A DNA stretch of 64,000 nucleotides from Actinobaculum sp. 313. GTDB lineage: Bacteria > Actinomycetota > Actinomycetes > Actinomycetales > Actinomycetaceae. Under the pieces are notes generated by a model that saw only the letters and a list, made by a program, of their open reading frames with translations, had not been told where the DNA came from and did no database searches. The stretch lies in contig NZ_CP029033.1 in the NCBI RefSeq assembly GCF_003073475.1, positions 62,001 to 126,000 of the forward strand, read 5' to 3'. How positions within the stretch are numbered: position 1 is the stretch's first letter; every line of letters begins with the position of its first letter. The translations under genes and the position numbers were made by a program. Shown piece after piece: positions 1 to 64,000 of the stretch.

Positions 1-606
1 GCGGATCTTTCCCTCGTCAGCCATCTCCTCTAGTTTGTCCATAGATTCGGTATGCAGTCGGGTGCACAAAGGACACGAGAAGTCACCAAACACATGGACT
101 GTAACAGGAGCGTCCGCAGGTCCGCGGACCAGCCCTGTATCTCCTTCCTCATCGATTGACAGGGCAAGTTCCCAACCAGGGCTAAGCAAACTGGGCACAT
201 AATCGGTTCCGGCGACCCACCCCTTCTCATCGGCGATTTTGGCCTCAGCGACCTGCAGATCGGTGAGTTCTTCCGTAGCGGTAGTCGAAGTGGATGAAGA
301 TTCCGTGGGTGATCCGATTGGCGTCGTGGATGCCGTGGTCGGTCCATTGCTGCTCGTATTGTCCCAAGGCCGGATGAGTGCAATGATCAGCGCGATGGCC
401 AGGAGTGCCACCACGACGATAAGGCTGATGATGGCGGGAGAGGTCTTCCGGGTAGCCCCCGCTCCGGGGCTGGCAGGCGGGGCAGCAAATGCTGCACCAC
501 CGGGCCGAGGGGCGCCGTCGGTAGTGGATGATCCCTCCCCAGCGGTGAAGTCACCCGAATTCTGCGGGGGTGTCGGTTCCTGTGGTGGCGTATTGCTGTC
601 TGTCAT
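1..606 (-). CDS. DsbA-like thioredoxin-fold membrane protein (3' end outside window)
   Basis: The reading frame starts at an ATG at 606 behind AAAGGAT and runs off the window edge, leaving 202 residues. A Pro/Gly/Ser/Thr-rich cytoplasmic N-terminus (about 1-55) is followed by one membrane segment (about 57-76), a Ser/Thr-rich linker, and the start of a thioredoxin-like fold with the sequence GDFSCPLCTRLH, where CPLC is the redox-active CxxC pair. This layout matches the membrane-tethered DsbA-family thiol oxidoreductases of actinobacteria, which form or shuffle disulfides in exported proteins. That role would suit the many two-cysteine surface domains encoded nearby, but the link is inference. 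The C-terminal half of the fold, including the cis-proline, is not in view, so an oxidase cannot be told from a reductase. Confidence 0.85.
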   Translation of the reverse strand, partial: MTDSNTPPQEPTPPQNSGDFTAGEGSSTTDGAPRPGGAAFAAPPASPGAGATRKTSPAIISLIVVVALLAIALIIALIRPWDNTSSNGPTTASTTPIGSPTESSSTSTTATEELTDLQVAEAKIADEKGWVAGTDYVPSLLSPGWELALSIDEEGDTGLVRGPADAPVTVHVFGDFSCPLCTRLHTESMDKLEEMADEGKIR

Positions 607-703
607 AGCGATCCTTTCTTATCGGCCCGGCATGGGACGGGCCAGAGCTTCGGAGCTGTTGCCGATTGCTGCCAGGCGCAACCGATCCCTGTTCAATACG
701 TTA

Positions 704-1615
704 TCAATCTTCGATCCAGTTGTTCAGAGCGCGCATGTACCCCTCGGCATCCTCGTCTTCAAAGATATTGAAGATGATAAGTTCGATAACATCGGTGCCG
801 TGCAACTGCAGCCAGCGATTAACGGTGGAAAGAGCGATATGCGTGGCCTCCTCGAAGGGGAAGCCATTCTTTCCGGTGGACAGGGCGCAGAAGGATACCT
901 GGTGGATATCGCCTTTCTCCGCCGCCAGATCGAGGCATGACGTGTAGCAACGTGCGAGGGCCTCACGGTCGGCGTCGGTCGGATTTCCAGCCGCAGGCCG
1001 CGGGCTTACGGTGTGCAGCACATACCGTGCGGGAAGGCGATAGCCGCGGGTCAGCTTGGCTCCACCAATCTCCTCGTTGCTACCCTGCATCTTGTGGATA
1101 ATCGCGCAATCGTTGCGGATCCATGGCCCGCCCTGCCCCTGGATGTAATTGTCGATACAGGGATGGTGGGGGTCCTTACAGCCGAGCAGATCCGGCATGG
1201 CGGCATTGACGACGGCATCCGCCTTCAACTCGCGCACATCTCCACGCCACATGGCAACATTCCGGGCTGAGCCGTAGTCGGAGAACGGCATCATTTCGGA
1301 GATACGCATGAGATTGCGCCCGGTTGTCCGCCCGAGGTGCGCGGAGCGACGCGAAAGGAGCACATCAACGGCGTCGGAGACTCCTGGGCTCAGCGGGCCA
1401 GGTTCGCGAGTGACAAGCTTGAAGCGTAATGTCTCCCGCAGCGCGTCCTCGTCGATGTTCGCATCGGCAGCGAAAAGCGGCCCGCTACCCGGAGTTGTCA
1501 GACCGTCAAGTGCGATTGTTAGTAGTTCAAGATCCGAGCGGGGATCATTGTCCGCAAGCGCTCTGATGGGCTCATCCAAATGAATAGCTTCTCGGTATGC
1601 GGAAAGTGGAAGCAT
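704..1615 (-). CDS. Zinc-type macrodomain protein (protein-ADP-ribose hydrolase)
   Basis: 303 residues. The ATG at 1615 is chosen because AAGGAGGAGTT lies directly upstream; an in-frame ATG at 1636 would place that Shine-Dalgarno sequence inside the gene. An N-terminal helical part (about 1-100) precedes a macrodomain with the nucleotide-binding pattern GDVRELKADAVVNAA and the zinc signature LLGCKDPHHPCID. This signature is known from the zinc-containing macrodomains that accompany SirTM sirtuins and remove ADP-ribose from proteins. No SirTM, lipoate ligase or GcvH-L gene is visible next to it; its neighbours are a DsbA-like gene downstream on the same strand and rnhA divergently upstream. 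Family assignment is firm; the substrate is unknown. Confidence 0.88.
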   Translation of the reverse strand: MLPLSAYREAIHLDEPIRALADNDPRSDLELLTIALDGLTTPGSGPLFAADANIDEDALRETLRFKLVTREPGPLSPGVSDAVDVLLSRRSAHLGRTTGRNLMRISEMMPFSDYGSARNVAMWRGDVRELKADAVVNAAMPDLLGCKDPHHPCIDNYIQGQGGPWIRNDCAIIHKMQGSNEEIGGAKLTRGYRLPARYVLHTVSPRPAAGNPTDADREALARCYTSCLDLAAEKGDIHQVSFCALSTGKNGFPFEEATHIALSTVNRWLQLHGTDVIELIIFNIFEDEDAEGYMRALNNWIED

Positions 1616-2235
1616 AACTCCTCCTTCAACCGGCATTCGTTCCCCTCAAATGTACCGGTATTTGGTGGTCTTGTGCCTCGGCGGGAAGGTGGCGTCCCCC
1701 GCACTGCGGCGAGCGGAAGGCAGCGAAGGCATCTGCCCGGGCCGGCGTGGGCGTGTTGTGATCGTGGCGATGATCGGCCGGATCGTGAAACCTCTGCCCG
1801 GGCCGGCGTGGGCGTGTTGCAGCACCGCTGCCAGGGGCTTTGCTGGTCGAAGATTCTCGCTACCGGCATTCGGTTGCCACACGGCAACCAGAGGTGCTGC
1901 AGTGTCGCGACGGGTTCTCGACGACGTCGCGGCCCTAAGCGGGACGGGACGTGATCGCGCCTCCCGACAGCGACCACTCGCCCCCAGGCGGGATGGGCAT
2001 GGTCGACTCACGGGTCAGCAGGTTATCTTTGACCTGCTCGACCCCCAGGCCGAACGGGGCACGGTTCTCCTGTAGCGGGCGCCCGGTCTGTCCGGCAGAA
2101 GTCTGCCGATGGGAAGACGAATGCGGTCACAGTTGCCGCCTGCCCTGTTTGCGGGCCGAGCTCCCCACGGTTAGTAGCATGTGCCGACTGGATGAGTTCG
2201 CGCCGTACTGCACGATGTACCGATAGGCTGAGCAT
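1616..2235. other. Intergenic region between divergent genes, with a 27-bp direct repeat
   Basis: No convincing gene is seen here; open frames on both strands are GC-rich shadows without ribosome binding sites. The region must hold the divergent promoters of the macrodomain gene and rnhA. A 27-bp exact direct repeat lies at 1732-1758 and 1793-1819, 61 bp apart. No terminator or RNA gene was recognised. Confidence 0.6.
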
Positions 2236-3066
2236 ATGACTCAGTGGCTGCTGACATCCGAACTGGCCGAGCGTTTTGATTGTGATTCATACGAGGTGCT
2301 TGAAGCGCTGGGCCGAATCGGCTTAGCGGAAGGCGCTCATCCAACGGCGCTTGCGGTGCGCCATGACCTCGCCACCTCAGGTATCGACGACGCCGGCCGG
2401 GATGCCGCCTTATGGGATCCCGATGTCACGGTGTTGCTTCTCGGCGTTGGTATGACCCTCAGGCAGGATGCCGGGCCGGTTTTCGACCAGGAAGCACTGT
2501 TCGATGATGATCGTGAAGATGACACTGATGCCTACGGCCCTGGATCCGAAAGGCCGGTGGAGGAGAGTGCCGGTATTTCTTCGCGAGTCACTTCACAAGG
2601 CGGTCCAGTAGGGACGATTAGACCTGGTTTTGACCGCATCATCGCTACAGACGGTGCATGTTCGGGCAATCCCGGGCCTGGCGGATGGGCATGGGTCGAA
2701 CAGGTAAGCGGGGCGTGGGAGTCAGGTGGTGCGTCGTCGACGACGAATAACAGCATGGAACTCACCGCCTTGATTAAGGCGTTGGAGTTCGTCGGCCCGG
2801 AGGTATCCTTGCTTATTCGTTGTGATTCTCAGTATGTGATCAATGTTGTGACGAAATGGGCACCTACCTGGCGGCGTCGGGGTTGGAAGAAGGCCGACGG
2901 TGAACCGGTGAAGAATCGTGAACTTGTCGAAACCCTGCTGGGGCTGTACGAGGCGCGAAGAGGACGCACCGAGGTCGAATGGGTGAAGGGGCATGCCGGC
3001 GACGCCGCGAATGAGTTGTGTGACAGACTCGCTTCGGCGCAGGCGCGGACACGATCCGATAGGTGA
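2236..3066 (+). CDS. rnhA: Ribonuclease HI with N-terminal extension
   Basis: 276 residues, starting at ATG 2236. Residues from about 130 to the end form a complete RNase H1 domain: DGACSGNPGPGGW with catalytic Asp139, NNSMELTALIKALE with Glu175, RCDSQYV with Asp197, the basic WAPTWRRRGWKK helix, and WVKGHAGDAANE with His253 and Asp256. The enzyme cuts the RNA strand of RNA-DNA hybrids. The first 130 residues are acidic and begin with a small helical domain (TSELAERFDCDSYEVLEALGRIGL) of unknown role. This is not the usual HBD domain seen on long RNases HI. Single-gene transcription unit. Confidence 0.93.
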   Translation: MTQWLLTSELAERFDCDSYEVLEALGRIGLAEGAHPTALAVRHDLATSGIDDAGRDAALWDPDVTVLLLGVGMTLRQDAGPVFDQEALFDDDREDDTDAYGPGSERPVEESAGISSRVTSQGGPVGTIRPGFDRIIATDGACSGNPGPGGWAWVEQVSGAWESGGASSTTNNSMELTALIKALEFVGPEVSLLIRCDSQYVINVVTKWAPTWRRRGWKKADGEPVKNRELVETLLGLYEARRGRTEVEWVKGHAGDAANELCDRLASAQARTRSDR

Positions 3067-3499
3067 CCGCGCGTGACGATGGCGTGTCCGACAAGGCGGC
3101 GTGATCGTTCCAGGACGCCGCACGGACCACCGGTGCGACATCATCTCTGACGGGTCAGCCGAAGGGCATGATCGACTCGTCGATCCTAGAGGTTTACTGC
3201 GTCGTTTATCGTGCGGCCCCGATGTGGGTCCTCCTCGAAATGTAGTGGAGTTGGGCACATCTTGCGGATCGCGATCAGATTGAGGAAACCCACAATAGTG
3301 GTGAAAACTTGGCTAACAACGCACGTGAGGCGCTTATGTAAACGAATGTAACATTGTTAGCCCATCTGAACTCTCTGCCTTTAGTGTAATCTAAGAACCT
3401 AGCACTAGGAGTCTGTGTATCTACTTGTCAGTTCTCCGTGATCACGCCCGGAGAGCTGTTGGTGGCGCATTCGCGCTTTACGATCCTCAGGAGGCATCT
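3067..3499 (+). promoter_or_regulatory. Upstream region and promoter of the first giant adhesin
   Basis: No gene is seen. Near the adhesin the sequence GTGTAATCT (TAATCT at 3387-3392) followed by CCTAGCACT (3398-3406) has a matching counterpart upstream of the second adhesin (TATTCT at 8864-8869, CCTAGCACT at 8875-8883). I read the shared block as a -10 hexamer and start-site region; the -35 is not clear. A long 5' leader of about 100 bases precedes the AGGAGG ribosome binding site. Confidence 0.45.
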
Positions 3500-6400
3500 A
3501 TGACAGGGGTCACTCAGTCGGGTTGGCGCAACCGACAACAGGGGCGCATCGCGATAGCATGTATCACCTTATTCGCAATGGTTCTCTCTGTGTTTGGGGT
3601 CATTGTTCCTGCGCGCGCTGCGGACAATCCGAACATTGTTATCAGTGATCTGACACTTACCCGTACAAATAACCAGGGCACAGGCGATTGGCCGGGAAAG
3701 CTGACGGTCGGCCAGCACGCTCGCCTTGATTTCAAGTGGGATGCGTCGAATGCCGATGTGAAGAGTGGCGACTCCTTCACGATCGATCTCGGCACCTACT
3801 TCGAGAATCTTGAGTATCCGAAGACTGCGCCGATGACGGTCACCAACAATGGTGAGCAGATTGAAATTGGATCCTGTGATCTAACGCGCACGCAGGTGGT
3901 ATGCACCTTTAGCGACAAGGTTGACGAGCTAAAGGCGGCTGGATTTGCCGCATTCCGTGGAACAGGCACAGCACGACTGCGTGCTGTTAAAGCAACAACA
4001 TCAGAGACGGCCGATATTACGACGAACAATGTCGTTTCCGTTGATCTTCCTGAAACCGGCGGGATTGGCGAGGCTGTTGGTGAAAAGTACCGGGTCTACA
4101 ATTTCCACAAATGGGCCGGAGCGCTCTGGAGCGAGAAGGGCATGACGTGGGGCATCGACTTCGGAACGAAATATGTGGGGGAGAAGACCGGAACCACTCT
4201 CGATGGTAGCCGCCAGACGATTGTCATGACCGACAATCTCGGCGAGGGAATGGAGTTCCGCGCCGGAGACTACCTGAAAGATTGGGTCCTTTATTATCGC
4301 GGTACCAACGGTGACGCGACGATGCAGCAGACTCGGCTCACGGATGCCTCGGGTGCTGATGCGACGACCGCGATGGGGGATTTTGACCTAAGCGTCGAGG
4401 TAAATGGCAGAACTGCTAAGATCACCGCCACCGGCCCATTCAAGCCGGACTCGAACTACCAGGTCACTTTCCCGGTCACGTTCTCCGGTGGAAAGGTCAC
4501 TCGAGGTGTGATCTACGGAAACAGTGCGACACTGCATGGCACTGAGGTTCAGGTGCAGGATTCGCGCTACTTTGTGGAGTCCTTCTCTATCACGGTGGAG
4601 ATGGCGGCAGGCTTCGGTGGTTTTGATATCACCAAGGTTGTTTCCGGCACGGGAGCGGCCAGTGTTCCGGCGGGTACCGAGTTCACCGTCGACGTCAGCT
4701 ATGAACTGCCTGCTGTTGCCTCAACCTACGAGGACTGGACGGCGCCCGGCATGCTGAGCGCGGATGGGAAAACGGGTACGGCGCAGATGAAGGCCGTCGT
4801 CGGTCAAAAGGTGCCCTTCAATGGTACCTTCCCGAAGGGCACGAAGATCGCTCTCGCGGAGGATCCATCGACAAGTACGTACACCGCACTCGGTTGGTCT
4901 GATCCGGAATTCCTTATCGACGGTAGGGCCACGAACACGCTCACGATTGGTGATCAGACATCAGTGGCCGTGACACTGACGAACACGACGGCACCGCAAG
5001 GAACCTTCGCCATCAAGAAGTTTGTGTCCGGTGCAGATAACGTTACGAGCAAGCAGTTTACTTTTGACTATGAGTGCTCTGACGGCCAGTCCGGAACGGT
5101 CAATGTTCCCGGGGACGGGACGGCAGTGACGGTGGACAAGAGCTTCCCGTTGGGCACAACCTGTAGCATCGTGGAGAATGCTGACACTGCACAGGTGGAT
5201 GGCTACACCCTGAGCGCTCCCGAGCCGCAGACGGTGACAATCTCGAACGCTTCCACTCTGATCGAGGCGTCATTCACCAACTCTTACACACGGGATCGTG
5301 GCTCGTTCTCGGTGAAGAAGGTCGTGCGGGGTGACTACACTGCCACTCCGGGCGAGACATTCACTGTCAACTATCGGTGCGACGACGCCGAAGCGACGTC
5401 GGGTTCGCTGAGCGTTCCGGCTGACGGTACGGCTGTCTCGGTGGATGGCCTGCCGACAGGTACGAACTGCGTTATCGGCGAGGATGCGGATTCTGCACAG
5501 CGCACCGGCTACGCGCTGGCGGTCGATTATTCGGCGACGAATCTGAGTATTGAGAAGGACACCACGCAGGACGTGACGGTCACCAATGACTACAAGCGTT
5601 TGGTTGGTGGATTCTCCATCAGTAAGAAGGTCGATGGTGATGGAGCGAGTTTGGCTCCGGTGAACTTTGCCTTTGATTACGCTTGTGTGGACGCGGCAGG
5701 TGAGGAGACAGTCTCTGGTACGCTGCAGGTCACGCCAGGTCAGATTGAGGGCGTGGAAGATGTTCCAACTGGTACGTGTGAGATTAGTGAGCGCGATGCG
5801 ACGGTTAACGGCGCGCAGTTGATGACGTCGTGGACGGTTGATGGTGCGGCGGTGGAAGGTTCTAAGGCCACCATTAGCGTGACTGATGGTTCCGCGATTG
5901 CCGTTGAAGCGACGAATACCTATACGCGTGATCGTGGTTCGTTCTCTGTGGCGAAGAAGGTGACTGGTGACTACACGTCTGGCACCGGGGAGTCGTTCAA
6001 GGTGAATTACGTTTGTGATGATCCGGATCAGACTTCTGGCGTGCTCGATGTTCCTGGTGATGGTACGCCTGTGCGGGTAGACAACCTGCCAACTGGTACT
6101 AGCTGTGTCATTACTGAGGATGGAGACTCCGCACGACGTGACGGCTATGCAGTAGCAACCACGCATACTGCGGCTAAGGTCATGATCACAAAGGATCAGA
6201 CGCAGGAGAATACGATCACGAATGACTACCGGCGTCTGGTTGGTGGGTTCACTGTTGCTAAGACGGTCGATGGTGATGGTGCTCAGTTTGCGCCGCAGTC
6301 TTTCGGTTTCGATTACACGTGTGTAGATGGTGCGGGTAACGAGACGATGTCCGGTACGTTGACGGTGCGGGCGGGGAAGTCTGAGCAGGTCACGGATGTG

Positions 6401-7030
6401 CCTGTGGGTTCGTGTACGGTCACGGAGAAGGATGCGTTTGTTGCCAATGCGCAGGTGGCTACCAGACTGAGTGTTGATGGCAATGTTGTGGAAGGTAAGT
6501 CTGCGACTATCGAAATTGGTGATGGATCGGCCATTGCTGTTGAGGCGACTAATACTTACACGTTGGATCGTGGTTCGTTCTCTGTGGTGAAGAAGGTCTC
6601 TGGTGCCGATGTGGCTAAGGGTAAGAGCTTCACGTTTGCTTACGAGTGTTCGGATGGGTCGATTGGTTCACTGACGGTTCCTGGTGACGGGACGGTGGTG
6701 AAGGCTGACAAGACGTTCCCGGTGGGCACGGCATGTGAAGTTGTTGAGGATGTTAATTCAGCTCAGTTGAGTGGCTACACGGTGAAGGTTCCCGCTGCGC
6801 AGAAGGTGGGTATCGAGGAGAAGGATAAGGTGGTGGAGTTGAGCTTCACGAATACTTACACGGAGAACACTCCGCCTCCGCCGTCGAAGAGTACGCCTTC
6901 TTCGGCGCCAAAGAAGGCAAAGAAGTCTTTGCCGTTGACGGGCGCGGACCTGCGCGCTCCGGGTGCAATGGCCGTGGTGGCGATTGTTGCTGGAGGTTTG
7001 GTGCTTTGGGTTCGACGTCGGGAAGCATAG
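3500..7030 (+). CDS. LPXTG-anchored giant adhesin 1 (Ig-like adhesive domain plus DUF5979 repeats)
   Basis: 1176 residues from ATG 3500, behind TCAGGAGG; an upstream in-frame TTG at 3425 has no ribosome site. A signal peptide ends at VPARA-AD (about residue 38). Residues about 40-370 are an SdrC/ClfA-like Ig-type adhesin region (VISDLTLTRTN...FTIDLGTYF). From about 373 follow seven repeats of roughly 100 residues: one atypical (GGFDITKVV) and six that alternate between a GSFSV/GTFAI type and a GGFxxxKxVDGDGA type. Each has two cysteines, a Lys in strand one and FTNTYT-like Asn at the end, as in CnaB-type isopeptide domains. The sorting signal is LPLTG at 1144-1148, then a hydrophobic stretch and RRREA. 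Product: cell-wall adhesin; ligand unknown. It shares a 1.3-kb identical block with the next adhesin. Confidence 0.92.
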   Translation: MTGVTQSGWRNRQQGRIAIACITLFAMVLSVFGVIVPARAADNPNIVISDLTLTRTNNQGTGDWPGKLTVGQHARLDFKWDASNADVKSGDSFTIDLGTYFENLEYPKTAPMTVTNNGEQIEIGSCDLTRTQVVCTFSDKVDELKAAGFAAFRGTGTARLRAVKATTSETADITTNNVVSVDLPETGGIGEAVGEKYRVYNFHKWAGALWSEKGMTWGIDFGTKYVGEKTGTTLDGSRQTIVMTDNLGEGMEFRAGDYLKDWVLYYRGTNGDATMQQTRLTDASGADATTAMGDFDLSVEVNGRTAKITATGPFKPDSNYQVTFPVTFSGGKVTRGVIYGNSATLHGTEVQVQDSRYFVESFSITVEMAAGFGGFDITKVVSGTGAASVPAGTEFTVDVSYELPAVASTYEDWTAPGMLSADGKTGTAQMKAVVGQKVPFNGTFPKGTKIALAEDPSTSTYTALGWSDPEFLIDGRATNTLTIGDQTSVAVTLTNTTAPQGTFAIKKFVSGADNVTSKQFTFDYECSDGQSGTVNVPGDGTAVTVDKSFPLGTTCSIVENADTAQVDGYTLSAPEPQTVTISNASTLIEASFTNSYTRDRGSFSVKKVVRGDYTATPGETFTVNYRCDDAEATSGSLSVPADGTAVSVDGLPTGTNCVIGEDADSAQRTGYALAVDYSATNLSIEKDTTQDVTVTNDYKRLVGGFSISKKVDGDGASLAPVNFAFDYACVDAAGEETVSGTLQVTPGQIEGVEDVPTGTCEISERDATVNGAQLMTSWTVDGAAVEGSKATISVTDGSAIAVEATNTYTRDRGSFSVAKKVTGDYTSGTGESFKVNYVCDDPDQTSGVLDVPGDGTPVRVDNLPTGTSCVITEDGDSARRDGYAVATTHTAAKVMITKDQTQENTITNDYRRLVGGFTVAKTVDGDGAQFAPQSFGFDYTCVDGAGNETMSGTLTVRAGKSEQVTDVPVGSCTVTEKDAFVANAQVATRLSVDGNVVEGKSATIEIGDGSAIAVEATNTYTLDRGSFSVVKKVSGADVAKGKSFTFAYECSDGSIGSLTVPGDGTVVKADKTFPVGTACEVVEDVNSAQLSGYTVKVPAAQKVGIEEKDKVVELSFTNTYTENTPPPPSKSTPSSAPKKAKKSLPLTGADLRAPGAMAVVAIVAGGLVLWVRRREA
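5580..6890 (+). repeat. Copy A of a 1,311-bp repeat shared by adhesins 1 and 2
   Basis: This stretch matches 12315-13624 at a constant offset of 6734 bp, with no difference noticed in the protein or in the DNA compared by eye. It covers the last four repeat domains and the start of the proline-rich wall spacer. The match ends sharply just before the sorting signal, where the two genes diverge. Confidence 0.9.
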
Positions 7031-7110
7031 AGATGTGGTCAGGTGCCTGTAGTACTACGGCTCTGATAGGGCCTGGGCTGCACGGTGAGTTCTGACGGAT
7101 ACATCCGGAT

Positions 7111-7150
7111 GGCAAGGGCGACTGCGTGATGCGCAGTCGCCCTTGCCTTT
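7111..7150 (+). terminator. Rho-independent terminator of adhesin 1
   Basis: A perfect 16-bp inverted repeat (GGCAAGGGCGACTGCG and its complement) with a 5-base loop is followed by TTTT, 80 bases after the adhesin stop codon. Confidence 0.9.
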
Positions 7151-7232
7151 TGTGGTCACTTTCGTGTCGGCGTGGAGAGCTGAATCGTCCCGGGTTTGAT
7201 GGAGGCAGTGATTACACGGAAGGATTACTGTC

Positions 7233-7550
7233 ATGAGTGCATCAAGGAAGTATCCGGAGGAGTTGCGGGAGCGGGCTACCAGGATGGCTGTGGAGGCTCG
7301 TAGGGACCCCGAGCGGTCCAAGGGGGCGATCCGCAGGATCGCCGATGAACTGGGCGGCCACCCTGAGGCGCTACGCACCTGGGTTAAGAAGGCTGAGATC
7401 GATATAGGCGCCCGGCCGGGAACCACCACATCCGATGCCGAGCGGATTCGGGGGCTGGAGGCCGAGAATCGGGAGCTGCGGCGGGCGAATGCGATCTTGA
7501 GGAGTGCGTCGGCCTATTTCGCCGCGGAGTGTGAGCTCCCATCCTGCTGA
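7233..7550 (+). CDS. IS3-family transposase OrfA
   Basis: 105 residues, ATG 7233 behind AAGGATTACTG. The N-terminus (SRKYPEELRERATRMAVEAR) is the helix-turn-helix of IS3 OrfA, which binds the element ends. The C-terminus (LEAENRELRRANAILRSAS) is the leucine zipper. In intact elements a -1 ribosomal frameshift joins OrfA to OrfB; the OrfB frame does start by overlapping the end of this gene. Since OrfB is broken, autonomous transposition is unlikely. Confidence 0.88.
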   Translation: MSASRKYPEELRERATRMAVEARRDPERSKGAIRRIADELGGHPEALRTWVKKAEIDIGARPGTTTSDAERIRGLEAENRELRRANAILRSASAYFAAECELPSC

Positions 7551-8614
7551 TCTGTCAGTACATCGACTCCCGCAAGGAGGAATTTGGGGTCGAGCCGATC
7601 TGCCAGGCGCTGACCAGCGCCGACGTCAAGATCGCCCCGAGTACCTACTACGCAGCCAAGTCCCGTCCCCGATCAGCAAGGAGTAGACGCGATGAGGCTC
7701 TGAAGGCCGAGATCAAGAAGGTTCAGGAGAACAACTACTGCGTTCTGGACGCCCGCAAGATGCATGCGATGCTGAACCGGCCTGAGGTCTGTGAGCGGCA
7801 TGGGTTGGGGCATGTGGCTCGCTGCACCGTGGAGAGGTTGATGCGGGCCATGGGCCTACAGGGTATCCGCCGCGCCACAGCACCACGCACTACGCGCAGC
7901 GCGCTCAAGAAGCGGTGTCCCGCCGACCTGGTGAATCGGCACTTTAGCGCGTTCAGGCCGAACGAGTTGTGGGAGTGCGGACATCACCTACGTACGAACC
8001 CTGTCCGACTGGGTCTATGTGGCCTTCGCCCGCTGACGTCTACTCGCGTCGGATCATCGGCTGGCAGACCTCCACGAGCCCGTACACTGACCTGGCCCTG
8101 GACGCTCTGAAGATGGGGATCTGGCAGCGCAGGCGCGAGGGCGCGGACCTGAAGGGGCTGATTCATCACACGCGGCCGGGGTGTGCAGTACCGGGCAATC
8201 CGTTACGGGCAGGCCCTGTCCGAGGCCGATGCTGTGGCCTCTGTGGGGTCGAAGGGCGACTCCTACGATAACGCGTTGGCCGAGGCCCTGAATTCCCTGT
8301 ACAAGGCTGAACTTATCCGTAACCACCACTACCTCGACTCCCACGGCCCCTGGGAGGGTATTGATGATGTCGAGTTCGCTACCGCCCAGTGGGTGCACTG
8401 GTTCAACACAACCCGTCCTCACTGCGCCATCGGCATGCACGCCCCTATCCAGCACGAGCAGGCCTACACCCCACCACCACAAGACGACACCAACTGCACC
8501 ACCACCGACACCACCGACACCATCGACCTCGAGGACATCGGCAAGCAGACCACCAACCACCACCAACCACCACGAACCAGCAACCACCAACCAGCAACCA
8601 CCAACGCCAGATAA
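7541..8614 (+). pseudogene. IS3-family transposase OrfB, multiply frameshifted
   Basis: Reading through three frames recovers a DDE integrase-type OrfB: helical N-terminus (ICQYIDSRKEEFGVEPICQAL), the HTH_21-like stretch with KMHAMLNRPEVCERHGLGHVA, then the rve core (DVYSRRIIGWQTSTSPYTDLALDAL, SVGSKGDSYDNALAEALNSLYKAELI). Frame changes are needed near 7975, near 8030 and near 8170. The last one destroys the HHTDRG motif with the second catalytic Asp. The tail is a low-complexity run of CCACCA repeats. No functional product is expected unless the breaks are sequencing errors. Confidence 0.85.
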
Positions 8615-8645
8615 AACAACCTCAACAAAACCCCGGGACTTGACA

Positions 8646-8976
8646 TACGGCCAAGCACCGCAAACGCTGGTTATGGTGGGATTGCACACACGTCACGGAA
8701 TGACACGCTTGCTTGATACCGGATAAGCACTCAAAAAACACAGGTAAATTCAACAAGCAGTGAATGTTGCATGCCCGCATGTCATCGCGTACCTGATCCG
8801 GGTTACGTTGTGAAGAAGGTGCAAAGAACGCACATTCTCTTTAGGGAGATTGACTCTACGTGTTATTCTGTACGCCTAGCACTGAAGTAATCACGCGCGT
8901 GCTCCGCCAGATTCCTGTGTACAGGCGTGGGGCGCGGCAAGAGTAGACGTTTGGCCTATCATATTCAGGAGGATGC
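8646..8976 (+). promoter_or_regulatory. Upstream region and promoter of adhesin 2
   Basis: No gene is seen. A -10-like TATTCT at 8864-8869 is followed by CCTAGCACT (8875-8883), the same arrangement as in front of adhesin 1. A TTGACT at 8850 lies too close to pair with it. The ribosome site AGGAGG sits at 8968-8973. Confidence 0.4.
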
Positions 8977-11900
8977 ATGACTGGGTCAACCCGATCGGTT
9001 TCACGCAACCGACATCAGGGTCGCCTTGTAATGGCAACTATCGCAATGCTTTCGATGTTGCTGTCGCTCGTTGGAGTAATGACTCCGGCGCGTGCAGCTA
9101 ACAATCCGAATATTGTGGTCAGTGATTTGACACTTACCCGGACCAATAACCAGAACGCTGATTGGCCGGGCCAGTTGACCGTTGGTCAGTACGCCCGCCT
9201 CGACTTCAAATGGGATGCGACCAACGCCGATGTGAAGAATGGTGACTCCTTCACGATAGATCTCGGCACGTACTTCGAGAATCTCGAGTACCCCAGAAAT
9301 GCACCTATGACCGTGACTAACAATGGTCAGCAGATTGATATTGGAACGTGCAGACTGACAAAGTCCGAGGTCGTATGTACCTTTAACTCCAAGGTTGACG
9401 AACTTAAGCAGGCCGGGTTCGACGCGTTCCGGGGGACGGGTTCAGCTCGATTGCGTGCCGTCAAGGAGACGACATCGAAGTCCGTCGATATCAAGACAAA
9501 CAACGTAGTCTCCGTTGAGCTTCCCCCACCCGGTGGCATCGGCGAAAATGTTGGTGAGTCTTATGAGACGTACACTTTCTACAAATGGGCCGGTGCACTA
9601 TGGGATGAAACCGGTATGACATGGGGCATCAACTTCGGCACGAAGTATGTAGGCGACAAAGCCAAACTCAACCTGGACGGTAGCCGGAAGACCATTGTGA
9701 TCACTGATGAACTTGGCGAAGGAATGCAGTTCCGTGCCGGAGACTATCTGAAGGACTGGGTTCTGTTCTATCGCGGTAGTGACGGCGATACAAAGATGCA
9801 GTTGACCCGTTTGACCGACGCTAGTGGTGCTGACGCTACGACACAGTTCGGTAACTTCGATATGAACGTAGAATTCAGTGGCAGGACGGCCAAGATCACT
9901 ATCACCGGCCCGTTCAAACCAAACTCGAATTACACGATCACCTATCCGGTCAGTTTCACAGGTGGAAAGGTGATACGAGGTGTCCTTTATGGCAATAGTG
10001 CGACTCTCAGTGGCACGGAGGTCACAGAGGAAGATTCACGTTACTTTGTCGAATCCTTCTCCATCACAGTTGAGATGCAGGCCGGTTTCGGCGGATTTGA
10101 TATCACAAAGATCGTGGCCGGCCAGGGTGCTGCGAGTGTCCCGGCTGCGACGGAGTTCACCGTCGATGTGAAGTACGAGCTTCCTGCGGTTGCATCAACC
10201 TACGAGAACTGGCAGGCCCCGGGCACGCTGAATCCTGATGGCAAGACGGGGACCGCACAGATGAAGGCGATTGTGGGCCAGAAGGTGCCTTTTGACGGTA
10301 CCTTCCCCAAGGGAACCAAGGTAACCCTCTCAGAGGATCCTTCGACCAGTACTTATACAGCGCTTGGTTGGAGCGAGCCAGAATTTCTCATCGGAGGAAA
10401 GGCCACCAACACCCTCACCATTGGTGATCGGATATCAGTGGGGGTGACACTGACGAACACGACGGCGCCGCAGGGAACCTTCGCCATCAAGAAGGTGGTC
10501 TCTGGTGCGGATGAGGCAAAGAACAAACAGTTCGTCTTCGATTACGAGTGCACGGACAACCAGTCTGGTTCTGTGGCTCTTCCTGGTGATGGCACTGCGG
10601 TCGAGGTTGGCAAGTCGTTCCCGATTGGTACAACCTGCACCATTACTGAAAGAGTGGACGGCACGCAGTTGGAGGGTTACACGCTGAGTGCTCCCCAGTC
10701 TCAGACTGTGGAGATTACGGATGTCTCGAACATAGTTGAGGTGTCCTTCACCAATGCCTACACCCGCGATAGGGGCTCTTTCTCCGTCAAGAAGGCTGTG
10801 ACAGGCGACTACAAGCCGAGTGTGGATGACTCCTTCAAGGTCAATTTCGCCTGTAACGATCCTGATGGAACATCTGGCTCTCTGACCGTTCCCGCAGACG
10901 GTAGCGCAGTATCAGTTGAAGGGCTACCGACCGGGACGACTTGCACGGTCAATGAGGATAGCTTGTCTGCTGAGCGTACTGGATATGCTGTTGCGACCTC
11001 TTATTCAAGCACCAATGTGACAATTGAGAAAAGCAGTGCTCCTGAGGTGACAGTCACCAACGAATACAAACGCTTAGTGGGCGGCTTTACGATCGCTAAG
11101 ACTGTGGCTGGCGATGGAGCGAACCTGGCTCCCGCAAGCTTCGAATTCGAGTATTCGTGTGCTGACCATAACTACGCTGGCACAGTCTCTGGAACCGTGA
11201 CCGTCAAGGCAGGCTCCTCTGAGAGCGTGACGGATGTTCCGACTGGTACGTGCACCGTGAGGGAGATGTCGGCTGACGTTGCGAATACGCAACTGGTCAC
11301 GAAGATGACCGTTGATGGTCGGCCTGTCGATGGAAATGTCGCTACCATCAACGTGACTGACAGTTCTGCGATTGCTGTTGAGGCGACGAACACCTACACC
11401 ATGGATCGTGGGACCTTCGCGGTGAAGAAGTCTGTGTCGGGTACGAACGCGGCAACGAGCAAGCAGTTTATCTTCAACTACCAGTGCTCGGATGATCAGT
11501 CGGGTTCTTTGACTGTTCCCGGTGATGGGACTGTGGTGGAGTCGGATAAGAGCTTCCCGATTGGAACCACGTGCACCATAGCGGAGGATGAGGCATCGGC
11601 TCAGATCGACGAGTATTCGCTTGAGCTTCCCGCTCCGCAGGAAATCACCATAGCGGATAAGACGGCTCCGGTTGAGGTGGCTTTTGCCAATGACTACAAG
11701 CGTCAGGTTGGTGGATTCTCCATCAGTAAGAAGGTCGATGGCGACGGAGCGAACCTCGCTCCGGCGAACTTCACCTTTGACTACGCTTGCGTGGATGCTG
11801 CAGGTAAGGAAACAGCCTCCGGCACGCTGCAGGTTGCTCCTGGCGCTTCGGCAAGCGCCGAGAATGTTCCGACTGGTGCGTGTACTGTGACTGAGAGGGC

Positions 11901-13746
11901 GGCTGATGTTGGGAATGCTCAGCTGGTCACGAAGTTGACGGTTGATGGTCAGGAGGTAGACGGCAACGTCGTCACGATCAACGTGACGGATAGTTCTGCG
12001 ATTGCTGTTGAGGCGACGAATACCTACACGCTTGATCGGGGGAAGTTCTCGGTTAAGAAGACGGTGTCTGGTGCGAGTGTGGCCACGGGTAAGGAGTTTG
12101 TCTTCAACTATCAGTGCTCGGATGATCAGTCGGGTTCTTTGACTGTTCCTGGTGATGGGACTGTAGTGGAGTCGGATAAGAGCTTCCCGATTGGAACCAC
12201 GTGTGAGGTGTCCGAAGATTCTGCGTCTGCGCAAATTGATGAGTACTCGGTGCGAGTTCCTGACCCGCAGACTGTGACGATCTCGGATAGATCAAAGCCT
12301 GTTGAGGTTTCTTTCACCAATGACTACAAGCGTTTGGTTGGTGGATTCTCCATCAGTAAGAAGGTCGATGGTGATGGAGCGAGTTTGGCTCCGGTGAACT
12401 TTGCCTTTGATTACGCTTGTGTGGACGCGGCAGGTGAGGAGACAGTCTCTGGTACGCTGCAGGTCACGCCAGGTCAGATTGAGGGCGTGGAAGATGTTCC
12501 AACTGGTACGTGTGAGATTAGTGAGCGCGATGCGACGGTTAACGGCGCGCAGTTGATGACGTCGTGGACGGTTGATGGTGCGGCGGTGGAAGGTTCTAAG
12601 GCCACCATTAGCGTGACTGATGGTTCCGCGATTGCCGTTGAAGCGACGAATACCTATACGCGTGATCGTGGTTCGTTCTCTGTGGCGAAGAAGGTGACTG
12701 GTGACTACACGTCTGGCACCGGGGAGTCGTTCAAGGTGAATTACGTTTGTGATGATCCGGATCAGACTTCTGGCGTGCTCGATGTTCCTGGTGATGGTAC
12801 GCCTGTGCGGGTAGACAACCTGCCAACTGGTACTAGCTGTGTCATTACTGAGGATGGAGACTCCGCACGACGTGACGGCTATGCAGTAGCAACCACGCAT
12901 ACTGCGGCTAAGGTCATGATCACAAAGGATCAGACGCAGGAGAATACGATCACGAATGACTACCGGCGTCTGGTTGGTGGGTTCACTGTTGCTAAGACGG
13001 TCGATGGTGATGGTGCTCAGTTTGCGCCGCAGTCTTTCGGTTTCGATTACACGTGTGTAGATGGTGCGGGTAACGAGACGATGTCCGGTACGTTGACGGT
13101 GCGGGCGGGGAAGTCTGAGCAGGTCACGGATGTGCCTGTGGGTTCGTGTACGGTCACGGAGAAGGATGCGTTTGTTGCCAATGCGCAGGTGGCTACCAGA
13201 CTGAGTGTTGATGGCAATGTTGTGGAAGGTAAGTCTGCGACTATCGAAATTGGTGATGGATCGGCCATTGCTGTTGAGGCGACTAATACTTACACGTTGG
13301 ATCGTGGTTCGTTCTCTGTGGTGAAGAAGGTCTCTGGTGCCGATGTGGCTAAGGGTAAGAGCTTCACGTTTGCTTACGAGTGTTCGGATGGGTCGATTGG
13401 TTCACTGACGGTTCCTGGTGACGGGACGGTGGTGAAGGCTGACAAGACGTTCCCGGTGGGCACGGCATGTGAAGTTGTTGAGGATGTTAATTCAGCTCAG
13501 TTGAGTGGCTACACGGTGAAGGTTCCCGCTGCGCAGAAGGTGGGTATCGAGGAGAAGGATAAGGTGGTGGAGTTGAGCTTCACGAATACTTACACGGAGA
13601 ACACTCCGCCTCCGCCGTCGAAGACGCCGACTCCTAAGAAGTCGCTGCCGCGTACCGGTGCAGATTTGCGTGTGCCTGGCTTGCTCGCGTTGCTTGCGGT
13701 GTCCGTGGGCGGAGGAGCGCTCTGGCTCCGACGGCGAAAAGCGTAA
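8977..13746 (+). CDS. LPXTG-anchored giant adhesin 2 (Ig-like adhesive domain plus DUF5979 repeats)
   Basis: 1589 residues from ATG 8977 behind AGGAGGATGC. The signal peptide ends at MTPARA-AN. The N-terminal Ig-like adhesive region (about 40-370) is clearly homologous to adhesin 1 but has many substitutions. Eleven repeat domains follow, one atypical (GGFDITKIV) and ten of the alternating two-cysteine type. The last four are identical to adhesin 1. The sorting signal LPRTG is at 1557-1561, followed by a hydrophobic segment and RRRKA. It is probably transcribed alone, with a terminator at 13832. Compared with adhesin 1 it carries exactly four more repeats, so it should project further from the cell wall. 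Ligand unknown. Confidence 0.92.
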   Translation: MTGSTRSVSRNRHQGRLVMATIAMLSMLLSLVGVMTPARAANNPNIVVSDLTLTRTNNQNADWPGQLTVGQYARLDFKWDATNADVKNGDSFTIDLGTYFENLEYPRNAPMTVTNNGQQIDIGTCRLTKSEVVCTFNSKVDELKQAGFDAFRGTGSARLRAVKETTSKSVDIKTNNVVSVELPPPGGIGENVGESYETYTFYKWAGALWDETGMTWGINFGTKYVGDKAKLNLDGSRKTIVITDELGEGMQFRAGDYLKDWVLFYRGSDGDTKMQLTRLTDASGADATTQFGNFDMNVEFSGRTAKITITGPFKPNSNYTITYPVSFTGGKVIRGVLYGNSATLSGTEVTEEDSRYFVESFSITVEMQAGFGGFDITKIVAGQGAASVPAATEFTVDVKYELPAVASTYENWQAPGTLNPDGKTGTAQMKAIVGQKVPFDGTFPKGTKVTLSEDPSTSTYTALGWSEPEFLIGGKATNTLTIGDRISVGVTLTNTTAPQGTFAIKKVVSGADEAKNKQFVFDYECTDNQSGSVALPGDGTAVEVGKSFPIGTTCTITERVDGTQLEGYTLSAPQSQTVEITDVSNIVEVSFTNAYTRDRGSFSVKKAVTGDYKPSVDDSFKVNFACNDPDGTSGSLTVPADGSAVSVEGLPTGTTCTVNEDSLSAERTGYAVATSYSSTNVTIEKSSAPEVTVTNEYKRLVGGFTIAKTVAGDGANLAPASFEFEYSCADHNYAGTVSGTVTVKAGSSESVTDVPTGTCTVREMSADVANTQLVTKMTVDGRPVDGNVATINVTDSSAIAVEATNTYTMDRGTFAVKKSVSGTNAATSKQFIFNYQCSDDQSGSLTVPGDGTVVESDKSFPIGTTCTIAEDEASAQIDEYSLELPAPQEITIADKTAPVEVAFANDYKRQVGGFSISKKVDGDGANLAPANFTFDYACVDAAGKETASGTLQVAPGASASAENVPTGACTVTERAADVGNAQLVTKLTVDGQEVDGNVVTINVTDSSAIAVEATNTYTLDRGKFSVKKTVSGASVATGKEFVFNYQCSDDQSGSLTVPGDGTVVESDKSFPIGTTCEVSEDSASAQIDEYSVRVPDPQTVTISDRSKPVEVSFTNDYKRLVGGFSISKKVDGDGASLAPVNFAFDYACVDAAGEETVSGTLQVTPGQIEGVEDVPTGTCEISERDATVNGAQLMTSWTVDGAAVEGSKATISVTDGSAIAVEATNTYTRDRGSFSVAKKVTGDYTSGTGESFKVNYVCDDPDQTSGVLDVPGDGTPVRVDNLPTGTSCVITEDGDSARRDGYAVATTHTAAKVMITKDQTQENTITNDYRRLVGGFTVAKTVDGDGAQFAPQSFGFDYTCVDGAGNETMSGTLTVRAGKSEQVTDVPVGSCTVTEKDAFVANAQVATRLSVDGNVVEGKSATIEIGDGSAIAVEATNTYTLDRGSFSVVKKVSGADVAKGKSFTFAYECSDGSIGSLTVPGDGTVVKADKTFPVGTACEVVEDVNSAQLSGYTVKVPAAQKVGIEEKDKVVELSFTNTYTENTPPPPSKTPTPKKSLPRTGADLRVPGLLALLAVSVGGGALWLRRRKA
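12314..13624 (+). repeat. Copy B of the 1,311-bp repeat shared by adhesins 1 and 2
   Basis: Second copy in the same orientation as 5580-6890. The identity extends over synonymous positions, which points to recent gene conversion or unequal crossing-over rather than selection on protein sequence alone. Confidence 0.9.
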
Positions 13747-13831
13747 GGCAAATGACCCTGAGGTGAGTAGACGATTGGACGATCAGGAGGTCGGCTAGGT
13801 CCACGCTCACCGAAAGAATACGGAAATCCCA

Positions 13832-13870
13832 GAGGGTGGCGGCACGGCTGTGTCGCCACCCTCCCGTGTT
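13832..13870 (+). terminator. Terminator of adhesin 2
   Basis: A 10-bp perfect stem (GAGGGTGGCG / CGCCACCCTC, 13832-13841 and 13854-13863) with a 12-base loop lies about 85 bases after the stop codon. The T-tract is weak (CCGTGTTTG). Confidence 0.65.
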
Positions 13871-14020
13871 TGTGACCACAAGTCTTACGAGGCCTTTTAT
13901 ACGTTAAGGGCTCTGTGCTATCGTCATTTCTACCGAAGAATCATCGAGGCCAGTTCCGTCCATTCTTTACGGGGGTATGAGGGGCGAACTGGTAGACACA
14001 CACATTCCTCAGGAGGACGG

Positions 14021-17000
14021 ATGGCTGGGCACTCGCGGGTGGCTGCCGCAAATGGCCGATATCGGCGAATCATTGTTGCTTTTGCTGCTGTAGTGGCAGT
14101 ACTTCTTTCCCAAGTCGGGCTAACTCTATCGGCTCGTGCGGCGAACAACCCGAATATCGTAATCAGCGACCTCAGCCTTGTTCGGACGAATGAGGCGGGA
14201 GTGGAACGTCCAGGCGACAAGCTTCAGGTCGATGATTACGCCAAGCTTGACTTCACCTGGGATGCTTCTAATGCCAATGTCACTGGTGGTGACTCTTTCA
14301 CGATTGATTTAGGTAGCTACTTCCGGAACCTGGAGTATCCAAAGACCACCGCAATGACGGTGTTGCACAACGGTGAACAGGTTGAAATCGGTAGCTGCTC
14401 CCTCACACAAACCACGATTGTCTGCGCTTTCAATAGCAAGGTTGACGAGCTCAAGGCGGCTGGATTCTCCGGCTTCCGTGGAACCGGCTCTGCGGCGCTG
14501 CGCGTCCTGAAGTCGACGACATCGGAAACTGCGGACATCACAACTAATGGTGTGACTTCGGTCGATCTGCCCAGTACTGGCGGCATCAGCGAGAAGATCG
14601 GTGAACCGTACGCGCCGTACGAATTCTCCAAGTGGGCTGGTGGCGCCTGGGGTCGCCGTGGCATGACGTGGGGAATTAACTTCGGCACCAAGTATGTCAG
14701 TCAGAAGGCTGGCATCACGTTGGATGGCACGCGTCAGACCATCGTCATCACCGACACGCTCGGCGAAGGCATGAGCTTCGGCAATCCGCCGAGTCTCCGG
14801 GATTGGCGTTTGGCGTACCGTGCCTCCGAGGGCGATACCGTCATGCAGAACATCGGCTTGGCAACCGCCGATGGTGCTGACGTGACTCTTGACTATGGCG
14901 ATTTTGATATCGATGTGGAGATAGAGGGCAACACTGCTACCATCACGCTGACCGGTCCATTCCGCCCTAACTCCAACTACATGGTGACCTACCCTGCCGT
15001 CTTTAACGGCGGCAGCTATAACTACGGCGTGATCTATGGAAACAGTGCCACTCTCAAGGGCGCCGAGCAGACCAGGGAAGCGGAGCGCTGGTTCACGGAC
15101 TCATTTGCGATTACGGTGGACATGCAGGTCGGATGGGGTGGCTTCGACGTCACAAAATTGGTCACTGGTCCCGGTTCCAGCACGGTGCCAGAAGGCACAA
15201 CTTTTACTGTCAGGGTGGTGTATCAACTTCCTGCGCAAGCCGTGGTGTATCGTTCACGCGGGTGGGAGCCGCCGGGTACACTCAATGAGGACACGGTCAC
15301 TGGTAGTGTTGACATGACGGTGACTGTGGGGCAGAAGACTCCGTATAATGGCGTATTCCCACGGGGCACACTCATTTGGCTGTACGAGGATCCGTCCACA
15401 AGTTCCTTCAACGATTTGGGTTGGGGTGAGCCGCAGTTCCTTGTCAATGGATACGTCAGGAATCGCATGAGTATTGGCGATAGGACGTCAATACCGGTCA
15501 CTCTGACTAATACGACGGCGCCCCGTGGCACCTTCTCGGTGGCTAAAAACGTCGCTGGAGCGGACGCTGGTGGCAAGCAGTTCTCGTTCGCCTATGAATG
15601 CTCCGACAACCAGTCCGGGACCCTATCGGTTCTAGGCGACGGCAAAGCGGTAACTGCGGATAAGGTGTTCGCCCTGGGCACAACATGCACCATCTCTGAG
15701 AATACGGTGTCGGCGCAACTGGACGGCTATACACTTGCGGAACCGGAGCCGCAGATGGTAACTATTTCGGACGCGACTACTCCAGTCACTGCGACGTTCG
15801 CAAACAGTTACACACGCGATCAGGGCTCGTTCTCGGTCCAGAAGGTTGTTAGCGGCGATTATGCCCCGTCGGCATCAGAGACGTACGACGTTTCCTACAA
15901 TTGCGACGATGAGGACGAAACTGCAGGGTGGCTAGCCCTTCCTGCTGACGGGACTCCGTTGACAGTTGCAAATCTTCCTGCGGGGACGACTTGCACGATT
16001 GAGGAAGAAGCCAATTCGGCACAGCGTAACGGTTACGCCGTGGCGACCTCGTACTCGGCGACGAATGTGGTTATTGCGAAGGACGAGACAAAGTCCCTCA
16101 CGGTCACCAACAATTACACTCGCCTGGTCGGTGGGTTCACGGTTGCTAAAACGGTGGATGGTGATGGCGCCGACCTGGCACCAGCTTCCTTCGATTTCGA
16201 GTATTCCTGCACTAACGATGCTGGGGAGCCCACGGTTTCGGGCACGTTGACGGTGGGAAGGGGTTCCTCTCAGGCTGTAGAGAACGTTCCGGTAGGGACG
16301 TGCCTGGTCTCTGAGAAGGACGCTCAAGTGGCTAACACACAACTGGCGACCACACTGACGGTGAACGGGCAAGTTATCGATGCTACTTCTACTGCAGTTG
16401 ATGTGACCGATGGCGCCGCGATCGCCATCGAGGCTACAAACACCTACACACTTGACCGTGGGACCTTCGCCGTCGCGAAGAATGTTTCCGGCACAAATGC
16501 AGCTACGAGCAAACAGTTCTTCTTCGCATACGAGTGCACGGATGGACAGTCCGGTTCCGTGACCGTCCCCGGAGATGGCACAGTGGTGACTGCGGACAAG
16601 ACCTTCCCGATTGGCACCTCGTGCACGGTGACTGAGGATGCGGCCTCTGCGCAGATCGATGAGTACGCGCTGCAGGTTCCTGCTCCACAGACGGTGCCCA
16701 TCTCCGATAAGACGACGCCGGTGACGGTCTCGTTCGCCAATGACTATCAGCGTCTCGTCGGTGGATTCACCGTGAGTAAGACGGTAAATGGTGATGGAGC
16801 TGCGCTCGCGCCGACATCCTTTACCTTCGATTACGCATGTGTCGACGCCGGAGGTCAAGAGACCGCTTCCGGCATCCTGGAGGTCGACGCCGGATCCACG
16901 ACGAGCCTCTCCGATATTCCGACCGGTTCCTGCACTATCACAGAGCGGCCAGCAGAAGTTGAGAATGCGCAGTTGACGACATCGATTGCGGTGGACGGCC

Positions 17001-20000
17001 AGGAGGTAGCGGGTTCGTCCACCACGATTCAGGTGACTGATAACTCGAACGTTGCTGTGGCCGCGACGAATACGTACACGTTGGATCGGGGTTCGTTCAC
17101 GGTGGCGAAGGCGGTGACTGGTGATTACACGCCTGGCGAGGGTGAGTCCTTCACGGTGAACTATCGGTGTAACGATGCTGATGCAACCTCAGGCTCTTTG
17201 AGCGTTCCTGCTGATGGTACGGCGGTGACGGTAGACAACTTGCCCGCCGGGACCAACTGCGTGATAGGTGAGGAATCTGATTCAGCGGAGCGTGATGGGT
17301 ACGCTGTCGCAGTCGATTACTCAGCGACAAATGTGGACATTGAGAGCGAGACCACCCAGGCGGTTACGGTGACCAACCGCTACACGCGTCTGGTGGGTGG
17401 TTTTACTATCGCGAAGACAGTGGATGGTGACGGTGCTGACTTGGCTCCGGCTTCCTTCGACTTCGATTACACCTGCGTTGACGGTGCCGGAGCGGAAACC
17501 ATTTCCGGTACCCTGCGGGTAGCAGCAGGTTCCTCGGCCAGTGTCGCCGATGTGCCGACTGGTTCTTGCACCATCACGGAGGGTGACGCGCAAGTTGCGC
17601 ACACGCAACTGGCGACATCGTTGACGGTTGATGGTCAAGCGGTTGATGGCTCAAGCGTGACCGTTGAGGTTCTTGATGGTTCTGCGATTGCTATTTCCGC
17701 GACGAATACGTACACCTTGGATCGTGGTTCTTTCACGGTGGCGAAGGCGGTGACGGGGGATTACACGCCTGGTGCGGGTGAGTCCTTCACCGTGGGTTAC
17801 ACCTGTGATGATCCAGATGCGTCTGCGGGTGCGTTGACTGTTCCGGCAGATGGTTCGGCGGTCGCGGTGGATAACCTGCCCGCTGGTACCAGCTGCACGA
17901 TCACGGAGGATGCGGATTCCGCGCAGCGTGATGGCTACGCCTTGGCGACGTCCTATTCCGCGACGAATGTGACCATCGCGAAGGACACGGCACAGGCGGT
18001 AACGGTGACTAATGAGTACACCCGTTTGGTCGGTGGGTTCACTGTCGCGAAGACGGTGGATGGTGACGGGGCGTCGCTTGCTCCGCAGTCGTTCGATTTC
18101 GACTATGCCTGTGTTGATGGTGCTGGTGCGGAAACGGTTTCCGGCACGCTGAGCGTGGCCGCTGGTTCTGCCGAGAGTGTGACCGATGTTCCGACTGGTT
18201 CTTGCACGGTCACGGAGAAGGATGCCGACGTTGACAAGGCGCAGTTGGCAACCACATTGACGGTTGACGGCCAGGCGGTGGATGGCAATACTGCCACCAT
18301 TGAAATCGGCGACGGCTCCGCCATCGCTATTGCGGCGACCAACACCTACACCCGTGATCGTGGTTCTTTCACGGTGGCGAAGGCGGTGACTGGTGATTAC
18401 ACGCCTGGCGAGGGTGAGTCCTTCACGGTGGGTTACACCTGTGATGATGCGGATTCTTCATCGGGTTCGCTTAGCGTCCCGGCGGATGGTTCCTCCGTGT
18501 CGGTGGACGGTCTGCCTACGGGTACAACTTGCACGATCACCGAGGATGCAACGTCCGCGCAGCGCAATGGCTACGCGGTGGCGACGTCGTACTCCGCGAC
18601 TGCGGTGACGATCGAGAAGGACTCCGCGCAGGCGGTTACGGTGACCAACCGCTACACGCGTCTGGTGGGTGGTTTCACTATCGCGAAGACGGTGGATGGT
18701 GACGGTGCTGACTTGGCTCCGGCTTCCTTCGACTTCGATTACACCTGCGTTGACGGCGCCGGTACGGAAACCGTATCCGGCACGCTGACTGTGGCGGCGG
18801 GCCAGTCGGAACGCGTTGCCGACATTCCAGTTGGCACCTGTACGGTTAGGGAGAAGGATGCCTCTGCGGACCGGACACAACTGAAGACAACACTGCTCGT
18901 TGATGCACAGGTGGTCGAGGGCAGCGAGACGACGGTCAAAATCGGTGATGGTTCTGCGATTGCTATTTCCGCGACGAATACGTACACCTTGGATCGTGGT
19001 TCTTTCACGGTGGCGAAGGCGGTGACGGGGGATTACACGCCTGGTGCGGGTGAGTCCTTCACCGTGGGTTACACCTGTGATGATCCAGATGCGTCTGCGG
19101 GTGCGTTGACTGTTCCGGCAGATGGTTCGGCGGTCGCGGTGGATAACCTGCCCGCTGGTACCAGCTGCACGATCACGGAGGATGCGGATTCCGCGCAGCG
19201 TGATGGCTACGCCTTGGCGACGTCCTATTCCGCGACGAATGTGACCATCGCGAAGGACACGGCACAGGCGGTAACGGTGACTAATGAGTACACCCGTTTG
19301 GTCGGTGGGTTCACTGTCGCGAAGACGGTGGATGGTGACGGGGCGTCGCTTGCTCCGCAGTCGTTCGATTTCGACTATGCCTGTGTTGATGGTGCTGGTG
19401 CGGAAACGGTTTCCGGCACGCTGAGCGTGGCCGCTGGTTCTGCCGAGAGTGTGACCGATGTTCCGACTGGTTCTTGCACGGTCACGGAGAAGGATGCCGA
19501 CGTTGACAAGGCGCAGTTGGCAACCACATTGACGGTTGACGGCCAGGCGGTGGATGGCAATACTGCCACCATTGAAATCGGCGACGGCTCCGCCATCGCT
19601 ATTGCGGCGACCAACACCTACACGCTGGACCGAGGAACCTTCGCGGTGACCAAAAAGGTTACGGGTGCCGACAAGGCGAAGAATAAGGACTTCACCTTTG
19701 TGTACGAATGCTCCAACGGTCAGTCTGGTTCACTGCAGGTTCCCGGCAACGGGACGACGGTTCAGTCTGACAAGTCATTCCCGCTAGGGACGAGTTGCAA
19801 GGTAGCGGAGGACGCCGCTACTGCTCGACTCGATGGATACAAGCTGACGGCTCCCGATGCACAGAATGTGAGCATCGAGGAAAAGGACCAGGTTGTGGAA
19901 CTCGAGTTCACCAACACCTATGTGGCGAAGAAACCGAAGAGCAAGCTGCCGTTCACGGGTGTCGAGGTTCTCGGTACTCTCACGTTGGCCGTCCTTGCCA

Positions 20001-20053
20001 TCGCGGGTGGCAGTGCAGCCGTGTGGCTGTACCGGCGGCGTAAGGAATCCTGA
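14021..20053 (+). CDS. LPXTG-anchored giant adhesin 3 (Ig-like adhesive domain plus DUF5979 repeats)
   Basis: 2010 residues from ATG 14021, behind CTCAGGAGGACGG; the open frame extends upstream to 13850, but that part has no ribosome site and runs through the preceding terminator. The signal peptide ends at LSARA-AN. The Ig-like adhesive region (about 45-370) resembles those of adhesins 1 and 2 but is the most diverged. Fifteen repeat domains follow: one atypical (GGFDVTKLV) and fourteen of the alternating two-cysteine type, several nearly identical. The sorting signal LPFTG is at 1976-1980, then a hydrophobic helix and RRRKES. A 678-bp block is present twice inside the gene. The product would be a very long wall-anchored stalk with a distal adhesive head; ligand unknown. 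Confidence 0.92.
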   Translation: MAGHSRVAAANGRYRRIIVAFAAVVAVLLSQVGLTLSARAANNPNIVISDLSLVRTNEAGVERPGDKLQVDDYAKLDFTWDASNANVTGGDSFTIDLGSYFRNLEYPKTTAMTVLHNGEQVEIGSCSLTQTTIVCAFNSKVDELKAAGFSGFRGTGSAALRVLKSTTSETADITTNGVTSVDLPSTGGISEKIGEPYAPYEFSKWAGGAWGRRGMTWGINFGTKYVSQKAGITLDGTRQTIVITDTLGEGMSFGNPPSLRDWRLAYRASEGDTVMQNIGLATADGADVTLDYGDFDIDVEIEGNTATITLTGPFRPNSNYMVTYPAVFNGGSYNYGVIYGNSATLKGAEQTREAERWFTDSFAITVDMQVGWGGFDVTKLVTGPGSSTVPEGTTFTVRVVYQLPAQAVVYRSRGWEPPGTLNEDTVTGSVDMTVTVGQKTPYNGVFPRGTLIWLYEDPSTSSFNDLGWGEPQFLVNGYVRNRMSIGDRTSIPVTLTNTTAPRGTFSVAKNVAGADAGGKQFSFAYECSDNQSGTLSVLGDGKAVTADKVFALGTTCTISENTVSAQLDGYTLAEPEPQMVTISDATTPVTATFANSYTRDQGSFSVQKVVSGDYAPSASETYDVSYNCDDEDETAGWLALPADGTPLTVANLPAGTTCTIEEEANSAQRNGYAVATSYSATNVVIAKDETKSLTVTNNYTRLVGGFTVAKTVDGDGADLAPASFDFEYSCTNDAGEPTVSGTLTVGRGSSQAVENVPVGTCLVSEKDAQVANTQLATTLTVNGQVIDATSTAVDVTDGAAIAIEATNTYTLDRGTFAVAKNVSGTNAATSKQFFFAYECTDGQSGSVTVPGDGTVVTADKTFPIGTSCTVTEDAASAQIDEYALQVPAPQTVPISDKTTPVTVSFANDYQRLVGGFTVSKTVNGDGAALAPTSFTFDYACVDAGGQETASGILEVDAGSTTSLSDIPTGSCTITERPAEVENAQLTTSIAVDGQEVAGSSTTIQVTDNSNVAVAATNTYTLDRGSFTVAKAVTGDYTPGEGESFTVNYRCNDADATSGSLSVPADGTAVTVDNLPAGTNCVIGEESDSAERDGYAVAVDYSATNVDIESETTQAVTVTNRYTRLVGGFTIAKTVDGDGADLAPASFDFDYTCVDGAGAETISGTLRVAAGSSASVADVPTGSCTITEGDAQVAHTQLATSLTVDGQAVDGSSVTVEVLDGSAIAISATNTYTLDRGSFTVAKAVTGDYTPGAGESFTVGYTCDDPDASAGALTVPADGSAVAVDNLPAGTSCTITEDADSAQRDGYALATSYSATNVTIAKDTAQAVTVTNEYTRLVGGFTVAKTVDGDGASLAPQSFDFDYACVDGAGAETVSGTLSVAAGSAESVTDVPTGSCTVTEKDADVDKAQLATTLTVDGQAVDGNTATIEIGDGSAIAIAATNTYTRDRGSFTVAKAVTGDYTPGEGESFTVGYTCDDADSSSGSLSVPADGSSVSVDGLPTGTTCTITEDATSAQRNGYAVATSYSATAVTIEKDSAQAVTVTNRYTRLVGGFTIAKTVDGDGADLAPASFDFDYTCVDGAGTETVSGTLTVAAGQSERVADIPVGTCTVREKDASADRTQLKTTLLVDAQVVEGSETTVKIGDGSAIAISATNTYTLDRGSFTVAKAVTGDYTPGAGESFTVGYTCDDPDASAGALTVPADGSAVAVDNLPAGTSCTITEDADSAQRDGYALATSYSATNVTIAKDTAQAVTVTNEYTRLVGGFTVAKTVDGDGASLAPQSFDFDYACVDGAGAETVSGTLSVAAGSAESVTDVPTGSCTVTEKDADVDKAQLATTLTVDGQAVDGNTATIEIGDGSAIAIAATNTYTLDRGTFAVTKKVTGADKAKNKDFTFVYECSNGQSGSLQVPGNGTTVQSDKSFPLGTSCKVAEDAATARLDGYKLTAPDAQNVSIEEKDQVVELEFTNTYVAKKPKSKLPFTGVEVLGTLTLAVLAIAGGSAAVWLYRRRKES
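17674..18351 (+). repeat. First copy of a 678-bp repeat inside adhesin 3
   Basis: Covers about two repeat domains and recurs at 18946-19623. The offset of 1272 bp equals four domains (424 residues), so the reading frame is kept by any recombination between copies. Confidence 0.9.
18946..19623 (+). repeat. Second copy of the 678-bp repeat inside adhesin 3
   Basis: Direct repeat of 17674-18351; identity appears complete by eye. The match ends within the codons for NTYT, where the final, different domain begins. Confidence 0.9.
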
Positions 20054-20128
20054 TGCGGGAGTTGGTAGCGTTGCCTAGCGACGTGTTCTCTTACACGGGA
20101 GCTGAGTGGTAAGCGATACCTAGGTCGA

Positions 20129-20164
20129 GGGGCGGCTGCACCAAAACGGTGGAGCCGCCCCTTT
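20129..20164 (+). terminator. Rho-independent terminator of adhesin 3
   Basis: GGGGCGGCT at 20129 pairs with AGCCGCCCC, with an inner CACC/GGTG stem, followed by TTT, 75 bases after the stop codon. Confidence 0.8.
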
Positions 20165-20716
20165 CGCAATTCACTTTCTGACGGAGGCGTTACGTGACTC
20201 GACGTCGGGTGGCACCAGCGAACTCAGGTCATGGGAGTCTCTGCCTCGGACGGTGTGATACGGGAGGGTAGCGAGCACCGATGCGAAGCAGCTGAATATG
20301 ACGCAATTGATTCCGCGGGACGGCGCGCCTCGACACGGCCCGAGTGTGACCGGAGAGGAAGGGAGGTGAGCTTGTGCGCCACTTCGTCCTAGCAACGATT
20401 GGCGGAGCATTTTAACTCCGACCTCTAGCAATGCACAATGGGGAAAGATACCCATTTGTGCGAATTAGCGGCTTTCCTGTTCGAAAGTTGGCCAGACTCA
20501 GCCCTGTGACCTGCGAAAACACTCGGGTGCGAGAATCGTCACTTGGAGAAGTGCTGTTTGCTAGTTCACTACGAAGGCGTTACTGTCGATAGCGCCTATA
20601 ACAGACAAGTGGCCCGTTCTCCGATTATGTAAACACGCACCCACGCGGCGTGCGCAGCAGGTCCTCCTGGCTTTTGCCTAGGGGTCTCTGGAGCTCAGGC
20701 CGAAAGGAGCAGTTTT
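20165..20716. other. Intergenic region upstream of the fourth LPXTG protein
   Basis: No supported gene is seen on either strand. The promoter of the following adhesin must lie here; CTATAAC near 20595 could be a -10 element. The ribosome site AAAGGAGC is at 20701-20708. Confidence 0.4.
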
Positions 20717-22687
20717 GTGACCACAGCACGAAAGTCCTCCGGTTCCGGCCGGACGTATGGGTCGCGCAGCCGGAGATGGCTAGGGCGTTCTGGCGCTCTT
20801 CTCACCGCCATGGTGACAGCGTTGGCGGGTCTTCTCCTGATTGGCCCGGCGGCGCAGGCAAAGGAGATTGACGTGATCACGGGTGTGACCGTCAAGAATA
20901 TTCCTCATCCCAGTGGCCCATCGCGCCAGTGGGATGAAACGCGGGTTGAATTCACGATCGACACCACAGGTTCGGGTGCACGGGCCGGAGACACCTTCAC
21001 TTTGAAGCTCCCCGACTTGCTCACCACGCGTGCCACCTCCTTCACGATGCACGCGAGCGATGGTACGACGCCGGTTGCCGAGTGCACGGCACCAAACGGC
21101 GTCGGTCAGACATTGACCTGCACGCTGACTGACTATGTGACGACTCACCCGAATATGACTGGCGAGGGTTGGCTCTGGTCGCAGCTCAATAGCACATCGA
21201 CGGCCCGGACCTTCGATTTCGTCAAGGCCGGTGGGACTATCACCGTGGAGATCCCGGGTACTGATGGTGTTATAGGTCCGGAAGACCGTACTGTCCCAAC
21301 TGAAGCTCTAAAGGGCGGTTGGGTCCGAGCCGAGGACCCGGCACTGTTCTATTGGTACATTCGCATCCCTGCGAGCGCTTACCAGGGGACGAACACGATC
21401 ACCATCAACGACACCTTTGGGACGAACGGGCTGAAGTATCACCTTGCGGACGGAGCCAATTACCGGCCGTACCTGCAGGTGTGGTCCACGCAGGAGGACT
21501 ACTCGAAGCAGGTTAGTGCGGTCCGAGTCAATCCTGGAGAATCGATCGGCTCTGGCACCTTCAACTTCAACCCAACGGGCAACGGCTTTACCGCCACCAT
21601 TCCAAATGACAACCCGAATGCGATCTACGAAGTGCGCTACTTCGTGTATCTGGACAATCCGGCAAGTGCGAAGATAGGTGATAAGTTGACGAATACGGCC
21701 ACCGTCAGCGGTGCGACTGTTGATCGCACACTCACCATTAGCACGTCGGGCGACGGTTTCCTGGACGGCCCCGGCCTCGGCGGCATCTCGGTGAAGAAAG
21801 AGGCCTTGACTGGCAGTGGTGCGGAGTATGTCGCAACTGACGCTTCGTTCACCGTGAAGGCCACATATGTGGTTAACGGCTCCAAGGAGACCAAGGAGTT
21901 GCACCTCGCGGCCGGTGGAGAAGCGCAGGAACTGCATGGTCTGCCCGTCGGTACCGAGGTGACACTATCCGAGATTGTGCCGGACGATGGCGATCTTGTG
22001 TGGGGTAAGCCGGTCTTCAGGTCATCGGCGGACAACGTCTCTATTTCTGAGGATGGCACAACGGCAACCGTCACTGTCGGGGATCAGACGACGACGGCGG
22101 TCAGCGTGACAAATCAGGTAACCGCGCCGACGCCTTCGATTGACCTGGTCAAGAAGGATTCCGATGGCAACGATGCGGACACGGCTGAGGAGGCCGTCGA
22201 CCTGACGGCAAAGAACGGTGCCACAGGCCTCGTGTTCACGATTAAGAATGATGGCACGGAAGCTCTGGTGGGTGTCGAGGTGACGGATTCGATCACGCAG
22301 GGCAAGGGCAAGGTGGAGAACATCGTCTGCACCTTCCCCGATGGATCAACCGGGACCACATGGGATGGTCCATTTGAAGTGGATGCCAGCTTCAGCTGCA
22401 CGGCAGATCTGAGCGGTGTCACGACTGATGAGATCCATGGCGATATTGCGAAGGTGACGGCCAAGGGGCGCACCACCGGCATTCCGGTGGAGGCTAAGAA
22501 TCCCTATCACGCCTCAGTGACCAAGTCGCCCGCTTCAACAGGTACGCCTTCTGCTACACCGACGCCGAAGAAGACTCTGCCGCGCACCGGCTCAGATGTC
22601 ACGGGCTTGGCAGCGGTGGCGATCAGCGCCATGCTGCTTGGAGGTAGCGCCGTCGTCGTGGCACGACGTCGCAAGTTAGCTAACTGA
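20717..22687 (+). CDS. LPXTG-anchored adhesin with Ig-like and DUF11-like domains
   Basis: 656 residues from GTG 20717 behind AAAGGAGCAGTTTT. The signal peptide ends at AAQA-KE (about residue 48). Residues about 50-350 form an adhesive Ig-like region (VKNIPHP...RVEFTIDTTGSGARAGDTFTLKLP) of the same broad class as in the giant adhesins but not closely similar. One DUF5979-like domain follows (GGISVKKEALTGSG, about 353-470), then a DUF11-like domain (LVKKDSDGND...GLVFTIKNDGTEALVGVEVTD, about 475-600) and a Pro/Thr spacer. The sorting signal is LPRTGSD from residue 621, then a hydrophobic stretch and ARRRKLAN. It lies between the adhesins and the pilus genes, with its own terminators. Predicted cell-wall adhesin; ligand unknown. 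Confidence 0.9.
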   Translation: MTTARKSSGSGRTYGSRSRRWLGRSGALLTAMVTALAGLLLIGPAAQAKEIDVITGVTVKNIPHPSGPSRQWDETRVEFTIDTTGSGARAGDTFTLKLPDLLTTRATSFTMHASDGTTPVAECTAPNGVGQTLTCTLTDYVTTHPNMTGEGWLWSQLNSTSTARTFDFVKAGGTITVEIPGTDGVIGPEDRTVPTEALKGGWVRAEDPALFYWYIRIPASAYQGTNTITINDTFGTNGLKYHLADGANYRPYLQVWSTQEDYSKQVSAVRVNPGESIGSGTFNFNPTGNGFTATIPNDNPNAIYEVRYFVYLDNPASAKIGDKLTNTATVSGATVDRTLTISTSGDGFLDGPGLGGISVKKEALTGSGAEYVATDASFTVKATYVVNGSKETKELHLAAGGEAQELHGLPVGTEVTLSEIVPDDGDLVWGKPVFRSSADNVSISEDGTTATVTVGDQTTTAVSVTNQVTAPTPSIDLVKKDSDGNDADTAEEAVDLTAKNGATGLVFTIKNDGTEALVGVEVTDSITQGKGKVENIVCTFPDGSTGTTWDGPFEVDASFSCTADLSGVTTDEIHGDIAKVTAKGRTTGIPVEAKNPYHASVTKSPASTGTPSATPTPKKTLPRTGSDVTGLAAVAISAMLLGGSAVVVARRRKLAN

Positions 22688-22696
22688 TATATGAGA

Positions 22697-22790
22697 GCCT
22701 GCCGCTGAGTTCGGCAGGTGTTCGCGGTGGCCGAAGTTGATGTTTCGGCACCAACGAGTGGGGTATCACCATGGCGGTGGTACCCCACTC
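22697..22790 (+). terminator. Two strong hairpins after the fourth LPXTG gene
   Basis: The first hairpin, CCTGCCG/CGGCAGG, spans 22697-22719. The second, 22756-22790, has a 15-bp stem with one wobble pair (GAGTGGGGTATCACC and its partner) and loop ATGGC. Neither has a clear T-tract, so the second could also be a bidirectional terminator or protein-binding site. Confidence 0.55.
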
Positions 22791-23325
22791 GCGCTGTCTG
22801 GGCGTATACCTACGTCGCCAATGCTGTTCGAGAACGACCGTGCAGGAGAGGCGGTTGCCTGGGCTCGAGGGAACGATGGCGTGCGATTAGGTTCGGCCTT
22901 CCCAATTCCGGCATGGGAAGTGGCCGCCGATCTCAGATGATGGCACGGGCGGTCGGATGGAGGCCGATGCCTCCCGGCCGTGACGGATAGTGGCAGCGAA
23001 GGTAGGGGGAGTTAAGGTGGCAGAGTTGTGAGCTCAAATGCATTGCTGCGGGTGATAAACGGCTGTTGACAGGTGGACTCACCATCATGAGTTGTATGTG
23101 TTTTACTTCACAATTCACCGCCAGTCGGCTCCTAGCGAGTCGTTTACCAGCGGTTTTGGCGCTTGACTGTGGCTGATGTGAGGACCGGCACGTCGGTTGT
23201 GAAAATGTTTTCGCAAAGGCTATCACGAGGCAACAACTCTTGTGTTACGCTCTTCTGTATCGACATTCGTGCGAATTGCTTTGAAGATCCGATTCGCTAA
23301 CGAGGTATTTCCCGGAGGCACATAC
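22791..23325. other. Intergenic region upstream of the pilus cluster
   Basis: No supported gene. Local base composition is lower in GC from 23030 on, as expected for a promoter region. TTGACA at 23067 with TTGTAT 20 bases later is a poor promoter match. The ribosome site GGAGGC is at 23314-23319. Confidence 0.35.
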
Positions 23326-26265
23326 ATGGCGACGTCTCGTCATGCGCATCAAACGATCCCACGAAGGGCAGGGGATATGGTGTACGAATCAAGCAGCCGC
23401 TCGCGCTTTGCACACTGTGTGGCAACGCTGTTCGCCGCCCTGATGGCAGTGACGACGCTGAGTAACACAGCCAATGCGGAGCAAAGCGCGCAGAGCAGCG
23501 GATCCTTGGACTCAACGGCGCTAACAGCCCTGCCCGGTGGAGCACTCCCGGCAGTTTTCGCAACGGGAGGCGAAGGGCGATTCAAGGAAGCTATTCAATG
23601 GTTGCAGTGGGCGGATTACAGCCTGTTTGATGCAAACGGGCGTCCCACGAACGATCCGGTTCAACCACCTGCGGATTCGGGCGCAGTGTGGACCAATCCT
23701 GACAATACGACGGTCCTACGCAGTTCCGGCAGTAAGACAAGCAACACTTTTGTCAATTATCGTGACATGGGTGACGCTGGGCAACTCGTCACGACCTGCA
23801 CGCTTTCGAACTTGCAGCAACTGGATGAAAAAAGCGGTGAACTAGTTGCGACCATTCCCGGAACATGGGCAGGTGACGCACTTGACGATATATACAACAT
23901 CGGTGGAGCCGGCTATTTCAACGGGGAGATCAGATACCCGACCAACTATGTCAACCCGAACACCATGGTGACCGGTCTTGCTAATGGTTATGCCTATAAG
24001 GGTGAACAGGGTCTAGGGCACGACGCGAAAGTCAGCTTCGACCTCTCATGTGAGGCGCGGTTGGATGCTCCCGACGGGATCTCACAGGAGGTGTCACTGG
24101 CAGGCTTGGTTTTCGCGGACGCTGAAGCCTCCAGTATGAGTTATGGCGATCCCCTTTCCGGGAAGCCGTATCGGGATGAATGGGTGCAGGCGGCGGTTAA
24201 TGGCAATGTCACATGGCGTGTTCTCGACACCTATAAGAGTGGTGCCAACGGCGCGGACTGCCCTGTGACGACCGTTGCAGCCATGGATTCTCCGCGCTCA
24301 TTGCGCTTCGAGACGACCGGTCTTGGTGCCGTAACCGAGGGTCGGGAGTGCGTTTATAACACGTACAACGGTGTTGCCGGTCGATACTCGGTTCCGCTGG
24401 GAAACGGCGGACCTGACGCGGTCGTATTTATGGAAGGTGCCACTAGAGCCACCATCACACTGCAGGGTGGCGGCTATAGTGCAGTAGCACTCGGGTTCAT
24501 CATCGCTGCCGATTTCGGAGATGCGCCAGAGTCCTACGGCAAGGCGTCGGCGCTGTTCCAGCCCACATGGACCGGTGGCGCGGTGAGCAGAAACGGCCAA
24601 GATCTCTTTGCGCTGGGTAAGGCGAGTATGGGCGCATCTCAGACTCGGCTCGGTGCCAATATCGACGCTGAGGGGTATCACCAGCACAGCGATGACGCCC
24701 TCGGTGATGACGCGAATGGCGATCCAGATGACGAGGACGGAGTCGTACTGCCTGTGCACGGGATTCGCGTGCGGCCAGGGCAGTCGTTCCAGCAGTCCGT
24801 ATCCTGTACCGGACCGGGCAAGGTTGCGGGATGGATCGACTGGAATCACAACGGGATCTTCGACGACGGCGAGAAGTCGAACGAAGTTATGTGCCACGCC
24901 TCGCGAGTGAATTTGCTGTGGACGGTTCCTAACGACGTCGTGCGCAGCGTTGACGGCGAATCCGGCAGTCAAGGCGATACATACATGCGTGTGCGTATAT
25001 CGAATGACTCTGCAGCCTTGCGGCCTACCGGTAACACAACGACCGGTGAGGTTGAGGACTACAAAGTTGCAGTGCGGGTGCCCACTCTGCAGTTGATCAA
25101 GCAGGTTGACAACACCTACACGGGAAGCGAATCCACGGCGCTGTCTGCAACGGACTGGACTCTGACGGGCAATTCGGGCGCGTGGAGTGTTTCCGGTGCG
25201 GGAACCACCGGCGATCCGTCTGTTGTCCAGCCAGGGGTGTATACCCTCAGTGAGAATGCGTCAAGTCCACAGGCTGCTGGTTACGAGGCAGGCGAATGGG
25301 CCTGTACCGCGACAGATGGGACGCAGGGAGAGAATTACACCTCGTGGATTCAAGCATCGCGGCCCGGGGTAGCAACTCTCTATCTGCGGAGCCAAGACCG
25401 TGTCACATGCACCATTGTGAATGTTGCACGGCCTGGCAGTTTGGTTTGGAAGAAGTACGCGGCCGACGGCGAGACGCAACTGGGCGGTTCGGAGTGGACA
25501 CTGACCGGTCCCGGTGTTCCCAATAGCACAACGGTTACGGACTGTGTGGCCGACTCTGCTGACAGTTGCCCTTCCGGAGATTATGTCGATACCGATCCGG
25601 CTGCCGGTGCCTTCAAGATTGCGAACCTGCACTGGGGTACCTACTCGATCAAAGAAACCGAGGCTCCTGCGGGCTACCAGCCGACGTCGGAAACCTTCAC
25701 GTTCCCAACCATCTCCGGCAGTCAACTTGAGGTGACTCTCGTAGATTCGTCGAGCGATGCCATTGCGAACGGAGGCGTAGTCAACACGCCTCTGACAGGA
25801 ACCGTGAAGTGGTCGAAAACGGACACGCACGGCAACTTGCTCAGCGGTTCCGAATGGACACTCACTGGTCCGGACGTTCCGGCTAACACGACAGTCGTCG
25901 ATTGCGTTGCCGACACCGCTGAGCAATGCCCGACAGGTCCTTACACCGACCGTGATCCACGCGCCGGAGTCTTCTTCTTAGAAGATTTGGCGTGGAGCTC
26001 GGACTCCTATTCTCTTGTGGAGAAGACGGCACCAGCCGGATATCGGTTGGATGCCGCGCCCCATGAGTTCATGATCGCTACCGATGCGCTGGACTACGAA
26101 TTCAGCGAAGCGTTTACGAACAAACCGGGTAAAGTTCCCGGGTTGCCGCTGACGGGCGGAATGAGTACTGACTCGTTCCTCATTGGAGGCATCGCCCTTT
26201 TGCTGGTCGCGTTTGGTGGCGCCGTCCTGCGCCGAAAGAGGGGAGGGGTGGCTTTCGAGGGGTAA
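23326..26265 (+). CDS. LPXTG tip pilin with CshA-like, GEVED and SpaA-type domains
   Basis: 979 residues from ATG 23326 behind CCCGGAGGC; later in-frame ATG 23377 has a poorer site. The signal peptide ends near NTANA-EQ. Residues about 60-390 resemble the non-repetitive adhesive region of CshA-type fibrillar adhesins. Then comes a GEVED domain (DFGDAPESYG ... DDEDGVVLP ... GEVEDYKV). One intermediate domain (LQLIKQVDNTYTG) follows, and then two SpaA-like prealbumin domains (SLVWKKYAADGETQLGGSEW and TVKWSKTDTHGNLLSGSEW), each ending in an E-box-like stretch (KETEAPAGY, VEKTAPAGY). The sorting signal LPLTG is at 940-944. Position first in the cluster, large size and adhesive N-terminus fit the tip subunit of an Actinomyces-type fimbria. 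Confidence 0.9.
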   Translation: MATSRHAHQTIPRRAGDMVYESSSRSRFAHCVATLFAALMAVTTLSNTANAEQSAQSSGSLDSTALTALPGGALPAVFATGGEGRFKEAIQWLQWADYSLFDANGRPTNDPVQPPADSGAVWTNPDNTTVLRSSGSKTSNTFVNYRDMGDAGQLVTTCTLSNLQQLDEKSGELVATIPGTWAGDALDDIYNIGGAGYFNGEIRYPTNYVNPNTMVTGLANGYAYKGEQGLGHDAKVSFDLSCEARLDAPDGISQEVSLAGLVFADAEASSMSYGDPLSGKPYRDEWVQAAVNGNVTWRVLDTYKSGANGADCPVTTVAAMDSPRSLRFETTGLGAVTEGRECVYNTYNGVAGRYSVPLGNGGPDAVVFMEGATRATITLQGGGYSAVALGFIIAADFGDAPESYGKASALFQPTWTGGAVSRNGQDLFALGKASMGASQTRLGANIDAEGYHQHSDDALGDDANGDPDDEDGVVLPVHGIRVRPGQSFQQSVSCTGPGKVAGWIDWNHNGIFDDGEKSNEVMCHASRVNLLWTVPNDVVRSVDGESGSQGDTYMRVRISNDSAALRPTGNTTTGEVEDYKVAVRVPTLQLIKQVDNTYTGSESTALSATDWTLTGNSGAWSVSGAGTTGDPSVVQPGVYTLSENASSPQAAGYEAGEWACTATDGTQGENYTSWIQASRPGVATLYLRSQDRVTCTIVNVARPGSLVWKKYAADGETQLGGSEWTLTGPGVPNSTTVTDCVADSADSCPSGDYVDTDPAAGAFKIANLHWGTYSIKETEAPAGYQPTSETFTFPTISGSQLEVTLVDSSSDAIANGGVVNTPLTGTVKWSKTDTHGNLLSGSEWTLTGPDVPANTTVVDCVADTAEQCPTGPYTDRDPRAGVFFLEDLAWSSDSYSLVEKTAPAGYRLDAAPHEFMIATDALDYEFSEAFTNKPGKVPGLPLTGGMSTDSFLIGGIALLLVAFGGAVLRRKRGGVAFEG

Positions 26266-26362
26266 TCCCGCAGATCCGGTCACGACTACATAGACATCGG
26301 GTCAACACACACAACATCCCTTCCATTCATGGCTGGGCACTAATGAAAGGAATCAGAATACG

Positions 26363-27934
26363 ATGAGCGCACACACTCATCTTGTCGGCAAGCGCGGAAG
26401 CGCGGTCGTCGGCGCCCTGGCGCTCGGCATGGTCGGCATTGTCGGAGGCACGTCGGCTGTTGCCGATGAGCTGTCGTACGGCAATATCGATCAGAACGCC
26501 AAGGGCTCCATCATTGTTCACAAGCACCTCAATGGTGATGGAACGCTGGGTACTCCCGATGGTTCCGGCACCGAGGGCGATAAGCCCGTCGAAGGCGTGA
26601 CGTTTGCCGCCTACCCGATCACGAGCCTGGACCTTTCCAAGGCATCTGATTGGGAGACCCTCTCCAACCTCACGGTGCCGGATAACGCCTGTGCAAATCC
26701 GACATCACCGACGTTGGACAGCCAGACGCTGGACGCCGCTGCAGGTAGCGCAACCACGATCAGTGACGGTTCCGCCACCATTGGCAATTTGAAGGTGGCG
26801 GCCTACCTCGTCTGCGAGACGGATGCGCCGGCCAATATCGTGCAAAAGGCGAAGCCGTTCGTTGTCACCATCCCTTACCCAAATACTGCCGATGGCGAAG
26901 AGGGTAACTGGCTGTACAACGTGAACGTTTACCCGAAGAATGAGGAAATCTCGATCAGTAAGACTGTCGAGAACCAGTCCGATTACGGCTACGGCCTCGG
27001 TTCGGTTGTCTCCTTCCCGGTGACGACCACCATCCCGACTCTGGATGAGACCGCGTACTTCAAGTACTTCCAGATCAAGGATGCGATGGATGAGCGTTTC
27101 GGTGAGGTCGAAGTGAGCTCGGTTACCCTGGGTACGACCCCTCTCGCCGAGGGCACTGACTACACGGTCAACGCTAACGGCAACAGCTTGACTGTGGCCT
27201 TCACCAAGGAAGGTCTGATCAAACTGAAGAACAACGCCTCCGCCGAGCTCAAGGTCGTCTTCCAGGGCAAGATCACCTCGGTTGGTGACGGTAACATCAA
27301 GAACAAGGCGCAGTTGCTCACGGATACCGAGTACTCCACGACTCCTCCGCCGGACGATCCGGACGATCCGGAGGAGCCGGAGAACCCGCCGACAACCCCG
27401 GAGGTTGTTACGCACTGGGGCGACGTCAAAGTACGCAAGGTTGACGCTGACAACACCGACAAGGGTCTGGCCGGCGCCACCTTCCAGGTGTACGCCGCCG
27501 AAGACCCCTACGCCAGTAACTGCTCGAGTGCCGTGAAGACTGGCAGCCCGCTGTCCGTGAACGGAACCGACACCTTCACTTCGGATTCCAATGGTGTGGT
27601 GGAGATCGCAGGTCTGTACGTCTCCGATTCGGAGAATGATCCGAAGGACGCCACGCAGCGTTGCTACGTGCTCGTTGAGACCGCGGCTCCTGCCGGTTTC
27701 GTCGTTCCTTCGAATAACGAGACACCGCTGACGGTTAAGATCGGCCAGACCGCTACCGGAAGCTGGGATGCCACGATTGCTAACAGCAAGCAGACCGTTC
27801 CGGGACTGCCGCTGACCGGTGCGCAGGGTAAGCTTCTCATGACCCTGGGAGGCATTGTTCTGTTGCTCGTTGCGGGTGGTTCCGTGATGGTGGTTCGTTC
27901 GCGTCGTCAGAAGGCGGCTGAACAGTCGGAGTGA
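26363..27934 (+). CDS. Major (shaft) pilin, LPXTG-anchored, SpaH/FimA-like
   Basis: 523 residues from ATG 26363 behind GAAAGGAATCAG. A signal peptide ends near TSAVADE. The pilin motif WLYNVNVYPKN is present with the polymerising lysine at about 192. The E-box YVLVETAAPAGF has its glutamate at about 439, and the sorting signal LPLTG is at 482-486, with a hydrophobic segment and RSRRQK tail. An N-terminal domain, a middle CnaA-like domain (SISKTVENQ...), a Pro/Asp/Glu linker (PPPDDPDDPEEPENPP) and a CnaB domain (GDVKVRKVDADNTDKGLAGATF) are visible. A class C sortase joins the pilin lysine of one subunit to the LPXTG threonine of the next. The cognate sortase gene follows directly. Confidence 0.94.
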   Translation: MSAHTHLVGKRGSAVVGALALGMVGIVGGTSAVADELSYGNIDQNAKGSIIVHKHLNGDGTLGTPDGSGTEGDKPVEGVTFAAYPITSLDLSKASDWETLSNLTVPDNACANPTSPTLDSQTLDAAAGSATTISDGSATIGNLKVAAYLVCETDAPANIVQKAKPFVVTIPYPNTADGEEGNWLYNVNVYPKNEEISISKTVENQSDYGYGLGSVVSFPVTTTIPTLDETAYFKYFQIKDAMDERFGEVEVSSVTLGTTPLAEGTDYTVNANGNSLTVAFTKEGLIKLKNNASAELKVVFQGKITSVGDGNIKNKAQLLTDTEYSTTPPPDDPDDPEEPENPPTTPEVVTHWGDVKVRKVDADNTDKGLAGATFQVYAAEDPYASNCSSAVKTGSPLSVNGTDTFTSDSNGVVEIAGLYVSDSENDPKDATQRCYVLVETAAPAGFVVPSNNETPLTVKIGQTATGSWDATIANSKQTVPGLPLTGAQGKLLMTLGGIVLLLVAGGSVMVVRSRRQKAAEQSE

Positions 27935-27985
27935 TTCACCTCGGCTGAGCTCGCGCCGACGGTGAAGGCGCAGTAACACCGGTGT

Positions 27986-28011
27986 GGCGGGAGGATATAT
28001 GCCCTCCCGCC
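27986..28011 (+). terminator. Intercistronic hairpin between shaft pilin and sortase
   Basis: A perfect 9-bp stem GGCGGGAGG/CCTCCCGCC with an 8-base loop and no T-tract. It may attenuate read-through so that sortase is made in lower amounts than pilin, or stabilise the pilin message. Confidence 0.55.
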
Positions 28012-28101
28012 ACGCGTGTTGTAGGGGTGCCGCGGCGCTGAGGGTCGCGGTGAAGTCTACTGCAGGTGGTGGAACTATTGCTTCGGGGAGAGGGACTTGT
28101 A

Positions 28102-29523
28102 ATGAGAATGTGGAAGCCCGGTCGGCATCGCTCGCGGGCCGCCGAAAAGCCGACGGTAGACGAGCTGACGATAGAAGACCCGACAGTAGACGAACCGACG
28201 GCGCCAGAGTCGGTGACAGGCGAGTCTGGGGTAGCCGAGACGATAGGGGAGGACTCCGCAGCAGTGGAAGAGGCTGACCAAGAGCTTCTCGGTGCATCGC
28301 ACGTATCGGCACCGCCGACAGCTGAGGCTGAGGGGTCCCGGGAACACGAGTCCAATTCCGTCGTCGGAACCAGACTTGAGAGCGAGCCCGGATCTGGCCG
28401 CAAAGCGATACCAGGCAGCGATGCGGAGCGGGAAACACGGGCCACGGCCAAGCGTGGCCCGTGGAAGTTCTCCTGGCTTTCACTTGTGCCTGCGCTGATT
28501 GCATTGCTCGGCATGCTTGTCCTCGCTTATCCGACCGCCGCGAGCTGGATCGCGCAATACAACCAGTCAAAGGTCATCAGCAAGTATTCCGACAGCGTGA
28601 ATTCCGCCGACCCATCTGCGCAGGAACAATTGCGTCTCGCGTATGAGTACAACGACGCCCTACGTGCCGGTGCGATCCTTGAAGCGAATTCCAATGTTCC
28701 AACGGGCAGCGGGTCGAGCGAGAACGAGTCGCTGGACTACAACTCGATGCTCCGTGCCAATTCGACCGGGCTTATGGCGCGTCTGCGGATTTCGGCCATT
28801 GATCTTGACCTTCCCGTGTATCACGGCACCTCTGATCAGACGCTTTTGAAGGGCGTGGGACATCTGGAGGGAACCTCGCTACCCGTGGGTGGTGAGAGCA
28901 CTCGATCAGTACTCACCGGGCACCGCGGCCTGGCACAGGCTACGATGTTCACCAACCTGGACAGGTTGAAGGTGGGCGATACCTTCACCATCGAAATCTT
29001 CGATGAAGTCCTGACCTACCGCATCTACGACAAGAAGGTCGTGGAGCCCACGGAGACGGAGGCCCTGCGGGTCGAGGAAGGACGCGATCTCGTCACTCTC
29101 GTGACCTGCACGCCTCTGGGCATCAACACGCATCGTATTCTCGTGACGGGAGAGCGGGTCTACCCCACACCGCAGGAGGATCTGGATGCTGCGGGTAAGA
29201 CCCCTGAAATACCACGGTTTCCGTGGTGGGCGGTGGCATTGCTCGTCGGATTCGTCCTAATTGGCGTGTATATCTGGCGTTCCGGCTATCCCGCCAAGCC
29301 CCGCAAGAAGAAGCACGTTGGCGATGCCAGCTCCACGGAACATGCTCAGCAGAAAGGCGAGAAGAACGGGAGGCTACAAGAAGGTGACGCCTCGCGCTCG
29401 GATAGTGAGGAGTCGGGTCCCGATAGCAAGGAGTCAGCTCCCGATAGCAAGCAGTCGGGCCCGGACCGAGACGGTGAACTGGCCGCCCAAGAAGCCGGTC
29501 CGCCAGGCCGGGATGGCCAATGA
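28102..29523 (+). CDS. srtC: Class C (pilin-polymerising) sortase
   Basis: 473 residues from ATG 28102 behind GGGGAGAGGG. The catalytic triad is visible: His274 in LTGHRGL, Cys336 in TLVTCTPLG, Arg345 in INTHR. A membrane helix at about 124-145 (LVPALIALLGMLVLAYP) and a second near the C-terminus (about 374-392) are typical of class C sortases. Unusual are the roughly 115-residue acidic, repetitive N-terminal extension (VDELTIEDPTVDEPT) before the first helix and a C-terminal tail with a degenerate PDSKESAPDSKQSGP repeat. Both ends should face the cytoplasm. The usual class C lid motif (DPF/DPW) is not obvious. It should polymerise the shaft pilin encoded upstream. Confidence 0.93.
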   Translation: MRMWKPGRHRSRAAEKPTVDELTIEDPTVDEPTAPESVTGESGVAETIGEDSAAVEEADQELLGASHVSAPPTAEAEGSREHESNSVVGTRLESEPGSGRKAIPGSDAERETRATAKRGPWKFSWLSLVPALIALLGMLVLAYPTAASWIAQYNQSKVISKYSDSVNSADPSAQEQLRLAYEYNDALRAGAILEANSNVPTGSGSSENESLDYNSMLRANSTGLMARLRISAIDLDLPVYHGTSDQTLLKGVGHLEGTSLPVGGESTRSVLTGHRGLAQATMFTNLDRLKVGDTFTIEIFDEVLTYRIYDKKVVEPTETEALRVEEGRDLVTLVTCTPLGINTHRILVTGERVYPTPQEDLDAAGKTPEIPRFPWWAVALLVGFVLIGVYIWRSGYPAKPRKKKHVGDASSTEHAQQKGEKNGRLQEGDASRSDSEESGPDSKESAPDSKQSGPDRDGELAAQEAGPPGRDGQ

Positions 29524-29600
29524 TAACGCCCGGTGTGACCATCAACCCGCACACGGTAACTTCACTCGTCTGCGCCTAGGAAGCGTTTAGAATCGAACCC

Positions 29601-31763
29601 ATGAAGTCTCACGCGCCCATGGCACGCAAGGTACCAGTGACCCGTACTTTCCACGGGGACTCATATGTGGATAACTATGAGTGGTTCCGTGACGCTACGA
29701 ATCCGGAACTCCTCGCGCACTTGGAAGCGGAGAATGCCTGGACGCAGGAACGTACCGCGCATCTGGAAGGTCTGCGCGAGCAGATTACCGCAGAGATTTC
29801 ATCGCGCACACGGCAGACCGATATCAGCATCGCGCACCGTGAGGGCAACTGGTGGTATTACCAGCGCACCTGGGAGGGGCGCCAGTATCCGGTGCTATAC
29901 CGCCTACCGGACCGTGATGGCAGCAGGCCGGATGTGAACGCTCTCGGTGGGGAAAAGGACGGTCCCAGCGGTGAACAAGTCGTGTGGGACGGCAATGAAC
30001 TAGCAGAGGGGTCGGAGTTCTTTGCCCTGTCCGACTTCGCGCCGGCACCCGATGGCAAGCTCGGTGCAATGGGAGTCGACTTCACCGGTGACGAACACTT
30101 TGCGTTGCGTATCTTCGATATCGAGACGGGACATATCGTCGACGACGCCGTGTCCGGGCTCGGCTATGGCCTGGCATGGACAACAGACGGAAGCCACGTG
30201 GTTTACTCCCGGGTGGATGACGCGTGGCGGACCTGGCAGATTTGGTTGCACGAGGTAGGATCCCCTGCCGAGAAGGATCGGCTTCTTTACCAGGAAGACG
30301 ATGAGCGTTTCGATGTCATTCACGCCGCGTCGCGTGACGGGCAGTGGATTGTTGTTCAATCGGTGTCTCGCACGACCTCCGAGGTGAGACTGTTCTCCGC
30401 CGCACACCCACTGGCGGCACCGCTGGTGGTGTGCCATCGCCGTGATGGCTTGGAGTACTCCGTGGAACCTGCCGGAGATCACCTCATTATTGTGCACAAC
30501 GCCAACCGCCCGGATTTCGAGGTGGCGACGGCACCGTTGGTGACTTCCACTCCGGATGAGTGGATAGCACGACTGGCCCCACAATCGGGCGAGCGTATCA
30601 ATGAGGTACAGGCGTTCCGTGATTTCGCCGTGGTGGCGATGCGCTCTGCTGGCCGGACGCAACTGCGAGTACTGCCCAGACAGCCCGAAGAGGCACATCC
30701 GCGCACGGCCCAGCGCGGTGGGCGTTTTCTGGAGCCGCACGAGCGAGAAGTCTGGGGTGAACCGGTCATTATCTCCTCCGAAGAGATGGCCACTATCGCT
30801 CTGGAGCCAGCGCCCTATTGGGCGAGCACCGATGTGGTGTACACAGTCGAGTCATTACTCACCCCTCCCACCCAGGTCGCCTATACGGTGGCCAACGGGG
30901 AGTCGACAGTTCTGAAAACCCTCGATGTGCCGAACTACGACCGCGGCGCTTACACCCAACAAGAGGTGTGGGTTGAGGTGACCGATGGGGCGCGGGTGCC
31001 GATGACCCTCGCCTATCGCAGTGACGTCACACCCGATGGAACAAACCCGGGATACATGTACGGTTACGGATCGTACGAGGTGTCGAATGATCCGTACTTC
31101 CGCCCCGCCCTGATCTCTCTGTTGCAGCGCGGCGTCGTCGTCGCCTGGACGCATGTACGCGGCGGCGGTGAAATGGGACGTGCTTGGTACGACAATGGCA
31201 AGCTTCTGCACAAGCGCAACACCTTCACGGATTTCGTTGATTGTGCTGCCTGGTTGGAGCAGAACGGTTGGGCCGCCCCCGGGCGCCTCGCGGCGGAGGG
31301 AGGTTCTGCCGGCGGTCTGCTGATGGGGGCAGTAGCGAATATCGCCCCGGAGCGCTTCCGAGCCATTTTGGCCGGAGTTCCCTTCGTCGATGCTCTGACG
31401 ACGATTCTGATGCCGGAAATGCCGCTGACGGTGGGTGAGTGGGAAGAATGGGGCAACCCGATTGAATCGGCGGAGGTGTACCAATACATGAAGTCATATT
31501 CTCCGGTTGAGAATGTGAAGCACTGCGAATATCCGGCGATTCTCGCGACGACGTCGCTCAACGACATCCGGGTCAGTTACGTGGAGCCCACCAAGTGGGT
31601 GCAGGTGCTGCGTGCGACGACGACGAACGATGAGATTGAACGGCCCATTTTGGAGAAGATTGAAATGGTGGCCGGGCATGCCGGTACCAGTGGGCGCTAT
31701 AACCGCTGGCAGAACCGCGCCTTTGAACTGGCATGGCTCCTCGATCAGATTGGCGCGGCGTAG
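29601..31763 (+). CDS. ptrB: Oligopeptidase B (S9A serine peptidase)
   Basis: 720 residues from ATG 29601, the usual length for oligopeptidase B. The N-terminal beta-propeller begins HGDSYVDNYEWFRD, a family signature. The C-terminal alpha/beta-hydrolase domain has Ser569 in EGGSAGGLLMG, Asp655 in SLNDIRVSY and His693 in AGHAGTSGRY. The family cleaves short peptides after Arg or Lys in the cytoplasm. It is transcribed toward the nucleosidase gene and ends only 5 bp from it. No terminator hairpin fits in that gap. Confidence 0.95.
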   Translation: MKSHAPMARKVPVTRTFHGDSYVDNYEWFRDATNPELLAHLEAENAWTQERTAHLEGLREQITAEISSRTRQTDISIAHREGNWWYYQRTWEGRQYPVLYRLPDRDGSRPDVNALGGEKDGPSGEQVVWDGNELAEGSEFFALSDFAPAPDGKLGAMGVDFTGDEHFALRIFDIETGHIVDDAVSGLGYGLAWTTDGSHVVYSRVDDAWRTWQIWLHEVGSPAEKDRLLYQEDDERFDVIHAASRDGQWIVVQSVSRTTSEVRLFSAAHPLAAPLVVCHRRDGLEYSVEPAGDHLIIVHNANRPDFEVATAPLVTSTPDEWIARLAPQSGERINEVQAFRDFAVVAMRSAGRTQLRVLPRQPEEAHPRTAQRGGRFLEPHEREVWGEPVIISSEEMATIALEPAPYWASTDVVYTVESLLTPPTQVAYTVANGESTVLKTLDVPNYDRGAYTQQEVWVEVTDGARVPMTLAYRSDVTPDGTNPGYMYGYGSYEVSNDPYFRPALISLLQRGVVVAWTHVRGGGEMGRAWYDNGKLLHKRNTFTDFVDCAAWLEQNGWAAPGRLAAEGGSAGGLLMGAVANIAPERFRAILAGVPFVDALTTILMPEMPLTVGEWEEWGNPIESAEVYQYMKSYSPVENVKHCEYPAILATTSLNDIRVSYVEPTKWVQVLRATTTNDEIERPILEKIEMVAGHAGTSGRYNRWQNRAFELAWLLDQIGAA

Positions 31764-31768
31764 CTCGG

Positions 31769-33081
31769 TCAGATCTGTGCTGCGGACGCGGCGGCCCGCC
31801 ACGAGCCGAAACGCTGCCGGATGGCGGCGCCGGAGGGGAACACTCCGCGGCGTCCGGTTTTCTCCAGCCATTCCTGATAGGTCTTGTAGCTCGGCGAGCT
31901 GCCGTGCTTGGCGGACCAGGTGGCGAAGGCACGCAGTGCATTGATGTAATCTCGGTCGCTGAACTTCAGTCCGCCGCGTTTACGGCCGGACTGCGCCCGC
32001 AAGCCGACTTGTTCAAGCGCATCATTCCAATACCCATTGAACCGCTTGATGATGGTTTGCGAGGTGGGGGCCAGGAGAGGTGTCCGCGTCCGGAGTCGAG
32101 GCCGAGTTCGCCAACCAGGGCGGCACGCTGCGTGTCGTACTGCTTAGCGGTAAGAGTCAGAGTGTTGTCCTGTGCGATAGCCTTCTGCGCGGCGGCGATG
32201 GCGGCAAGCGCGGTTGGCGCAATATCCAGATGTCCGTCCGCCTCTAACTGTTGTTCCAGTGCAGCTCTGATCTTTGCTGGCACGCCGTTGATCGATTCGG
32301 GCGGCAGTTTCCGCACCCGCGCAAAGGCGAGCAGCAATGCGGCACGTAAGGATTCCTCGGAGAATCTCTGCGCCGGTCCGCTCCGGGCGTTCTCGGAGAC
32401 CGCGTACAACAAGTTGATCGCGGTTTCCGCCGAACGCTGGGCGGCGTCGTTCAGGCCAAGGTGATAATCCTGCCCGGCCTGTGGGCCGCAGAGGTCGGAA
32501 ATGCACCGGATGGATGCGAAGGGAATATCCCATGTGGCACATACCTGTGCGGCTGCGGCGGATTCCATGTCCGTGCTCAGAGCCTCCGGGAAGGCCTGGC
32601 GCATATCGCCTACATTGGCGGCGGTGACGAAGGAATCTCCCGACAGCATGAGGCCCTGCCGCACCCCGGGTGGGACGGCCTCCAGAAGCGGGGGACTCCC
32701 GGCAAATGATGGCGGCTGCCCCGGGATCTGGCCGCGGACGTATCCGAATGTGGTTGCGTCCGCACTGCCGTACGCATATGACGAGCCGATAACGACGTCG
32801 CCCACTCCGATATCTGTTGCCAGCCCTCCCGCGGATCCGGTGGAGAGAACGAAACGGGGACTAAAATGGGCCAGGGCCCAGCCCAGGGCACTGGCAGTAG
32901 CGGTAAGTCCGATTCCGGTGCGTAAGACGAGGATGTTTCCATGGGTGGAGGCCGCTGTCCAGCCAGCTCCGGTTGGACAGGAGAGCTTGGCCGGCTTGGT
33001 GGCGGCATGAGCGAGTAGGTGGAGGACGGGGCGTGCCTCCTCGTCCTGGGCGGCCAGGACGATTGCGCGGATACGGGTCAC
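31769..33081 (-). CDS. mtnN: MTA/SAH nucleosidase with C-terminal homing-endonuclease-associated repeats (one frameshift)
   Basis: The start is GTG 33081 behind GGGAGGAGGTG, overlapping the luxS stop by four bases (GTGA). Residues 1-230 are a 5'-methylthioadenosine/S-adenosylhomocysteine nucleosidase: [24 protein letters not shown] and CISDLCG. It hydrolyses SAH to adenine and S-ribosylhomocysteine, the LuxS substrate. A helical extension follows. In the first frame it ends at 31966 in unlike sequence, but the other frame continues as [22 protein letters not shown] and ...[13 protein letters not shown]...[17 protein letters not shown], two units of the HNH_repeat type (PF18780-like). Adding one base to the G run at 32066-32070 joins the frames. 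The fusion of a metabolic enzyme to a putative DNA-binding repeat is unusual. Confidence 0.85.
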
Positions 33082-33530
33082 GCCATCACCTCCTCCCATT
33101 CCTCGCGCCGTGACAGCATCTCGCGTACGGCCTCTTGCGCGGCGGCGAGTGAATGGTGTGCTCCCCAGCCGCATTGGACCTCATTCGCGGCGGGAACCTC
33201 CGTCGCCTCGAGAATGGCGTAGAAGGTGTCTTCGACGAGGTCGATGGTTTCCGAGATGTTTGGTCTGCCGACCAAAATGAGGTAGAACCCGGTCTGACAA
33301 CCCATGGGCGAGAAGTCGACGACGTCGTCGCTGCGGTCGCGGACGAATTCGGCAAAGCAATGTTCGATGGAATGCACGGCCGCCATGTCCAAATGTTCAC
33401 GGTTGGGCTGGCAGAAGCGGATGTCATACTTGGTGAGCGTAACATCTGCCCCGAGGTGTTTAATGTCGGCAACGCGAATATAAGGTGCGGCGACGGCGCG
33501 GTGGTCAAGATTGAAGGACTCGACGTTCAT
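33078..33530 (-). CDS. luxS: S-ribosylhomocysteine lyase
   Basis: 150 residues. The iron/zinc site of LuxS is complete: His53 and His57 in HSIEH and Cys120 in NEVQCGWG; the catalytic cysteine is Cys78 in [10 protein letters not shown]. The enzyme splits S-ribosylhomocysteine into homocysteine and the AI-2 precursor DPD. The stop overlaps the start of the SAH nucleosidase gene, so the two consecutive steps of the activated methyl cycle are translationally coupled. The ATG at 33530 follows an AGGAGC-like ribosome site. Confidence 0.96.
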
Positions 33531-33767
33531 TCAGGCTCCTGCTTACAGTTGCGGAGATGCTAGAAGAACCGCCAAGTTCTCTGGCGCTACTTGCACGCCG
33601 CACAATCGGGGCGGCTGCTGACGGGAGGCGTTAACCAAGCATCTCCATACGTCTCCTATTATGACGCATCTATTGACGCGTGTGGGGTGATATAGCAAAG
33701 ATGCTCAATGCCGGATGCCGAATGACATAAGGCCCGGGTGTGGACCGGGGTTGCTAGTTGGGCACGA

Positions 33768-34274
33768 CTATGCGAGCGAGTGGGCGGGTGTCGAGTTCCC
33801 CGGCGCAGCAGCCTTCGCCTGACAATCGGGGCACAGCCCCCAGAAGGTTACCTCGGCCTCGTCGATGACATAACCATGATCATCCGAAGCGACCAGGCAG
33901 GGCCGGTACCCGACGGCACAGGGAACATCCTCAATTCGGCCGCACTTACGGCACACAAGGTGATGGTGGTTGTCGTCGCGGCTGATTTCGAAAAGCGAGA
34001 CGTGGCCGGCGGGTTTGATTTCGCGTAGCAGGCCAACCCGGGTCAGTGCGTGCACGATATCGTAAATCGCCTGTGTGGACACCGAGCCGATGCGGGCGGT
34101 TACACGCTGTCGGAGTTCGTCGGCGCTGACATGACCACCCTGTTCAATCTCGGCGAGTACGGCTAGTCGCGGCTCGGTCACGCGAAGACCGGCCGCATGC
34201 AGCAGGGTTGTGTAATCAGTTGATGCCACATATGTATTTTCGCCGTGAAACTGGGGACGGTCAAGAAAAGACAT
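33768..34274 (-). CDS. Fur-family transcriptional regulator (FurA/PerR-like)
   Basis: 168 residues from ATG 34274. GTG 34229, giving 153 residues, is an alternative closer to the usual length, and neither has a strong ribosome site. A winged-helix DNA-binding domain (AAGLRVTEPRLAVLAEIEQGGHVSADEL ... STQAIYDIVHALTRVGLL) is followed by a dimerisation/metal domain with HHHLVCRKCG and CPDC; the two CxxC pairs would hold structural zinc. Such proteins sense iron or peroxide. The neighbourhood lacks katG or ahpC, so the regulon cannot be read from context; the divergently transcribed DUF4956 operon is one possible target. Confidence 0.9.
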   Translation of the reverse strand: MSFLDRPQFHGENTYVASTDYTTLLHAAGLRVTEPRLAVLAEIEQGGHVSADELRQRVTARIGSVSTQAIYDIVHALTRVGLLREIKPAGHVSLFEISRDDNHHHLVCRKCGRIEDVPCAVGYRPCLVASDDHGYVIDEAEVTFWGLCPDCQAKAAAPGNSTPAHSLA

Positions 34275-34385
34275 GTGGTGGACGTCCGTGTCGCACCTGC
34301 CCACGGCCGAAAGTGGCGGCCCTGCAGGGAAACGCGGGATACGCACAGTGTCAGACCGTTCCCAGGATTCGTTACGTTTCACCAC

Positions 34386-34710
34386 AGATAGCCTTGTGAG
34401 TCTAAGAGGGATGCGGCCGACAGAGCCGCATTGTTTGTCGGAATCTTAAGCGCGAACTTACCGTGCTCTCCCACCGCCTGGTGGGAGAGGGTTAATGGCC
34501 GCTTTGAAACCGGGGTGGCCCGGTGCTATCCCGGCGTTTGGCAGGGGAGGCGTGCCATCCCACGGCAGTGGAGCACAGCGCCCACTATGTGCGCGTGTTG
34601 GGTGTGTGTACGGGCCCGCCCGTGCTGCCGTACGGTGCCCGGGGTGGATGCGGGAGGGTAAGTACTGGCTTGAGATGACGCGTAGACGTGATAGTGGACA
34701 GGAGTCTTCC
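34386..34710 (+). promoter_or_regulatory. Leader region upstream of the DUF4956 operon, with two hairpins
   Basis: No gene is supported, although an open frame continues upstream from the DUF4956 gene. Two hairpins are clear: ATGCGGC/GCCGCAT at 34411-34431 followed by TGTTTG, and a perfect 10-bp stem CTCTCCCACC/GGTGGGAGAG with loop GCCT at 34466-34489. They may form part of a structured 5' leader or a small RNA; no known riboswitch class was recognised. Confidence 0.4.
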
Positions 34711-35418
34711 GTGGATACGAGTTACTTGCTTTTTTTGGCCGATGTGCTTGCGATCAGCATTCTCGCTTTCGTTCTTTATATTCCTCGGCATCGTCGCAAA
34801 GACCTGGCAGTCGCACTTGTCGTGGTCAACGTCGGAGTGCTGGCAGTAACCACAGCACTGGCGCTCTCTACCGTGAATGCCGACCTGGGACTGGGCTTAT
34901 TCGGCGTCCTGTCAATTATTCGCCTACGTTCCACGGAACTGTCTCAGCACGAGGTAGCATACTACTTCGCCGCTCTAGCCATCGGCCTTGTGGGTGGCAT
35001 GCGGACCATGGACCTGTGGCTGGGAATCGCTCTTATCGCCGCGATTGTATTGGCCCTGGCCATTGTTGATTCCCCGCGGGTGCTGCGCTCGTCTCGCCAG
35101 TTGACCATCACCGTGGACCGGGCCATTGCCAATCAAGACGAACTCATCGCCTATATAGAGCAGCAGACCGGATACGACGTGCGTGAAGTGAGTATTCAAC
35201 GCCTCGACTACGTCGACGACTGCACCTGGGTCGATGCACGCTGCAGTGAGCGGACAGAGCGCGTACGCGGCACGGGGGCGTCCGCGATCACCTCCAGGTA
35301 TAGCTCGATCGTCAGCGCGCCGTCCTCCCTTGGCGGAGCACAGAACATTTGCGTTGCTGCGAATAGCGGGACATCCAACGCACATGGGCGGGTCCAGGCG
35401 GAACAGAGGTTCCAGTGA
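34711..35418 (+). CDS. DUF4956 membrane protein
   Basis: 235 residues from GTG 34711 behind ACAGGAGT. About four membrane helices are visible (LLFLADVLAISILAFVLYI, LAVALVVVNVGVLAVTTALAL, AYYFAALAIGLVGG, LGIALIAAIVLALAIVD). They surround the family's conserved GLGLFGVLSIIRLRSTELS loop and precede a small cytoplasmic domain (DELIAYIEQQTGYDVREVSIQRLDYV). DUF4956 proteins are found beside VTC-domain and CotH genes in many Gram-positives, but their biochemical role is unknown. The stop overlaps the next start (GTGA). The tail after about residue 175 is not conserved in appearance. Confidence 0.85.
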   Translation: MDTSYLLFLADVLAISILAFVLYIPRHRRKDLAVALVVVNVGVLAVTTALALSTVNADLGLGLFGVLSIIRLRSTELSQHEVAYYFAALAIGLVGGMRTMDLWLGIALIAAIVLALAIVDSPRVLRSSRQLTITVDRAIANQDELIAYIEQQTGYDVREVSIQRLDYVDDCTWVDARCSERTERVRGTGASAITSRYSSIVSAPSSLGGAQNICVAANSGTSNAHGRVQAEQRFQ

Positions 35419-36316
35419 CTGCTGTAGGTCCACCAATGCTTAACGCTCTCCCGGTGGTAGATGAAATGGCAGATAGCAAGGCGGTGGCGGAAGCGCTAAG
35501 CACGTTGCCGGGCATCAGCTTGGAAGAGTTGTCTGAGACGGCAGAACTTCTGCAACGGGTCGACCGCAAATATCTGGTGCCGCGCGACAGCGCCGCCTAT
35601 CTGGTCGCAGACCTTGCGGAACTGGGTGCTAGAGCACTGACAATCGAAGACCGCCGAGAGTTTTCGTATCTTTCGATGTACTTCGACACGCCCACCTTCG
35701 GTCTTTATCGGGAGGCCGCCACCGGACGGCGGCGTCGGTTCAAGGTGCGGGAAAGAATGTATCTGGACTCGGGTCTACATTTCCTGGAACTGAAAACACG
35801 TGGACCCCGTAGTCTGAACGTGAAGGACCGCAGAAGGCTGAAGCCTGTGGAGATACGGCACTCTTTAGGAATGCGGCAGACGGCGGGTGAACAAGGCGAT
35901 GTCAAGCGCGGGGCACTGGACGACGGTGACACTCGCATATGGCTGGCGGAGATGCTGCTCAGGCGCGGTATAGAACATGCGCCGATACCAGCTCAGGCAG
36001 GTGTGGACTCGCTTCTTCCGGTACTCAACTCCGCTTATCGGCGTTCCACCATTTTGCAACCGGATTTGGCACGGCTAACCATTGACCGGGATTTAACTCT
36101 TGCCCCCTGCTTGGAAACGGGGAGCATAGGGAAGTGGACGAGGTCGTCGTCGAAACGAAATCCGGTGGAGCACCATCGGTGGCGGATCGGCTCATGTGGC
36201 ACTACGGTGTGCGGCCGATACGCATCTCAAAGTACGCGCTCGGCGTGGCGTCCGCCTTTCCGGACATGCCGCACAACCGGTGGCACCGCGCCATGAAGAA
36301 AGTAGGAGAACAATGA
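35415..36316 (+). CDS. VTC-domain (polyphosphate polymerase-like) protein, one frameshift
   Basis: GTG 35415 overlaps the DUF4956 stop. The protein shows the triphosphate-tunnel VTC fold: RVDRKYLVPRD near the N-terminus, YLSMYFDTPTFGLYREA, RRRRFKVRERMY, HFLELKTRG, YRRSTILQPDLARLTIDRDL. After about residue 235 the frame runs into unlike sequence, while another frame supplies the expected end (EVDEVVVETKSGG ... YGVRPIRISKYALGVASAF) up to 36316. Adding one G to the run at 36119-36122 restores a protein of about 300 residues. Yeast Vtc4 polymerises ATP phosphate into polyphosphate; activity of the bacterial single-domain forms is less well established. The stop overlaps the next gene (ATGA). Confidence 0.85.
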
Positions 36317-37965
36317 ACAGGTGGAAAGAATCGGTGGCTGCCCTGATGCTGGTCGGCGTGATACTGGGAGGCTGTTCCTCCACAACCGACAGTGATACAA
36401 CTAGCCCCGCAACGAGTTCCGCTCCCGGCGGTACCGGTACAACCAGCCAGACTTCGACTGCGAGTACCGATTCTGATGGCTATGCCCTGCTTAATCGAGC
36501 ACGCGAGGTCGCCGAGACGAATATGCAGTCGGGCAACGTGTATACGACGTCGGTAAGAGCTGACTCCGCCACACTTGAGACGATGATGGCGGAGAATCAG
36601 AAGCCGCATGCCGAAGCCGACGACGTCGAATACGACGCCTCCGAAGCCGCCACGGTGTCATTGGATGGTAGAACGGCAACGGTGGAGCAGACCGGTACGC
36701 TGGGCGCTGACGCCGTCACGGTAGCGGATGGATCTGTGACGATCACCTCCGCTGGTACATACATCCTCTCCGGGGATTTCAAGGGTCAAGTGGTTGTCAA
36801 TACCGAGGATGCGGAGAAGGTGCGGCTGGTTCTGGACGGCGCGAATATCTCCTCGGAGACCGATGCGGCAATCCGCGTGCTGGCTGCCGACGAAGTGGTA
36901 GTGATCCTCGCCGATGGTTCTGAGAATACGCTGTCCGATACGTCCAGCTATGCCGACGATTACGACGGGCCGACGGCAGCGTTGGCCTCGCAAGCGGACC
37001 TGACCATTGGTGGCAATGGCGCTCTCAGCGTCACAGGTAACGGAAACGACGGTATTTCGAGCTCAGACGGTTTAGCGATCCTCGGCGGAACCGTGACGGT
37101 GAACGCCGTCGACGACGCGGTGCGCGGCAAGGACTATGTGGTAGTTGCCGGAGGCTCCCTGACTCTTGATGCTCCGGGTGACGCCATCAAATCGGATAAC
37201 GAGGACGATATCGGCCGCGGATATGTGCTTCTGACCGGTGGCACGATTGCCGTCACGCGCGGCGACTCCGATGCCATCGACGCCACCTCTGACCTGATCA
37301 TTGCGGGTGGCACTCTCAACGTATCGGAAGCGGAGGAAGGGCTGGAAGCGGCATACATCCTGCTTGGCGGCGGCAGCGGCACAATCACTTCGAGCGACGA
37401 CGGCATTAACGCGACTAGCGACAGTGGCACGCCCTGGCTATCGATAACCGGTGGCGAGTGGACGCTGCTGGCGAACGGCGACGGTATTGATTCCAATGGT
37501 GACGGTTATATGAGCGGCGGAACGGTTACGGTGTACGGACCGACGAATGGCGGTAACGGCTCGATAGATGCGATGAATGAACTGCAGATCTCCGGCGGTA
37601 CGCTGTTCGCGGCCGGGGCAGCGGGAATGGCGCAAGCGCCCAACACGAATTCGGCGCAGGCATCTGTCATGCTGAACACCTCGACCATATCCAGTGGCGC
37701 AACGGTGGCGATCCTCGATTCCGACGGTAACGAGCTGGCGTCGTACACGATTCAAGCCAACGCAAGCAATGTTGTGTTCTCCTCGCCCGACATTGTTTCC
37801 GGTCAGACCTATACGGTCACGGCCGATGGCCAGAGGGTGGGAACGGCAACCGCCGGTGACTACCAGAATGCAATGGAACCCGATGCCGGTGGTCCTGCCG
37901 GAGCATTCTCCGGCGGGCAGGGTGGAGAACCCGGTGGTAGTGCTCCTGGCGGCGGGCAACCGTGA
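36313..37965 (+). CDS. Lipoprotein with Cthe_2159-type beta-solenoid (carbohydrate-binding, DUF4353-like)
   Basis: 550 residues from ATG 36313 behind GTAGGAGAAC. The lipobox LGGCSS gives a lipid-anchored extracellular protein. A Ser/Thr/Gly linker (about 25-60) is followed by a long right-handed beta-helix-like region of short Gly/Asp-rich turns (DGSVTITSAGTYILSGDFKGQVVVNTEDAEKVRLVLDGANIS ... GGTIAVTRGDSDAIDATSDLIIAGGTL). It ends in a Gly/Pro-rich tail. The Clostridium Cthe_2159 protein of this family binds cellulose and acidic pectin. The start overlaps the VTC stop, so all three genes of the operon are translationally coupled; CotH, the frequent fourth member, is not present here. Confidence 0.85.
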   Translation: MNRWKESVAALMLVGVILGGCSSTTDSDTTSPATSSAPGGTGTTSQTSTASTDSDGYALLNRAREVAETNMQSGNVYTTSVRADSATLETMMAENQKPHAEADDVEYDASEAATVSLDGRTATVEQTGTLGADAVTVADGSVTITSAGTYILSGDFKGQVVVNTEDAEKVRLVLDGANISSETDAAIRVLAADEVVVILADGSENTLSDTSSYADDYDGPTAALASQADLTIGGNGALSVTGNGNDGISSSDGLAILGGTVTVNAVDDAVRGKDYVVVAGGSLTLDAPGDAIKSDNEDDIGRGYVLLTGGTIAVTRGDSDAIDATSDLIIAGGTLNVSEAEEGLEAAYILLGGGSGTITSSDDGINATSDSGTPWLSITGGEWTLLANGDGIDSNGDGYMSGGTVTVYGPTNGGNGSIDAMNELQISGGTLFAAGAAGMAQAPNTNSAQASVMLNTSTISSGATVAILDSDGNELASYTIQANASNVVFSSPDIVSGQTYTVTADGQRVGTATAGDYQNAMEPDAGGPAGAFSGGQGGEPGGSAPGGGQP

Positions 37966-38423
37966 TGTAAGGCGGGTGACCGTAAGCCGCGGGGAACCGT
38001 GAGCCGCAGATAAGACGACCGCGAACATCATGGCGCGTCGGGTCCGTAGCCGACGTGCCATGAGGTCGTGAGCCGGGAAGATCTCCCGCGGCGAATACGT
38101 GATCGCATGAAATGCGTCACACATATCCCTGGGTGGTAAGTGGAGCGGATACCCATTGTGAGGCGGATCTGTGCGGCGTAGAATTACACGCGTGCGATTC
38201 ATCACCTGCAACACGCCGAACCACAACACCTTGGGGTCTGTTGCGGTGGTGACCACAAGGTGTAGTGTTTATGTCTGTACCTCTGAGGTACAGAACCGGA
38301 AACTTTATAGCCGATACGCTTATGAGACCGCTCAAACGGTGGCGGTAACGTAGTGTCACATGATGACCGAGGAGGTTCGGCCATCCAAGCCTTTCGGCGG
38401 GCAGGCCAGAAGGGAGAAGCTTC
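37966..38423 (+). promoter_or_regulatory. Regulatory region of nrdHIE
   Basis: No gene is seen. Besides the two NrdR boxes it holds a perfect 7-bp palindrome GTACCTC-T-GAGGTAC at 38277-38291. The ribosome site AAGGGAGAAG is at 38410-38419. Confidence 0.5.
38221..38268 (+). promoter_or_regulatory. Two NrdR boxes upstream of nrdHIE
   Basis: Both sites fit the NrdR pattern C-w-A-n4-T-w-G: CAACACCTTG (core 38224-38233) and CAAGGTGTAG (core 38256-38265), flanked by ACA/TGT-type ends. They are 32 bp apart, three helical turns, as is typical for paired NrdR boxes. NrdR with bound dATP represses ribonucleotide reductase operons. Confidence 0.75.
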
Positions 38424-38675
38424 ATGAGCATCACTGTTTACACCAAGCCGTCGTGCGTGCAGTGCAACGCCACAAAGCGCGCGCTGGCAAAGGCCGGTCT
38501 CGCCTACGATGAGGTCGATCTAACCCAGGATGCGGCGGCACTGGACACCGTAAAGGCCTTGGGCTACCAGCAGGCGCCCGTCGTATTCGCGGATGGAGAC
38601 CATTGGGCCGGTTTCCGGCCCGACAAGATCAAGGCCCTCGCCATGGCCACGCAAAGCGCGTCGGTAAGCGCCTGA
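38424..38675 (+). CDS. nrdH: NrdH glutaredoxin-like reductant
   Basis: 83 residues from ATG 38424 behind AAGGGAGAAGCTTC. The redox motif CVQC lies at residues 11-14 in VYTKPSCVQCNATKRAL; WAGFRPDKI near the C-terminus is the NrdH signature. It passes electrons from thioredoxin reductase to the class Ib reductase. First gene after the NrdR boxes. Confidence 0.96.
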   Translation: MSITVYTKPSCVQCNATKRALAKAGLAYDEVDLTQDAAALDTVKALGYQQAPVVFADGDHWAGFRPDKIKALAMATQSASVSA

Positions 38676-38933
38676 GGCCCGATTCCAGGTAGGGAGCTCA
38701 ACGCGCGGCAGCTGGAAGGTAGATTGCCGGAACGGTATACGACCGAAAGCACGCCGCGCGTTTGTGTTCCCATTGATGTCGCCTAACCGCACAGCCCGCC
38801 ACAACATCGAAAAGATGCCCGGCGTAGTAAGTGTGCCACAACATCGCAAACACGCCACGGCATCGTAAGTACCCCACGGCGCGGCAACGGTCCAGCGTGG
38901 AGGCGAGCGACAAGAAGAGGAAGGCAGGGAACG
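38676..38933. other. Spacer between nrdH and nrdI with a degenerate short repeat
   Basis: Unusually long spacer inside an nrd operon. Three related motifs, CCACAACATCG at 38799 and 38836 and CCACGGCATCG at 38855, follow each other. No gene was recognised. Confidence 0.4.
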
Positions 38934-39338
38934 GTGGCCGTGATCGTCTATTTTTCGTCAACGACGAACAACACGAAGCGTTTCGTGGAGAAGCTTGGCT
39001 TCCCCGCCTTCCGTATCCCGCTGCGCCCGAAGGATGAGTTCTTGCACATGGATGAGGACTACGTCCTGGTAGTTCCCACCTACGGAGGCGGCAACCTCAA
39101 GGGCGCCGTTCCGAAACAAGTCATCAAGTTCCTGAATGACGAGCGGAATCGCTCGCATATCCGTGGAGTCATCTCCGGCGGAAACACCAACTTCGGCACG
39201 GCTTATTGCATAGCCGGCGATATTATCTCGGCGAAATGCGGCGTGCCCCATATGTATAAATTCGAGCTACTCGGCACCCCGGATGACGTGGCGCGAGTAC
39301 GTGAAGGTCTGGAGAAGTTTTGGCAACAACCGCAATAG
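38934..39338 (+). CDS. nrdI: NrdI flavodoxin-like activator
   Basis: 134 residues from GTG 38934. The FMN-binding motifs of NrdI are visible: [18 protein letters not shown] at the N-terminus, [14 protein letters not shown] in the middle and [19 protein letters not shown]. NrdI supplies superoxide for assembly of the dimanganese tyrosyl radical cofactor in NrdF. It overlaps the nrdE start. Confidence 0.95.
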
Positions 39339-41473
39339 GCACGCTGACCGATACGGGCGAGGAGAGATCCTCTCTCGACTATCACTCGCTGAACGCGCAG
39401 CTGAACCTGTACGACGCCGACGGGAAGATCCAATTCCACGCCGACCGCGAGGCGGCCAGGCAATTCTTCCTCCAGCACGTCAATCAGAACACGGTGTTCT
39501 TCCACGATCTCGAGGAGAAGATGAAGTACCTCGTTGACGAGGGGTACTACGAGAAGGAGGTGCTCGACCAGTACTCCTTCGACTTCATCAAGGAACTGTA
39601 CAAGGCGGCCTACGCCCACAAGTTCCGCTTCCCGACCTTCCTCGGCGCATTCAAGTACTACACTTCCTACACCTTGAAAACCTTCGACGGTCAGCGTTAT
39701 CTGGAACGCTACGAAGATCGAGTGTGCATGGTGGCATTGACCCTAGCGCGCGGCGACGAACAACTGGCACGCGACCTGATGGAGGAGATCATCACCGGGC
39801 GCTTCCAGCCAGCCACCCCGACCTTCCTCAACGCCGGGAAGGCAGCACGCGGAGAACTGGTCTCCTGCTTCCTCTTGCGCATTGAGGACAATATGGAGTC
39901 CATCGCACGCGGTATTAACTCCGCCTTGCAGCTATCCAAGCGCGGCGGCGGCGTCGCCCTGAACCTGTCCAACCTGCGCGAGCAGGGTGCACCGATTAAG
40001 AAGATTGAAAACCAGTCCTCCGGGGTCAACCCGGTGATGAAACTGCTGGAGGACTCCTTCTCCTACGCGAACCAGTTGGGCGCGCGGCAAGGTGCTGGAG
40101 CTGTGTATCTGCACGCACACCACCCCGATATCATGCGCTTCCTCGACACCAAGCGGGAGAACGCGGATGAGAAGATCCGCATTAAGACGCTGTCGCTGGG
40201 TGTCATTATCCCGGACATCACCTTCCAACTCGCGCGCGCCAACGAGGATATGTACCTGTTCTCTCCCTACGATGTGGAGCGTGTGTACGGTGTACCCTTC
40301 ACCGAGATCAGCGTGACGGAGAAGTACCGGGAGATGGTTGACGACAAGCGCATCCGTAAGTCGAAGATCAACGCCCGGCAGTTCTTCCAGACGCTGGCGG
40401 AGATCCAGTTTGAATCCGGCTACCCCTACATCGTGTTCGAGGACACCGTGAATAAGGCCAACCCGATCAAGGGTAAAGTCACGATGTCGAACCTGTGCTC
40501 GGAGATCCTGCAGGTCTCCGAACCGTCCCGCCTCAACGATGACCTCTCCTACGAGTACGTCGGCAAGGATATCTCCTGCAACCTCGGCTCGCTGAACATC
40601 GCGAAGACGATGGATTCCCAGGACTTCGGCAAAACCATTGAGGTGGCGGTGCGCGCTTTGACAGCGGTATCGGATATGACGCATATCCGCTCGGTGCCCT
40701 CCATCGAACGGGGTAACGATATGTCTCACGCCATCGGCTTGGGCCAGATGAACCTGCACGGTTACCTCGGGCGTGAGCATATCCACTACGGCAGTGACGA
40801 GGCCTTGGACTTCACCAATATGTACTTCTACACCGTGGTGTACCACGCGATTCGCGCCTCGATGAACCTGGCGCGTGAGCGCGGTCAGCACTTCGAGGGC
40901 TTCGAGGAGTCCGCCTATGCCTCCGGCGCGTATTTCGACAAGTACATCAACCAGGTATGGGAGCCGACGACGCCGCGCGTGCGCGAGCTGTTCGCGGATA
41001 TCCATATTCCAACGCAGGAGGATTGGAAGGTGCTGAAGGCGGATGTGCAGCGTTACGGCATGTACAACCAGAACCTGCAGGCCGTGCCACCCACCGGATC
41101 CATCTCCTACATCAATAACTCGACATCCTCGATCCACCCGATTGTCTCCAAGGTTGAAATCCGTAAGGAAGGTAAGATCGGTCGCGTCTACTATCCGGCA
41201 CCGTACATGACCAATGACAACCTCGAATACTACGAGGATGCCTACGAGATCGGTCCGGAGAAGATCATCGATACCTACGCGGTGGCCACCCAGCATGTGG
41301 ACCAGGGCCTCTCCTTGACGCTGTTCTACCCGGATACGGTGACCACCCGCGATGTCAACCGTAATTACATATACGCCTGGCGCAAGGGAATCAAGACGCT
41401 GTACTACATGCGTATCCGCCAGCAGGCATTGGAAGGAACAGAGGTGCAGGGCTGCGTCTCCTGCATGCTATGA
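39320..41473 (+). CDS. nrdE: Class Ib ribonucleoside-diphosphate reductase, alpha subunit
   Basis: 717 residues from TTG 39320, overlapping the end of nrdI, with GGAGAAG upstream. The protein has the NrdE N-terminus ([33 protein letters not shown]), the catalytic core ([39 protein letters not shown] with active-site residues) and the C-terminal redox tail GCVSCML. It reduces ribonucleotides to deoxyribonucleotides with NrdF, which is encoded 16 kb away. Confidence 0.97.
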
Positions 41474-41693
41474 CGGCGTAGTGACCCGGTCGATGGTCTG
41501 CGGGCAGGCACTGCCTTGACACGACAGCCCGGGCGCGGCGGCAGGCGATAACCTGCGGCTCCGCGCCCGGGCTGAACGCTTTCTGGTCCCGCAGTTGGCC
41601 GTGCCACAACAAGCTGCTCCCGCGCGCCCGGGCCGTGCGATTTTAAGCCTCCTTCAGCGAAAACGGAAGAGGTGTCCACATGAATACGCGTGC
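41474..41693. other. Intergenic region after nrdE
   Basis: Holds the presumed nrdE terminator (41527-41572) and no recognisable gene. Confidence 0.5.
41527..41572 (+). terminator. Large hairpin after nrdE
   Basis: A perfect 12-bp outer stem GCCCGGGCGCGG/CCGCGCCCGGGC encloses a second GCAGG/CCTGC stem. It begins 54 bases after the nrdE stop. No T-tract follows, but the stem is very stable. Confidence 0.65.
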
Positions 41694-41723
41694 TTGACGC
41701 TCGGGAAAAACGTTCCGTAGTAT
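41694..41723 (+). promoter_or_regulatory. Sigma-70-type promoter of the leader peptide / SDR / CysK / LanC operon
   Basis: TTGACG (41694-41699) and TAGTAT (41718-41723) are separated by 18 bp, the best promoter match in this part of the window. Transcription would start near 41730 and give a leader of about 370 bases before the SDR gene. A hairpin with CCGCA/TGCGG followed by TTTT lies at about 41744-41776 inside this leader. Confidence 0.65.
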
Positions 41724-41909
41724 CCGAACTAATCCGACGCGCACCGCACGCCGTAGACATGCGGCGCTTTTCGGGCAGCGGGGAAGCCGAGCACCTGTTC
41801 CGGTGGACCGATGATCCGCCAAGGTGCCCGGGAACAAGAGAGTCGGCGTTGCCTTGCGCCACCGCAGGGTCTCACACCGGCAAAACGAACGAAGGAAAGG
41901 AGCTCTGAC

Positions 41910-42008
41910 ATGACGAATAGAATCCCAACGAACGGCGAAGCGATGTGTATGTGTTGTCAGGCGGGTGGAGTGCACCCGTTGAAGTCGTCATGTCGGAGGA
42001 GCCTGTAA
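41910..42008 (+). CDS. 32-residue cysteine-rich leader peptide
   Basis: A short gene with a near-perfect ribosome site (AAGGAAAGGAGCTCTGAC before ATG 41910) encodes 32 residues with Cys at 13, 15, 16 and 28, all TGT codons. The first three lie in the motif MCMCCQAGG. A perfect 6-bp hairpin (CGGGTG/CACCCG, 41962-41978) begins five bases after the cysteine cluster. A second hairpin and an intrinsic terminator follow the stop codon. This is the architecture of a cysteine-dependent transcription attenuator, as reported for poly-cysteine leaders of mycobacterial sulfur genes. An alternative is that the peptide is itself a substrate of the LanC-like enzyme encoded downstream; its basic, Ser-containing end (KSSCRRSL) does not exclude that. 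Confidence 0.7.
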   Translation: MTNRIPTNGEAMCMCCQAGGVHPLKSSCRRSL

Positions 42009-42012
42009 CCAT

Positions 42013-42066
42013 ACCTTCCACGGGAAGAAGGTTGTAGCGGATGCCCGGCAGGGCATCCGCTTTTTT
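42013..42066 (+). terminator. Attenuator: hairpin plus rho-independent terminator in the leader
   Basis: ACCTTC/GAAGGT (42013-42032) is followed by a perfect 10-bp stem GCGGATGCCC/GGGCATCCGC with loop GGCA (42037-42060) and TTTTTT. It stands between the leader peptide stop and the SDR start, so it must be bypassed for the operon to be expressed. A fully convincing alternative antiterminator pairing was not found by eye. Confidence 0.85.
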
Positions 42067-42099
42067 GTATTTCGACGTTTTGCAAAGGAGAACCAGGCG

Positions 42100-42894
42100 A
42101 TGAGCGATGGAAAGGTCGCAATCATCACAGGCGCCGCGCAGGGCATTGGATTTGCCGGAGCGCGACGATTTGCGGAGGGCGGTTACACCGCCATCTTGAC
42201 CGATCAGCACGGCCAGGAGGTGCGGCAGGCGGCCACTCTATTGCGGGAGGCCGGATACGCCGTGGCCGACTACGAGCTGGATGTGACGGACTTCCAGCAA
42301 GGCCAGGAGGTTGTAGCCGACGTCGTCGCGAAATATGGCCGGGTGGACGCACTTTTCAACAATGCGGGTATTACCGGCCACAGACCGACCGTGTTGAACT
42401 TCGACCCCGAGCAGATCAAGCAGGCCACGGAGGTCAATCTGTGGGGATCTCTCTACATGATCCAGCACGTTGCGCGTGTGTTCGTGGCTCAAGGAATCCC
42501 CGGAGCGATTGTCAATGTGTCGTCGTTCGTGGCGAGCTTTGCGGAGTGGTCGCCATTCGGCTACGGGATCTCGAAATCTGCGGTCGACGGTCTCACCCGA
42601 ACTGCCGCCTTCCACCTGGGTATGCACGGGATCCGCGTTAATTCCGTGGCGCCCGGATTCACAAAGACGGAGATGGCTATCAAGTACGACTACTCGGATC
42701 CGAAGATCCGCAAGATACAGGCGGAACGAGCGGTCCTGAATCGTTGGATCGAACCCGAGGAGATCGCCAATGCGGCCTTCTTCCTCGCCAGCGACCAAGC
42801 CAGTGCCATCACGGGCGTGAAACTCCCCGTCGATGCCGGATACACCATCACCAAAGAGAACAACATCGCCAGTATTTACGGCGAAACGGAATAG
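42100..42894 (+). CDS. Short-chain dehydrogenase/reductase
   Basis: 264 residues from ATG 42100 behind CAAAGGAGAAC. Classical SDR motifs: cofactor loop TGAAQGIG, NNAGITG, a Ser in NVSSF followed by the YGISK catalytic Tyr/Lys pair, and VAPGFTKTEMA. Asp in the second strand region (TDQHGQEV) favours NAD(H) over NADP(H). The substrate is unknown. It is the first gene after the attenuator and is followed by the CysK-like gene 30 bp on, so it should act in the same thiol- or cysteine-linked pathway. Confidence 0.9.
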   Translation: MSDGKVAIITGAAQGIGFAGARRFAEGGYTAILTDQHGQEVRQAATLLREAGYAVADYELDVTDFQQGQEVVADVVAKYGRVDALFNNAGITGHRPTVLNFDPEQIKQATEVNLWGSLYMIQHVARVFVAQGIPGAIVNVSSFVASFAEWSPFGYGISKSAVDGLTRTAAFHLGMHGIRVNSVAPGFTKTEMAIKYDYSDPKIRKIQAERAVLNRWIEPEEIANAAFFLASDQASAITGVKLPVDAGYTITKENNIASIYGETE

Positions 42895-42924
42895 CAGACT
42901 CAACAGCGTAAGTAGGAGATACTC

Positions 42925-44004
42925 ATGGCACGGATTTATAGATCCATTGCAGAACTCGTCGGCAACACGCCTCTCGTCGAACTGACAAACTATCAACGCG
43001 CACACGGCCTGCAGGCGCATATCTTAGGCAAACTGGAATTCCTCAATCCGAGTGGAAGCGTGAAGGACCGCCTGGCACTCGCCTTGATCAAGGACGGTTT
43101 CGACCGAGGGGAGCTCACCGAGGGCGGCACGATTATCGATGTGACCAGTGGGAATACCGGCATCAGCTTCGCGGCCATCGGTGCCGCGGAGAGGGTCGCT
43201 TTCATCCCGTATCTGGAACCGGGGACCACGGTGGAGCGGGTGCAGATATATCAGGGCTACGGGTTGGAAATCCATGATTTTAATGAGATCGAGGAGGTTG
43301 CCGGTTTCGAAGAGAAGGGTCTGATCTTGCAGGACCTGGTCGACGGAATCACCCGCATCGCCAAGGAGAACGGCTACTTCTACGCCGGGCAGACCATTAA
43401 CGAGCGGAATCAGGCGACCCACTATGAGACAACCGGCCCGGAGATCTGGCGAGATACCGACGGGCAGGTTGACTACTTCGTCGCCATGGGAGGAACTGCG
43501 GGAACCATAGTCGGTGCGGGCCGCTATCTGCGTGAGCAGAACCCGGAGGTCAAGATCGTCGGCGTACAGGCCGCAACATCCTCTCGCCCCGACAGTCCGG
43601 ATTTCACCGGTCATATCATCGACGGAACGCTGCCATTGGGCGGCGTCGACGAATCGCTGTTGCCACCACTTATTCACTCGAACACACCCAATGGCTTCGC
43701 CTTCGACGAGATTATCGATATCAGCGCGGAAAGAGCGTATGCGACGGCGCAAGCCGTTTCGCAAACCGATGGTCTCTTCCTAGGAACATCCGCAGCGGCG
43801 GCGCTTACGGCGGCCATTGAGATAGCGGCCCGGCCGGAGGCAGTCGGCAAGAACATCGTTGTCATCTACCCGGACAACGGCTACAAGTACCTATCCACCG
43901 ATCTGTTTAAACGCCCGGCGGTTTCAGCCGACTCTGCCGCCGATGGGCACGGCAGGGCGAATGACGAGGGGAAGCCGACGGATGAAGGGGACGATCAGGC
44001 ATGA
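42925..44004 (+). CDS. Cysteine synthase-family PLP enzyme
   Basis: 359 residues from ATG 42925 behind GTAGGAGATACTC. Fold-type II PLP motifs: LVGNTPLVEL, PLP lysine in NPSGSVKDRLAL, TSGNTGISFAAIG, and the phosphate loop GGTAGTIVGAGRYLRE. The family joins a thiol or other nucleophile to a dehydroalanine-type intermediate made from O-acetyl- or O-phosphoserine. The C-terminus (about 325-359) is a charged, low-complexity tail. It overlaps the LanC-like gene (ATGA). Because its companions are not sulfate-assimilation genes, it may be a specialised beta-substituting enzyme rather than the housekeeping CysK; this is inference. Confidence 0.9.
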   Translation: MARIYRSIAELVGNTPLVELTNYQRAHGLQAHILGKLEFLNPSGSVKDRLALALIKDGFDRGELTEGGTIIDVTSGNTGISFAAIGAAERVAFIPYLEPGTTVERVQIYQGYGLEIHDFNEIEEVAGFEEKGLILQDLVDGITRIAKENGYFYAGQTINERNQATHYETTGPEIWRDTDGQVDYFVAMGGTAGTIVGAGRYLREQNPEVKIVGVQAATSSRPDSPDFTGHIIDGTLPLGGVDESLLPPLIHSNTPNGFAFDEIIDISAERAYATAQAVSQTDGLFLGTSAAAALTAAIEIAARPEAVGKNIVVIYPDNGYKYLSTDLFKRPAVSADSAADGHGRANDEGKPTDEGDDQA

Positions 44005-45401
44005 CGCTGGCATTTGCGCAACCTTTGGTGAGCACGACGCTGGACACCGACGACTACCTGACGGCCGCTCTGGAAATTGCCGCCTATCTGCGTCATAACG
44101 AGGTCATAACACCGGAAGGCAAATACTGGAAGGTAAGCCCGGAACCAGGCAATGACTACGTGGGTGACCTGATGCTTACCCAGAAGGGCCTGTACGGCGG
44201 ATCGGCTGGAATCGGCCAGTTCTTCGTTCAGCTTTACGAGGCGACCGGCGATGAACAATGGCTTGCGGAGGCGAAGCAGGCTGCCGCATATATCCTGGCG
44301 ACCTACGAAGGTCCTGCTTTCTTCTCAGGCATACTGACCGGGCCTGTCGACGGTATTTGGCCCGTCGCGGGCTGGGGAACAAGTGTGTATGTGGGCCCGG
44401 CGGGCCAAGGAATCTTCTTGGAGCAGCTCTACGAAAAGACGGGGGATACGCGGTACCGTGATTTCCTTCTCACAACGGCCGACGACGCGATTGCGGCGGC
44501 TACGCGGGACGAGCACGGTCTGCACTGGAGTGATGCCATCGACCTGATGTCCGACGGCGGCTACGCCTTCTTCTTCCTATACGTCTATCGCAAAACAGGG
44601 GAGAACCGTTACCTGCAAGCGGCCGAGGATGTCATCGCCTATACGCGCACACGGCGCGTGGCGGCCGACGTCGGAGGTGCCTACTACAAAACCGTCGATT
44701 TGCGGCTGGTGGGATGGGAGTCCGAAGAGACGGTCTTCCCGAACTACTCGCACGGTGCCGCCGGTATTGCCTATCTCAACGCTCTGGCATATGAGGCCAC
44801 CGGTAAGCAGCACTACCTCGACGCGGCGACGGAGGTGGTGGATTTCCTGGCGGCCATTGCAGCAGGAGATAGTGACGGAGCATTGATTCCGTACCTGTAT
44901 AACCCGCAGCGGGGAAACTTCAAGGAGTTCTACTACCTCTCCACCTGCCACGGGCCGGTCGGCACCACCATATTGTTCCGCAAGCTCTACGACACTACGG
45001 CCGACCAGCAGTATCTCGAGTGGATCGACATACTGACCAAGGGCGTGCTGCAACTCGGTGCGCCTCTGGTCCACTCAAAGGGGTACTGGAACAGCTACTG
45101 CCTGTGCTGCGGCGCGCCGGGTCTGCTCATCCACTTTGTGAAAACGGCTGAGAAACTCGGGCGACCGGAATACCTGGAGCAGGCACGACATACGGCACGT
45201 AAGCTGCTCGGCGACTCGTGGAATGACGCAGACGGAAGGCGCTGGTACGCCGCTTGGACCCGCAAACTTCCTGGGCTTGTCGAGACATACACCGGGCTGT
45301 ACGCCGGTGCGGCGGGCGCCGGTAGTGCGCTGCTGTATCTCTACGCGCGGGATCGGGGAATCGCACTCAGTGAAACGGTGGATTACCTATTCCTACGTTG
45401 A
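44001..45401 (+). CDS. LanC-like protein (lanthionine synthetase C family)
   Basis: 466 residues; ATG 44001 overlaps the CysK-like stop. The sequence is a series of about seven helical hairpins with GxxG-type loops (LYGGSAGIG, VYVGPAGQG, YSHGAAGI, TCHGPVGT, LCCGAPGL, LYAGAAGAG), the toroid of LanC cyclases. The Cys-His of STCHGPVG and the cysteines of YCLCCGAPG occupy the positions of the zinc-binding residues of LanC. LanC enzymes add a cysteine thiol to dehydroamino acids; mammalian LanCL proteins add glutathione. No LanB/LanM dehydratase, protease or transporter is in view. A stand-alone thiol-addition enzyme or a maturase for the cysteine-rich leader peptide are both possible. Confidence 0.85.
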   Translation: MTLAFAQPLVSTTLDTDDYLTAALEIAAYLRHNEVITPEGKYWKVSPEPGNDYVGDLMLTQKGLYGGSAGIGQFFVQLYEATGDEQWLAEAKQAAAYILATYEGPAFFSGILTGPVDGIWPVAGWGTSVYVGPAGQGIFLEQLYEKTGDTRYRDFLLTTADDAIAAATRDEHGLHWSDAIDLMSDGGYAFFFLYVYRKTGENRYLQAAEDVIAYTRTRRVAADVGGAYYKTVDLRLVGWESEETVFPNYSHGAAGIAYLNALAYEATGKQHYLDAATEVVDFLAAIAAGDSDGALIPYLYNPQRGNFKEFYYLSTCHGPVGTTILFRKLYDTTADQQYLEWIDILTKGVLQLGAPLVHSKGYWNSYCLCCGAPGLLIHFVKTAEKLGRPEYLEQARHTARKLLGDSWNDADGRRWYAAWTRKLPGLVETYTGLYAGAAGAGSALLYLYARDRGIALSETVDYLFLR

Positions 45402-45733
45402 AGGCAAGGAGTGGGGCTGCACCGCTCGCGCACTGTGAACCTGCGATGGCTTGCGCCGGTGATGTGAGGCCTACCGAATGGCACAGCCAGGCATAGCCGT
45501 GCTGATCTCAGTTCGATGGTGCAGCGGATACTCCGGGAGATCCGGTACGCGGTGGTGGCGCGTCCGCGATGTCTGGAACAGAGATGCGTCGCCGCTCAAC
45601 CACATCACACCCGCGCGCCAGAGCTGCGGGAGCGCGTCGTCGGCGAAAGACGTCTGCGGGAAGCAAAGACGTCTGCGGGAAGCCTCGTTACGTCGCCAAC
45701 GGCGTCGTGGCACGATAGCGGAAGGAGGAAGCA
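45402..45733. other. Intergenic region
   Basis: No gene, terminator or RNA was recognised. The downstream hydrolase has a strong ribosome site (GGAAGGAGGAAG) and may have its own promoter here. Confidence 0.4.
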
Positions 45734-46834
45734 ATGATCCGAACCGTTATGCCATTGGACGACGTCGTCGGCGCATCCGCCCGCGCACACAAGCCCGCTA
45801 CGAGCCTTCCCGGCGCACCGGGTACTGCGGCAAGCGTGGAGATTCTCAGCTGGGACAGGGAACTGGTATCGAAGAGCGGTACGCCGCAGTGGCCGGGTGG
45901 TCGGCCCATGGTGGTAGTGATCCCGGGCGGGAGTTATCAATACTGTTCACCGCGCGAGGCCGATCCGGTGGCGCTGCGATTCCTGGCCGCGGGATATAAC
46001 GTGGCGGTGCTGCGCTACCGGGTGGGCGCCGACTCCCGCTACCCCTTGCCCTTGCGGGATCTAGCGGCGGCGCTGGTGGTTATCCGTGAAAATGCGGAGG
46101 AGTTGGGGACCGACCCCGAACGAATCGTATTGTGCGGGTTCTCGGCGGGTGGCCATCTCGCGGCAACGTTTGCCTCCACCGTTGCCGCAGACTGGGCGGG
46201 AGTCGGCGCTGGCCGGGGAGGAGAAGGTGCGGGTCGAGGAGAATGTGACGCTGCGCATACCTCAGGTCCCGTTCGCTCCAGCCGGGAGGTCGATATTGGT
46301 GGGGGTGAGTTGGTGCAGACGCGCCGAATCGTGCCTGCGGATCCGTCCGATTCGACTACTGGGTGGACCGCGGAGCTCGCATCGGCTGACCGTGTGCACA
46401 CGCAAGGAGGTCTTGCGGCCCACCTCGGCATTCTCGGAGTGATTCTCGGATATCCGGTAGTGGATTTCCACGCGCTGGAGGAGTACTACCAGCACAGCGA
46501 CGGCCTAGAATCGACATCCGGCCGAGTGGGTGCCATGCTCGCCGACTACCGGCCAGAAGCAGACCCCGCGGTGCTGGCAGGCCCACATACTCCGCCCACT
46601 TTCATCTTCACAACGGGAACGGATGAGATTATTCCGGCCGTGCACACCATGAACTATGCGCGGCGGCTCGCCGACTACGGCGTTCCGGTAGAGCTACACG
46701 TGTATTCCTCGGGATTACACGGATTGTCAGTGGCGGATGCGACTGCTTGCGTGGAGGAAGACTACCCGGCGAGGGTGGGAGGATGGATCGAGGCTGCACT
46801 GGCCTGGGTCAGTGAACTGTTCAGCCTGCGGTGA
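45734..46834 (+). CDS. Alpha/beta-hydrolase (BD-FAE/esterase-like)
   Basis: 366 residues from ATG 45734. The oxyanion-hole region is VVIPGGSYQYCSPREADPVALRFLAAGYNVAVLRYRVG, the nucleophile elbow is GFSAGGHLAA, and the Asp/His end is TGTDEIIP ... SGLHGLS. This pattern matches alpha/beta-hydrolase-3/BD-FAE esterases. A Gly/Glu/Arg-rich insertion of about 65 residues follows the nucleophile (about 155-220) and looks unstructured. The substrate is not predictable. It may belong to the preceding thiol operon but lies 330 bp away. Confidence 0.88.
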   Translation: MIRTVMPLDDVVGASARAHKPATSLPGAPGTAASVEILSWDRELVSKSGTPQWPGGRPMVVVIPGGSYQYCSPREADPVALRFLAAGYNVAVLRYRVGADSRYPLPLRDLAAALVVIRENAEELGTDPERIVLCGFSAGGHLAATFASTVAADWAGVGAGRGGEGAGRGECDAAHTSGPVRSSREVDIGGGELVQTRRIVPADPSDSTTGWTAELASADRVHTQGGLAAHLGILGVILGYPVVDFHALEEYYQHSDGLESTSGRVGAMLADYRPEADPAVLAGPHTPPTFIFTTGTDEIIPAVHTMNYARRLADYGVPVELHVYSSGLHGLSVADATACVEEDYPARVGGWIEAALAWVSELFSLR

Positions 46835-46839
46835 GTCCT

Positions 46840-47334
46840 TTACAACCCGGAGATGACTTTGACGGAGATGATCCAGACGCCGAAGACTGCGGCCATCGCT
46901 ACCCACGGGTAAAAGGCCGGGAAACCGGAGCCGTCTTGCTCGTGGCGCCGTTCCAGCCAGAAGCAGAGGACACCAGTGGCGAGGATAAGTGCCTCTGCAA
47001 CAAGGATGACTGCCCATACTGCTGCCAGAGAGGAGCCTTCGGGGCTATCGTTCAGGCTGAGAATGTTTAGGGCGCTGACGCCAACAAGCACGAAACACAG
47101 GAGGGCATTGCCCAGTCCCATCGCGGCTCCATTGTGGCTGACGATACCGCCGTCAGAGAAGATCCAGTCCTCTTCTCTGGTCCGTTTGGCGAGGCGCTGC
47201 TCGCGCTTGGATAACTCGGGCAGCGGCTCGCTCGGCCAGTCGAGAGTGTCACCCTCCGCCATATCGGACGGGGAGCTTGCCTCCGCGTTGCCGAGATCGT
47301 CGATATCGTCGTCGCTACTCATGGTCGTCGCCAC
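46840..47334 (-). CDS. Uncharacterised membrane protein
   Basis: 164 residues from GTG 47334; ATG 47322 is an equally plausible start, and no good ribosome site is visible for either. An acidic N-terminal half (about 1-60) with KREQRLAKRTREEDWIF is followed by three hydrophobic segments (ALLCFVLVGVSALNIL, LAAVWAVILVAEALILATGVLCFWLE, PWVAMAAVFGVWIISVKVI). I do not recognise the family. It converges on the hydrolase gene with 5 bp between stops. Confidence 0.65.
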   Translation of the reverse strand: MATTMSSDDDIDDLGNAEASSPSDMAEGDTLDWPSEPLPELSKREQRLAKRTREEDWIFSDGGIVSHNGAAMGLGNALLCFVLVGVSALNILSLNDSPEGSSLAAVWAVILVAEALILATGVLCFWLERRHEQDGSGFPAFYPWVAMAAVFGVWIISVKVISGL

Positions 47335-47441
47335 TCATTACTCATATGTATGTTGTACCCCGCGCGACGGCCTGCGAGCGGGGACGGCGATCCACGCCCT
47401 ACGCGTCGGTGTCGTACCCACACGCGGTCGTCCGCGCGCCG

Positions 47442-47912
47442 CTAGTCGTCGAACTTCTCGCGAAGCTCGGCCAGTTCCACCATATCGCTTGCAGCGCCCA
47501 GGTAGGTCATGCCCTGCGGTTCGGCTGCGTTCTTGACCGTGTTCACCGCTGCTTCAAGAAGTGTTGGGCCAACCTGATACCCCTGGATAATAAAGGCGAT
47601 CGCCCGCCCGGCAAGCTCCTTGGCGCGGGGATGGCACTCCAGCCGTTCAAGGAAGGCCCGCGCGGCGGCACTCATATTGTCCGTGTATACCGGGCTGCCC
47701 AGTACGACGACGTCGCTGGCGATCACCTTTTCGAAAACGACCTCGTACTCGTCGTCGGCGAATTCCTGGCCGAAGAAGCCGATCCTATAGTCGATGAGAT
47801 CAATCCGCTCGGAAGGCAGATCCTCCAACAGGGCGGTGCCCAGTTCTGCAGTCTTGCCGTCACGGTTGGCGCTCGTGTTGATGAATAAGTATTTTTTCGG
47901 GTCAACGGTCAT
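47442..47912 (-). CDS. Flavodoxin-like NAD(P)H oxidoreductase
   Basis: 156 residues from ATG 47912, chosen because GGGAGAAGTA precedes it. The N-terminus YLFINTSANRDGKTAELG is the phosphate-binding loop of NADPH-dependent FMN reductases, and VVVLGSPVYTDNMSAAARAFLERL is the second FMN-binding stretch. Such small flavoproteins reduce quinones or supply reduced FMN. It diverges from the lipoprotein gene at 48081. Confidence 0.85.
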   Translation of the reverse strand: MTVDPKKYLFINTSANRDGKTAELGTALLEDLPSERIDLIDYRIGFFGQEFADDEYEVVFEKVIASDVVVLGSPVYTDNMSAAARAFLERLECHPRAKELAGRAIAFIIQGYQVGPTLLEAAVNTVKNAAEPQGMTYLGAASDMVELAELREKFDD

Positions 47913-48080
47913 TACTTCTCCCATGCTGTTACCCCGTCAGTGTAGTCGGATCGGTGAAGCAATGTAACACGCTGTGCTCTTCGCCGCAGTGGTTGGGGGC
48001 GGTATAAGATCGGTCATATTCGCCACACAGCATGCCGGAAGGGACAATTTGCCCGTAGGATTCCAAGAGGAGGTGGAGTC

Positions 48081-49556
48081 ATGAGCTTACCGCGTCATCC
48101 GCGATTCTTGCCGATAGTGATAGGAGCTGCTGTTGTTCTGAGCGGTTGTTCCAATGCTGTTACCAGGCCTTCGACTTCACCGACACCCACCACAGCCAGC
48201 ACTACACCTACCGATACTCCAACCGTTGAGGTCGACTTCGCTCCGACTGTGGCTGATGAGGAGGCGGTCTTTGCGGTAGAGATGCCCACAGATAACGGCG
48301 CGATCAACGGTGTTGCATACGATGGGGACAATATCCTCGTTTACCAGAACGATCTGCCCGAGATCACCCATACAGTGACGGGGTATTCGCTCAGGACAGG
48401 TGAGAAACTCTGGGACTTCAGTGGCGCTGGCTGGATCGAGTGCGATGGCAATGCATTTGTGGTGTGCGAAACCCTGACGTATGAGCAGGGCAACCGAGTC
48501 GCGGACAGTGCGGTGACGGTGGACTTGAAAGACGGAACTCGCGACACGCTGGACGTCGGGAAGGCAGGCACCTTCGCGCTGGCGGCCGTGTCAGACGATA
48601 CGGCCTATTTCCTCACCTGGCAGGGCACACGTGACGTTCATATGACGGGTTTCGATGCCGCCGGTGCGCCCGTGGCCGACCGCAACTTACGGCTGGGCGT
48701 TCCCAGCGATGCGCAGGCGTCGAATATCAGCACGGCACTCACCGGTTCTTATATCAACATCGGTATTTCGGGCGTGGGTAGCGGAGTCTATTCAATCGAC
48801 CACAACGTTTTCTTCCCTCTGCCGACAAGTGGGCCATGTGTTGCCGTGTCCGATGGTGTTGTCTGTGCGGGCAACGAATCCGCGGTTGGCCTTTCTGAGG
48901 ATGGGCAGACCGAGTGGGAGTTGGATGTGGTGGATGTTCAGTTACTCGAATCTGCGGCTGCGCCAGACGTGAATCTGAGCGAAGCGCGGCAACAATTGCT
49001 GGAGTTGGGAATGGCGGTGCGGCGCCCCGGCAATCCCGTGAAGGACTCGGAACACAGTGGGAGTGAACCTCCTAGTGTGGGCGCAAGCAGCGAAACGTCG
49101 CCGGGTGACTCGGAGTCGAGTGCCGCAGATGCCGACGCCGCTGGCAGTCAGGATGATAACGCCGGTGGAAAGACTCAGTACTACGCCCTCGCAACGGCGG
49201 ACGGATTCACCGAGTTGACCCTGACGGACGGCACTCTTGCTATTCCCGATCACGAGTTGAGCGCCGATATCGCTGCCACCAGTGTGGTCAGCGCGGATTT
49301 CACGCGTGTGCCGGGCATTATCAATGTCATACAGGCGGGACCGACTTCCGGGGAGGCCTCGGGGACGGCGGTGCACTCGTCCATTTTGATTGGCGAGAAC
49401 TGGGATGTGCTGGCACGGTTTGATTCGGATCAGGCGGGTGACATCACGGACCAGGGTGAGCCGGGCGAGGTGATCTCGCCGTATACTTTCCTACGCAGCG
49501 GTGACCTCTTAATCTTCGTGAATGCGGTCGAAGGCGTTGTTGTCGCGTATCGGTGA
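48081..49556 (+). CDS. Lipoprotein with PQQ-like beta-propeller repeats
   Basis: 491 residues from ATG 48081 behind AGGAGGTGGAG. The lipobox LSGCSN and a Thr/Pro/Ser linker are followed by repeated short beta units of the PQQ-enzyme type (GYSLRTGEKLWDFSGAGW, VDLKDGTRDTL, AVGLSEDGQTEWELDV). About residues 310-360 form a Ser/Gly/Asp-rich insertion. Function unknown; such lipoproteins usually serve as surface scaffolds. Confidence 0.8.
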   Translation: MSLPRHPRFLPIVIGAAVVLSGCSNAVTRPSTSPTPTTASTTPTDTPTVEVDFAPTVADEEAVFAVEMPTDNGAINGVAYDGDNILVYQNDLPEITHTVTGYSLRTGEKLWDFSGAGWIECDGNAFVVCETLTYEQGNRVADSAVTVDLKDGTRDTLDVGKAGTFALAAVSDDTAYFLTWQGTRDVHMTGFDAAGAPVADRNLRLGVPSDAQASNISTALTGSYINIGISGVGSGVYSIDHNVFFPLPTSGPCVAVSDGVVCAGNESAVGLSEDGQTEWELDVVDVQLLESAAAPDVNLSEARQQLLELGMAVRRPGNPVKDSEHSGSEPPSVGASSETSPGDSESSAADADAAGSQDDNAGGKTQYYALATADGFTELTLTDGTLAIPDHELSADIAATSVVSADFTRVPGIINVIQAGPTSGEASGTAVHSSILIGENWDVLARFDSDQAGDITDQGEPGEVISPYTFLRSGDLLIFVNAVEGVVVAYR

Positions 49557-49631
49557 TGAGGTGTCTGAGGGCTGCCCGGTGCGCGCGTTCTGAGCGTTTC
49601 CCAGGCGAATTAGTGACTGGTCTACCGTGGC

Positions 49632-50195
49632 CTATTTCCAGGAGACGCCGGTGAGAAGCTCCTGGTACGTCGACTCGGCAACAGGCTCGGCTTCGCCGTC
49701 GGTTGAGTAGTTCATAGCGGCGACGGTGATGTACCCTCCGTCGACCGGGACAACGGCGCCTCGCGCACACAAACTATCAACACTGCTGGTGGCGCAGCCG
49801 GAAAAACCTTCCCCGGACCGTCCGTTAACATCTTCTTCACCGAGCGCATCCAGTTCCGACTTGTCCGGCTGTGTGCCATCGAGAAGGGTGAACAAATCAC
49901 TTATCAACTCATCGGCAGACCGGCCATTTGCGGGTTGGATGGAAACGAGGACTGCCGCATCCGCGCCATTATCAGCCGTGATAATCGCATCTTGCTCGGC
50001 TGCGACGGTGTAGCCCGCCGGCGGAGTGAAGGAGACCAGGTCGGTGATTGGTGGCAGTTCCTCCGTTGCCTCGACGGTTGTACCGGAGCTCTCCGCATCA
50101 ATGGCGTAGCTACTGCAGGCACCAAGCCCGCAGGCACTCAATACGGCAAGGCAGACCGGGAGCAGGGAGGAACGACGCTTTGGCGAAATTATCAC
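49632..50195 (-). CDS. Small lipoprotein, paralogue of the 52629-53183 protein
   Basis: The frame extends to 50285; GTG 50195 is preferred because it places a normal-length signal peptide (SLLPVCLAVLSACGLGACSS, lipobox LGAC) at the N-terminus, giving 187 residues. The mature part begins with an acidic linker, then LPPITDLVSFTPPAGYTVAAEQDAI and ends in LLTGVSWK. The second protein has the same order of motifs (LPPIADDLDFWAPEGYTV ... STSGMSWK). The fold resembles small secreted lipoproteins of actinobacteria, but I do not recognise a named family. Confidence 0.75.
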   Translation of the reverse strand: MIISPKRRSSLLPVCLAVLSACGLGACSSYAIDAESSGTTVEATEELPPITDLVSFTPPAGYTVAAEQDAIITADNGADAAVLVSIQPANGRSADELISDLFTLLDGTQPDKSELDALGEEDVNGRSGEGFSGCATSSVDSLCARGAVVPVDGGYITVAAMNYSTDGEAEPVAESTYQELLTGVSWK

Positions 50196-50341
50196 GCCAC
50201 TACCGTACCGCTCCCACCATATGATTCGACAGAAGAAAAGGCTGGGTGCCTGCCGTGCCAACTGCTTCCGGAGTGCTAGCTCCACCGATCTTCTATCGGT
50301 ATGGTTGCGGTTCTCTCCTTGATTCTCGCTAGCATGAATCC

Positions 50342-50722
50342 ATGGACTCAGTGCGGGTAGACGTGTGGCTGTGGAGCGTGCGGCAATGCAAATCGCGCTC
50401 GCTGGCCACCGCGGAATGCCGGGCGGGTCACGTCCGGGTGAACGGAGAACCGGTCAAAGCCTCCACCCGGCTGCGGATAGGCGACGAAGTCCGTTATCGA
50501 GTGGCTGGATTTGATCGGATACTGCGGGTAACAGCGCTTATCGCCAAGCGCGTTGGAGCTCCGGCGGCGCAGGCGTGCTATGAGGATCTCACGCCCGAGC
50601 GCCCGAAGGTTTATCTCCCGATTATGCAGCGAGAGCGAGGCGCGGGTCGCCCGACGAAGAAGGAACGCCGGGAACTCGACCGTCTTTTCGGCAGGGATTC
50701 AAACTTCGGCCATCGTGGATGA
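50342..50722 (+). CDS. S4-domain RNA-binding protein (Hsp15/RqcP-like)
   Basis: 126 residues from ATG 50342. The S4 domain (RVDVWLWSVRQCKSRSLATAECRAGHVRVNGEPVKASTRLRIGDEVRYRV) covers residues 4-55, and the C-terminus is basic (RGAGRPTKKERRELDRL), as in Hsp15. Hsp15 and RqcP bind stalled 50S subunits carrying nascent chains during ribosome rescue. No clear ribosome site precedes the ATG, so it may be leaderless. Confidence 0.9.
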   Translation: MDSVRVDVWLWSVRQCKSRSLATAECRAGHVRVNGEPVKASTRLRIGDEVRYRVAGFDRILRVTALIAKRVGAPAAQACYEDLTPERPKVYLPIMQRERGAGRPTKKERRELDRLFGRDSNFGHRG

Positions 50723-50971
50723 GATGATCGGCCGATCAGCCGCGCTATCCGCTAGCGGCCGTACTATCCCGGTTGTCCGACTGTGACTGTGGTAGAGGCG
50801 AGGACCCTGCCCGATAGAAGGCTGCACGCACAACAGGAACGCCGACGTAAACCCGATGCCGCCAAGCCGTAGCCGAGCCCGTCGCAAACCTGCCGCTTCC
50901 AAGCAGCGGCCCGATGCCGCTCGGGCAAGGCGAGTTCCGCGGCAAACCTCAGCCATCAACCAGCAGCCCGA

Positions 50972-52573
50972 CTATGCCAAACCCAGCAGACTCCACACCG
51001 TGGGCAGTGCGAAGACGAGTAGTGCCGTGCCCGCGACGCCAACGATTATCCCGACGATGGCCATCTGTTTGACGGAGATCTCGCCGGTCGAGTAGGCGAT
51101 CGCATTCGGTGGTGTGGAAATCGGCAGGGACATCCCCAGCGAGCACGCGATAGCGACAGTTGCCGCCACCGCGATCACACTTGTTCCCGCCAGGGCAGTT
51201 GCCAGGGATACAGCCAGTGGGACAAGCAGGTTGGATGCCGCGGAGTGCGACATGACATTGGCGAATCCCAGGCCGATGAAGCCCAGAACCGCAATGACGA
51301 GCATCGCGCTCATATTCTCCCAGTTGATGGACCCGACCAGCCAGGCGTCTAGGCCGCTGGCGCCAATACCATTACCAAGCGCGATGCCGCCAGAGACAAG
51401 CCAAAGAACCGCCCAGTTAATGGCGCCCAGATCCCGGCCGTCCATCACGCGCAGGCATAGCAGAGCGACAACCGGGAAGAAGCCGATCGTATTGGAGGAG
51501 ATTTGGTGAATGGGTTCGGTCATCCACAGCACAATGGTTGTGCCGGCAACGATGTAGAACAAAGCGGCTGGGCGAGACGTATTCCAGGCAGAGTCAACGG
51601 AGATAGCGATACGCGCCTCACGTGGTATGTACAAGGTGCACAGTAGCAGCCAGGAAGCCACGAGAACGATTAGCATGAAAGGCACGGCCATCCCCATCCA
51701 GTGGATGAAGGAGACATGAATGCCACGCTCGGCTAACGCGCTGACCGCGATGGCATTAGGAGGAGTGCCGACGGGCGTACCGATACCACCCACATTGGCA
51801 GCGAGCGGAATGCTGAGGGCAACGCCGGTGCGTGCACGTCCCTCCGGCAGGGCACCGATAATGGGGATCACCACGGCGAACATCGTTGCCGTGGTTGCCG
51901 TGTTGGACATAAACATTGACATCAGTGCGGTGATGACCATCAAGCCGAGCACGGTGATTCGTGCCGATCCGGTGAACGGCCGCAAGAGGACTGCGGCGAT
52001 GTTCTTGTCAAGGCCATATTTTTCCGCGCCGTGTGCGATAAGGAATCCGCCGAGGAAAAGAATGATCACCGGGTTGGCCAAGGCGGCGAAGTAGTTCGCG
52101 GCGGGCAAGGCGGCCTCCACGAGCTCGGGGTCTCCACCGGTGGGATCGGATAAAGCACTTTGTGAGATGAGCAGGACTTCGAGCAGGATGACCAACACTG
52201 CGGTAGCGGTCAGCGGGATGGCTTCCGTAATCCAAAAGACGATGGCGAGCAGGAAGATCGAAAGCATTCGCTCCCCGGGCTCGGCCAGGTTGGGAATATC
52301 AATGAAGAAGGGAAAGAGGAAGGCGATGATTCCGATGACCAGACCACCGATTTGGAAGCCGGTCAGTTGCGGCGGCAAGGTGCTCAGCGCGTTGGCATAG
52401 CCGGTATGTTCCGGTGTTTGCTCCTGGCTCTCGGCATCGACAGGAGTAGTCGAGGCAGTAGCTCCGGCTTTCTCGGGGGTGGGATTCGACGGCTCGGACG
52501 TACGGGGTGTCGTGCCTTCTGCGTGGTGTTCAAAAGACGAAGAGGCCGTGGCCGTGTTGTCAGGCACACTCAT
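50972..52573 (-). CDS. DASS-family (SLC13) anion symporter
   Basis: 533 residues from ATG 52573. An 80-residue Ser/Thr/Glu-rich cytoplasmic extension precedes about twelve membrane helices. Family motifs are visible: FWITEAIPLTATAVL, the first SNT loop in SMFMSNTATTATMFAVVIPI, and a second in MSHSAASNLLVPLA, with SIPLAANVGGIGTPVGTPPNAIA between. Members carry dicarboxylates, citrate or sulfate with sodium; the substrate here cannot be read from sequence. It is flanked by the two paralogous small secreted proteins. Confidence 0.93.
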   Translation of the reverse strand: MSVPDNTATASSSFEHHAEGTTPRTSEPSNPTPEKAGATASTTPVDAESQEQTPEHTGYANALSTLPPQLTGFQIGGLVIGIIAFLFPFFIDIPNLAEPGERMLSIFLLAIVFWITEAIPLTATAVLVILLEVLLISQSALSDPTGGDPELVEAALPAANYFAALANPVIILFLGGFLIAHGAEKYGLDKNIAAVLLRPFTGSARITVLGLMVITALMSMFMSNTATTATMFAVVIPIIGALPEGRARTGVALSIPLAANVGGIGTPVGTPPNAIAVSALAERGIHVSFIHWMGMAVPFMLIVLVASWLLLCTLYIPREARIAISVDSAWNTSRPAALFYIVAGTTIVLWMTEPIHQISSNTIGFFPVVALLCLRVMDGRDLGAINWAVLWLVSGGIALGNGIGASGLDAWLVGSINWENMSAMLVIAVLGFIGLGFANVMSHSAASNLLVPLAVSLATALAGTSVIAVAATVAIACSLGMSLPISTPPNAIAYSTGEISVKQMAIVGIIVGVAGTALLVFALPTVWSLLGLA

Positions 52574-52628
52574 GCGGCCATTGTACGGGGCGAGGGGGGA
52601 TGTGCGGGGATGTTTCGCTGGAACGCAA

Positions 52629-53183
52629 CTACTTCCAGCTCATGCCACTGGTTGACGCCGCGAAATCGTCCTCGCTCACCTCCTGTGGATCGGCGGCGCC
52701 GGTTGCATAATTTGCGACGACGACGATGACCACATGGCCGTTGATATCAAAGGCCATTCCGCGTGCCATCAGGCTTTGTGACCCATCGGCGCTGCGAGCA
52801 GTGAAGACTTTGCCGGACTTGCCCGCAAGCTCCGCGTCACCCTCGACGGTGATGGAAGTGGCGGCGGTGGGACCGAAGGAGATGAGCGAGCGCGCCAACT
52901 CCTCGACCTCGTCGGTATTGCCGTCAACGGCAAAGGCGATCACTGCATGGGATTGCGTCTGAGCGTCGAGCGCACCGATGGTGCCGACGTCGGGAGTGGA
53001 GACTGTATACCCCTCCGGTGCCCAAAAGTCTAGGTCGTCAGCAATCGGGGGAAGGAGGGAAGTTGCCGTAGGTGAGGGTGTGGCCTCAGATGCTGAGTTG
53101 TTGTCGCGGATGAATAAGCCGCCAAACATGAGGGCAAGAATCAGAACGACGGCGCATGTGGCGGCAACCGGTCTGGATCGCAT
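52629..53183 (-). CDS. Small secreted or membrane-tethered protein, paralogue of the 49632-50195 lipoprotein
   Basis: 184 residues from ATG 53183 behind AAAGGAGTATCC. An N-terminal hydrophobic segment (PVAATCAVVLILALMFGGLFI) lacks a lipobox cysteine, unlike its paralogue, so it is probably a membrane anchor. The rest (LPPIADDLDFWAPEGYTVSTPDVGTIGAL ... FAASTSGMSWK) aligns by motif order with the other protein. It ends 55 bp upstream of the transporter start on the same strand, so it may be read with it. Confidence 0.78.
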   Translation of the reverse strand: MRSRPVAATCAVVLILALMFGGLFIRDNNSASEATPSPTATSLLPPIADDLDFWAPEGYTVSTPDVGTIGALDAQTQSHAVIAFAVDGNTDEVEELARSLISFGPTAATSITVEGDAELAGKSGKVFTARSADGSQSLMARGMAFDINGHVVIVVVANYATGAADPQEVSEDDFAASTSGMSWK

Positions 53184-53225
53184 GGATACTCCTTTCCGAT
53201 GCTTGCGCGGTGCGGCACAACGCAA

Positions 53226-53519
53226 GACTATGCCAGGTTGATATCGGCCGTGGAGGTCAGCCTATCGTGTTTGCCTGGACAGACCGTGCCGCAGTGGCTG
53301 ATCGCCTTGGGCTCCCACTAGAGTTGGGGATACACGCATGTAGAGGAGTCGGGGATGGCATGGGAGGCAGTCAATTATCCGCGGAAAAACAATGGGAGGC
53401 ACATATCGCCGCCTAACAGTTGTTCACATGGCCGCGGTAGTGGCTTGGTCGGCGCGCGCTCCGCCTTGATTAGGGTATGCTCTGATGCTTTATCTCCCTG
53501 CTTCTCGCGGCTTACTGTT
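53226..53519. other. Spacer with no recognised gene
   Basis: Divergent promoter region for the minus-strand secreted protein and the plus-strand lipoprotein. No motif was strong enough to call. Confidence 0.35.
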
Positions 53520-54175
53520 TTGGGTCGCAACGACGGTCAGCGAGGTGGACGCCCACGACCGCTGCGGGTGTTGGCTTTTGCTGCGGGACTTGCGCTACCA
53601 ATTGGCGGGTGTTCCACGGAGCCTCCGCGGCCAATCGCCACGGCGCAGGGGCAGGCATGTCAGCCACAGATCGAAACTGGCGTGGGAGATGCGGAGGTGT
53701 GGGTCAAATCAGTCGGCGCCTATTCCCCCTGTTATGCGACCTTTTCGCTGACCAGTGGAAATCACTTGAGAGTTGGAGCGGAAGGTGCGCATGGACTGCG
53801 GTTATCGCTCGCTGAGCTTTCCGAACCGGGCGAGGCCGTCAGCACGCTATACGGAAGCGGCGATATTGACTACTTAACAATGGCTTCGGACGGCGAGTGG
53901 ACGGTGGATATTGAACCGCTTTCGACGGCGCCGTCTTGGAACGGTGAAACACTGACCGGTGAAGGCGTGGCAGTGTATCGCTTGGCGGAGGGGCAGAGAT
54001 CCCACGGGCCGTGCGGTTAGAGGGCGCGGGTGTCGACGTGGCAGCGGTAACGGTAGATGCGCCGGATGAACCGATTGTTCTAGCCCAAGGCGGTTCAAGT
54101 GTCGACCTGCCGGATGGGCTACTGATGATCCTTGTTAATGGTGACGGGAGCTGGACAATCGCCCCGGCTGACTGA
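53520..54175 (+). CDS. Lipoprotein, one frameshift
   Basis: The start is uncertain: TTG 53520 puts a signal peptide and the lipobox IGGCST in the right place (RPLRVLAFAAGLALPIGGCST), but no good ribosome site is visible. The mature part is acidic and beta-rich (YSPCYATFSLTSGNHLRVGAEG ... SGDIDYLTMASDGEWTVDIEPL). The frame ends at 54020, while another frame carries on (RAVRLEGAGVDVAAVTVDAPDE ... LVNGDGSWTIAPAD) to 54175. Adding one G at 53990-53993 joins them into about 218 residues. Family not recognised. Confidence 0.6.
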
Positions 54176-54284
54176 TGCGATCACTCGTGCTAACTGGTGC
54201 TGCGTGCATACCTTGCGGCGGAGAACCTGGAAGTTAGGTAGCGCGCCGAGAATCACCGCGTCAGCGGAACTGTTTAGATGCCAC

Positions 54285-54326
54285 CCGCGGGCCGCTGCAG
54301 CGACGAGTTGCGCCAGTGGCCCGCGG
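54285..54326. terminator. Hairpin between convergent genes
   Basis: CCGCGGGCC (54285-54293) and GGCCCGCGG (54318-54326) form a 9-bp stem between the converging lipoprotein and DUF418-type genes. It probably works in both directions; no T-tract is present. Confidence 0.5.
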
Positions 54327-54376
54327 AGTGTGCGAGTGCTATTGGTCTGGTACCTTCACTAGGCGTTTCACCAATG

Positions 54377-55906
54377 CTACCTTGCTGAACCGGCAAGTGC
54401 CTCGGCGTCGTCACCGTTGGAGGTACGGGCCGTGAGCATGGAGACCTTCCATGTCACCCACTCCAGTGGGCCGCGCTGGAAGATAACCTTCCAGAGGCTA
54501 CAACCAACGATCACTGCGGCGCTCAAGATTAGGAAAGGATGCCAGGATGCGCTCCCGGACCAGTCCGGTTCGATGGCGATCGCAACGACATGCGCCGAGT
54601 AGGCAGTGAGCGACATCGAGCCGACGGCGGCCAGCGGGAAGAGAAGCGTGCGAGACAATCCACCGATGAGGAGGCATAGTCCGATGACCGCAAGGGCGAA
54701 GCCGCCCGAACCGAGAGCTTCAAAGATGGTGGAGGTATGCGGCTCAGCGGTGACAAGATCGCCGAGAGAGGGGAACTCAACGGGTTGCCACGTCAACGCT
54801 TTGTCGAAACCGTTTGGGAGGATGGAGGCATTGCCGTTTCCAAGTGTCAGATCGCCAAGATCGCCCAACTGGGAGAGCTGATCGGGGGTAAGGGATTTAA
54901 TCGGCGGGGGGCTTCCCGGCAGCTTACCGCCCGAGAGTCCATTGGGTAGTACACCGTTGGCTGCCTGTTGTGCACGATCAACTATCGTGTTGCCGAGGAT
55001 CCAACTGGCACCGTAACCGACTGCCATCAGTGCTGCGCCGACGGCGAGAAAAAGGCCGTGGACTTTGCGCCGGGTAATGTCCAGTCTGCCGACTCCCATT
55101 CCCGCGAGGATGAAGGCCATGAACACAAGGCCCGGGTAGATTCCCGTAACGAAGACTTCGACGACGAAAGCGTTTGACCCTGATCCGTATAAGCTCAGGG
55201 ATGCGAACAACCAGTTCAGGGTTGTGTGGGCCAGTGGGCCAAGGATGGCAAGTATGCCGGCGGTAACAAAAAGTCGTTTGGCCGACCATCCGGTGAATGG
55301 TAGCGCGCAGATGAACCATGCCGCGTAGAAGGAAAGAATCAGGGCGATCGACGTTCCTAGCAAGCTGAGGATCCCAGTGACGACGAGGAGCGCGGTTGCG
55401 CGGCCGAAGATCCGTAACCGCGCTACACGCATACGCTCGCCGGTGTATGGGATGTTGCGACCCGTGAGGATTGCCAGTGATATTCCCGCTAAGACTGCGA
55501 AAAGAATGGACGAGCGCCCAACTGGGAGGTCCGACACTATGTGTTGGATGGTGCCCGGTTCGCCGAGCCGCGGTGCCGTATGGGCATAGAACATGCCGAG
55601 TATGGCGAGAGCGCGGGCGATGTCCAGCCCTCCGATGCGCCCCGAGTAGCGCGTGCCGCTCGAGAGAGGTTGCGGGCGTGCGTGGGCTGTGCGATGTGCG
55701 TGTTCAAGGTCGCCGGTGCTCGACCCTGTTGATATGCGCGTGGGTGGCATAGGTGCGGGTTGCGAGTCGGTTCGTGTTGTTGCGACGGCTGTTGTGGGTG
55801 TCGCGGCTGGAGCCTGCGCCGAACTCGATGCGGGACGCGGCTTGTCAGTGATTGAAGTGTGGCCCTCTTTCCCATGCGTTGGGGATGCCGTGGCATTGTC
55901 CACCAT
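54377..55906 (-). CDS. DUF418/heparan-acetyltransferase-like membrane protein 1
   Basis: 509 residues from ATG 55906 behind GCAAGGAGTATCT. A 90-residue Thr/Pro/Ala-rich cytoplasmic N-terminus precedes the first helix with GRIGGLDIARALAILGMFYAHT, the signature of DUF418/DUF1624-type acyltransferase-like membrane proteins. About ten helices follow, with LFAVLAGISLAILTG, GVGRLDITRRKVHG and the C-terminal LFPLAAVGSMSLTAYSAHV. A soluble insertion of about 80 residues lies outside the membrane in the second half. Function unknown; membrane acyl transfer is a guess from the fold. It has a paralogue directly upstream. Confidence 0.85.
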   Translation of the reverse strand: MVDNATASPTHGKEGHTSITDKPRPASSSAQAPAATPTTAVATTRTDSQPAPMPPTRISTGSSTGDLEHAHRTAHARPQPLSSGTRYSGRIGGLDIARALAILGMFYAHTAPRLGEPGTIQHIVSDLPVGRSSILFAVLAGISLAILTGRNIPYTGERMRVARLRIFGRATALLVVTGILSLLGTSIALILSFYAAWFICALPFTGWSAKRLFVTAGILAILGPLAHTTLNWLFASLSLYGSGSNAFVVEVFVTGIYPGLVFMAFILAGMGVGRLDITRRKVHGLFLAVGAALMAVGYGASWILGNTIVDRAQQAANGVLPNGLSGGKLPGSPPPIKSLTPDQLSQLGDLGDLTLGNGNASILPNGFDKALTWQPVEFPSLGDLVTAEPHTSTIFEALGSGGFALAVIGLCLLIGGLSRTLLFPLAAVGSMSLTAYSAHVVAIAIEPDWSGSASWHPFLILSAAVIVGCSLWKVIFQRGPLEWVTWKVSMLTARTSNGDDAEALAGSAR

Positions 55907-55979
55907 AGATACTCCTTGCTTACCGGAAAACTAGTCGTATCTGGAAGCATAGCAGTATAAGTGGGGAGTTGCCGTTAAC

Positions 55980-57487
55980 TCACTGTGTATTTGCTGGAGG
56001 AGGAGTTTGTTGGTCCTCGGCTCGGCGCAGCAGTGGAGTGCTGGCGGAGCCCGCGAGTATATCGGCGTCGTCGAGGCCGGGTGTACGTGCCGTGAGTACC
56101 GAAACCTTCCAGGTGAGCCACTCGAGTGGACCGCGCTGGAAGAAGAGCTTCCACAGACTGCAGAGGATGAGAGCACCGATGCACAGTATCAGGAGTGGTG
56201 TCCACGAGGTCATGTAGCCCCATTCAGGCTTGATGCCCAGCGCGATGACGTGGCCCGAGTAGGCGGTCAGCGACATGGAACCGACGGCGGCCAGCGGGAA
56301 GAGCGCGGTGCGGGCAAGTCGGCCAAGCAGTAAACAGACGCCGAGGATCACTACCGCGAAGCCGCCTGAACCGACCGTTTCAAACACGGTCGCAGTATGT
56401 GGTTCTGCAACCACGAATTCCGCCGCGGAAGGAAACGGTATGGACTGCCAATGCAGGGGCTGGTAGTCGGAGCCGAGCAGTGGGAAGTCGGCGTCGTCGA
56501 AGCTCCAGTTCCCGACGTCGAGGTCGTCAAAACTGAAGTTCTTGAAATCGAAGTCGGTAAAGTCTCTGCCGAAAAGCGTGCCCTCACCTTCGGGTGCGTC
56601 GATACCCCATGGTGAGGAGGACTCGTCCACCAGGGCGTTGGTGAGGATCCAGCTGCCCCATAGCCCACTGCCATGAGGAGGCAACCGACGCCAATGAGGA
56701 TGCCGTGCAACCGCCGACGTGTGATGTCGAGCCGTCCAATTCCCATTCCGGCGAGAATAAAAGCCATGTAGGTAAGGCCGGGATACAAGCCGGTAATAAA
56801 GACCTCGATGGTGAAGTAGTTCGAGTCGTAACCGAATAGGTTGAGGGACTGGAGAAGCCAGTTGACTACTGTACCTAGTGGCGGGCCTGCTAGCGCAACT
56901 ACTCCTGCGGCGATGAAGAGCCGTTTGGCCGACCAGCGACTGAATGGCAGTGAACACACGAACCACGCCGCGTAGAAGGACAAGATTAATGCGATCGAGG
57001 TTCCCAGCAGGCTCAGGATGCCTGTGATAAGAAGCAGTGCGCAGGCGCGGCCGAAAATCCGCAGGCGTGCGGTGCGCATGCGTTCGCCCGTGTAGGGAAC
57101 ATTGCGACCGGTGAGAATTGCCAGAGAGATACCCGCAAGCAGGGCGAAGAGGATGGATGAGCGCCCGTGCGGGATCGCGGCGATGACATTAACAAGAGTG
57201 TTGCCGCTGTCTACGAGAGGTGCCGTGTGGGCGTAATACATTCCAAGGATGGCCAGAGCGCGGGCGATATCCAGTCCGCCGATGCGGCCGGTATAGCGTT
57301 GCACCGCTGTTCCGAGGCTGTTTGCGGTGGGTGGACCGGGCGTGGGTGTTGGTATGGTGGGTTGGCCCGGCGGGGGCGTGGGTGTTGCCGTTGTGCTGTC
57401 GACAGTGACAGCGGAAGATGCAGCGGTGTCAACAGAGCCGCGGCTAGTATCTTCGCCGGGATGACGAGGACTTTCCGTGTGTGACAT
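55980..57487 (-). CDS. DUF418/heparan-acetyltransferase-like membrane protein 2, one frameshift
   Basis: ATG 57487. The first frame covers the cytoplasmic tail and six to seven helices (GRIGGLDIARALAILGMYYAHT ... LLMAVGYGA) and then runs into unlike sequence; a second frame continues with WILTNALVDES ... LFPLAAVGSMSLTAYSGHV to 55980. Adding one G to the coding run at 56656-56659 restores the sequence VGYGGSWIL, as in the neighbour's VGYGASWIL. The soluble insertion is rich in Phe/Asp (FTDFDFKNFSFDDLDVGNWSFDD), unlike that of its neighbour. Tandem duplication of the downstream gene. Confidence 0.82.
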
Positions 57488-57682
57488 GGGGCTTACCTTA
57501 CTGAGAAAGTAGTCATTGAGGCTAGGGTAGCAGAGGGGTGGATAGGATTGTAATATGCATCGTGTTGATGAGACCGTATAGTTCGGGCAGTCGGCTGCCG
57601 GGCCGCGAGTTTCTTGCCACGCATGCTCGGATGGTCGCGCGGCCCGCGTTGTGGGTGGGTAGGCCGCACCTGCTCAGGGTGA

Positions 57683-58744
<1,062 letters not shown>

Positions 58745-58782
58745 CACTACCGCGTAGGAGTGTAACATTGCGTCGGACTGAT

Positions 58783-58832
58783 GGCGCTGCGTGCAGACTC
58801 GTTACTGCGAGTCCTCTCTCCGCAGCGTCGCC
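58783..58832 (+). terminator. Nested hairpin after nrdF
   Basis: GGCGCTGCG pairs with CGCAGCGTCGCC (one bulge) around an inner GACTCG/CGAGTC stem, 40 bases after the nrdF stop. No T-tract. Confidence 0.6.
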
Positions 58833-59303
58833 GAGGTAGGTCATCGATAGGTACAAAATGGCATGGCGGGCGCTGCGTCTCCGTGGCGTTGCCGCCGACA
58901 TTTCTTCACCTGCGACCACTAACAAGGTGACGGGTGGGGTTCGGTTGTTTGTAGGAACTCCCGTGTTTCCGGAAACTCAGGCATTCACGGGGTTTCCGTT
59001 GTTTGTGCTGGCTCCCCAACAAAGTGACGGGACAGAGAATCATGCCGCAACCGTCCAGCCAATAACCCATCATCCCAAGAATCCAGGCTCCTCAATGAAG
59101 TAACGGGTTCTGGTCGTTGTTGTTCGCGCTATGCCGAACGCGGGCGTTCTGGTCAAGAAGTGGAGGGCCTGGCGAGAAGTGGAGGATATTTCGCGAAGTT
59201 TCTCGAAACAACCTCCACTTCTTGGGTGGGTGGACTCGGGGTGCGTTGCTGTTACGCATCGGGCGACGACGCCGCAAGTTCCATTGACGGAGGAGGGCTC
59301 TGG
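58833..59303. other. Intergenic region with a three-copy AAGTGGAGG motif
   Basis: No gene is supported. AGAAGTGGAGG occurs at 59156 and 59175 in direct orientation and as its complement at 59212-59222, so an 11-bp hairpin can form with either. The palindrome GTTTCCGGAAAC lies near 58968. Confidence 0.5.
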
Positions 59304-59780
59304 TCACGCAATCCCCACGGCCAGAATCAGCCAGACCGCTGCAATGATATAGAACAGCGCGTACAGCCGGTGCAGTGGCAGATTGAGTTGGGCGTAGCGT
59401 GCTTCCTGTTCGCCGGAGAGCTCCTTTCCAGAGGCGAAGTCTTCTTCGATTTTGCCGAAGCCGCTCCAGGAGTGGATGAGTAGAAGCAGTGGCAGGGGGA
59501 GTAGCAGGGCGATCTGTGGCGCTAGGGGTTGTGAGCGAGCATTGAGAATGAGTGAGAAGATGGCAAGGAGGGGCTGGAGTAGCATCCATGCGCCATAGCG
59601 TTGCTTGAGATGGCTCGCCACGCGGAAAGGCGTGTAGTATTCCTGGGCGGTTCGTGCACGTCCGCTGCCTGTCATGTGGGTAAACCAGCCACCTAAGGTG
59701 ACGCAATACGATACAAGGAATCCGGCGATCATCGCCGTGGTGAGGGTGGCTATGGCCAAAACGGTTGAAGCGTGCGTCAT
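59304..59780 (-). CDS. Uncharacterised four-helix membrane protein
   Basis: 158 residues from ATG 59780; the frame is open further upstream, but that part is Arg/His-rich and unlike protein. Four hydrophobic segments are visible (STVLAIATLTTAMIAGFLVSYCVTL, GAWMLLQPLLAIFSLIL, APQIALLLPLPLLLLIH, LYALFYIIAAVWLILAV). The loop KIEEDFASGKELSGEQEARYAQLN faces one side. Overall layout recalls DUF1772-type proteins, but this is not secure. Confidence 0.6.
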   Translation of the reverse strand: MTHASTVLAIATLTTAMIAGFLVSYCVTLGGWFTHMTGSGRARTAQEYYTPFRVASHLKQRYGAWMLLQPLLAIFSLILNARSQPLAPQIALLLPLPLLLLIHSWSGFGKIEEDFASGKELSGEQEARYAQLNLPLHRLYALFYIIAAVWLILAVGIA

Positions 59781-60182
59781 ATCCCCACGGTAATGCCTCG
59801 CTGTCGGGGTGGCAATAGTTGGTGATGGCAGACGGTGACGTGGATGAGGCCTTGGATGGTCTTGACGCAGCGCGGAGCGTTGAATGACCCGGTGAGAGCG
59901 TTGAATCACCTGTGCAAGCGCGTTTACGTATATGTATGCCGTGAATCGACGGCGTATCCAGAGCGCGCAAGACTCATTCCAGGCTTTGCAGCCGAGCTGT
60001 CCAGCGCCGACTTTCCACGAACCGGCAAGAGTCGGTACACGTTTTGCAACCTACCGGTCCAGACCGGCTGCGAGCTAGCAAGAGAAGGCTGGGTGATCCG
60101 CATGTGATCAACGGCGGCGTTGTATAGGCACGCACTCGCGAGAGTTATAGGCGTCTCTACGTTCCGAGGTGAGGCTACATCT

Positions 60183-60824
60183 CTACTTCGCCAGGCCGGG
60201 AAGCAGAGCCGCGGCACCTTCCATGATCATGCCAACCGCAATACCGGCGAGGATCATGCCCATGAGCCGGGTCATGATTGTGCGTAGGGTTTTGCCCATG
60301 TGGTGTCCGATTGATGGCGCGAACCAGAGCACAGCGAACAGCAGTGCAATAGCCAGCAGTGCCGCAATGCTGACAGTGACGTAGCCACTGGCGTTATGAG
60401 CATGCCCTGTGAATACGATGATGGTGGTAATGGTGCCTGGACCCACGAGAATTGGGAAAGTGAGCGGATAGAAAGCGACATCGCCCTGGGCCGCCTGGTC
60501 GGACTGCTGCGCCTGTTCGTCAGCAGTTCCCGAATGGACGGCGCTTCCACCGTTGAGCATCCCGAGGGCGATAATGAGTAGCACGATACCACCGGCCACG
60601 CGGAAGTCGTTGACGCTTACGCCGAAGAAGTCGAGTACGGCGGCGCCGCTGGCGATAAGAACCCCACACATGACAATGCAGCTGATAGTGACACGCACAA
60701 CGGTTCGACGTTGGCGCTGGAGGCTGTAGTCGTTTGTGAGGGAGAGGAACATTGGCAGTGCAACGAACGGATTCATAATCGCGAAGAGGCCTGCAAAGGC
60801 CTTGACCAGCAGCGCGGTGTCCAT
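60183..60824 (-). CDS. MarC-family integral membrane protein
   Basis: 213 residues from ATG 60824; the frame extends far upstream through the tandem-repeat spacer, but family proteins begin here (LLVKAFAGLFAIMNPFVALPMFLSLTNDYS). Six membrane helices and the MarC motifs NPFVALP and PLTFPILVGPGTIT are present. The family's transport role is unproven despite the historical link to multiple antibiotic resistance. Confidence 0.9.
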   Translation of the reverse strand: MDTALLVKAFAGLFAIMNPFVALPMFLSLTNDYSLQRQRRTVVRVTISCIVMCGVLIASGAAVLDFFGVSVNDFRVAGGIVLLIIALGMLNGGSAVHSGTADEQAQQSDQAAQGDVAFYPLTFPILVGPGTITTIIVFTGHAHNASGYVTVSIAALLAIALLFAVLWFAPSIGHHMGKTLRTIMTRLMGMILAGIAVGMIMEGAAALLPGLAK

Positions 60825-60934
60825 GGCTCCATCTTCTCGCAGGTCAGCGGCGCGATATATCAACTGTTGACCGGCGTGGCGTTGTGCTGTAGGCGGGCGG
60901 TACCTCGTCGAGATGGTCGAGCCCCGGCTCAAGA

Positions 60935-61054
60935 TGTCCAAATCCCGTCCAAACGATGATGGTGCCGTTGTGCCCATGCTAAGAATCCGCGAGACTCCGC
61001 CAACTCTTGAATTGAATTGTTCCAGTCTGGTTTCGTTTGGACGGGATTTGGACA
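60935..61054. repeat. 120-bp element with perfect 22-bp terminal inverted repeats
   Basis: The 22 bases at 60935-60956 are the exact reverse complement of 61033-61054, starting TGTCCAAATCCCGTCC. The 76-bp interior has no gene. It lies upstream of the MarC start and could be a MITE-like mobile remnant, a large operator or a recombination site. Confidence 0.75.
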
Positions 61055-61149
61055 GATGACGCATGGGTGGCGGGACCGTAGGCCGTGATCGGCGCTGCGC
61101 CAGAGGCCCGGAGGCCATGGCGGGGCGCGATGGTGGTCTCGCCCAACGG

Positions 61150-61440
61150 CGGCTCGGACGTGGTGGCGGCCCGGGTGCGATGATGACCTTGCCCGAGGGT
61201 GGCGTCGCCCCATGGTAGCCCGGACACGATGGCGGCCTGGATGCGATGATGACCTTGCCCGAGGGTGGCATCGCCTTGATCGCGCTCCGGGTGTGATGGC
61301 GGCCCGGGTGTGATGATGAACTCGCCCAATGGTGGCATCGCCCCATGGTAGCCCGGACACGATGGCGGCCCGGGTGCGATGATGACCTTGCCCAATGACG
61401 ACTTCGCCCCGATGATGACCGCGCCCCAATGGCCGCGCTC
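61150..61440. repeat. Four tandem copies of a 66/67-bp repeat
   Basis: The marker GCGATGATGACC or a one- or two-base variant occurs at 61177, 61243, 61310 and 61376, with GCCCGAGGGTGGC- and CATGGTAGCCCGGACACGATGGCGGCC-like stretches between. The period of 66 keeps both strands open in several frames, which explains long spurious reading frames here. No ribosome site or domain supports translation. Confidence 0.75.
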
Positions 61441-61572
61441 GGTAGTATGGGAGGGCCCGGCCTCCGAGTCATTGGTCGTGCCGGATGCGGTGCGGTCGGC
61501 TTCGCTGGGACTGCACCCATCTTCGGATGCGCAACACGTGTGGCGCGTCGGTCCGGATCCGGAAGGTGAGTT

Positions 61573-62636
61573 ATGAGCACTGCGCAACAACGGCGATACA
61601 TATCGCGACTACGGCTGGTGGCCCAGCGTCTTGTCGGTCCACCGTGGCCCTCGGTGACGCAGGCGGCGTACGACATGATGTGCCTGCAGGGCCAGGACTG
61701 GCCGGGCGTGCAGTTGTCATTGGCACTTCGCACGCGCGCACGTTCTTTGTCCGAAGTGCGGGAGGCGTTCAACTCGGGTCGGCTCGTCCGTACCTGGCCG
61801 CAGCGCGGCACCCTGCACGTTCTCTCCGCCGCCGACGTCGCCTGGTATCTCCCCTTACAGCGCAACGCAAGTTGGCGGGGGAAGAAGCGCGTCGCCAACA
61901 GTGGGGAGTATCGGCAGCGGATATCGATGCGGTTCGCGACATCACGGTGCAGGCACTGCGCACCGTCAATCCGCGCATGACGCGGACAGAACTGGAGGCC
62001 CTCTGGGAGGAGCATCACCTGCTGCATGATCGGAATCACCGTTACTATTTCCTGCATCGCCTTTGTGTGGAGGGCACATTGGTGTTCGGCCCAATGGATG
62101 AGTCCGGCGTGCATCTCTTCGTTCTGACTGAGGACTGGATTCGAGAGTCCCGCCAGGTCGACCGCGACGACGCCGTCGTCGAACTTGTGTCGCGCTATCT
62201 ACGGTCGCATGGTCCGGCATCACGCCGTGACTTGAATTGGTGGTGTGGCCTGCCGTTGCGTGATATCGATGCCGCGATTGAGGAATGCGCTGCACAGTTG
62301 ACATCTTTCCATGTGGATGGGCAGTGCTTCTGGGTTGACAACTCGGTGCTGGAGCGGGCGGATTCCACGGCGGTGGCGCGTTCTGTGCTGGCATTGCCGG
62401 GATTTGATGAATTGATCCTCGGTTATGCGTCTCGTTATATGACGGTGCCGGAGCGATTCGACGGGATTCTGGTGCCGGGTAATCACGGGGTCTTCCGGTC
62501 CTCGATTATTTCCGGTGGAACGGCAGTCGGATATTGGCGGCGGAGCGCGAAGAGACTGCGGGCGGAGTTCTTCGGCTCGGTGACGCCCTCGCTTGAACGG
62601 CGAGTGGAGCACGTGCTTGCTCGGTTGCCGAAGTAG
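61573..62636 (+). CDS. Winged-helix DNA-binding protein, YcaQ/AlkZ-like, one frameshift
   Basis: ATG 61573. The first frame encodes the conserved start of the family (LVAQRLVGP ... MMCLQGQDWPGVQLSLALRTR ... RTWPQRGTLHVLSAADVAWYL) and leaves it after about 95 residues. A second frame continues with LTAQRKLAGEEARRQQWGVSAADIDAVRDITVQALR to LPGFDELILGY, YMTVPERFDGILVPGNHGVFRSSIISGG and the end at 62636. Adding one C at 61851-61854 joins them into about 354 residues. Members related to AlkZ/YcaQ are DNA glycosylases that unhook crosslinks; others are uncharacterised. Confidence 0.82.
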
Positions 62637-62998
62637 ACCGCGTTCCCCTCGCCTGCGTTCTCGCGGGACGTGCTGGTAGCTTGTCGCCCCGGTGTGAGTT
62701 CTCCGTGCCATGCCGCACACGCTTGCCACGCGGGCCACTCTGTTGCGGCCTGGCGTTTCTTGGTCGTCGTGCGTGGCTTTCCGACCGATTACGGAAAGCC
62801 GCGTGCCATTCGCCGACACGTGCGTGTGTCATTCGCCGGTCCGCGCCCTGCGGGGCCACTCGCGCAGTTGGCTGATCGGGTTCCCGGCGCATTTGCCAAC
62901 GCGTTTGCGGCAGCCGCGCTCGGCTAGCTCACAACCGTCCGGGGATGCTCGCCAGGGTGCGTGCTCCGGGTCGAGATCTTGGCCCGTAGGATAGACGT
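62637..62998. other. Intergenic region
   Basis: GC-rich, with open frames on both strands but no ribosome site or domain. Nothing else recognised. Confidence 0.4.
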
Positions 62999-63667
62999 AT
63001 GACGGATCCTGATACACGCGTCGGCATTGACCTGCGTACTCGTCTTGATGCAGCGCCGCAGATTCTCGTGGTGTGCACCGGGAACATTTGCCGGTCACCA
63101 ATGGGTGAGGTAGTGCTCGGTGAGCGTTTGCGCGAGGCTGGGCTTGACTATACGGTATCGAGCAGCGGCGTCTCGGATGAAGAGCATGGCAACCCGATTT
63201 ATCCTCCGGCTGCTCAGGTGCTGCGTGCGTCCGGCTACCCGGTGCCGCACCGCCGCGCACATCGCGCCACAACCACCGAGTTGCGAGGCTCGGGGCTGAT
63301 CCTAGCGATGACCGTGGGCCATGCGCGCTCTTTGCGGCGCATGTGTGAGAGTGTTGGCATTGAACTGGAACGCCTTCACCTGTGGCGGGAATTCGATGGC
63401 AGCGGTTTGCAGGTTGCGCCACGTGGGTGCTTCGGACCGGGTGGTGCGCTGGAGGAGCGAGTATCCGGCCAGCCGGGGGATCGGGGCCGGTCAGCGCGCA
63501 GCGGCGCCTCTCGCGGTGCAGCAGGATCCAGGGGCTACTCGGATTTCTATTCCTCGGATGGTCGATGGGATGTGCCTGATCCATGGTTCAGTGGGGACTT
63601 CGATGCCACGCTCGCGGTGGTGGAAAAGGGAGCTGCGGGGATCGTCGCAGCATTGCTTGGCAAGTAG
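62999..63667 (+). CDS. Low-molecular-weight protein-tyrosine phosphatase
   Basis: 222 residues from ATG 62999. The catalytic P-loop VCTGNICRSP (Cys and Arg of CX5R) is at about 23-32, and the acid-loop DVPDPWFSGD is near the C-terminus, as in the arsenate reductase-like LMW-PTP family. Usual length is about 160; the excess is a Gly/Arg/Ser-rich insertion of roughly 50 residues just before the DPW loop (about 140-190). The insertion may be a disordered tether. Confidence 0.92.
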   Translation: MTDPDTRVGIDLRTRLDAAPQILVVCTGNICRSPMGEVVLGERLREAGLDYTVSSSGVSDEEHGNPIYPPAAQVLRASGYPVPHRRAHRATTTELRGSGLILAMTVGHARSLRRMCESVGIELERLHLWREFDGSGLQVAPRGCFGPGGALEERVSGQPGDRGRSARSGASRGAAGSRGYSDFYSSDGRWDVPDPWFSGDFDATLAVVEKGAAGIVAALLGK

Positions 63668-63712
63668 GAGCGGCGTGCCGGTGCGGGGAGGCTGCATCCG
63701 TCAAGGGCCTGG

Positions 63713-64000
63713 CTATTGGTGGCGCCACCGCAATGCGAAACGCGGATCATACGTGCGTGAACAACGGGCACATGACTGCGGGCGGGAGGGACGGCGGTAA
63801 CGGTGTACAACGTGCCCATGGGGCAGGTGCCGATCCACGGCGCGGGAACTTCGGGGCCTCGTGCAAGGTGGCGGTGGGCGAAGCCCCGAGCTGCTCGGCC
63901 TCTGCCTTCCACACACGATCATGCCCGTGCCCGTACCCCACACGTGCGTGTGCGATTTCATGCAAGATCACCTGTCGGGCGAGGTCTTCGTCATACAGTG
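63713..64000 (-). CDS. SprT-like zinc metalloprotease-family protein (5' end outside window, two frameshifts)
   Basis: Reading from the window edge gives LARQVILHEIAHARVGYGHGHDRVWKAEAEQLGASP, where HEIAH is the zinc site and HGHD the third ligand region of SprT/Spartan-like proteins. The expected zinc ribbon is spread over two other frames: APWIGTCPMG, then HVVHRYRRPSRPQSCARCSRTYDPRFALRW, ending at 63713. Adding one base at 63844-63846 and one at 63815-63817 restores one continuous C-terminus. Spartan-type proteases cut DNA-protein crosslinks; bacterial forms are poorly studied. Confidence 0.78.

Follow-up and report, generated by a model that had tools for sequence, protein, structure and literature searches.

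The best explanation that we can offer for the operon described here, with a probability of about 0.5, is a cysteine-metabolism module with a two-enzyme core, in which a LanC-like enzyme and a relative of cysteine synthase would share one kind of small thiol or thioether as substrate. Established LanC enzymes close peptide macrocycles, and their eukaryotic counterparts attach glutathione to proteins that have been damaged. If the explanation is correct, a cysteine-regulon LanC tied to a cysteine synthase relative would extend the LanC family to free small molecules, and the findings suggest that LanC chemistry serves everyday sulfur metabolism too. A full-text search of openly accessible journal papers found no prior description of a LanC/cysteine synthase pair.

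Operon layout

The window, which is the whole 64,000-nucleotide stretch of DNA that was analyzed, carries the following features.

41694..41723, + strand: promoter-like site TTGACG-18-TAGTAT
41910..42008, + strand: leader ORF of 32 codons, with four Cys codons (41946, 41952, 41955, and 41991)
42036..42066, + strand: intrinsic-terminator-like hairpin of 11 pairs (42036-42061) and T run, in the gap between leader and SDR gene
42100..42894, + strand: classical SDR, probably NAD dependent (TGAAQGIG, D35, YxxxK)
42925..44004, + strand: CysK-like PLP enzyme of fold type II, distinct subfamily; codon of PLP lysine K47 at 43063-43065
44001..45401, + strand: LanC-like enzyme, stand-alone, CCG type
44751..44753, + strand: codon of H251, matched by motif to LanCL1 H219, the catalytic acid (PMC9934072)
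44946..44951, + strand: codons of C316 (predicted zinc ligand) and H317, matched by motif to the enolate-binding H277 of LanCL1 (PMC9934072)
45105..45110, + strand: codons of C369 and C370, predicted zinc ligands two and three (CCG replacing CHG)

A preliminary description of this DNA had reported the promoter-like site, the Cys leader, the terminator, and the gene order SDR-CysK-LanC, and all of these were found where it had placed them. The three proteins match the Pfam families adh_short_C2 (SDR, 5e-63), PALP (CysK-like, 6e-55), and LANC_like (LanC-like, 1.6e-28), and an ATGA overlap joins the CysK-like and LanC-like genes. Compared with the sister genome (L016), the SDR, CysK-like, and LanC-like genes alike have dN/dS values of 0.08 to 0.10; by this measure, the LanC-like and CysK-like genes are under purifying selection.

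Inheritance of the LanC/CysK pair

LanC-like and CysK-like genes adjoin in 21 loci from Actinomycetota, Fibrobacterota, and Bacillota. These loci were retrieved by the LanC query alone, so the adjacency of CysK was not built into the search. Both CysK-LanC and LanC-CysK orders occur, and the adjacency persists. The LanC and CysK distance matrices are correlated with a Mantel r of 0.853, a value reached by 0 of 9,999 shuffles, and the main clades of the LanC and CysK-like trees agree. A chance neighborhood is ruled out by the 21 loci together with the matching distances, and at the sequence level the two enzymes are shown to be inherited as a pair. The SDR, which the preliminary description had included in a three-gene unit, accompanies the pair in one cross-phylum clade, and the full unit does recur in distant genomes. 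However, most loci lack the SDR. Most Lachnospiraceae and the Coriobacteriia loci have LanC and CysK together with no SDR next to them, and the SDR is therefore placed outside the core.

Constant adjacency and matched evolution also speak for an accessory role, in which the LanC-like protein would carry a thiol on zinc or regulate the CysK-like enzyme allosterically, much as CysK is bound by CysE and by further proteins; complexes of CysK with such partners are well known. Nevertheless, the catalytic His residues of the LanC-like protein are invariant, though a mere carrier needs none, and we consider an accessory role quite unlikely.

The pair recurs in gut and rumen bacteria of three phyla. 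Its carriers are sporadic, making up 2 of 213 genomes of the window's family and 9 of 299 genomes in a Lachnospiraceae-family sample. Viral contigs gave no relative, for which reason viral carriage was rejected, and plasmids gave weak LanC matches only. A defense system was likewise considered and rejected, since PADLOC returned no match.

LanC-like protein

The LanC-like protein scores 99.7 bits against PF05147 (cut-off, 23.2), and its AlphaFold2 model has a pLDDT of 86.8. The 20 best structural matches of this model are all LanC-type (Z of 22 to 35), with Z values of 28 to 35 for most LanC and LanCL structures (34.6 for CuvL, 32.6 for LanCL2, and 30.3 for NisC). A sugar-active toroid (GH88, GH127, GH76, or epimerases) was rejected; the profile scores are weaker, and the Z values are 18 to 22 versus 28 to 35 for most LanC structures.

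H251, C316, H317, C369, and C370 are invariant across 16 aligned LanC proteins. H251, C316, H317, and C369 correspond to catalytic residues of LanCL1; motif mapping pairs H251 with H219, the catalytic acid, and H317 with H277, which binds the enolate (PMC9934072). The zinc ligands are predicted to be three Cys residues, C316, C369, and C370. The preliminary description had Cys and His at the zinc positions; the positions are indeed kept, but the mixture does not hold, since the predicted ligands are Cys-Cys-Cys. The conserved His residues, H251 and H317, occupy catalytic positions.

CysK-like protein and SDR

The CysK-like protein falls under every equivalog cut-off, with 224 bits for CysK (cut-off, 351), 208 bits for CysM (cut-off, 394), and 183 bits for CBS (cut-off, 510), whereas the genome's own canonical CysK scores 446 against the same CysK cut-off. 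It retains PLP lysine K47, the TSGNTG loop (T74-G79), and the phosphate loop (G190-T194). The canonical GIGAGF(V/I)P substrate-cleft loop is absent, and in its place all aligned CysK-like members have IDG plus an insertion. Relative to canonical CysK, the protein has two insertions, and in the tree its clade is separate from CysK, CysM, and CBS with full support. A structure search for its substrate returned only cysteine synthases, CBS, and relatives, none of which names a substrate. Hits to relatives from natural-product pathways include O-ureidoserine synthase and SbnA. In the SDR, the TGxxxGxG motif (T10-G17) and S142, Y155, and K159 are invariant, and D35 suggests NAD as the probable cofactor.

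Leader, terminator, and putative cysteine regulation

The leader peptide, MTNRIPTNGEAMCMCCQAGGVHPLKSSCRRSL, is encoded from the ATG at 41910 to the stop at 42008 and has Cys at codons 13, 15, 16, and 28. The ORF has a ribosome-binding site in addition to its clustered Cys codons, and the probability of at least 4 Cys in 31 residues is ~7e-5 at a coding background of 0.7% Cys. In the sister genome, all 4 Cys codons are kept while 3 of 32 residues differ, the terminator (hairpin and T run) is preserved, and the promoter hexamers are identical, although the spacer between them has diverged. Promoter-like sites are about as frequent in the sequence as in shuffled controls. The window holds 57 Cys-rich small ORFs under a loose definition and 11 when a tight Cys cluster is required, so that such an ORF alone is weak evidence.

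An ORF scan showed that the canonical cysK-cysE operon of the same genome has its own Cys-run leader, which shares the CMCC motif. The presence of Cys-run leaders on both operons supports a putative cysteine regulon. A DNA search of the same genome for a second window-like leader found none, giving only a partial reverse match on the terminator palindrome, and no convincing Cys-rich leader was found upstream of homologous loci outside the window's genus. Around the operon and its homologues, Rfam gave no match to a T-box, a riboswitch, or any further RNA family. The cysteine-leader idea of the preliminary description gains from the similar cysK-cysE leader. For the putative attenuation, no antiterminator was found: in equilibrium folding, the terminator pairing probability was ~1 at every ribosome position and 5' end tried.

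Gene neighborhoods

The pair is often flanked by genes of Cys/Met metabolism. A gamma-lyase-type gene, a PatB C-S lyase gene, or both are near it in seven loci (L020, L022, L024, L046, L048, L049, and L050), an OAH-sulfhydrylase-like gene in L029, a sodium symporter gene in L023 to L025, the methionine importer MetNQ in L048, and NifS/NifU in L049. Transporter and lyases are found in part of the loci only, and in the window and the Granulicoccus, Collinsella, and Butyrivibrio loci there is no C-S lyase beside the pair.

Together with the LANC_like match of the window protein, which is the only one in the genome, these neighborhoods bear out the preliminary description in placing the pair outside lanthipeptide synthesis, and they support cysteine/sulfur metabolism as its probable setting. 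A thioether natural product or ribosomal peptide, for which LanC would be the cyclase and the SDR and CysK-like proteins would be tailoring or precursor enzymes, would agree with LanC family membership, with cross-phylum transfer, and with the work of CysK relatives such as those named above in pathways of this kind. However, a single LANC_like match means that the genome encodes no known type of LanM, LanKC, or LanL enzyme and no class II to IV synthetase. Also as described earlier, no dehydratase, protease, or exporter was recognized beside the pair in the inspected loci, nor was a precursor peptide, and there is no dehydratase among the scanned window proteins. DUF4135 (LanM dehydratase) has no match in the genome, but control genomes gave no match either. 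We regard such a product as highly unlikely.

The same neighborhoods bear on defense against electrophiles or dehydroalanine. LanC would use a small thiol to trap reactive acceptors or protein dehydroamino acids, in the way that LanCL uses glutathione, the other enzymes would recycle the cysteine adduct, and the loss of free cysteine to electrophiles would relieve the leader. LanCL1 and LanCL2 are among the closest solved relatives, and H317 is a LanCL-type residue (PMC9934072). Nevertheless, the surrounding genes point to Cys/Met metabolism and not to a stress response, and the sporadic spread is unlike that of a housekeeping repair enzyme. Such a defense is unlikely.

Proposed function

We are fairly confident that the pair carries out cysteine-regulon C-S chemistry on small molecules. 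The three-Cys zinc site of the LanC-like protein would bind a small thiolate, and the enzyme may form or cleave, by thia-Michael addition or the reverse reaction, a C-S bond at the beta position of a carbonyl compound. The CysK-like enzyme would swap the beta-substituent of an L-amino acid via a PLP-bound aminoacrylate, with a partner presumably larger than sulfide, and the SDR, where present, may set or remove the partner's carbonyl.

Salvage is judged the most likely direction, albeit tentatively and at well below even odds. S-conjugated cysteine-type amino acids would be taken up, in some genomes by the sodium symporter, and then broken down by LanC in the retro-Michael sense, by CysK-like exchange, and by PatB or gamma-lyase enzymes, so that cysteine would be supplied when it is scarce. 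In forward assimilation, the acceptor for LanC would instead be an unsaturated acid or ketone made with the aid of the SDR, to which LanC would add a small thiol or sulfide, the CysK-like enzyme would move the product thiol onto activated serine, and lyases would complete cysteine or homocysteine. The gene setting and leader fit this direction equally well, CysK-type enzymes are familiar beta-replacement enzymes, and forward LanC addition is a documented reaction (PMC9934072). However, canonical CysK and CysE are already encoded in the genome, so that some particular need would have to explain another forward route, and the only recurring acceptor-making gene is the SDR, which most loci lack. 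We consider the forward direction doubtful.

Several observations count against the module reading as a whole. To our knowledge, the documented substrates of LanC enzymes are peptides and proteins, with glutathione in addition, and not free amino acids. The Cys leader has been seen only in the window's genus, the lyases and transporter are not present at every locus, and no antiterminator was found. At only slightly less than even odds, the pair would represent a LanC-family role in primary metabolism, that is, a zinc thia-Michael/retro-Michael enzyme for free small thiols with a dedicated PLP beta-substitution enzyme, forming an undescribed, horizontally mobile pathway of cysteine acquisition in gut and rumen bacteria. 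If so, the pair could point to a C-S bond reaction or a sulfur source that is new for the animal gut. Since cultured hosts carry such loci (e.g., Granulicoccus phenolivorans, Kineothrix, and Butyrivibrio), direct tests are possible.

Comparison with known systems

The window leader resembles the leaders of actinobacterial cys/cbs operons (PMC1262725) in being short, in having clustered Cys codons, and in preceding a cysteine-related operon; unlike them, it leads to a clear intrinsic terminator, and the operon content is new. With CysK, CysM, and CBS, the CysK-like protein shares fold type II, the PLP lysine, and the TSGNTG and phosphate loops, but it differs in its scores below the cut-offs, remodeled substrate loop, two insertions, and own clade.

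The closest known parallels of the LanC-like protein are of three kinds. With LanCL1 and LanCL2, the eukaryotic glutathione transferases of the LanC-like type, it shares the stand-alone fold, the histidines (H219/H251 and H277/H317), and the zinc ligands equivalent to C276 and C322. In contrast, the third LanCL ligand, His323, is Cys370 in the window protein, identity is 16 to 18%, and the window protein is partnered with a CysK-like enzyme. The glutathione-binding residues of LanCL (R4, K317, R364, D367, and E374) could not be recognized in the window protein from the alignment, and for D367 and E374 its sequence has no clear equivalents. The CCG motif, which stands for a trio of Cys zinc ligands, is shared with the cyclase domains of CCG-type LanM enzymes (ProcM and SyncM), and LanM is the top NCBIfam profile, although its 109 bits are far under the LanM cut-off of 304 and the window protein has neither a dehydratase domain nor a precursor peptide. 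NisC and other class I cyclases are likewise stand-alone alpha/alpha toroids (Z of 30.3 to NisC), but no LanB or LanA partner was seen for the window protein, which has His for Tyr beside the first zinc ligand and CCG rather than CHG.

Results

The complete 2.77-Mb genome that contains the window carries, after nrdE, the following unit.

41694-45401, + strand: SDR-CysK-LanC operon with promoter-like site, leader, and terminator

The leader has 32 codons, four of them Cys, the intrinsic terminator has 11 pairs, and the CysK-like and LanC-like genes overlap by 4 bases. An equivalent unit, likewise placed after nrdE, is found in an Actinomycetaceae MAG of the same genus (contig SUUB01000025, locus L016), with all four leader Cys codons, the terminator, and both promoter hexamers retained. 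The three proteins are 89 to 92% identical between these genomes, with dN/dS values of 0.08 to 0.10. Based on the operon parts at 41694-45401 and their conservation in L016, we conclude that the architecture given in the preliminary description (promoter-like site, Cys leader, terminator, and SDR, CysK-like, and LanC-like genes) is correct.

Elsewhere in the window, nrdE (39320-41473, +) and nrdF (57713-58744, +) are 16 kb apart, separated by this operon and several further genes. With a dN/dS of 0.23, an alpha/beta hydrolase gene downstream of LanC (45734-46834) is evolving more rapidly, and outside the genus it shows no linkage to the LanC-CysK pair. Three giant DUF5979-repeat surface proteins (3425-20053), two of which have near-identical internal repeats in common at a spacing of 630-636 bases, lie upstream of a SpaA-type pilus and sortase cluster (23242-29523).

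Relatives were sought with LanC alone in GTDB contigs and in Lachnospiraceae, Coriobacteriia, and other genomes, and were found in Granulicoccus, Fibrobacter, Clostridiales, Lachnospiraceae, Kineothrix, Butyrivibrio, Collinsella, and a Coriobacteriaceae MAG. At 21 loci, counting the window, LanC has an intact CysK-like gene as its immediate neighbor; at two more (L028 and L030), that gene is present but cut or frameshifted. Because CysK played no part in the search, this adjacency is not a search artifact. The pairing does not hold for the more distant proteins of Mesobacillus (L009) and L012 or at L052, whose sole CysK is 8 kb off and of canonical type; three loci stop at contig edges (L018, L032, and L047), and the most distant matches (L004, L005, L007, and L008) were covered by short flanks only. 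Gene order varies by clade (CysK-LanC or LanC-CysK), the main clades are common to both trees, and the LanC and CysK distance matrices correlate with an r of 0.853, which was reached by none of 9,999 shuffles (best, 0.323). The pair is sporadic, occurring in 2 of 213 genomes of the window's family, 1 of 157 genomes sampled for the Granulicoccus family, and 9 of 299 Lachnospiraceae-family genomes (E < 1e-120).

The expected recurrence of the gene order thus holds for LanC-CysK and in part for the SDR: the window-type SDR accompanies the pair in six loci (the window, L016, L017, L020, L021, and L022), so that all three genes co-occur in related and distant genomes, while a more distant SDR precedes it in two (L029 and L053). 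The presence of the window-type SDR in Actinomycetota, Fibrobacterota, and Bacillota, at 65 to 92% identity to that of the window, points to a transfer of the entire three-gene block between phyla.

Several loci have individual peculiarities. In a Lachnospiraceae genome, two tandem, strongly diverged LanC paralogues (L046:7400-8788 and 8981-10318, -) share one CysK-like gene between them. Fibrobacter has a second CysK (L020:15533-16519, -) that groups with the LanC-linked clade and has no adjoining LanC. The stand-alone LanC of a Mesobacillus megaplasmid (L009:11929-13257), which has no CysK neighbor, retains the Cys motifs but carries FYG for SHG, with Tyr in place of the catalytic His. In Lachnospiraceae, the in-frame TAG of a LanC homologue (L041/L052) and the frameshift in the CysK-like gene of L030 represent decay or sequencing errors.

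Cysteine/methionine genes surround the pair at 8 of ~20 loci. Orders outside the genus include the following.

L020 (Fibrobacter) and L022 (Clostridiales): gamma-lyase-type enzyme, PatB lyase, SDR, CysK, LanC
L050: gamma-lyase, PatB, CysK, LanC
L024: LanC, CysK, DUF997, sodium symporter, gamma-lyase, PatB
L048: MetQ, MetN, permease, PatB, second Cys/Met PLP enzyme, gamma-lyase, canonical-type CysK, LanC, CysK-like
L049: PatB-like gene, NifS, NifU, CysK, LanC

As first reported for the window, no lanthipeptide dehydratase or exporter was recognized beside the pair in the inspected loci, nor was a precursor, and the entire window genome encodes a single LANC_like domain.

The CysK-like protein has the cysteine synthase/CBS fold, with the PLP lysine, TSGNTG loop, and phosphate loop all present. 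It scores under every CysK, CysM, and CBS cutoff, whereas the genome's own CysK, which is followed by CysE, passes the CysK cutoff. Aligned members of its clade have an insertion of ~12 residues following position 115 and a remodeled substrate-cleft loop (IDG plus an insertion replaces IQGIGAGFVP), and a fully supported branch divides them from canonical CysK. Based on these scores, residues, loop, and clade, we conclude that it is a distinct enzyme rather than a redundant cysteine synthase. Its partner may be larger than, or different from, sulfide.

The predicted model of the LanC-like protein (pLDDT, 86.8; pTM, 0.90) matches CuvL, LanCL2, GCR2, MadC, LanCL1, and NisC with Z scores of 30 to 35. 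Identity as a glycosidase toroid was rejected, since those structures score lower (Z, 18 to 22). A product-bound structure of LanCL1 defined His219 as the acid and His277 as the enolate-binding residue (PMC9934072). The putative zinc and catalytic residues of the window protein, matched to the known positions by motif on the basis of alignment and the modeled fold, are C316, C369, C370, H251, and H317, which are invariant in all 16 aligned LanC sequences.

The conserved window leader is statistically unusual in its Cys content (P of ~7e-5 at the coding Cys frequency), but small ORFs rich in Cys abound here, 11 of those in the 64-kb window having tight Cys clusters. An ORF scan located a second leader in the same genome.

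L054:1299-1352 (genome C1 about 1918209-1918262): leader ORF before the canonical cysK-cysE operon

Its peptide, MMHATRRPSFCMCCLCL, ends in FCMCCLCL and has the CMCC cluster in common with the window leader. A Shine-Dalgarno sequence precedes it, its stop at L054:1352 is 121 bases ahead of cysK, and the region has a strong hairpin without a T run. Such Cys ORFs arise by chance at 0.085 per kb and strand, which gives ~2.5% for one within 300 bases at each operon. The second CMCC leader is a stronger regulatory argument than leader rarity alone. The proposed cysteine control gains from the matching leader on cysK-cysE, but an antiterminator for the window leader was not found, so that attenuation is a candidate mechanism.

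Discussion

For this conserved pair, with its catalytic residues and sulfur-metabolic setting, we propose that LanC would act on a small thiol, making or splitting a thioether beta to a carbonyl, that the CysK-like enzyme would swap the beta-substituent of an L-amino acid, and that together with the C-S lyases they may supply cysteine when it is scarce. The reverse LanC reaction (retro-Michael) has been noted (PMC9934072), and this reversibility makes salvage of cysteine from S-conjugates possible; we slightly favor it. Its rivals are forward assimilation, defense against electrophiles or dehydroalanine, an accessory role for LanC, and production of a small natural product. The preliminary interpretation, a cysteine-responsive pathway that makes or detoxifies a thioether or S-substituted cysteine, is partly supported. 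The individual protein families are already known; the searched literature yielded no account of LanC and the CysK-like enzyme as a cysteine-metabolism module.

Both Cys leaders, that of the window operon and that of cysK-cysE, resemble published leaders of actinobacterial cys and cbs operons (PMC1262725). Of the Cys/His zinc positions initially claimed for the LanC-like protein, the Cys residues are at the expected places, but the third predicted ligand is Cys rather than His, unlike the Cys, Cys, His ligands of CylM (PMC4550811). We predict that this three-Cys site binds metal; its CCG pattern is like that described for ProcM/SyncM-type LanM enzymes (PMC12328550).

Follow-up and report, generated by a model that had tools for sequence, protein, structure and literature searches.

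Genes and signals at the locus

The window analyzed here is a stretch of 64,000 nucleotides from the genome of Actinobaculum sp. 313, and the leader, its signals and the operon described below lie on its forward strand. The operon of interest consists of three genes: one for an SDR family oxidoreductase (42100 to 42894, recognized by Pfam and NCBIfam profiles), the ATG of which, at 42100, has its own Shine-Dalgarno (SD) sequence; one for a cysteine-synthase-like PLP enzyme (PALP; 42925 to 44004), whose cysKM match falls under the curated cut-off of that model; and one for a stand-alone LanC-like protein (44001 to 45401), identified by profile matches and by its SHG, CHG and CCG motifs. The last two genes overlap by 4 nt. 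The motifs, at residues 250 (approximately), 316 and 369, form what we take to be the pattern expected for the zinc ligands of LanC, and the CCG form presumably resembles that of ProcM-type enzymes. The cysteine-synthase-like gene may link the operon to cysteine metabolism, the activities of all three products being putative.

The nrdHIE genes (38424 to 41473) sit upstream of the leader region described below, about 16 kb away from the gene for the ribonucleotide reductase small subunit (57713 to 58744), and the SDR-CysK-LanC operon is located between the two. The intervening 16 kb may be an insertion.

Related operons exist elsewhere. Granulicoccus phenolivorans carries the same three genes, with a LanC 65% identical to that of the window, and Lachnospiraceae MAGs carry CysK-like and LanC-like genes, several of these loci having two LanC-like genes plus ABC transporters. 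The pair is apparently a scattered, uncharacterised cassette; a literature search for a CysK-LanC operon returned nothing relevant. Among 213 genomes of the family, only two contain the LanC gene, namely the window genome and that of its congener, a metagenome-assembled Actinomycetaceae bacterium, which was the sole congener found.

A cysteine leader followed by a terminator

Upstream of the SDR gene lies an open reading frame (ORF) of 32 codons, MTNRIPTNGEAMCMCCQAGGVHPLKSSCRRSL, running from the ATG at 41910 to the TAA stop at 42006 to 42008, and preceded, 7 nt 5' of the ATG, by the SD sequence AAGGAG (41897 to 41902). The reading of the sequence that prompted this study had pointed to three TGT codons within four positions at 41946 to 41957. 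They are indeed present, as codons 13 (41946 to 41948), 15 (41952 to 41954) and 16 (41955 to 41957) of this ORF, where they form a putative control segment Cys-Met-Cys-Cys (TGT ATG TGT TGT). A further Cys is encoded by codon 28. Past the last Cys of the run, 16 codons remain, so that the run is not near the stop. Over both strands of the 64-kb window, this leader is the sole short, SD-preceded ORF with at least three Cys in four residues. In 30 dinucleotide-shuffled windows, such ORFs occurred 0.63 times on average, never with a terminator behind them; the combination of a Cys-cluster ORF and a terminator is unlikely to arise by chance.

Two hairpins noted in the same earlier reading were recovered. 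The first, of 6 bp (CGGGTG-GAGTG-CACCCG, 41962 to 41978), lies directly 3' of the Cys codons; it was seen in the sequence and in the predicted folds, and the congener keeps it with a G-U pair. The second is the intrinsic terminator between the leader stop and the SDR gene (42036 to 42066), found by sequence scan and by folding. Its stem, AGCGGATGCCC-GGCA-GGGCATCCGCT, spans 42036 to 42061 and is followed by T's up to 42066. It counts 11 bp, or the 10 bp first described if the closing A-T pair is left out, and it is strong in both species (-23.0 kcal/mol in the window, -18.7 kcal/mol in the congener). The folds of both species contain a third hairpin, with a CCTTC/GAAGG core, at 42011 to 42034.

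Other candidates in the region were discarded. No riboswitch, T-box or known leader matched the window at the Rfam gathering score, the leader region giving sub-threshold matches only, and an identity as an Rfam riboswitch or T-box was therefore not retained. A GTG ORF overlapping the leader in another frame (41945 to 42037) has no convincing SD. A second copy of TGTATGTGTTGT in the same genome, at C1:199116, is not within a convincing leader ORF. Finally, the leader segment CMCCQAGGV (41946 to 41972) resembles a CLCCGAPG-type motif of LanC-like proteins (CLCCG, around residue 367, in the protein encoded by the operon itself). This likeness came from weak tblastn matches to the LanC genes of other loci (E of about 0.006 to 0.02) and is probably due to chance.

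Promoter and 5' untranslated region

A consensus scan placed a candidate sigma-70 promoter, TTGACG-18-TAGTAT, at 41694 to 41723, with both hexamers unchanged in the congener; about one promoter-like match of this kind is expected per region by chance. From its position, the transcript would start near 41730, leaving an untranslated region (UTR) of some 164 to 180 nt ahead of the leader. This region (41730 to 41893) may have a structure of its own. It diverges from that of the congener by 12.5%, with indels, and is for this reason probably not coding.

Because promoter positions here are consensus matches only, the terminator might just end a short independent transcript, the ORF being fortuitous or serving another role and the operon having its own promoter further downstream. 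We regard this as highly improbable: fewer than 40 nt separate the end of the terminator stem from the SDR start, the consensus scan detected no promoter-like site in that interval, and both the enrichment in Cys codons and the conservation reported in the next section argue against it.

Within the UTR, a possible H-type pseudoknot was noticed at 41791 to 41835 (GCACC/GGTGC and GTTCC/GGAAC, with a hairpin GGTGGA/TCCGCC). In the congener, GTTCC/GGAAC is replaced by ATTCC/GGAAT, a compensated change, one G-U pair becomes A-U, and the first helix loses one pair. One could imagine a tandem sensor, in which a structured UTR element responding to a metabolite and a Cys leader responding to charged tRNA-Cys would together gate a CysK-LanC thiol/thioether pathway, but we consider this extension improbable.

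Conservation of the leader

The block from the SD to codon 20 (41894 to 41969) is identical in the congener, with no difference over 76 nt, whereas divergence reaches 12.5% in the UTR and 21.7% at the fourfold sites of the SDR gene. The absence of any synonymous change over 20 codons points to a constraint at the RNA level. Differences appear right after the identical block (V21L, H22Y and K25M), and the leader stop is kept, as TGA instead of TAA.

The earlier reading had called for a comparison of leader codons in homologous operons. Cys codons and terminator are kept in the congener; the related operons of Granulicoccus and Lachnospiraceae lack a Cys leader, which makes the leader a genus-level addition as far as can be seen. 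A DNA search of 199 related genomes recovered a further copy of the leader in the congener only. The other short DNA matches had chance-level E-values, and the four that were inspected did not look like the leader.

Since the operon contains a LanC-like gene and begins with a small peptide that includes Cys and Ser, the peptide could also be the product itself, a precursor of RiPP type on which the LanC-like enzyme would act. Lanthipeptide operons often have a leaky terminator behind the precursor gene, and such a terminator would set the ratio of precursor to enzyme. Several observations nevertheless make this explanation very unlikely. No LanB or LanM domain was found in the genome, which has a single LanC domain, although the control genomes of the LanB/LanM search gave no signal either, so that the absence of these enzymes is unproven. 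No similar peptide occurs beside the CysK-LanC operons of Granulicoccus or Lachnospiraceae. The CMCC motif is also found in the leader of a separate housekeeping cysK gene (see below), and the lack of synonymous changes points to selection on the RNA.

Alternative RNA pairings

Folding the RNA with and without a ribosome over codons 13 to 16, as the sequence-only reading had proposed, predicted alternative structures: a helix between the two ends of the leader ORF (1:2), an antiterminator (2:3) and the terminator (3:4). The strongest pairing predicted in the leader is the 1:2 helix, in which segment 1, the SD/start region (41898 to 41916), pairs with segment 2, the end of the ORF (41985 to 42007). 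It comprises 14 uninterrupted bp, one of them G-U (41903 to 41916 with 41985 to 41998), plus 3 bp, AGG/CCU, within the SD. Its duplex is stronger than 99.7% of shuffles (P = 0.003), and both arms are unchanged in the congener. Once the end of the ORF has been transcribed, this helix would close the ribosome binding site of the leader, and it would thus be mainly an early ribosome that translates it. A segment 1', covering Cys codon 13 and Met14 (41941 to 41951), can also pair with 41986 to 41995 when folding starts at 41917, but it was a minor species only in the ensembles.

Segment 2 has a second potential partner in segment 3 (42036 to 42050, the 5' arm and loop of the terminator, unchanged in the congener). 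The earlier reading had found no antiterminator obvious by eye. Folding did identify a candidate, 41991 to 42006 with 42037 to 42050, enclosing the 42011 to 42034 hairpin; it shares segment 2 with the 1:2 helix, uses the 5' arm and loop of the terminator, and is the same in both species. It was obtained with the terminator 3' arm excluded and with only the RNA past a ribosome on the Cys codons allowed to fold. When this ribosome was placed at Cys13 and the RNA ended at 42050, the probability of the antiterminator was 0.94 in the window and 0.93 in the congener. With Cys16 in the A site it was 0.50 and 0.65, respectively, and extension of the RNA to 42056 lowered the window value to 0.07.

Statistically, the candidate is weak. 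The gain in antiterminator pairing was within the range of shuffles (P = 0.08 for the window and 0.20 for the congener), and no covariation was shown between the two species. For the full-length RNA with the ribosome stalled at Cys13, the terminator beats the antiterminator, and when the upstream and UTR RNA was free to re-pair across the stalled ribosome the antiterminator was out-competed, by pairings that differ between the species. As its fold is about 12 kcal/mol weaker than that of the terminator, the antiterminator would need to form kinetically, during transcription. A further pairing, 41976 to 41984 with 42014 to 42023, seen when folding started at 41970, is disrupted in the congener and was not retained.

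Proposed mechanism

An SD-preceded leader ORF, clustered Cys codons, an intrinsic terminator and a predicted 1:2 pairing are thus all present, and we think it likely, from sequence and folding models, that the region acts as a transcription attenuator of the ribosome-mediated kind, responding to charged tRNA-Cys. The 2:3 antiterminator is a more tentative part of this model, plausible but somewhat doubtful. Translation of the leader, stalling of the ribosome, formation of the antiterminator in vivo and the response to cysteine are steps that we infer, and they might proceed as follows. If the leader is not translated, the 1:2 helix, which joins the SD/start region to the end of the ORF, and the 3:4 terminator would both form. 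If cysteine is ample, the leading ribosome would reach the stop codon and cover segment 2, and therefore the terminator would form as well. If cysteine is scarce, the ribosome would stall at codons 13 to 16. A stall at codon 13 would leave just enough space for a second ribosome on the start codon, masking segment 1; segment 2 would then be free for segment 3 (41991 to 42006 with 42037 to 42050), the terminator would be prevented, and the SDR-CysK-LanC operon would be transcribed.

Cysteine leaders upstream of cysK genes

The housekeeping cysK gene, located elsewhere in the same genome (C1, around 1918200), is also preceded by an SD-preceded leader, MMHATRRPSFCMCCLCL, with the same CMCC motif. 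Unlike that of the SDR-CysK-LanC operon, this leader has its Cys run near the stop. A large GC-rich hairpin, not followed by a T-run, lies behind its stop. In the congener, the housekeeping cysK leader ends in FCACCLCL. The leader of the SDR-CysK-LanC operon would thus be a second, differently built Cys leader in the genome, with a common CMCC core.

We then considered 57 regions upstream of cysK-type genes, nearly all from Actinomycetaceae, for SD-preceded ORFs of 9 to 40 codons with at least three Cys in eight residues. Such leaders were present in 19 of them, compared to 0.6 expected from dinucleotide shuffles, and cysteine leader peptides are therefore a recurrent feature of cysK in the family. 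The proposal of a cysteine leader-peptide attenuator made in the earlier reading is hence supported by the conservation in the congener, the paralogous CMCC leader, the enrichment in the family and the conserved terminator.

None of the 15 cysK leaders rescanned had a comparable intrinsic terminator, that is, a hairpin with a T-run; the best reached -12.9 kcal/mol, with a poor tail. This bears on another possibility, that the leader is translated and senses cysteine, but that stalling alters termination without any 2:3 pairing, through Rho, ribosome-RNAP coupling or polarity, the hairpin setting a low basal level. Routes of this type have been suggested for terminator-less cys leaders of actinobacteria. 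The statistical weakness of the antiterminator and the Rho-dependent control proposed for mycobacterial cys leaders (PMC1262725) would fit with it as well. However, a strong intrinsic terminator is kept in both species exactly between leader and operon, and the congener matches segments 2 and 3 at every position but the stop-codon base, so that we judge this route unlikely.

Comparison with known leaders

The attenuator proposed here can be compared with several described systems. Cys leaders precede cys operons in Mycobacterium and Propionibacterium acnes and cbs in Bifidobacterium longum (PMC1262725). They are likewise short ORFs with a run of Cys codons 5' of a sulfur-metabolism operon, but they have no obvious terminators and their Cys run is near the stop, whereas the window leader has an intrinsic terminator and a run 16 codons before its stop. 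The mycobacterial parallel drawn in the earlier reading therefore holds for Cys-codon leaders at sulfur genes, and not for the terminator. The leaderless polycysteine sORFs that act as attenuators in mycobacteria (Canestrari et al. 2020) are reportedly similar in being short Cys-run ORFs at actinobacterial sulfur operons; the window ORF differs in having an SD and in not being leaderless.

Tandem Cys codons, stems and a U-run terminator characterize the uORFC-8-2 motif found 5' of cysS in Rhodobacterales, for which ribosome-mediated attenuation was proposed (PMC8632094). Like the window leader, it has adjacent Cys codons, at about positions 14 to 15 of the uORF, with stems and a terminator behind them, although the stems may be arranged differently. 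The window leader belongs to another phylum, its target is SDR-CysK-LanC and not cysS, and it has no Rfam match. With trp-type attenuators it shares control codons within a leader peptide, an intrinsic terminator and predicted pairings (1:2, 2:3 and 3:4) that exclude one another; it differs in that segment 1 lies mainly over the SD and start of the leader, not over the control codons, and in that the antiterminator is weakly supported.

One genome would thus have two Cys leaders of different build, one with an intrinsic terminator and the other lacking it, in a family, the Actinomycetaceae, in which Cys leaders before cysK are common. The leader described here would tie a patchily distributed, orphan SDR-CysK-LanC operon to cysteine supply, and may provide a first testable hint on the role of those stand-alone LanC-like proteins in bacteria that have a cysteine-synthase-like enzyme as their partner.
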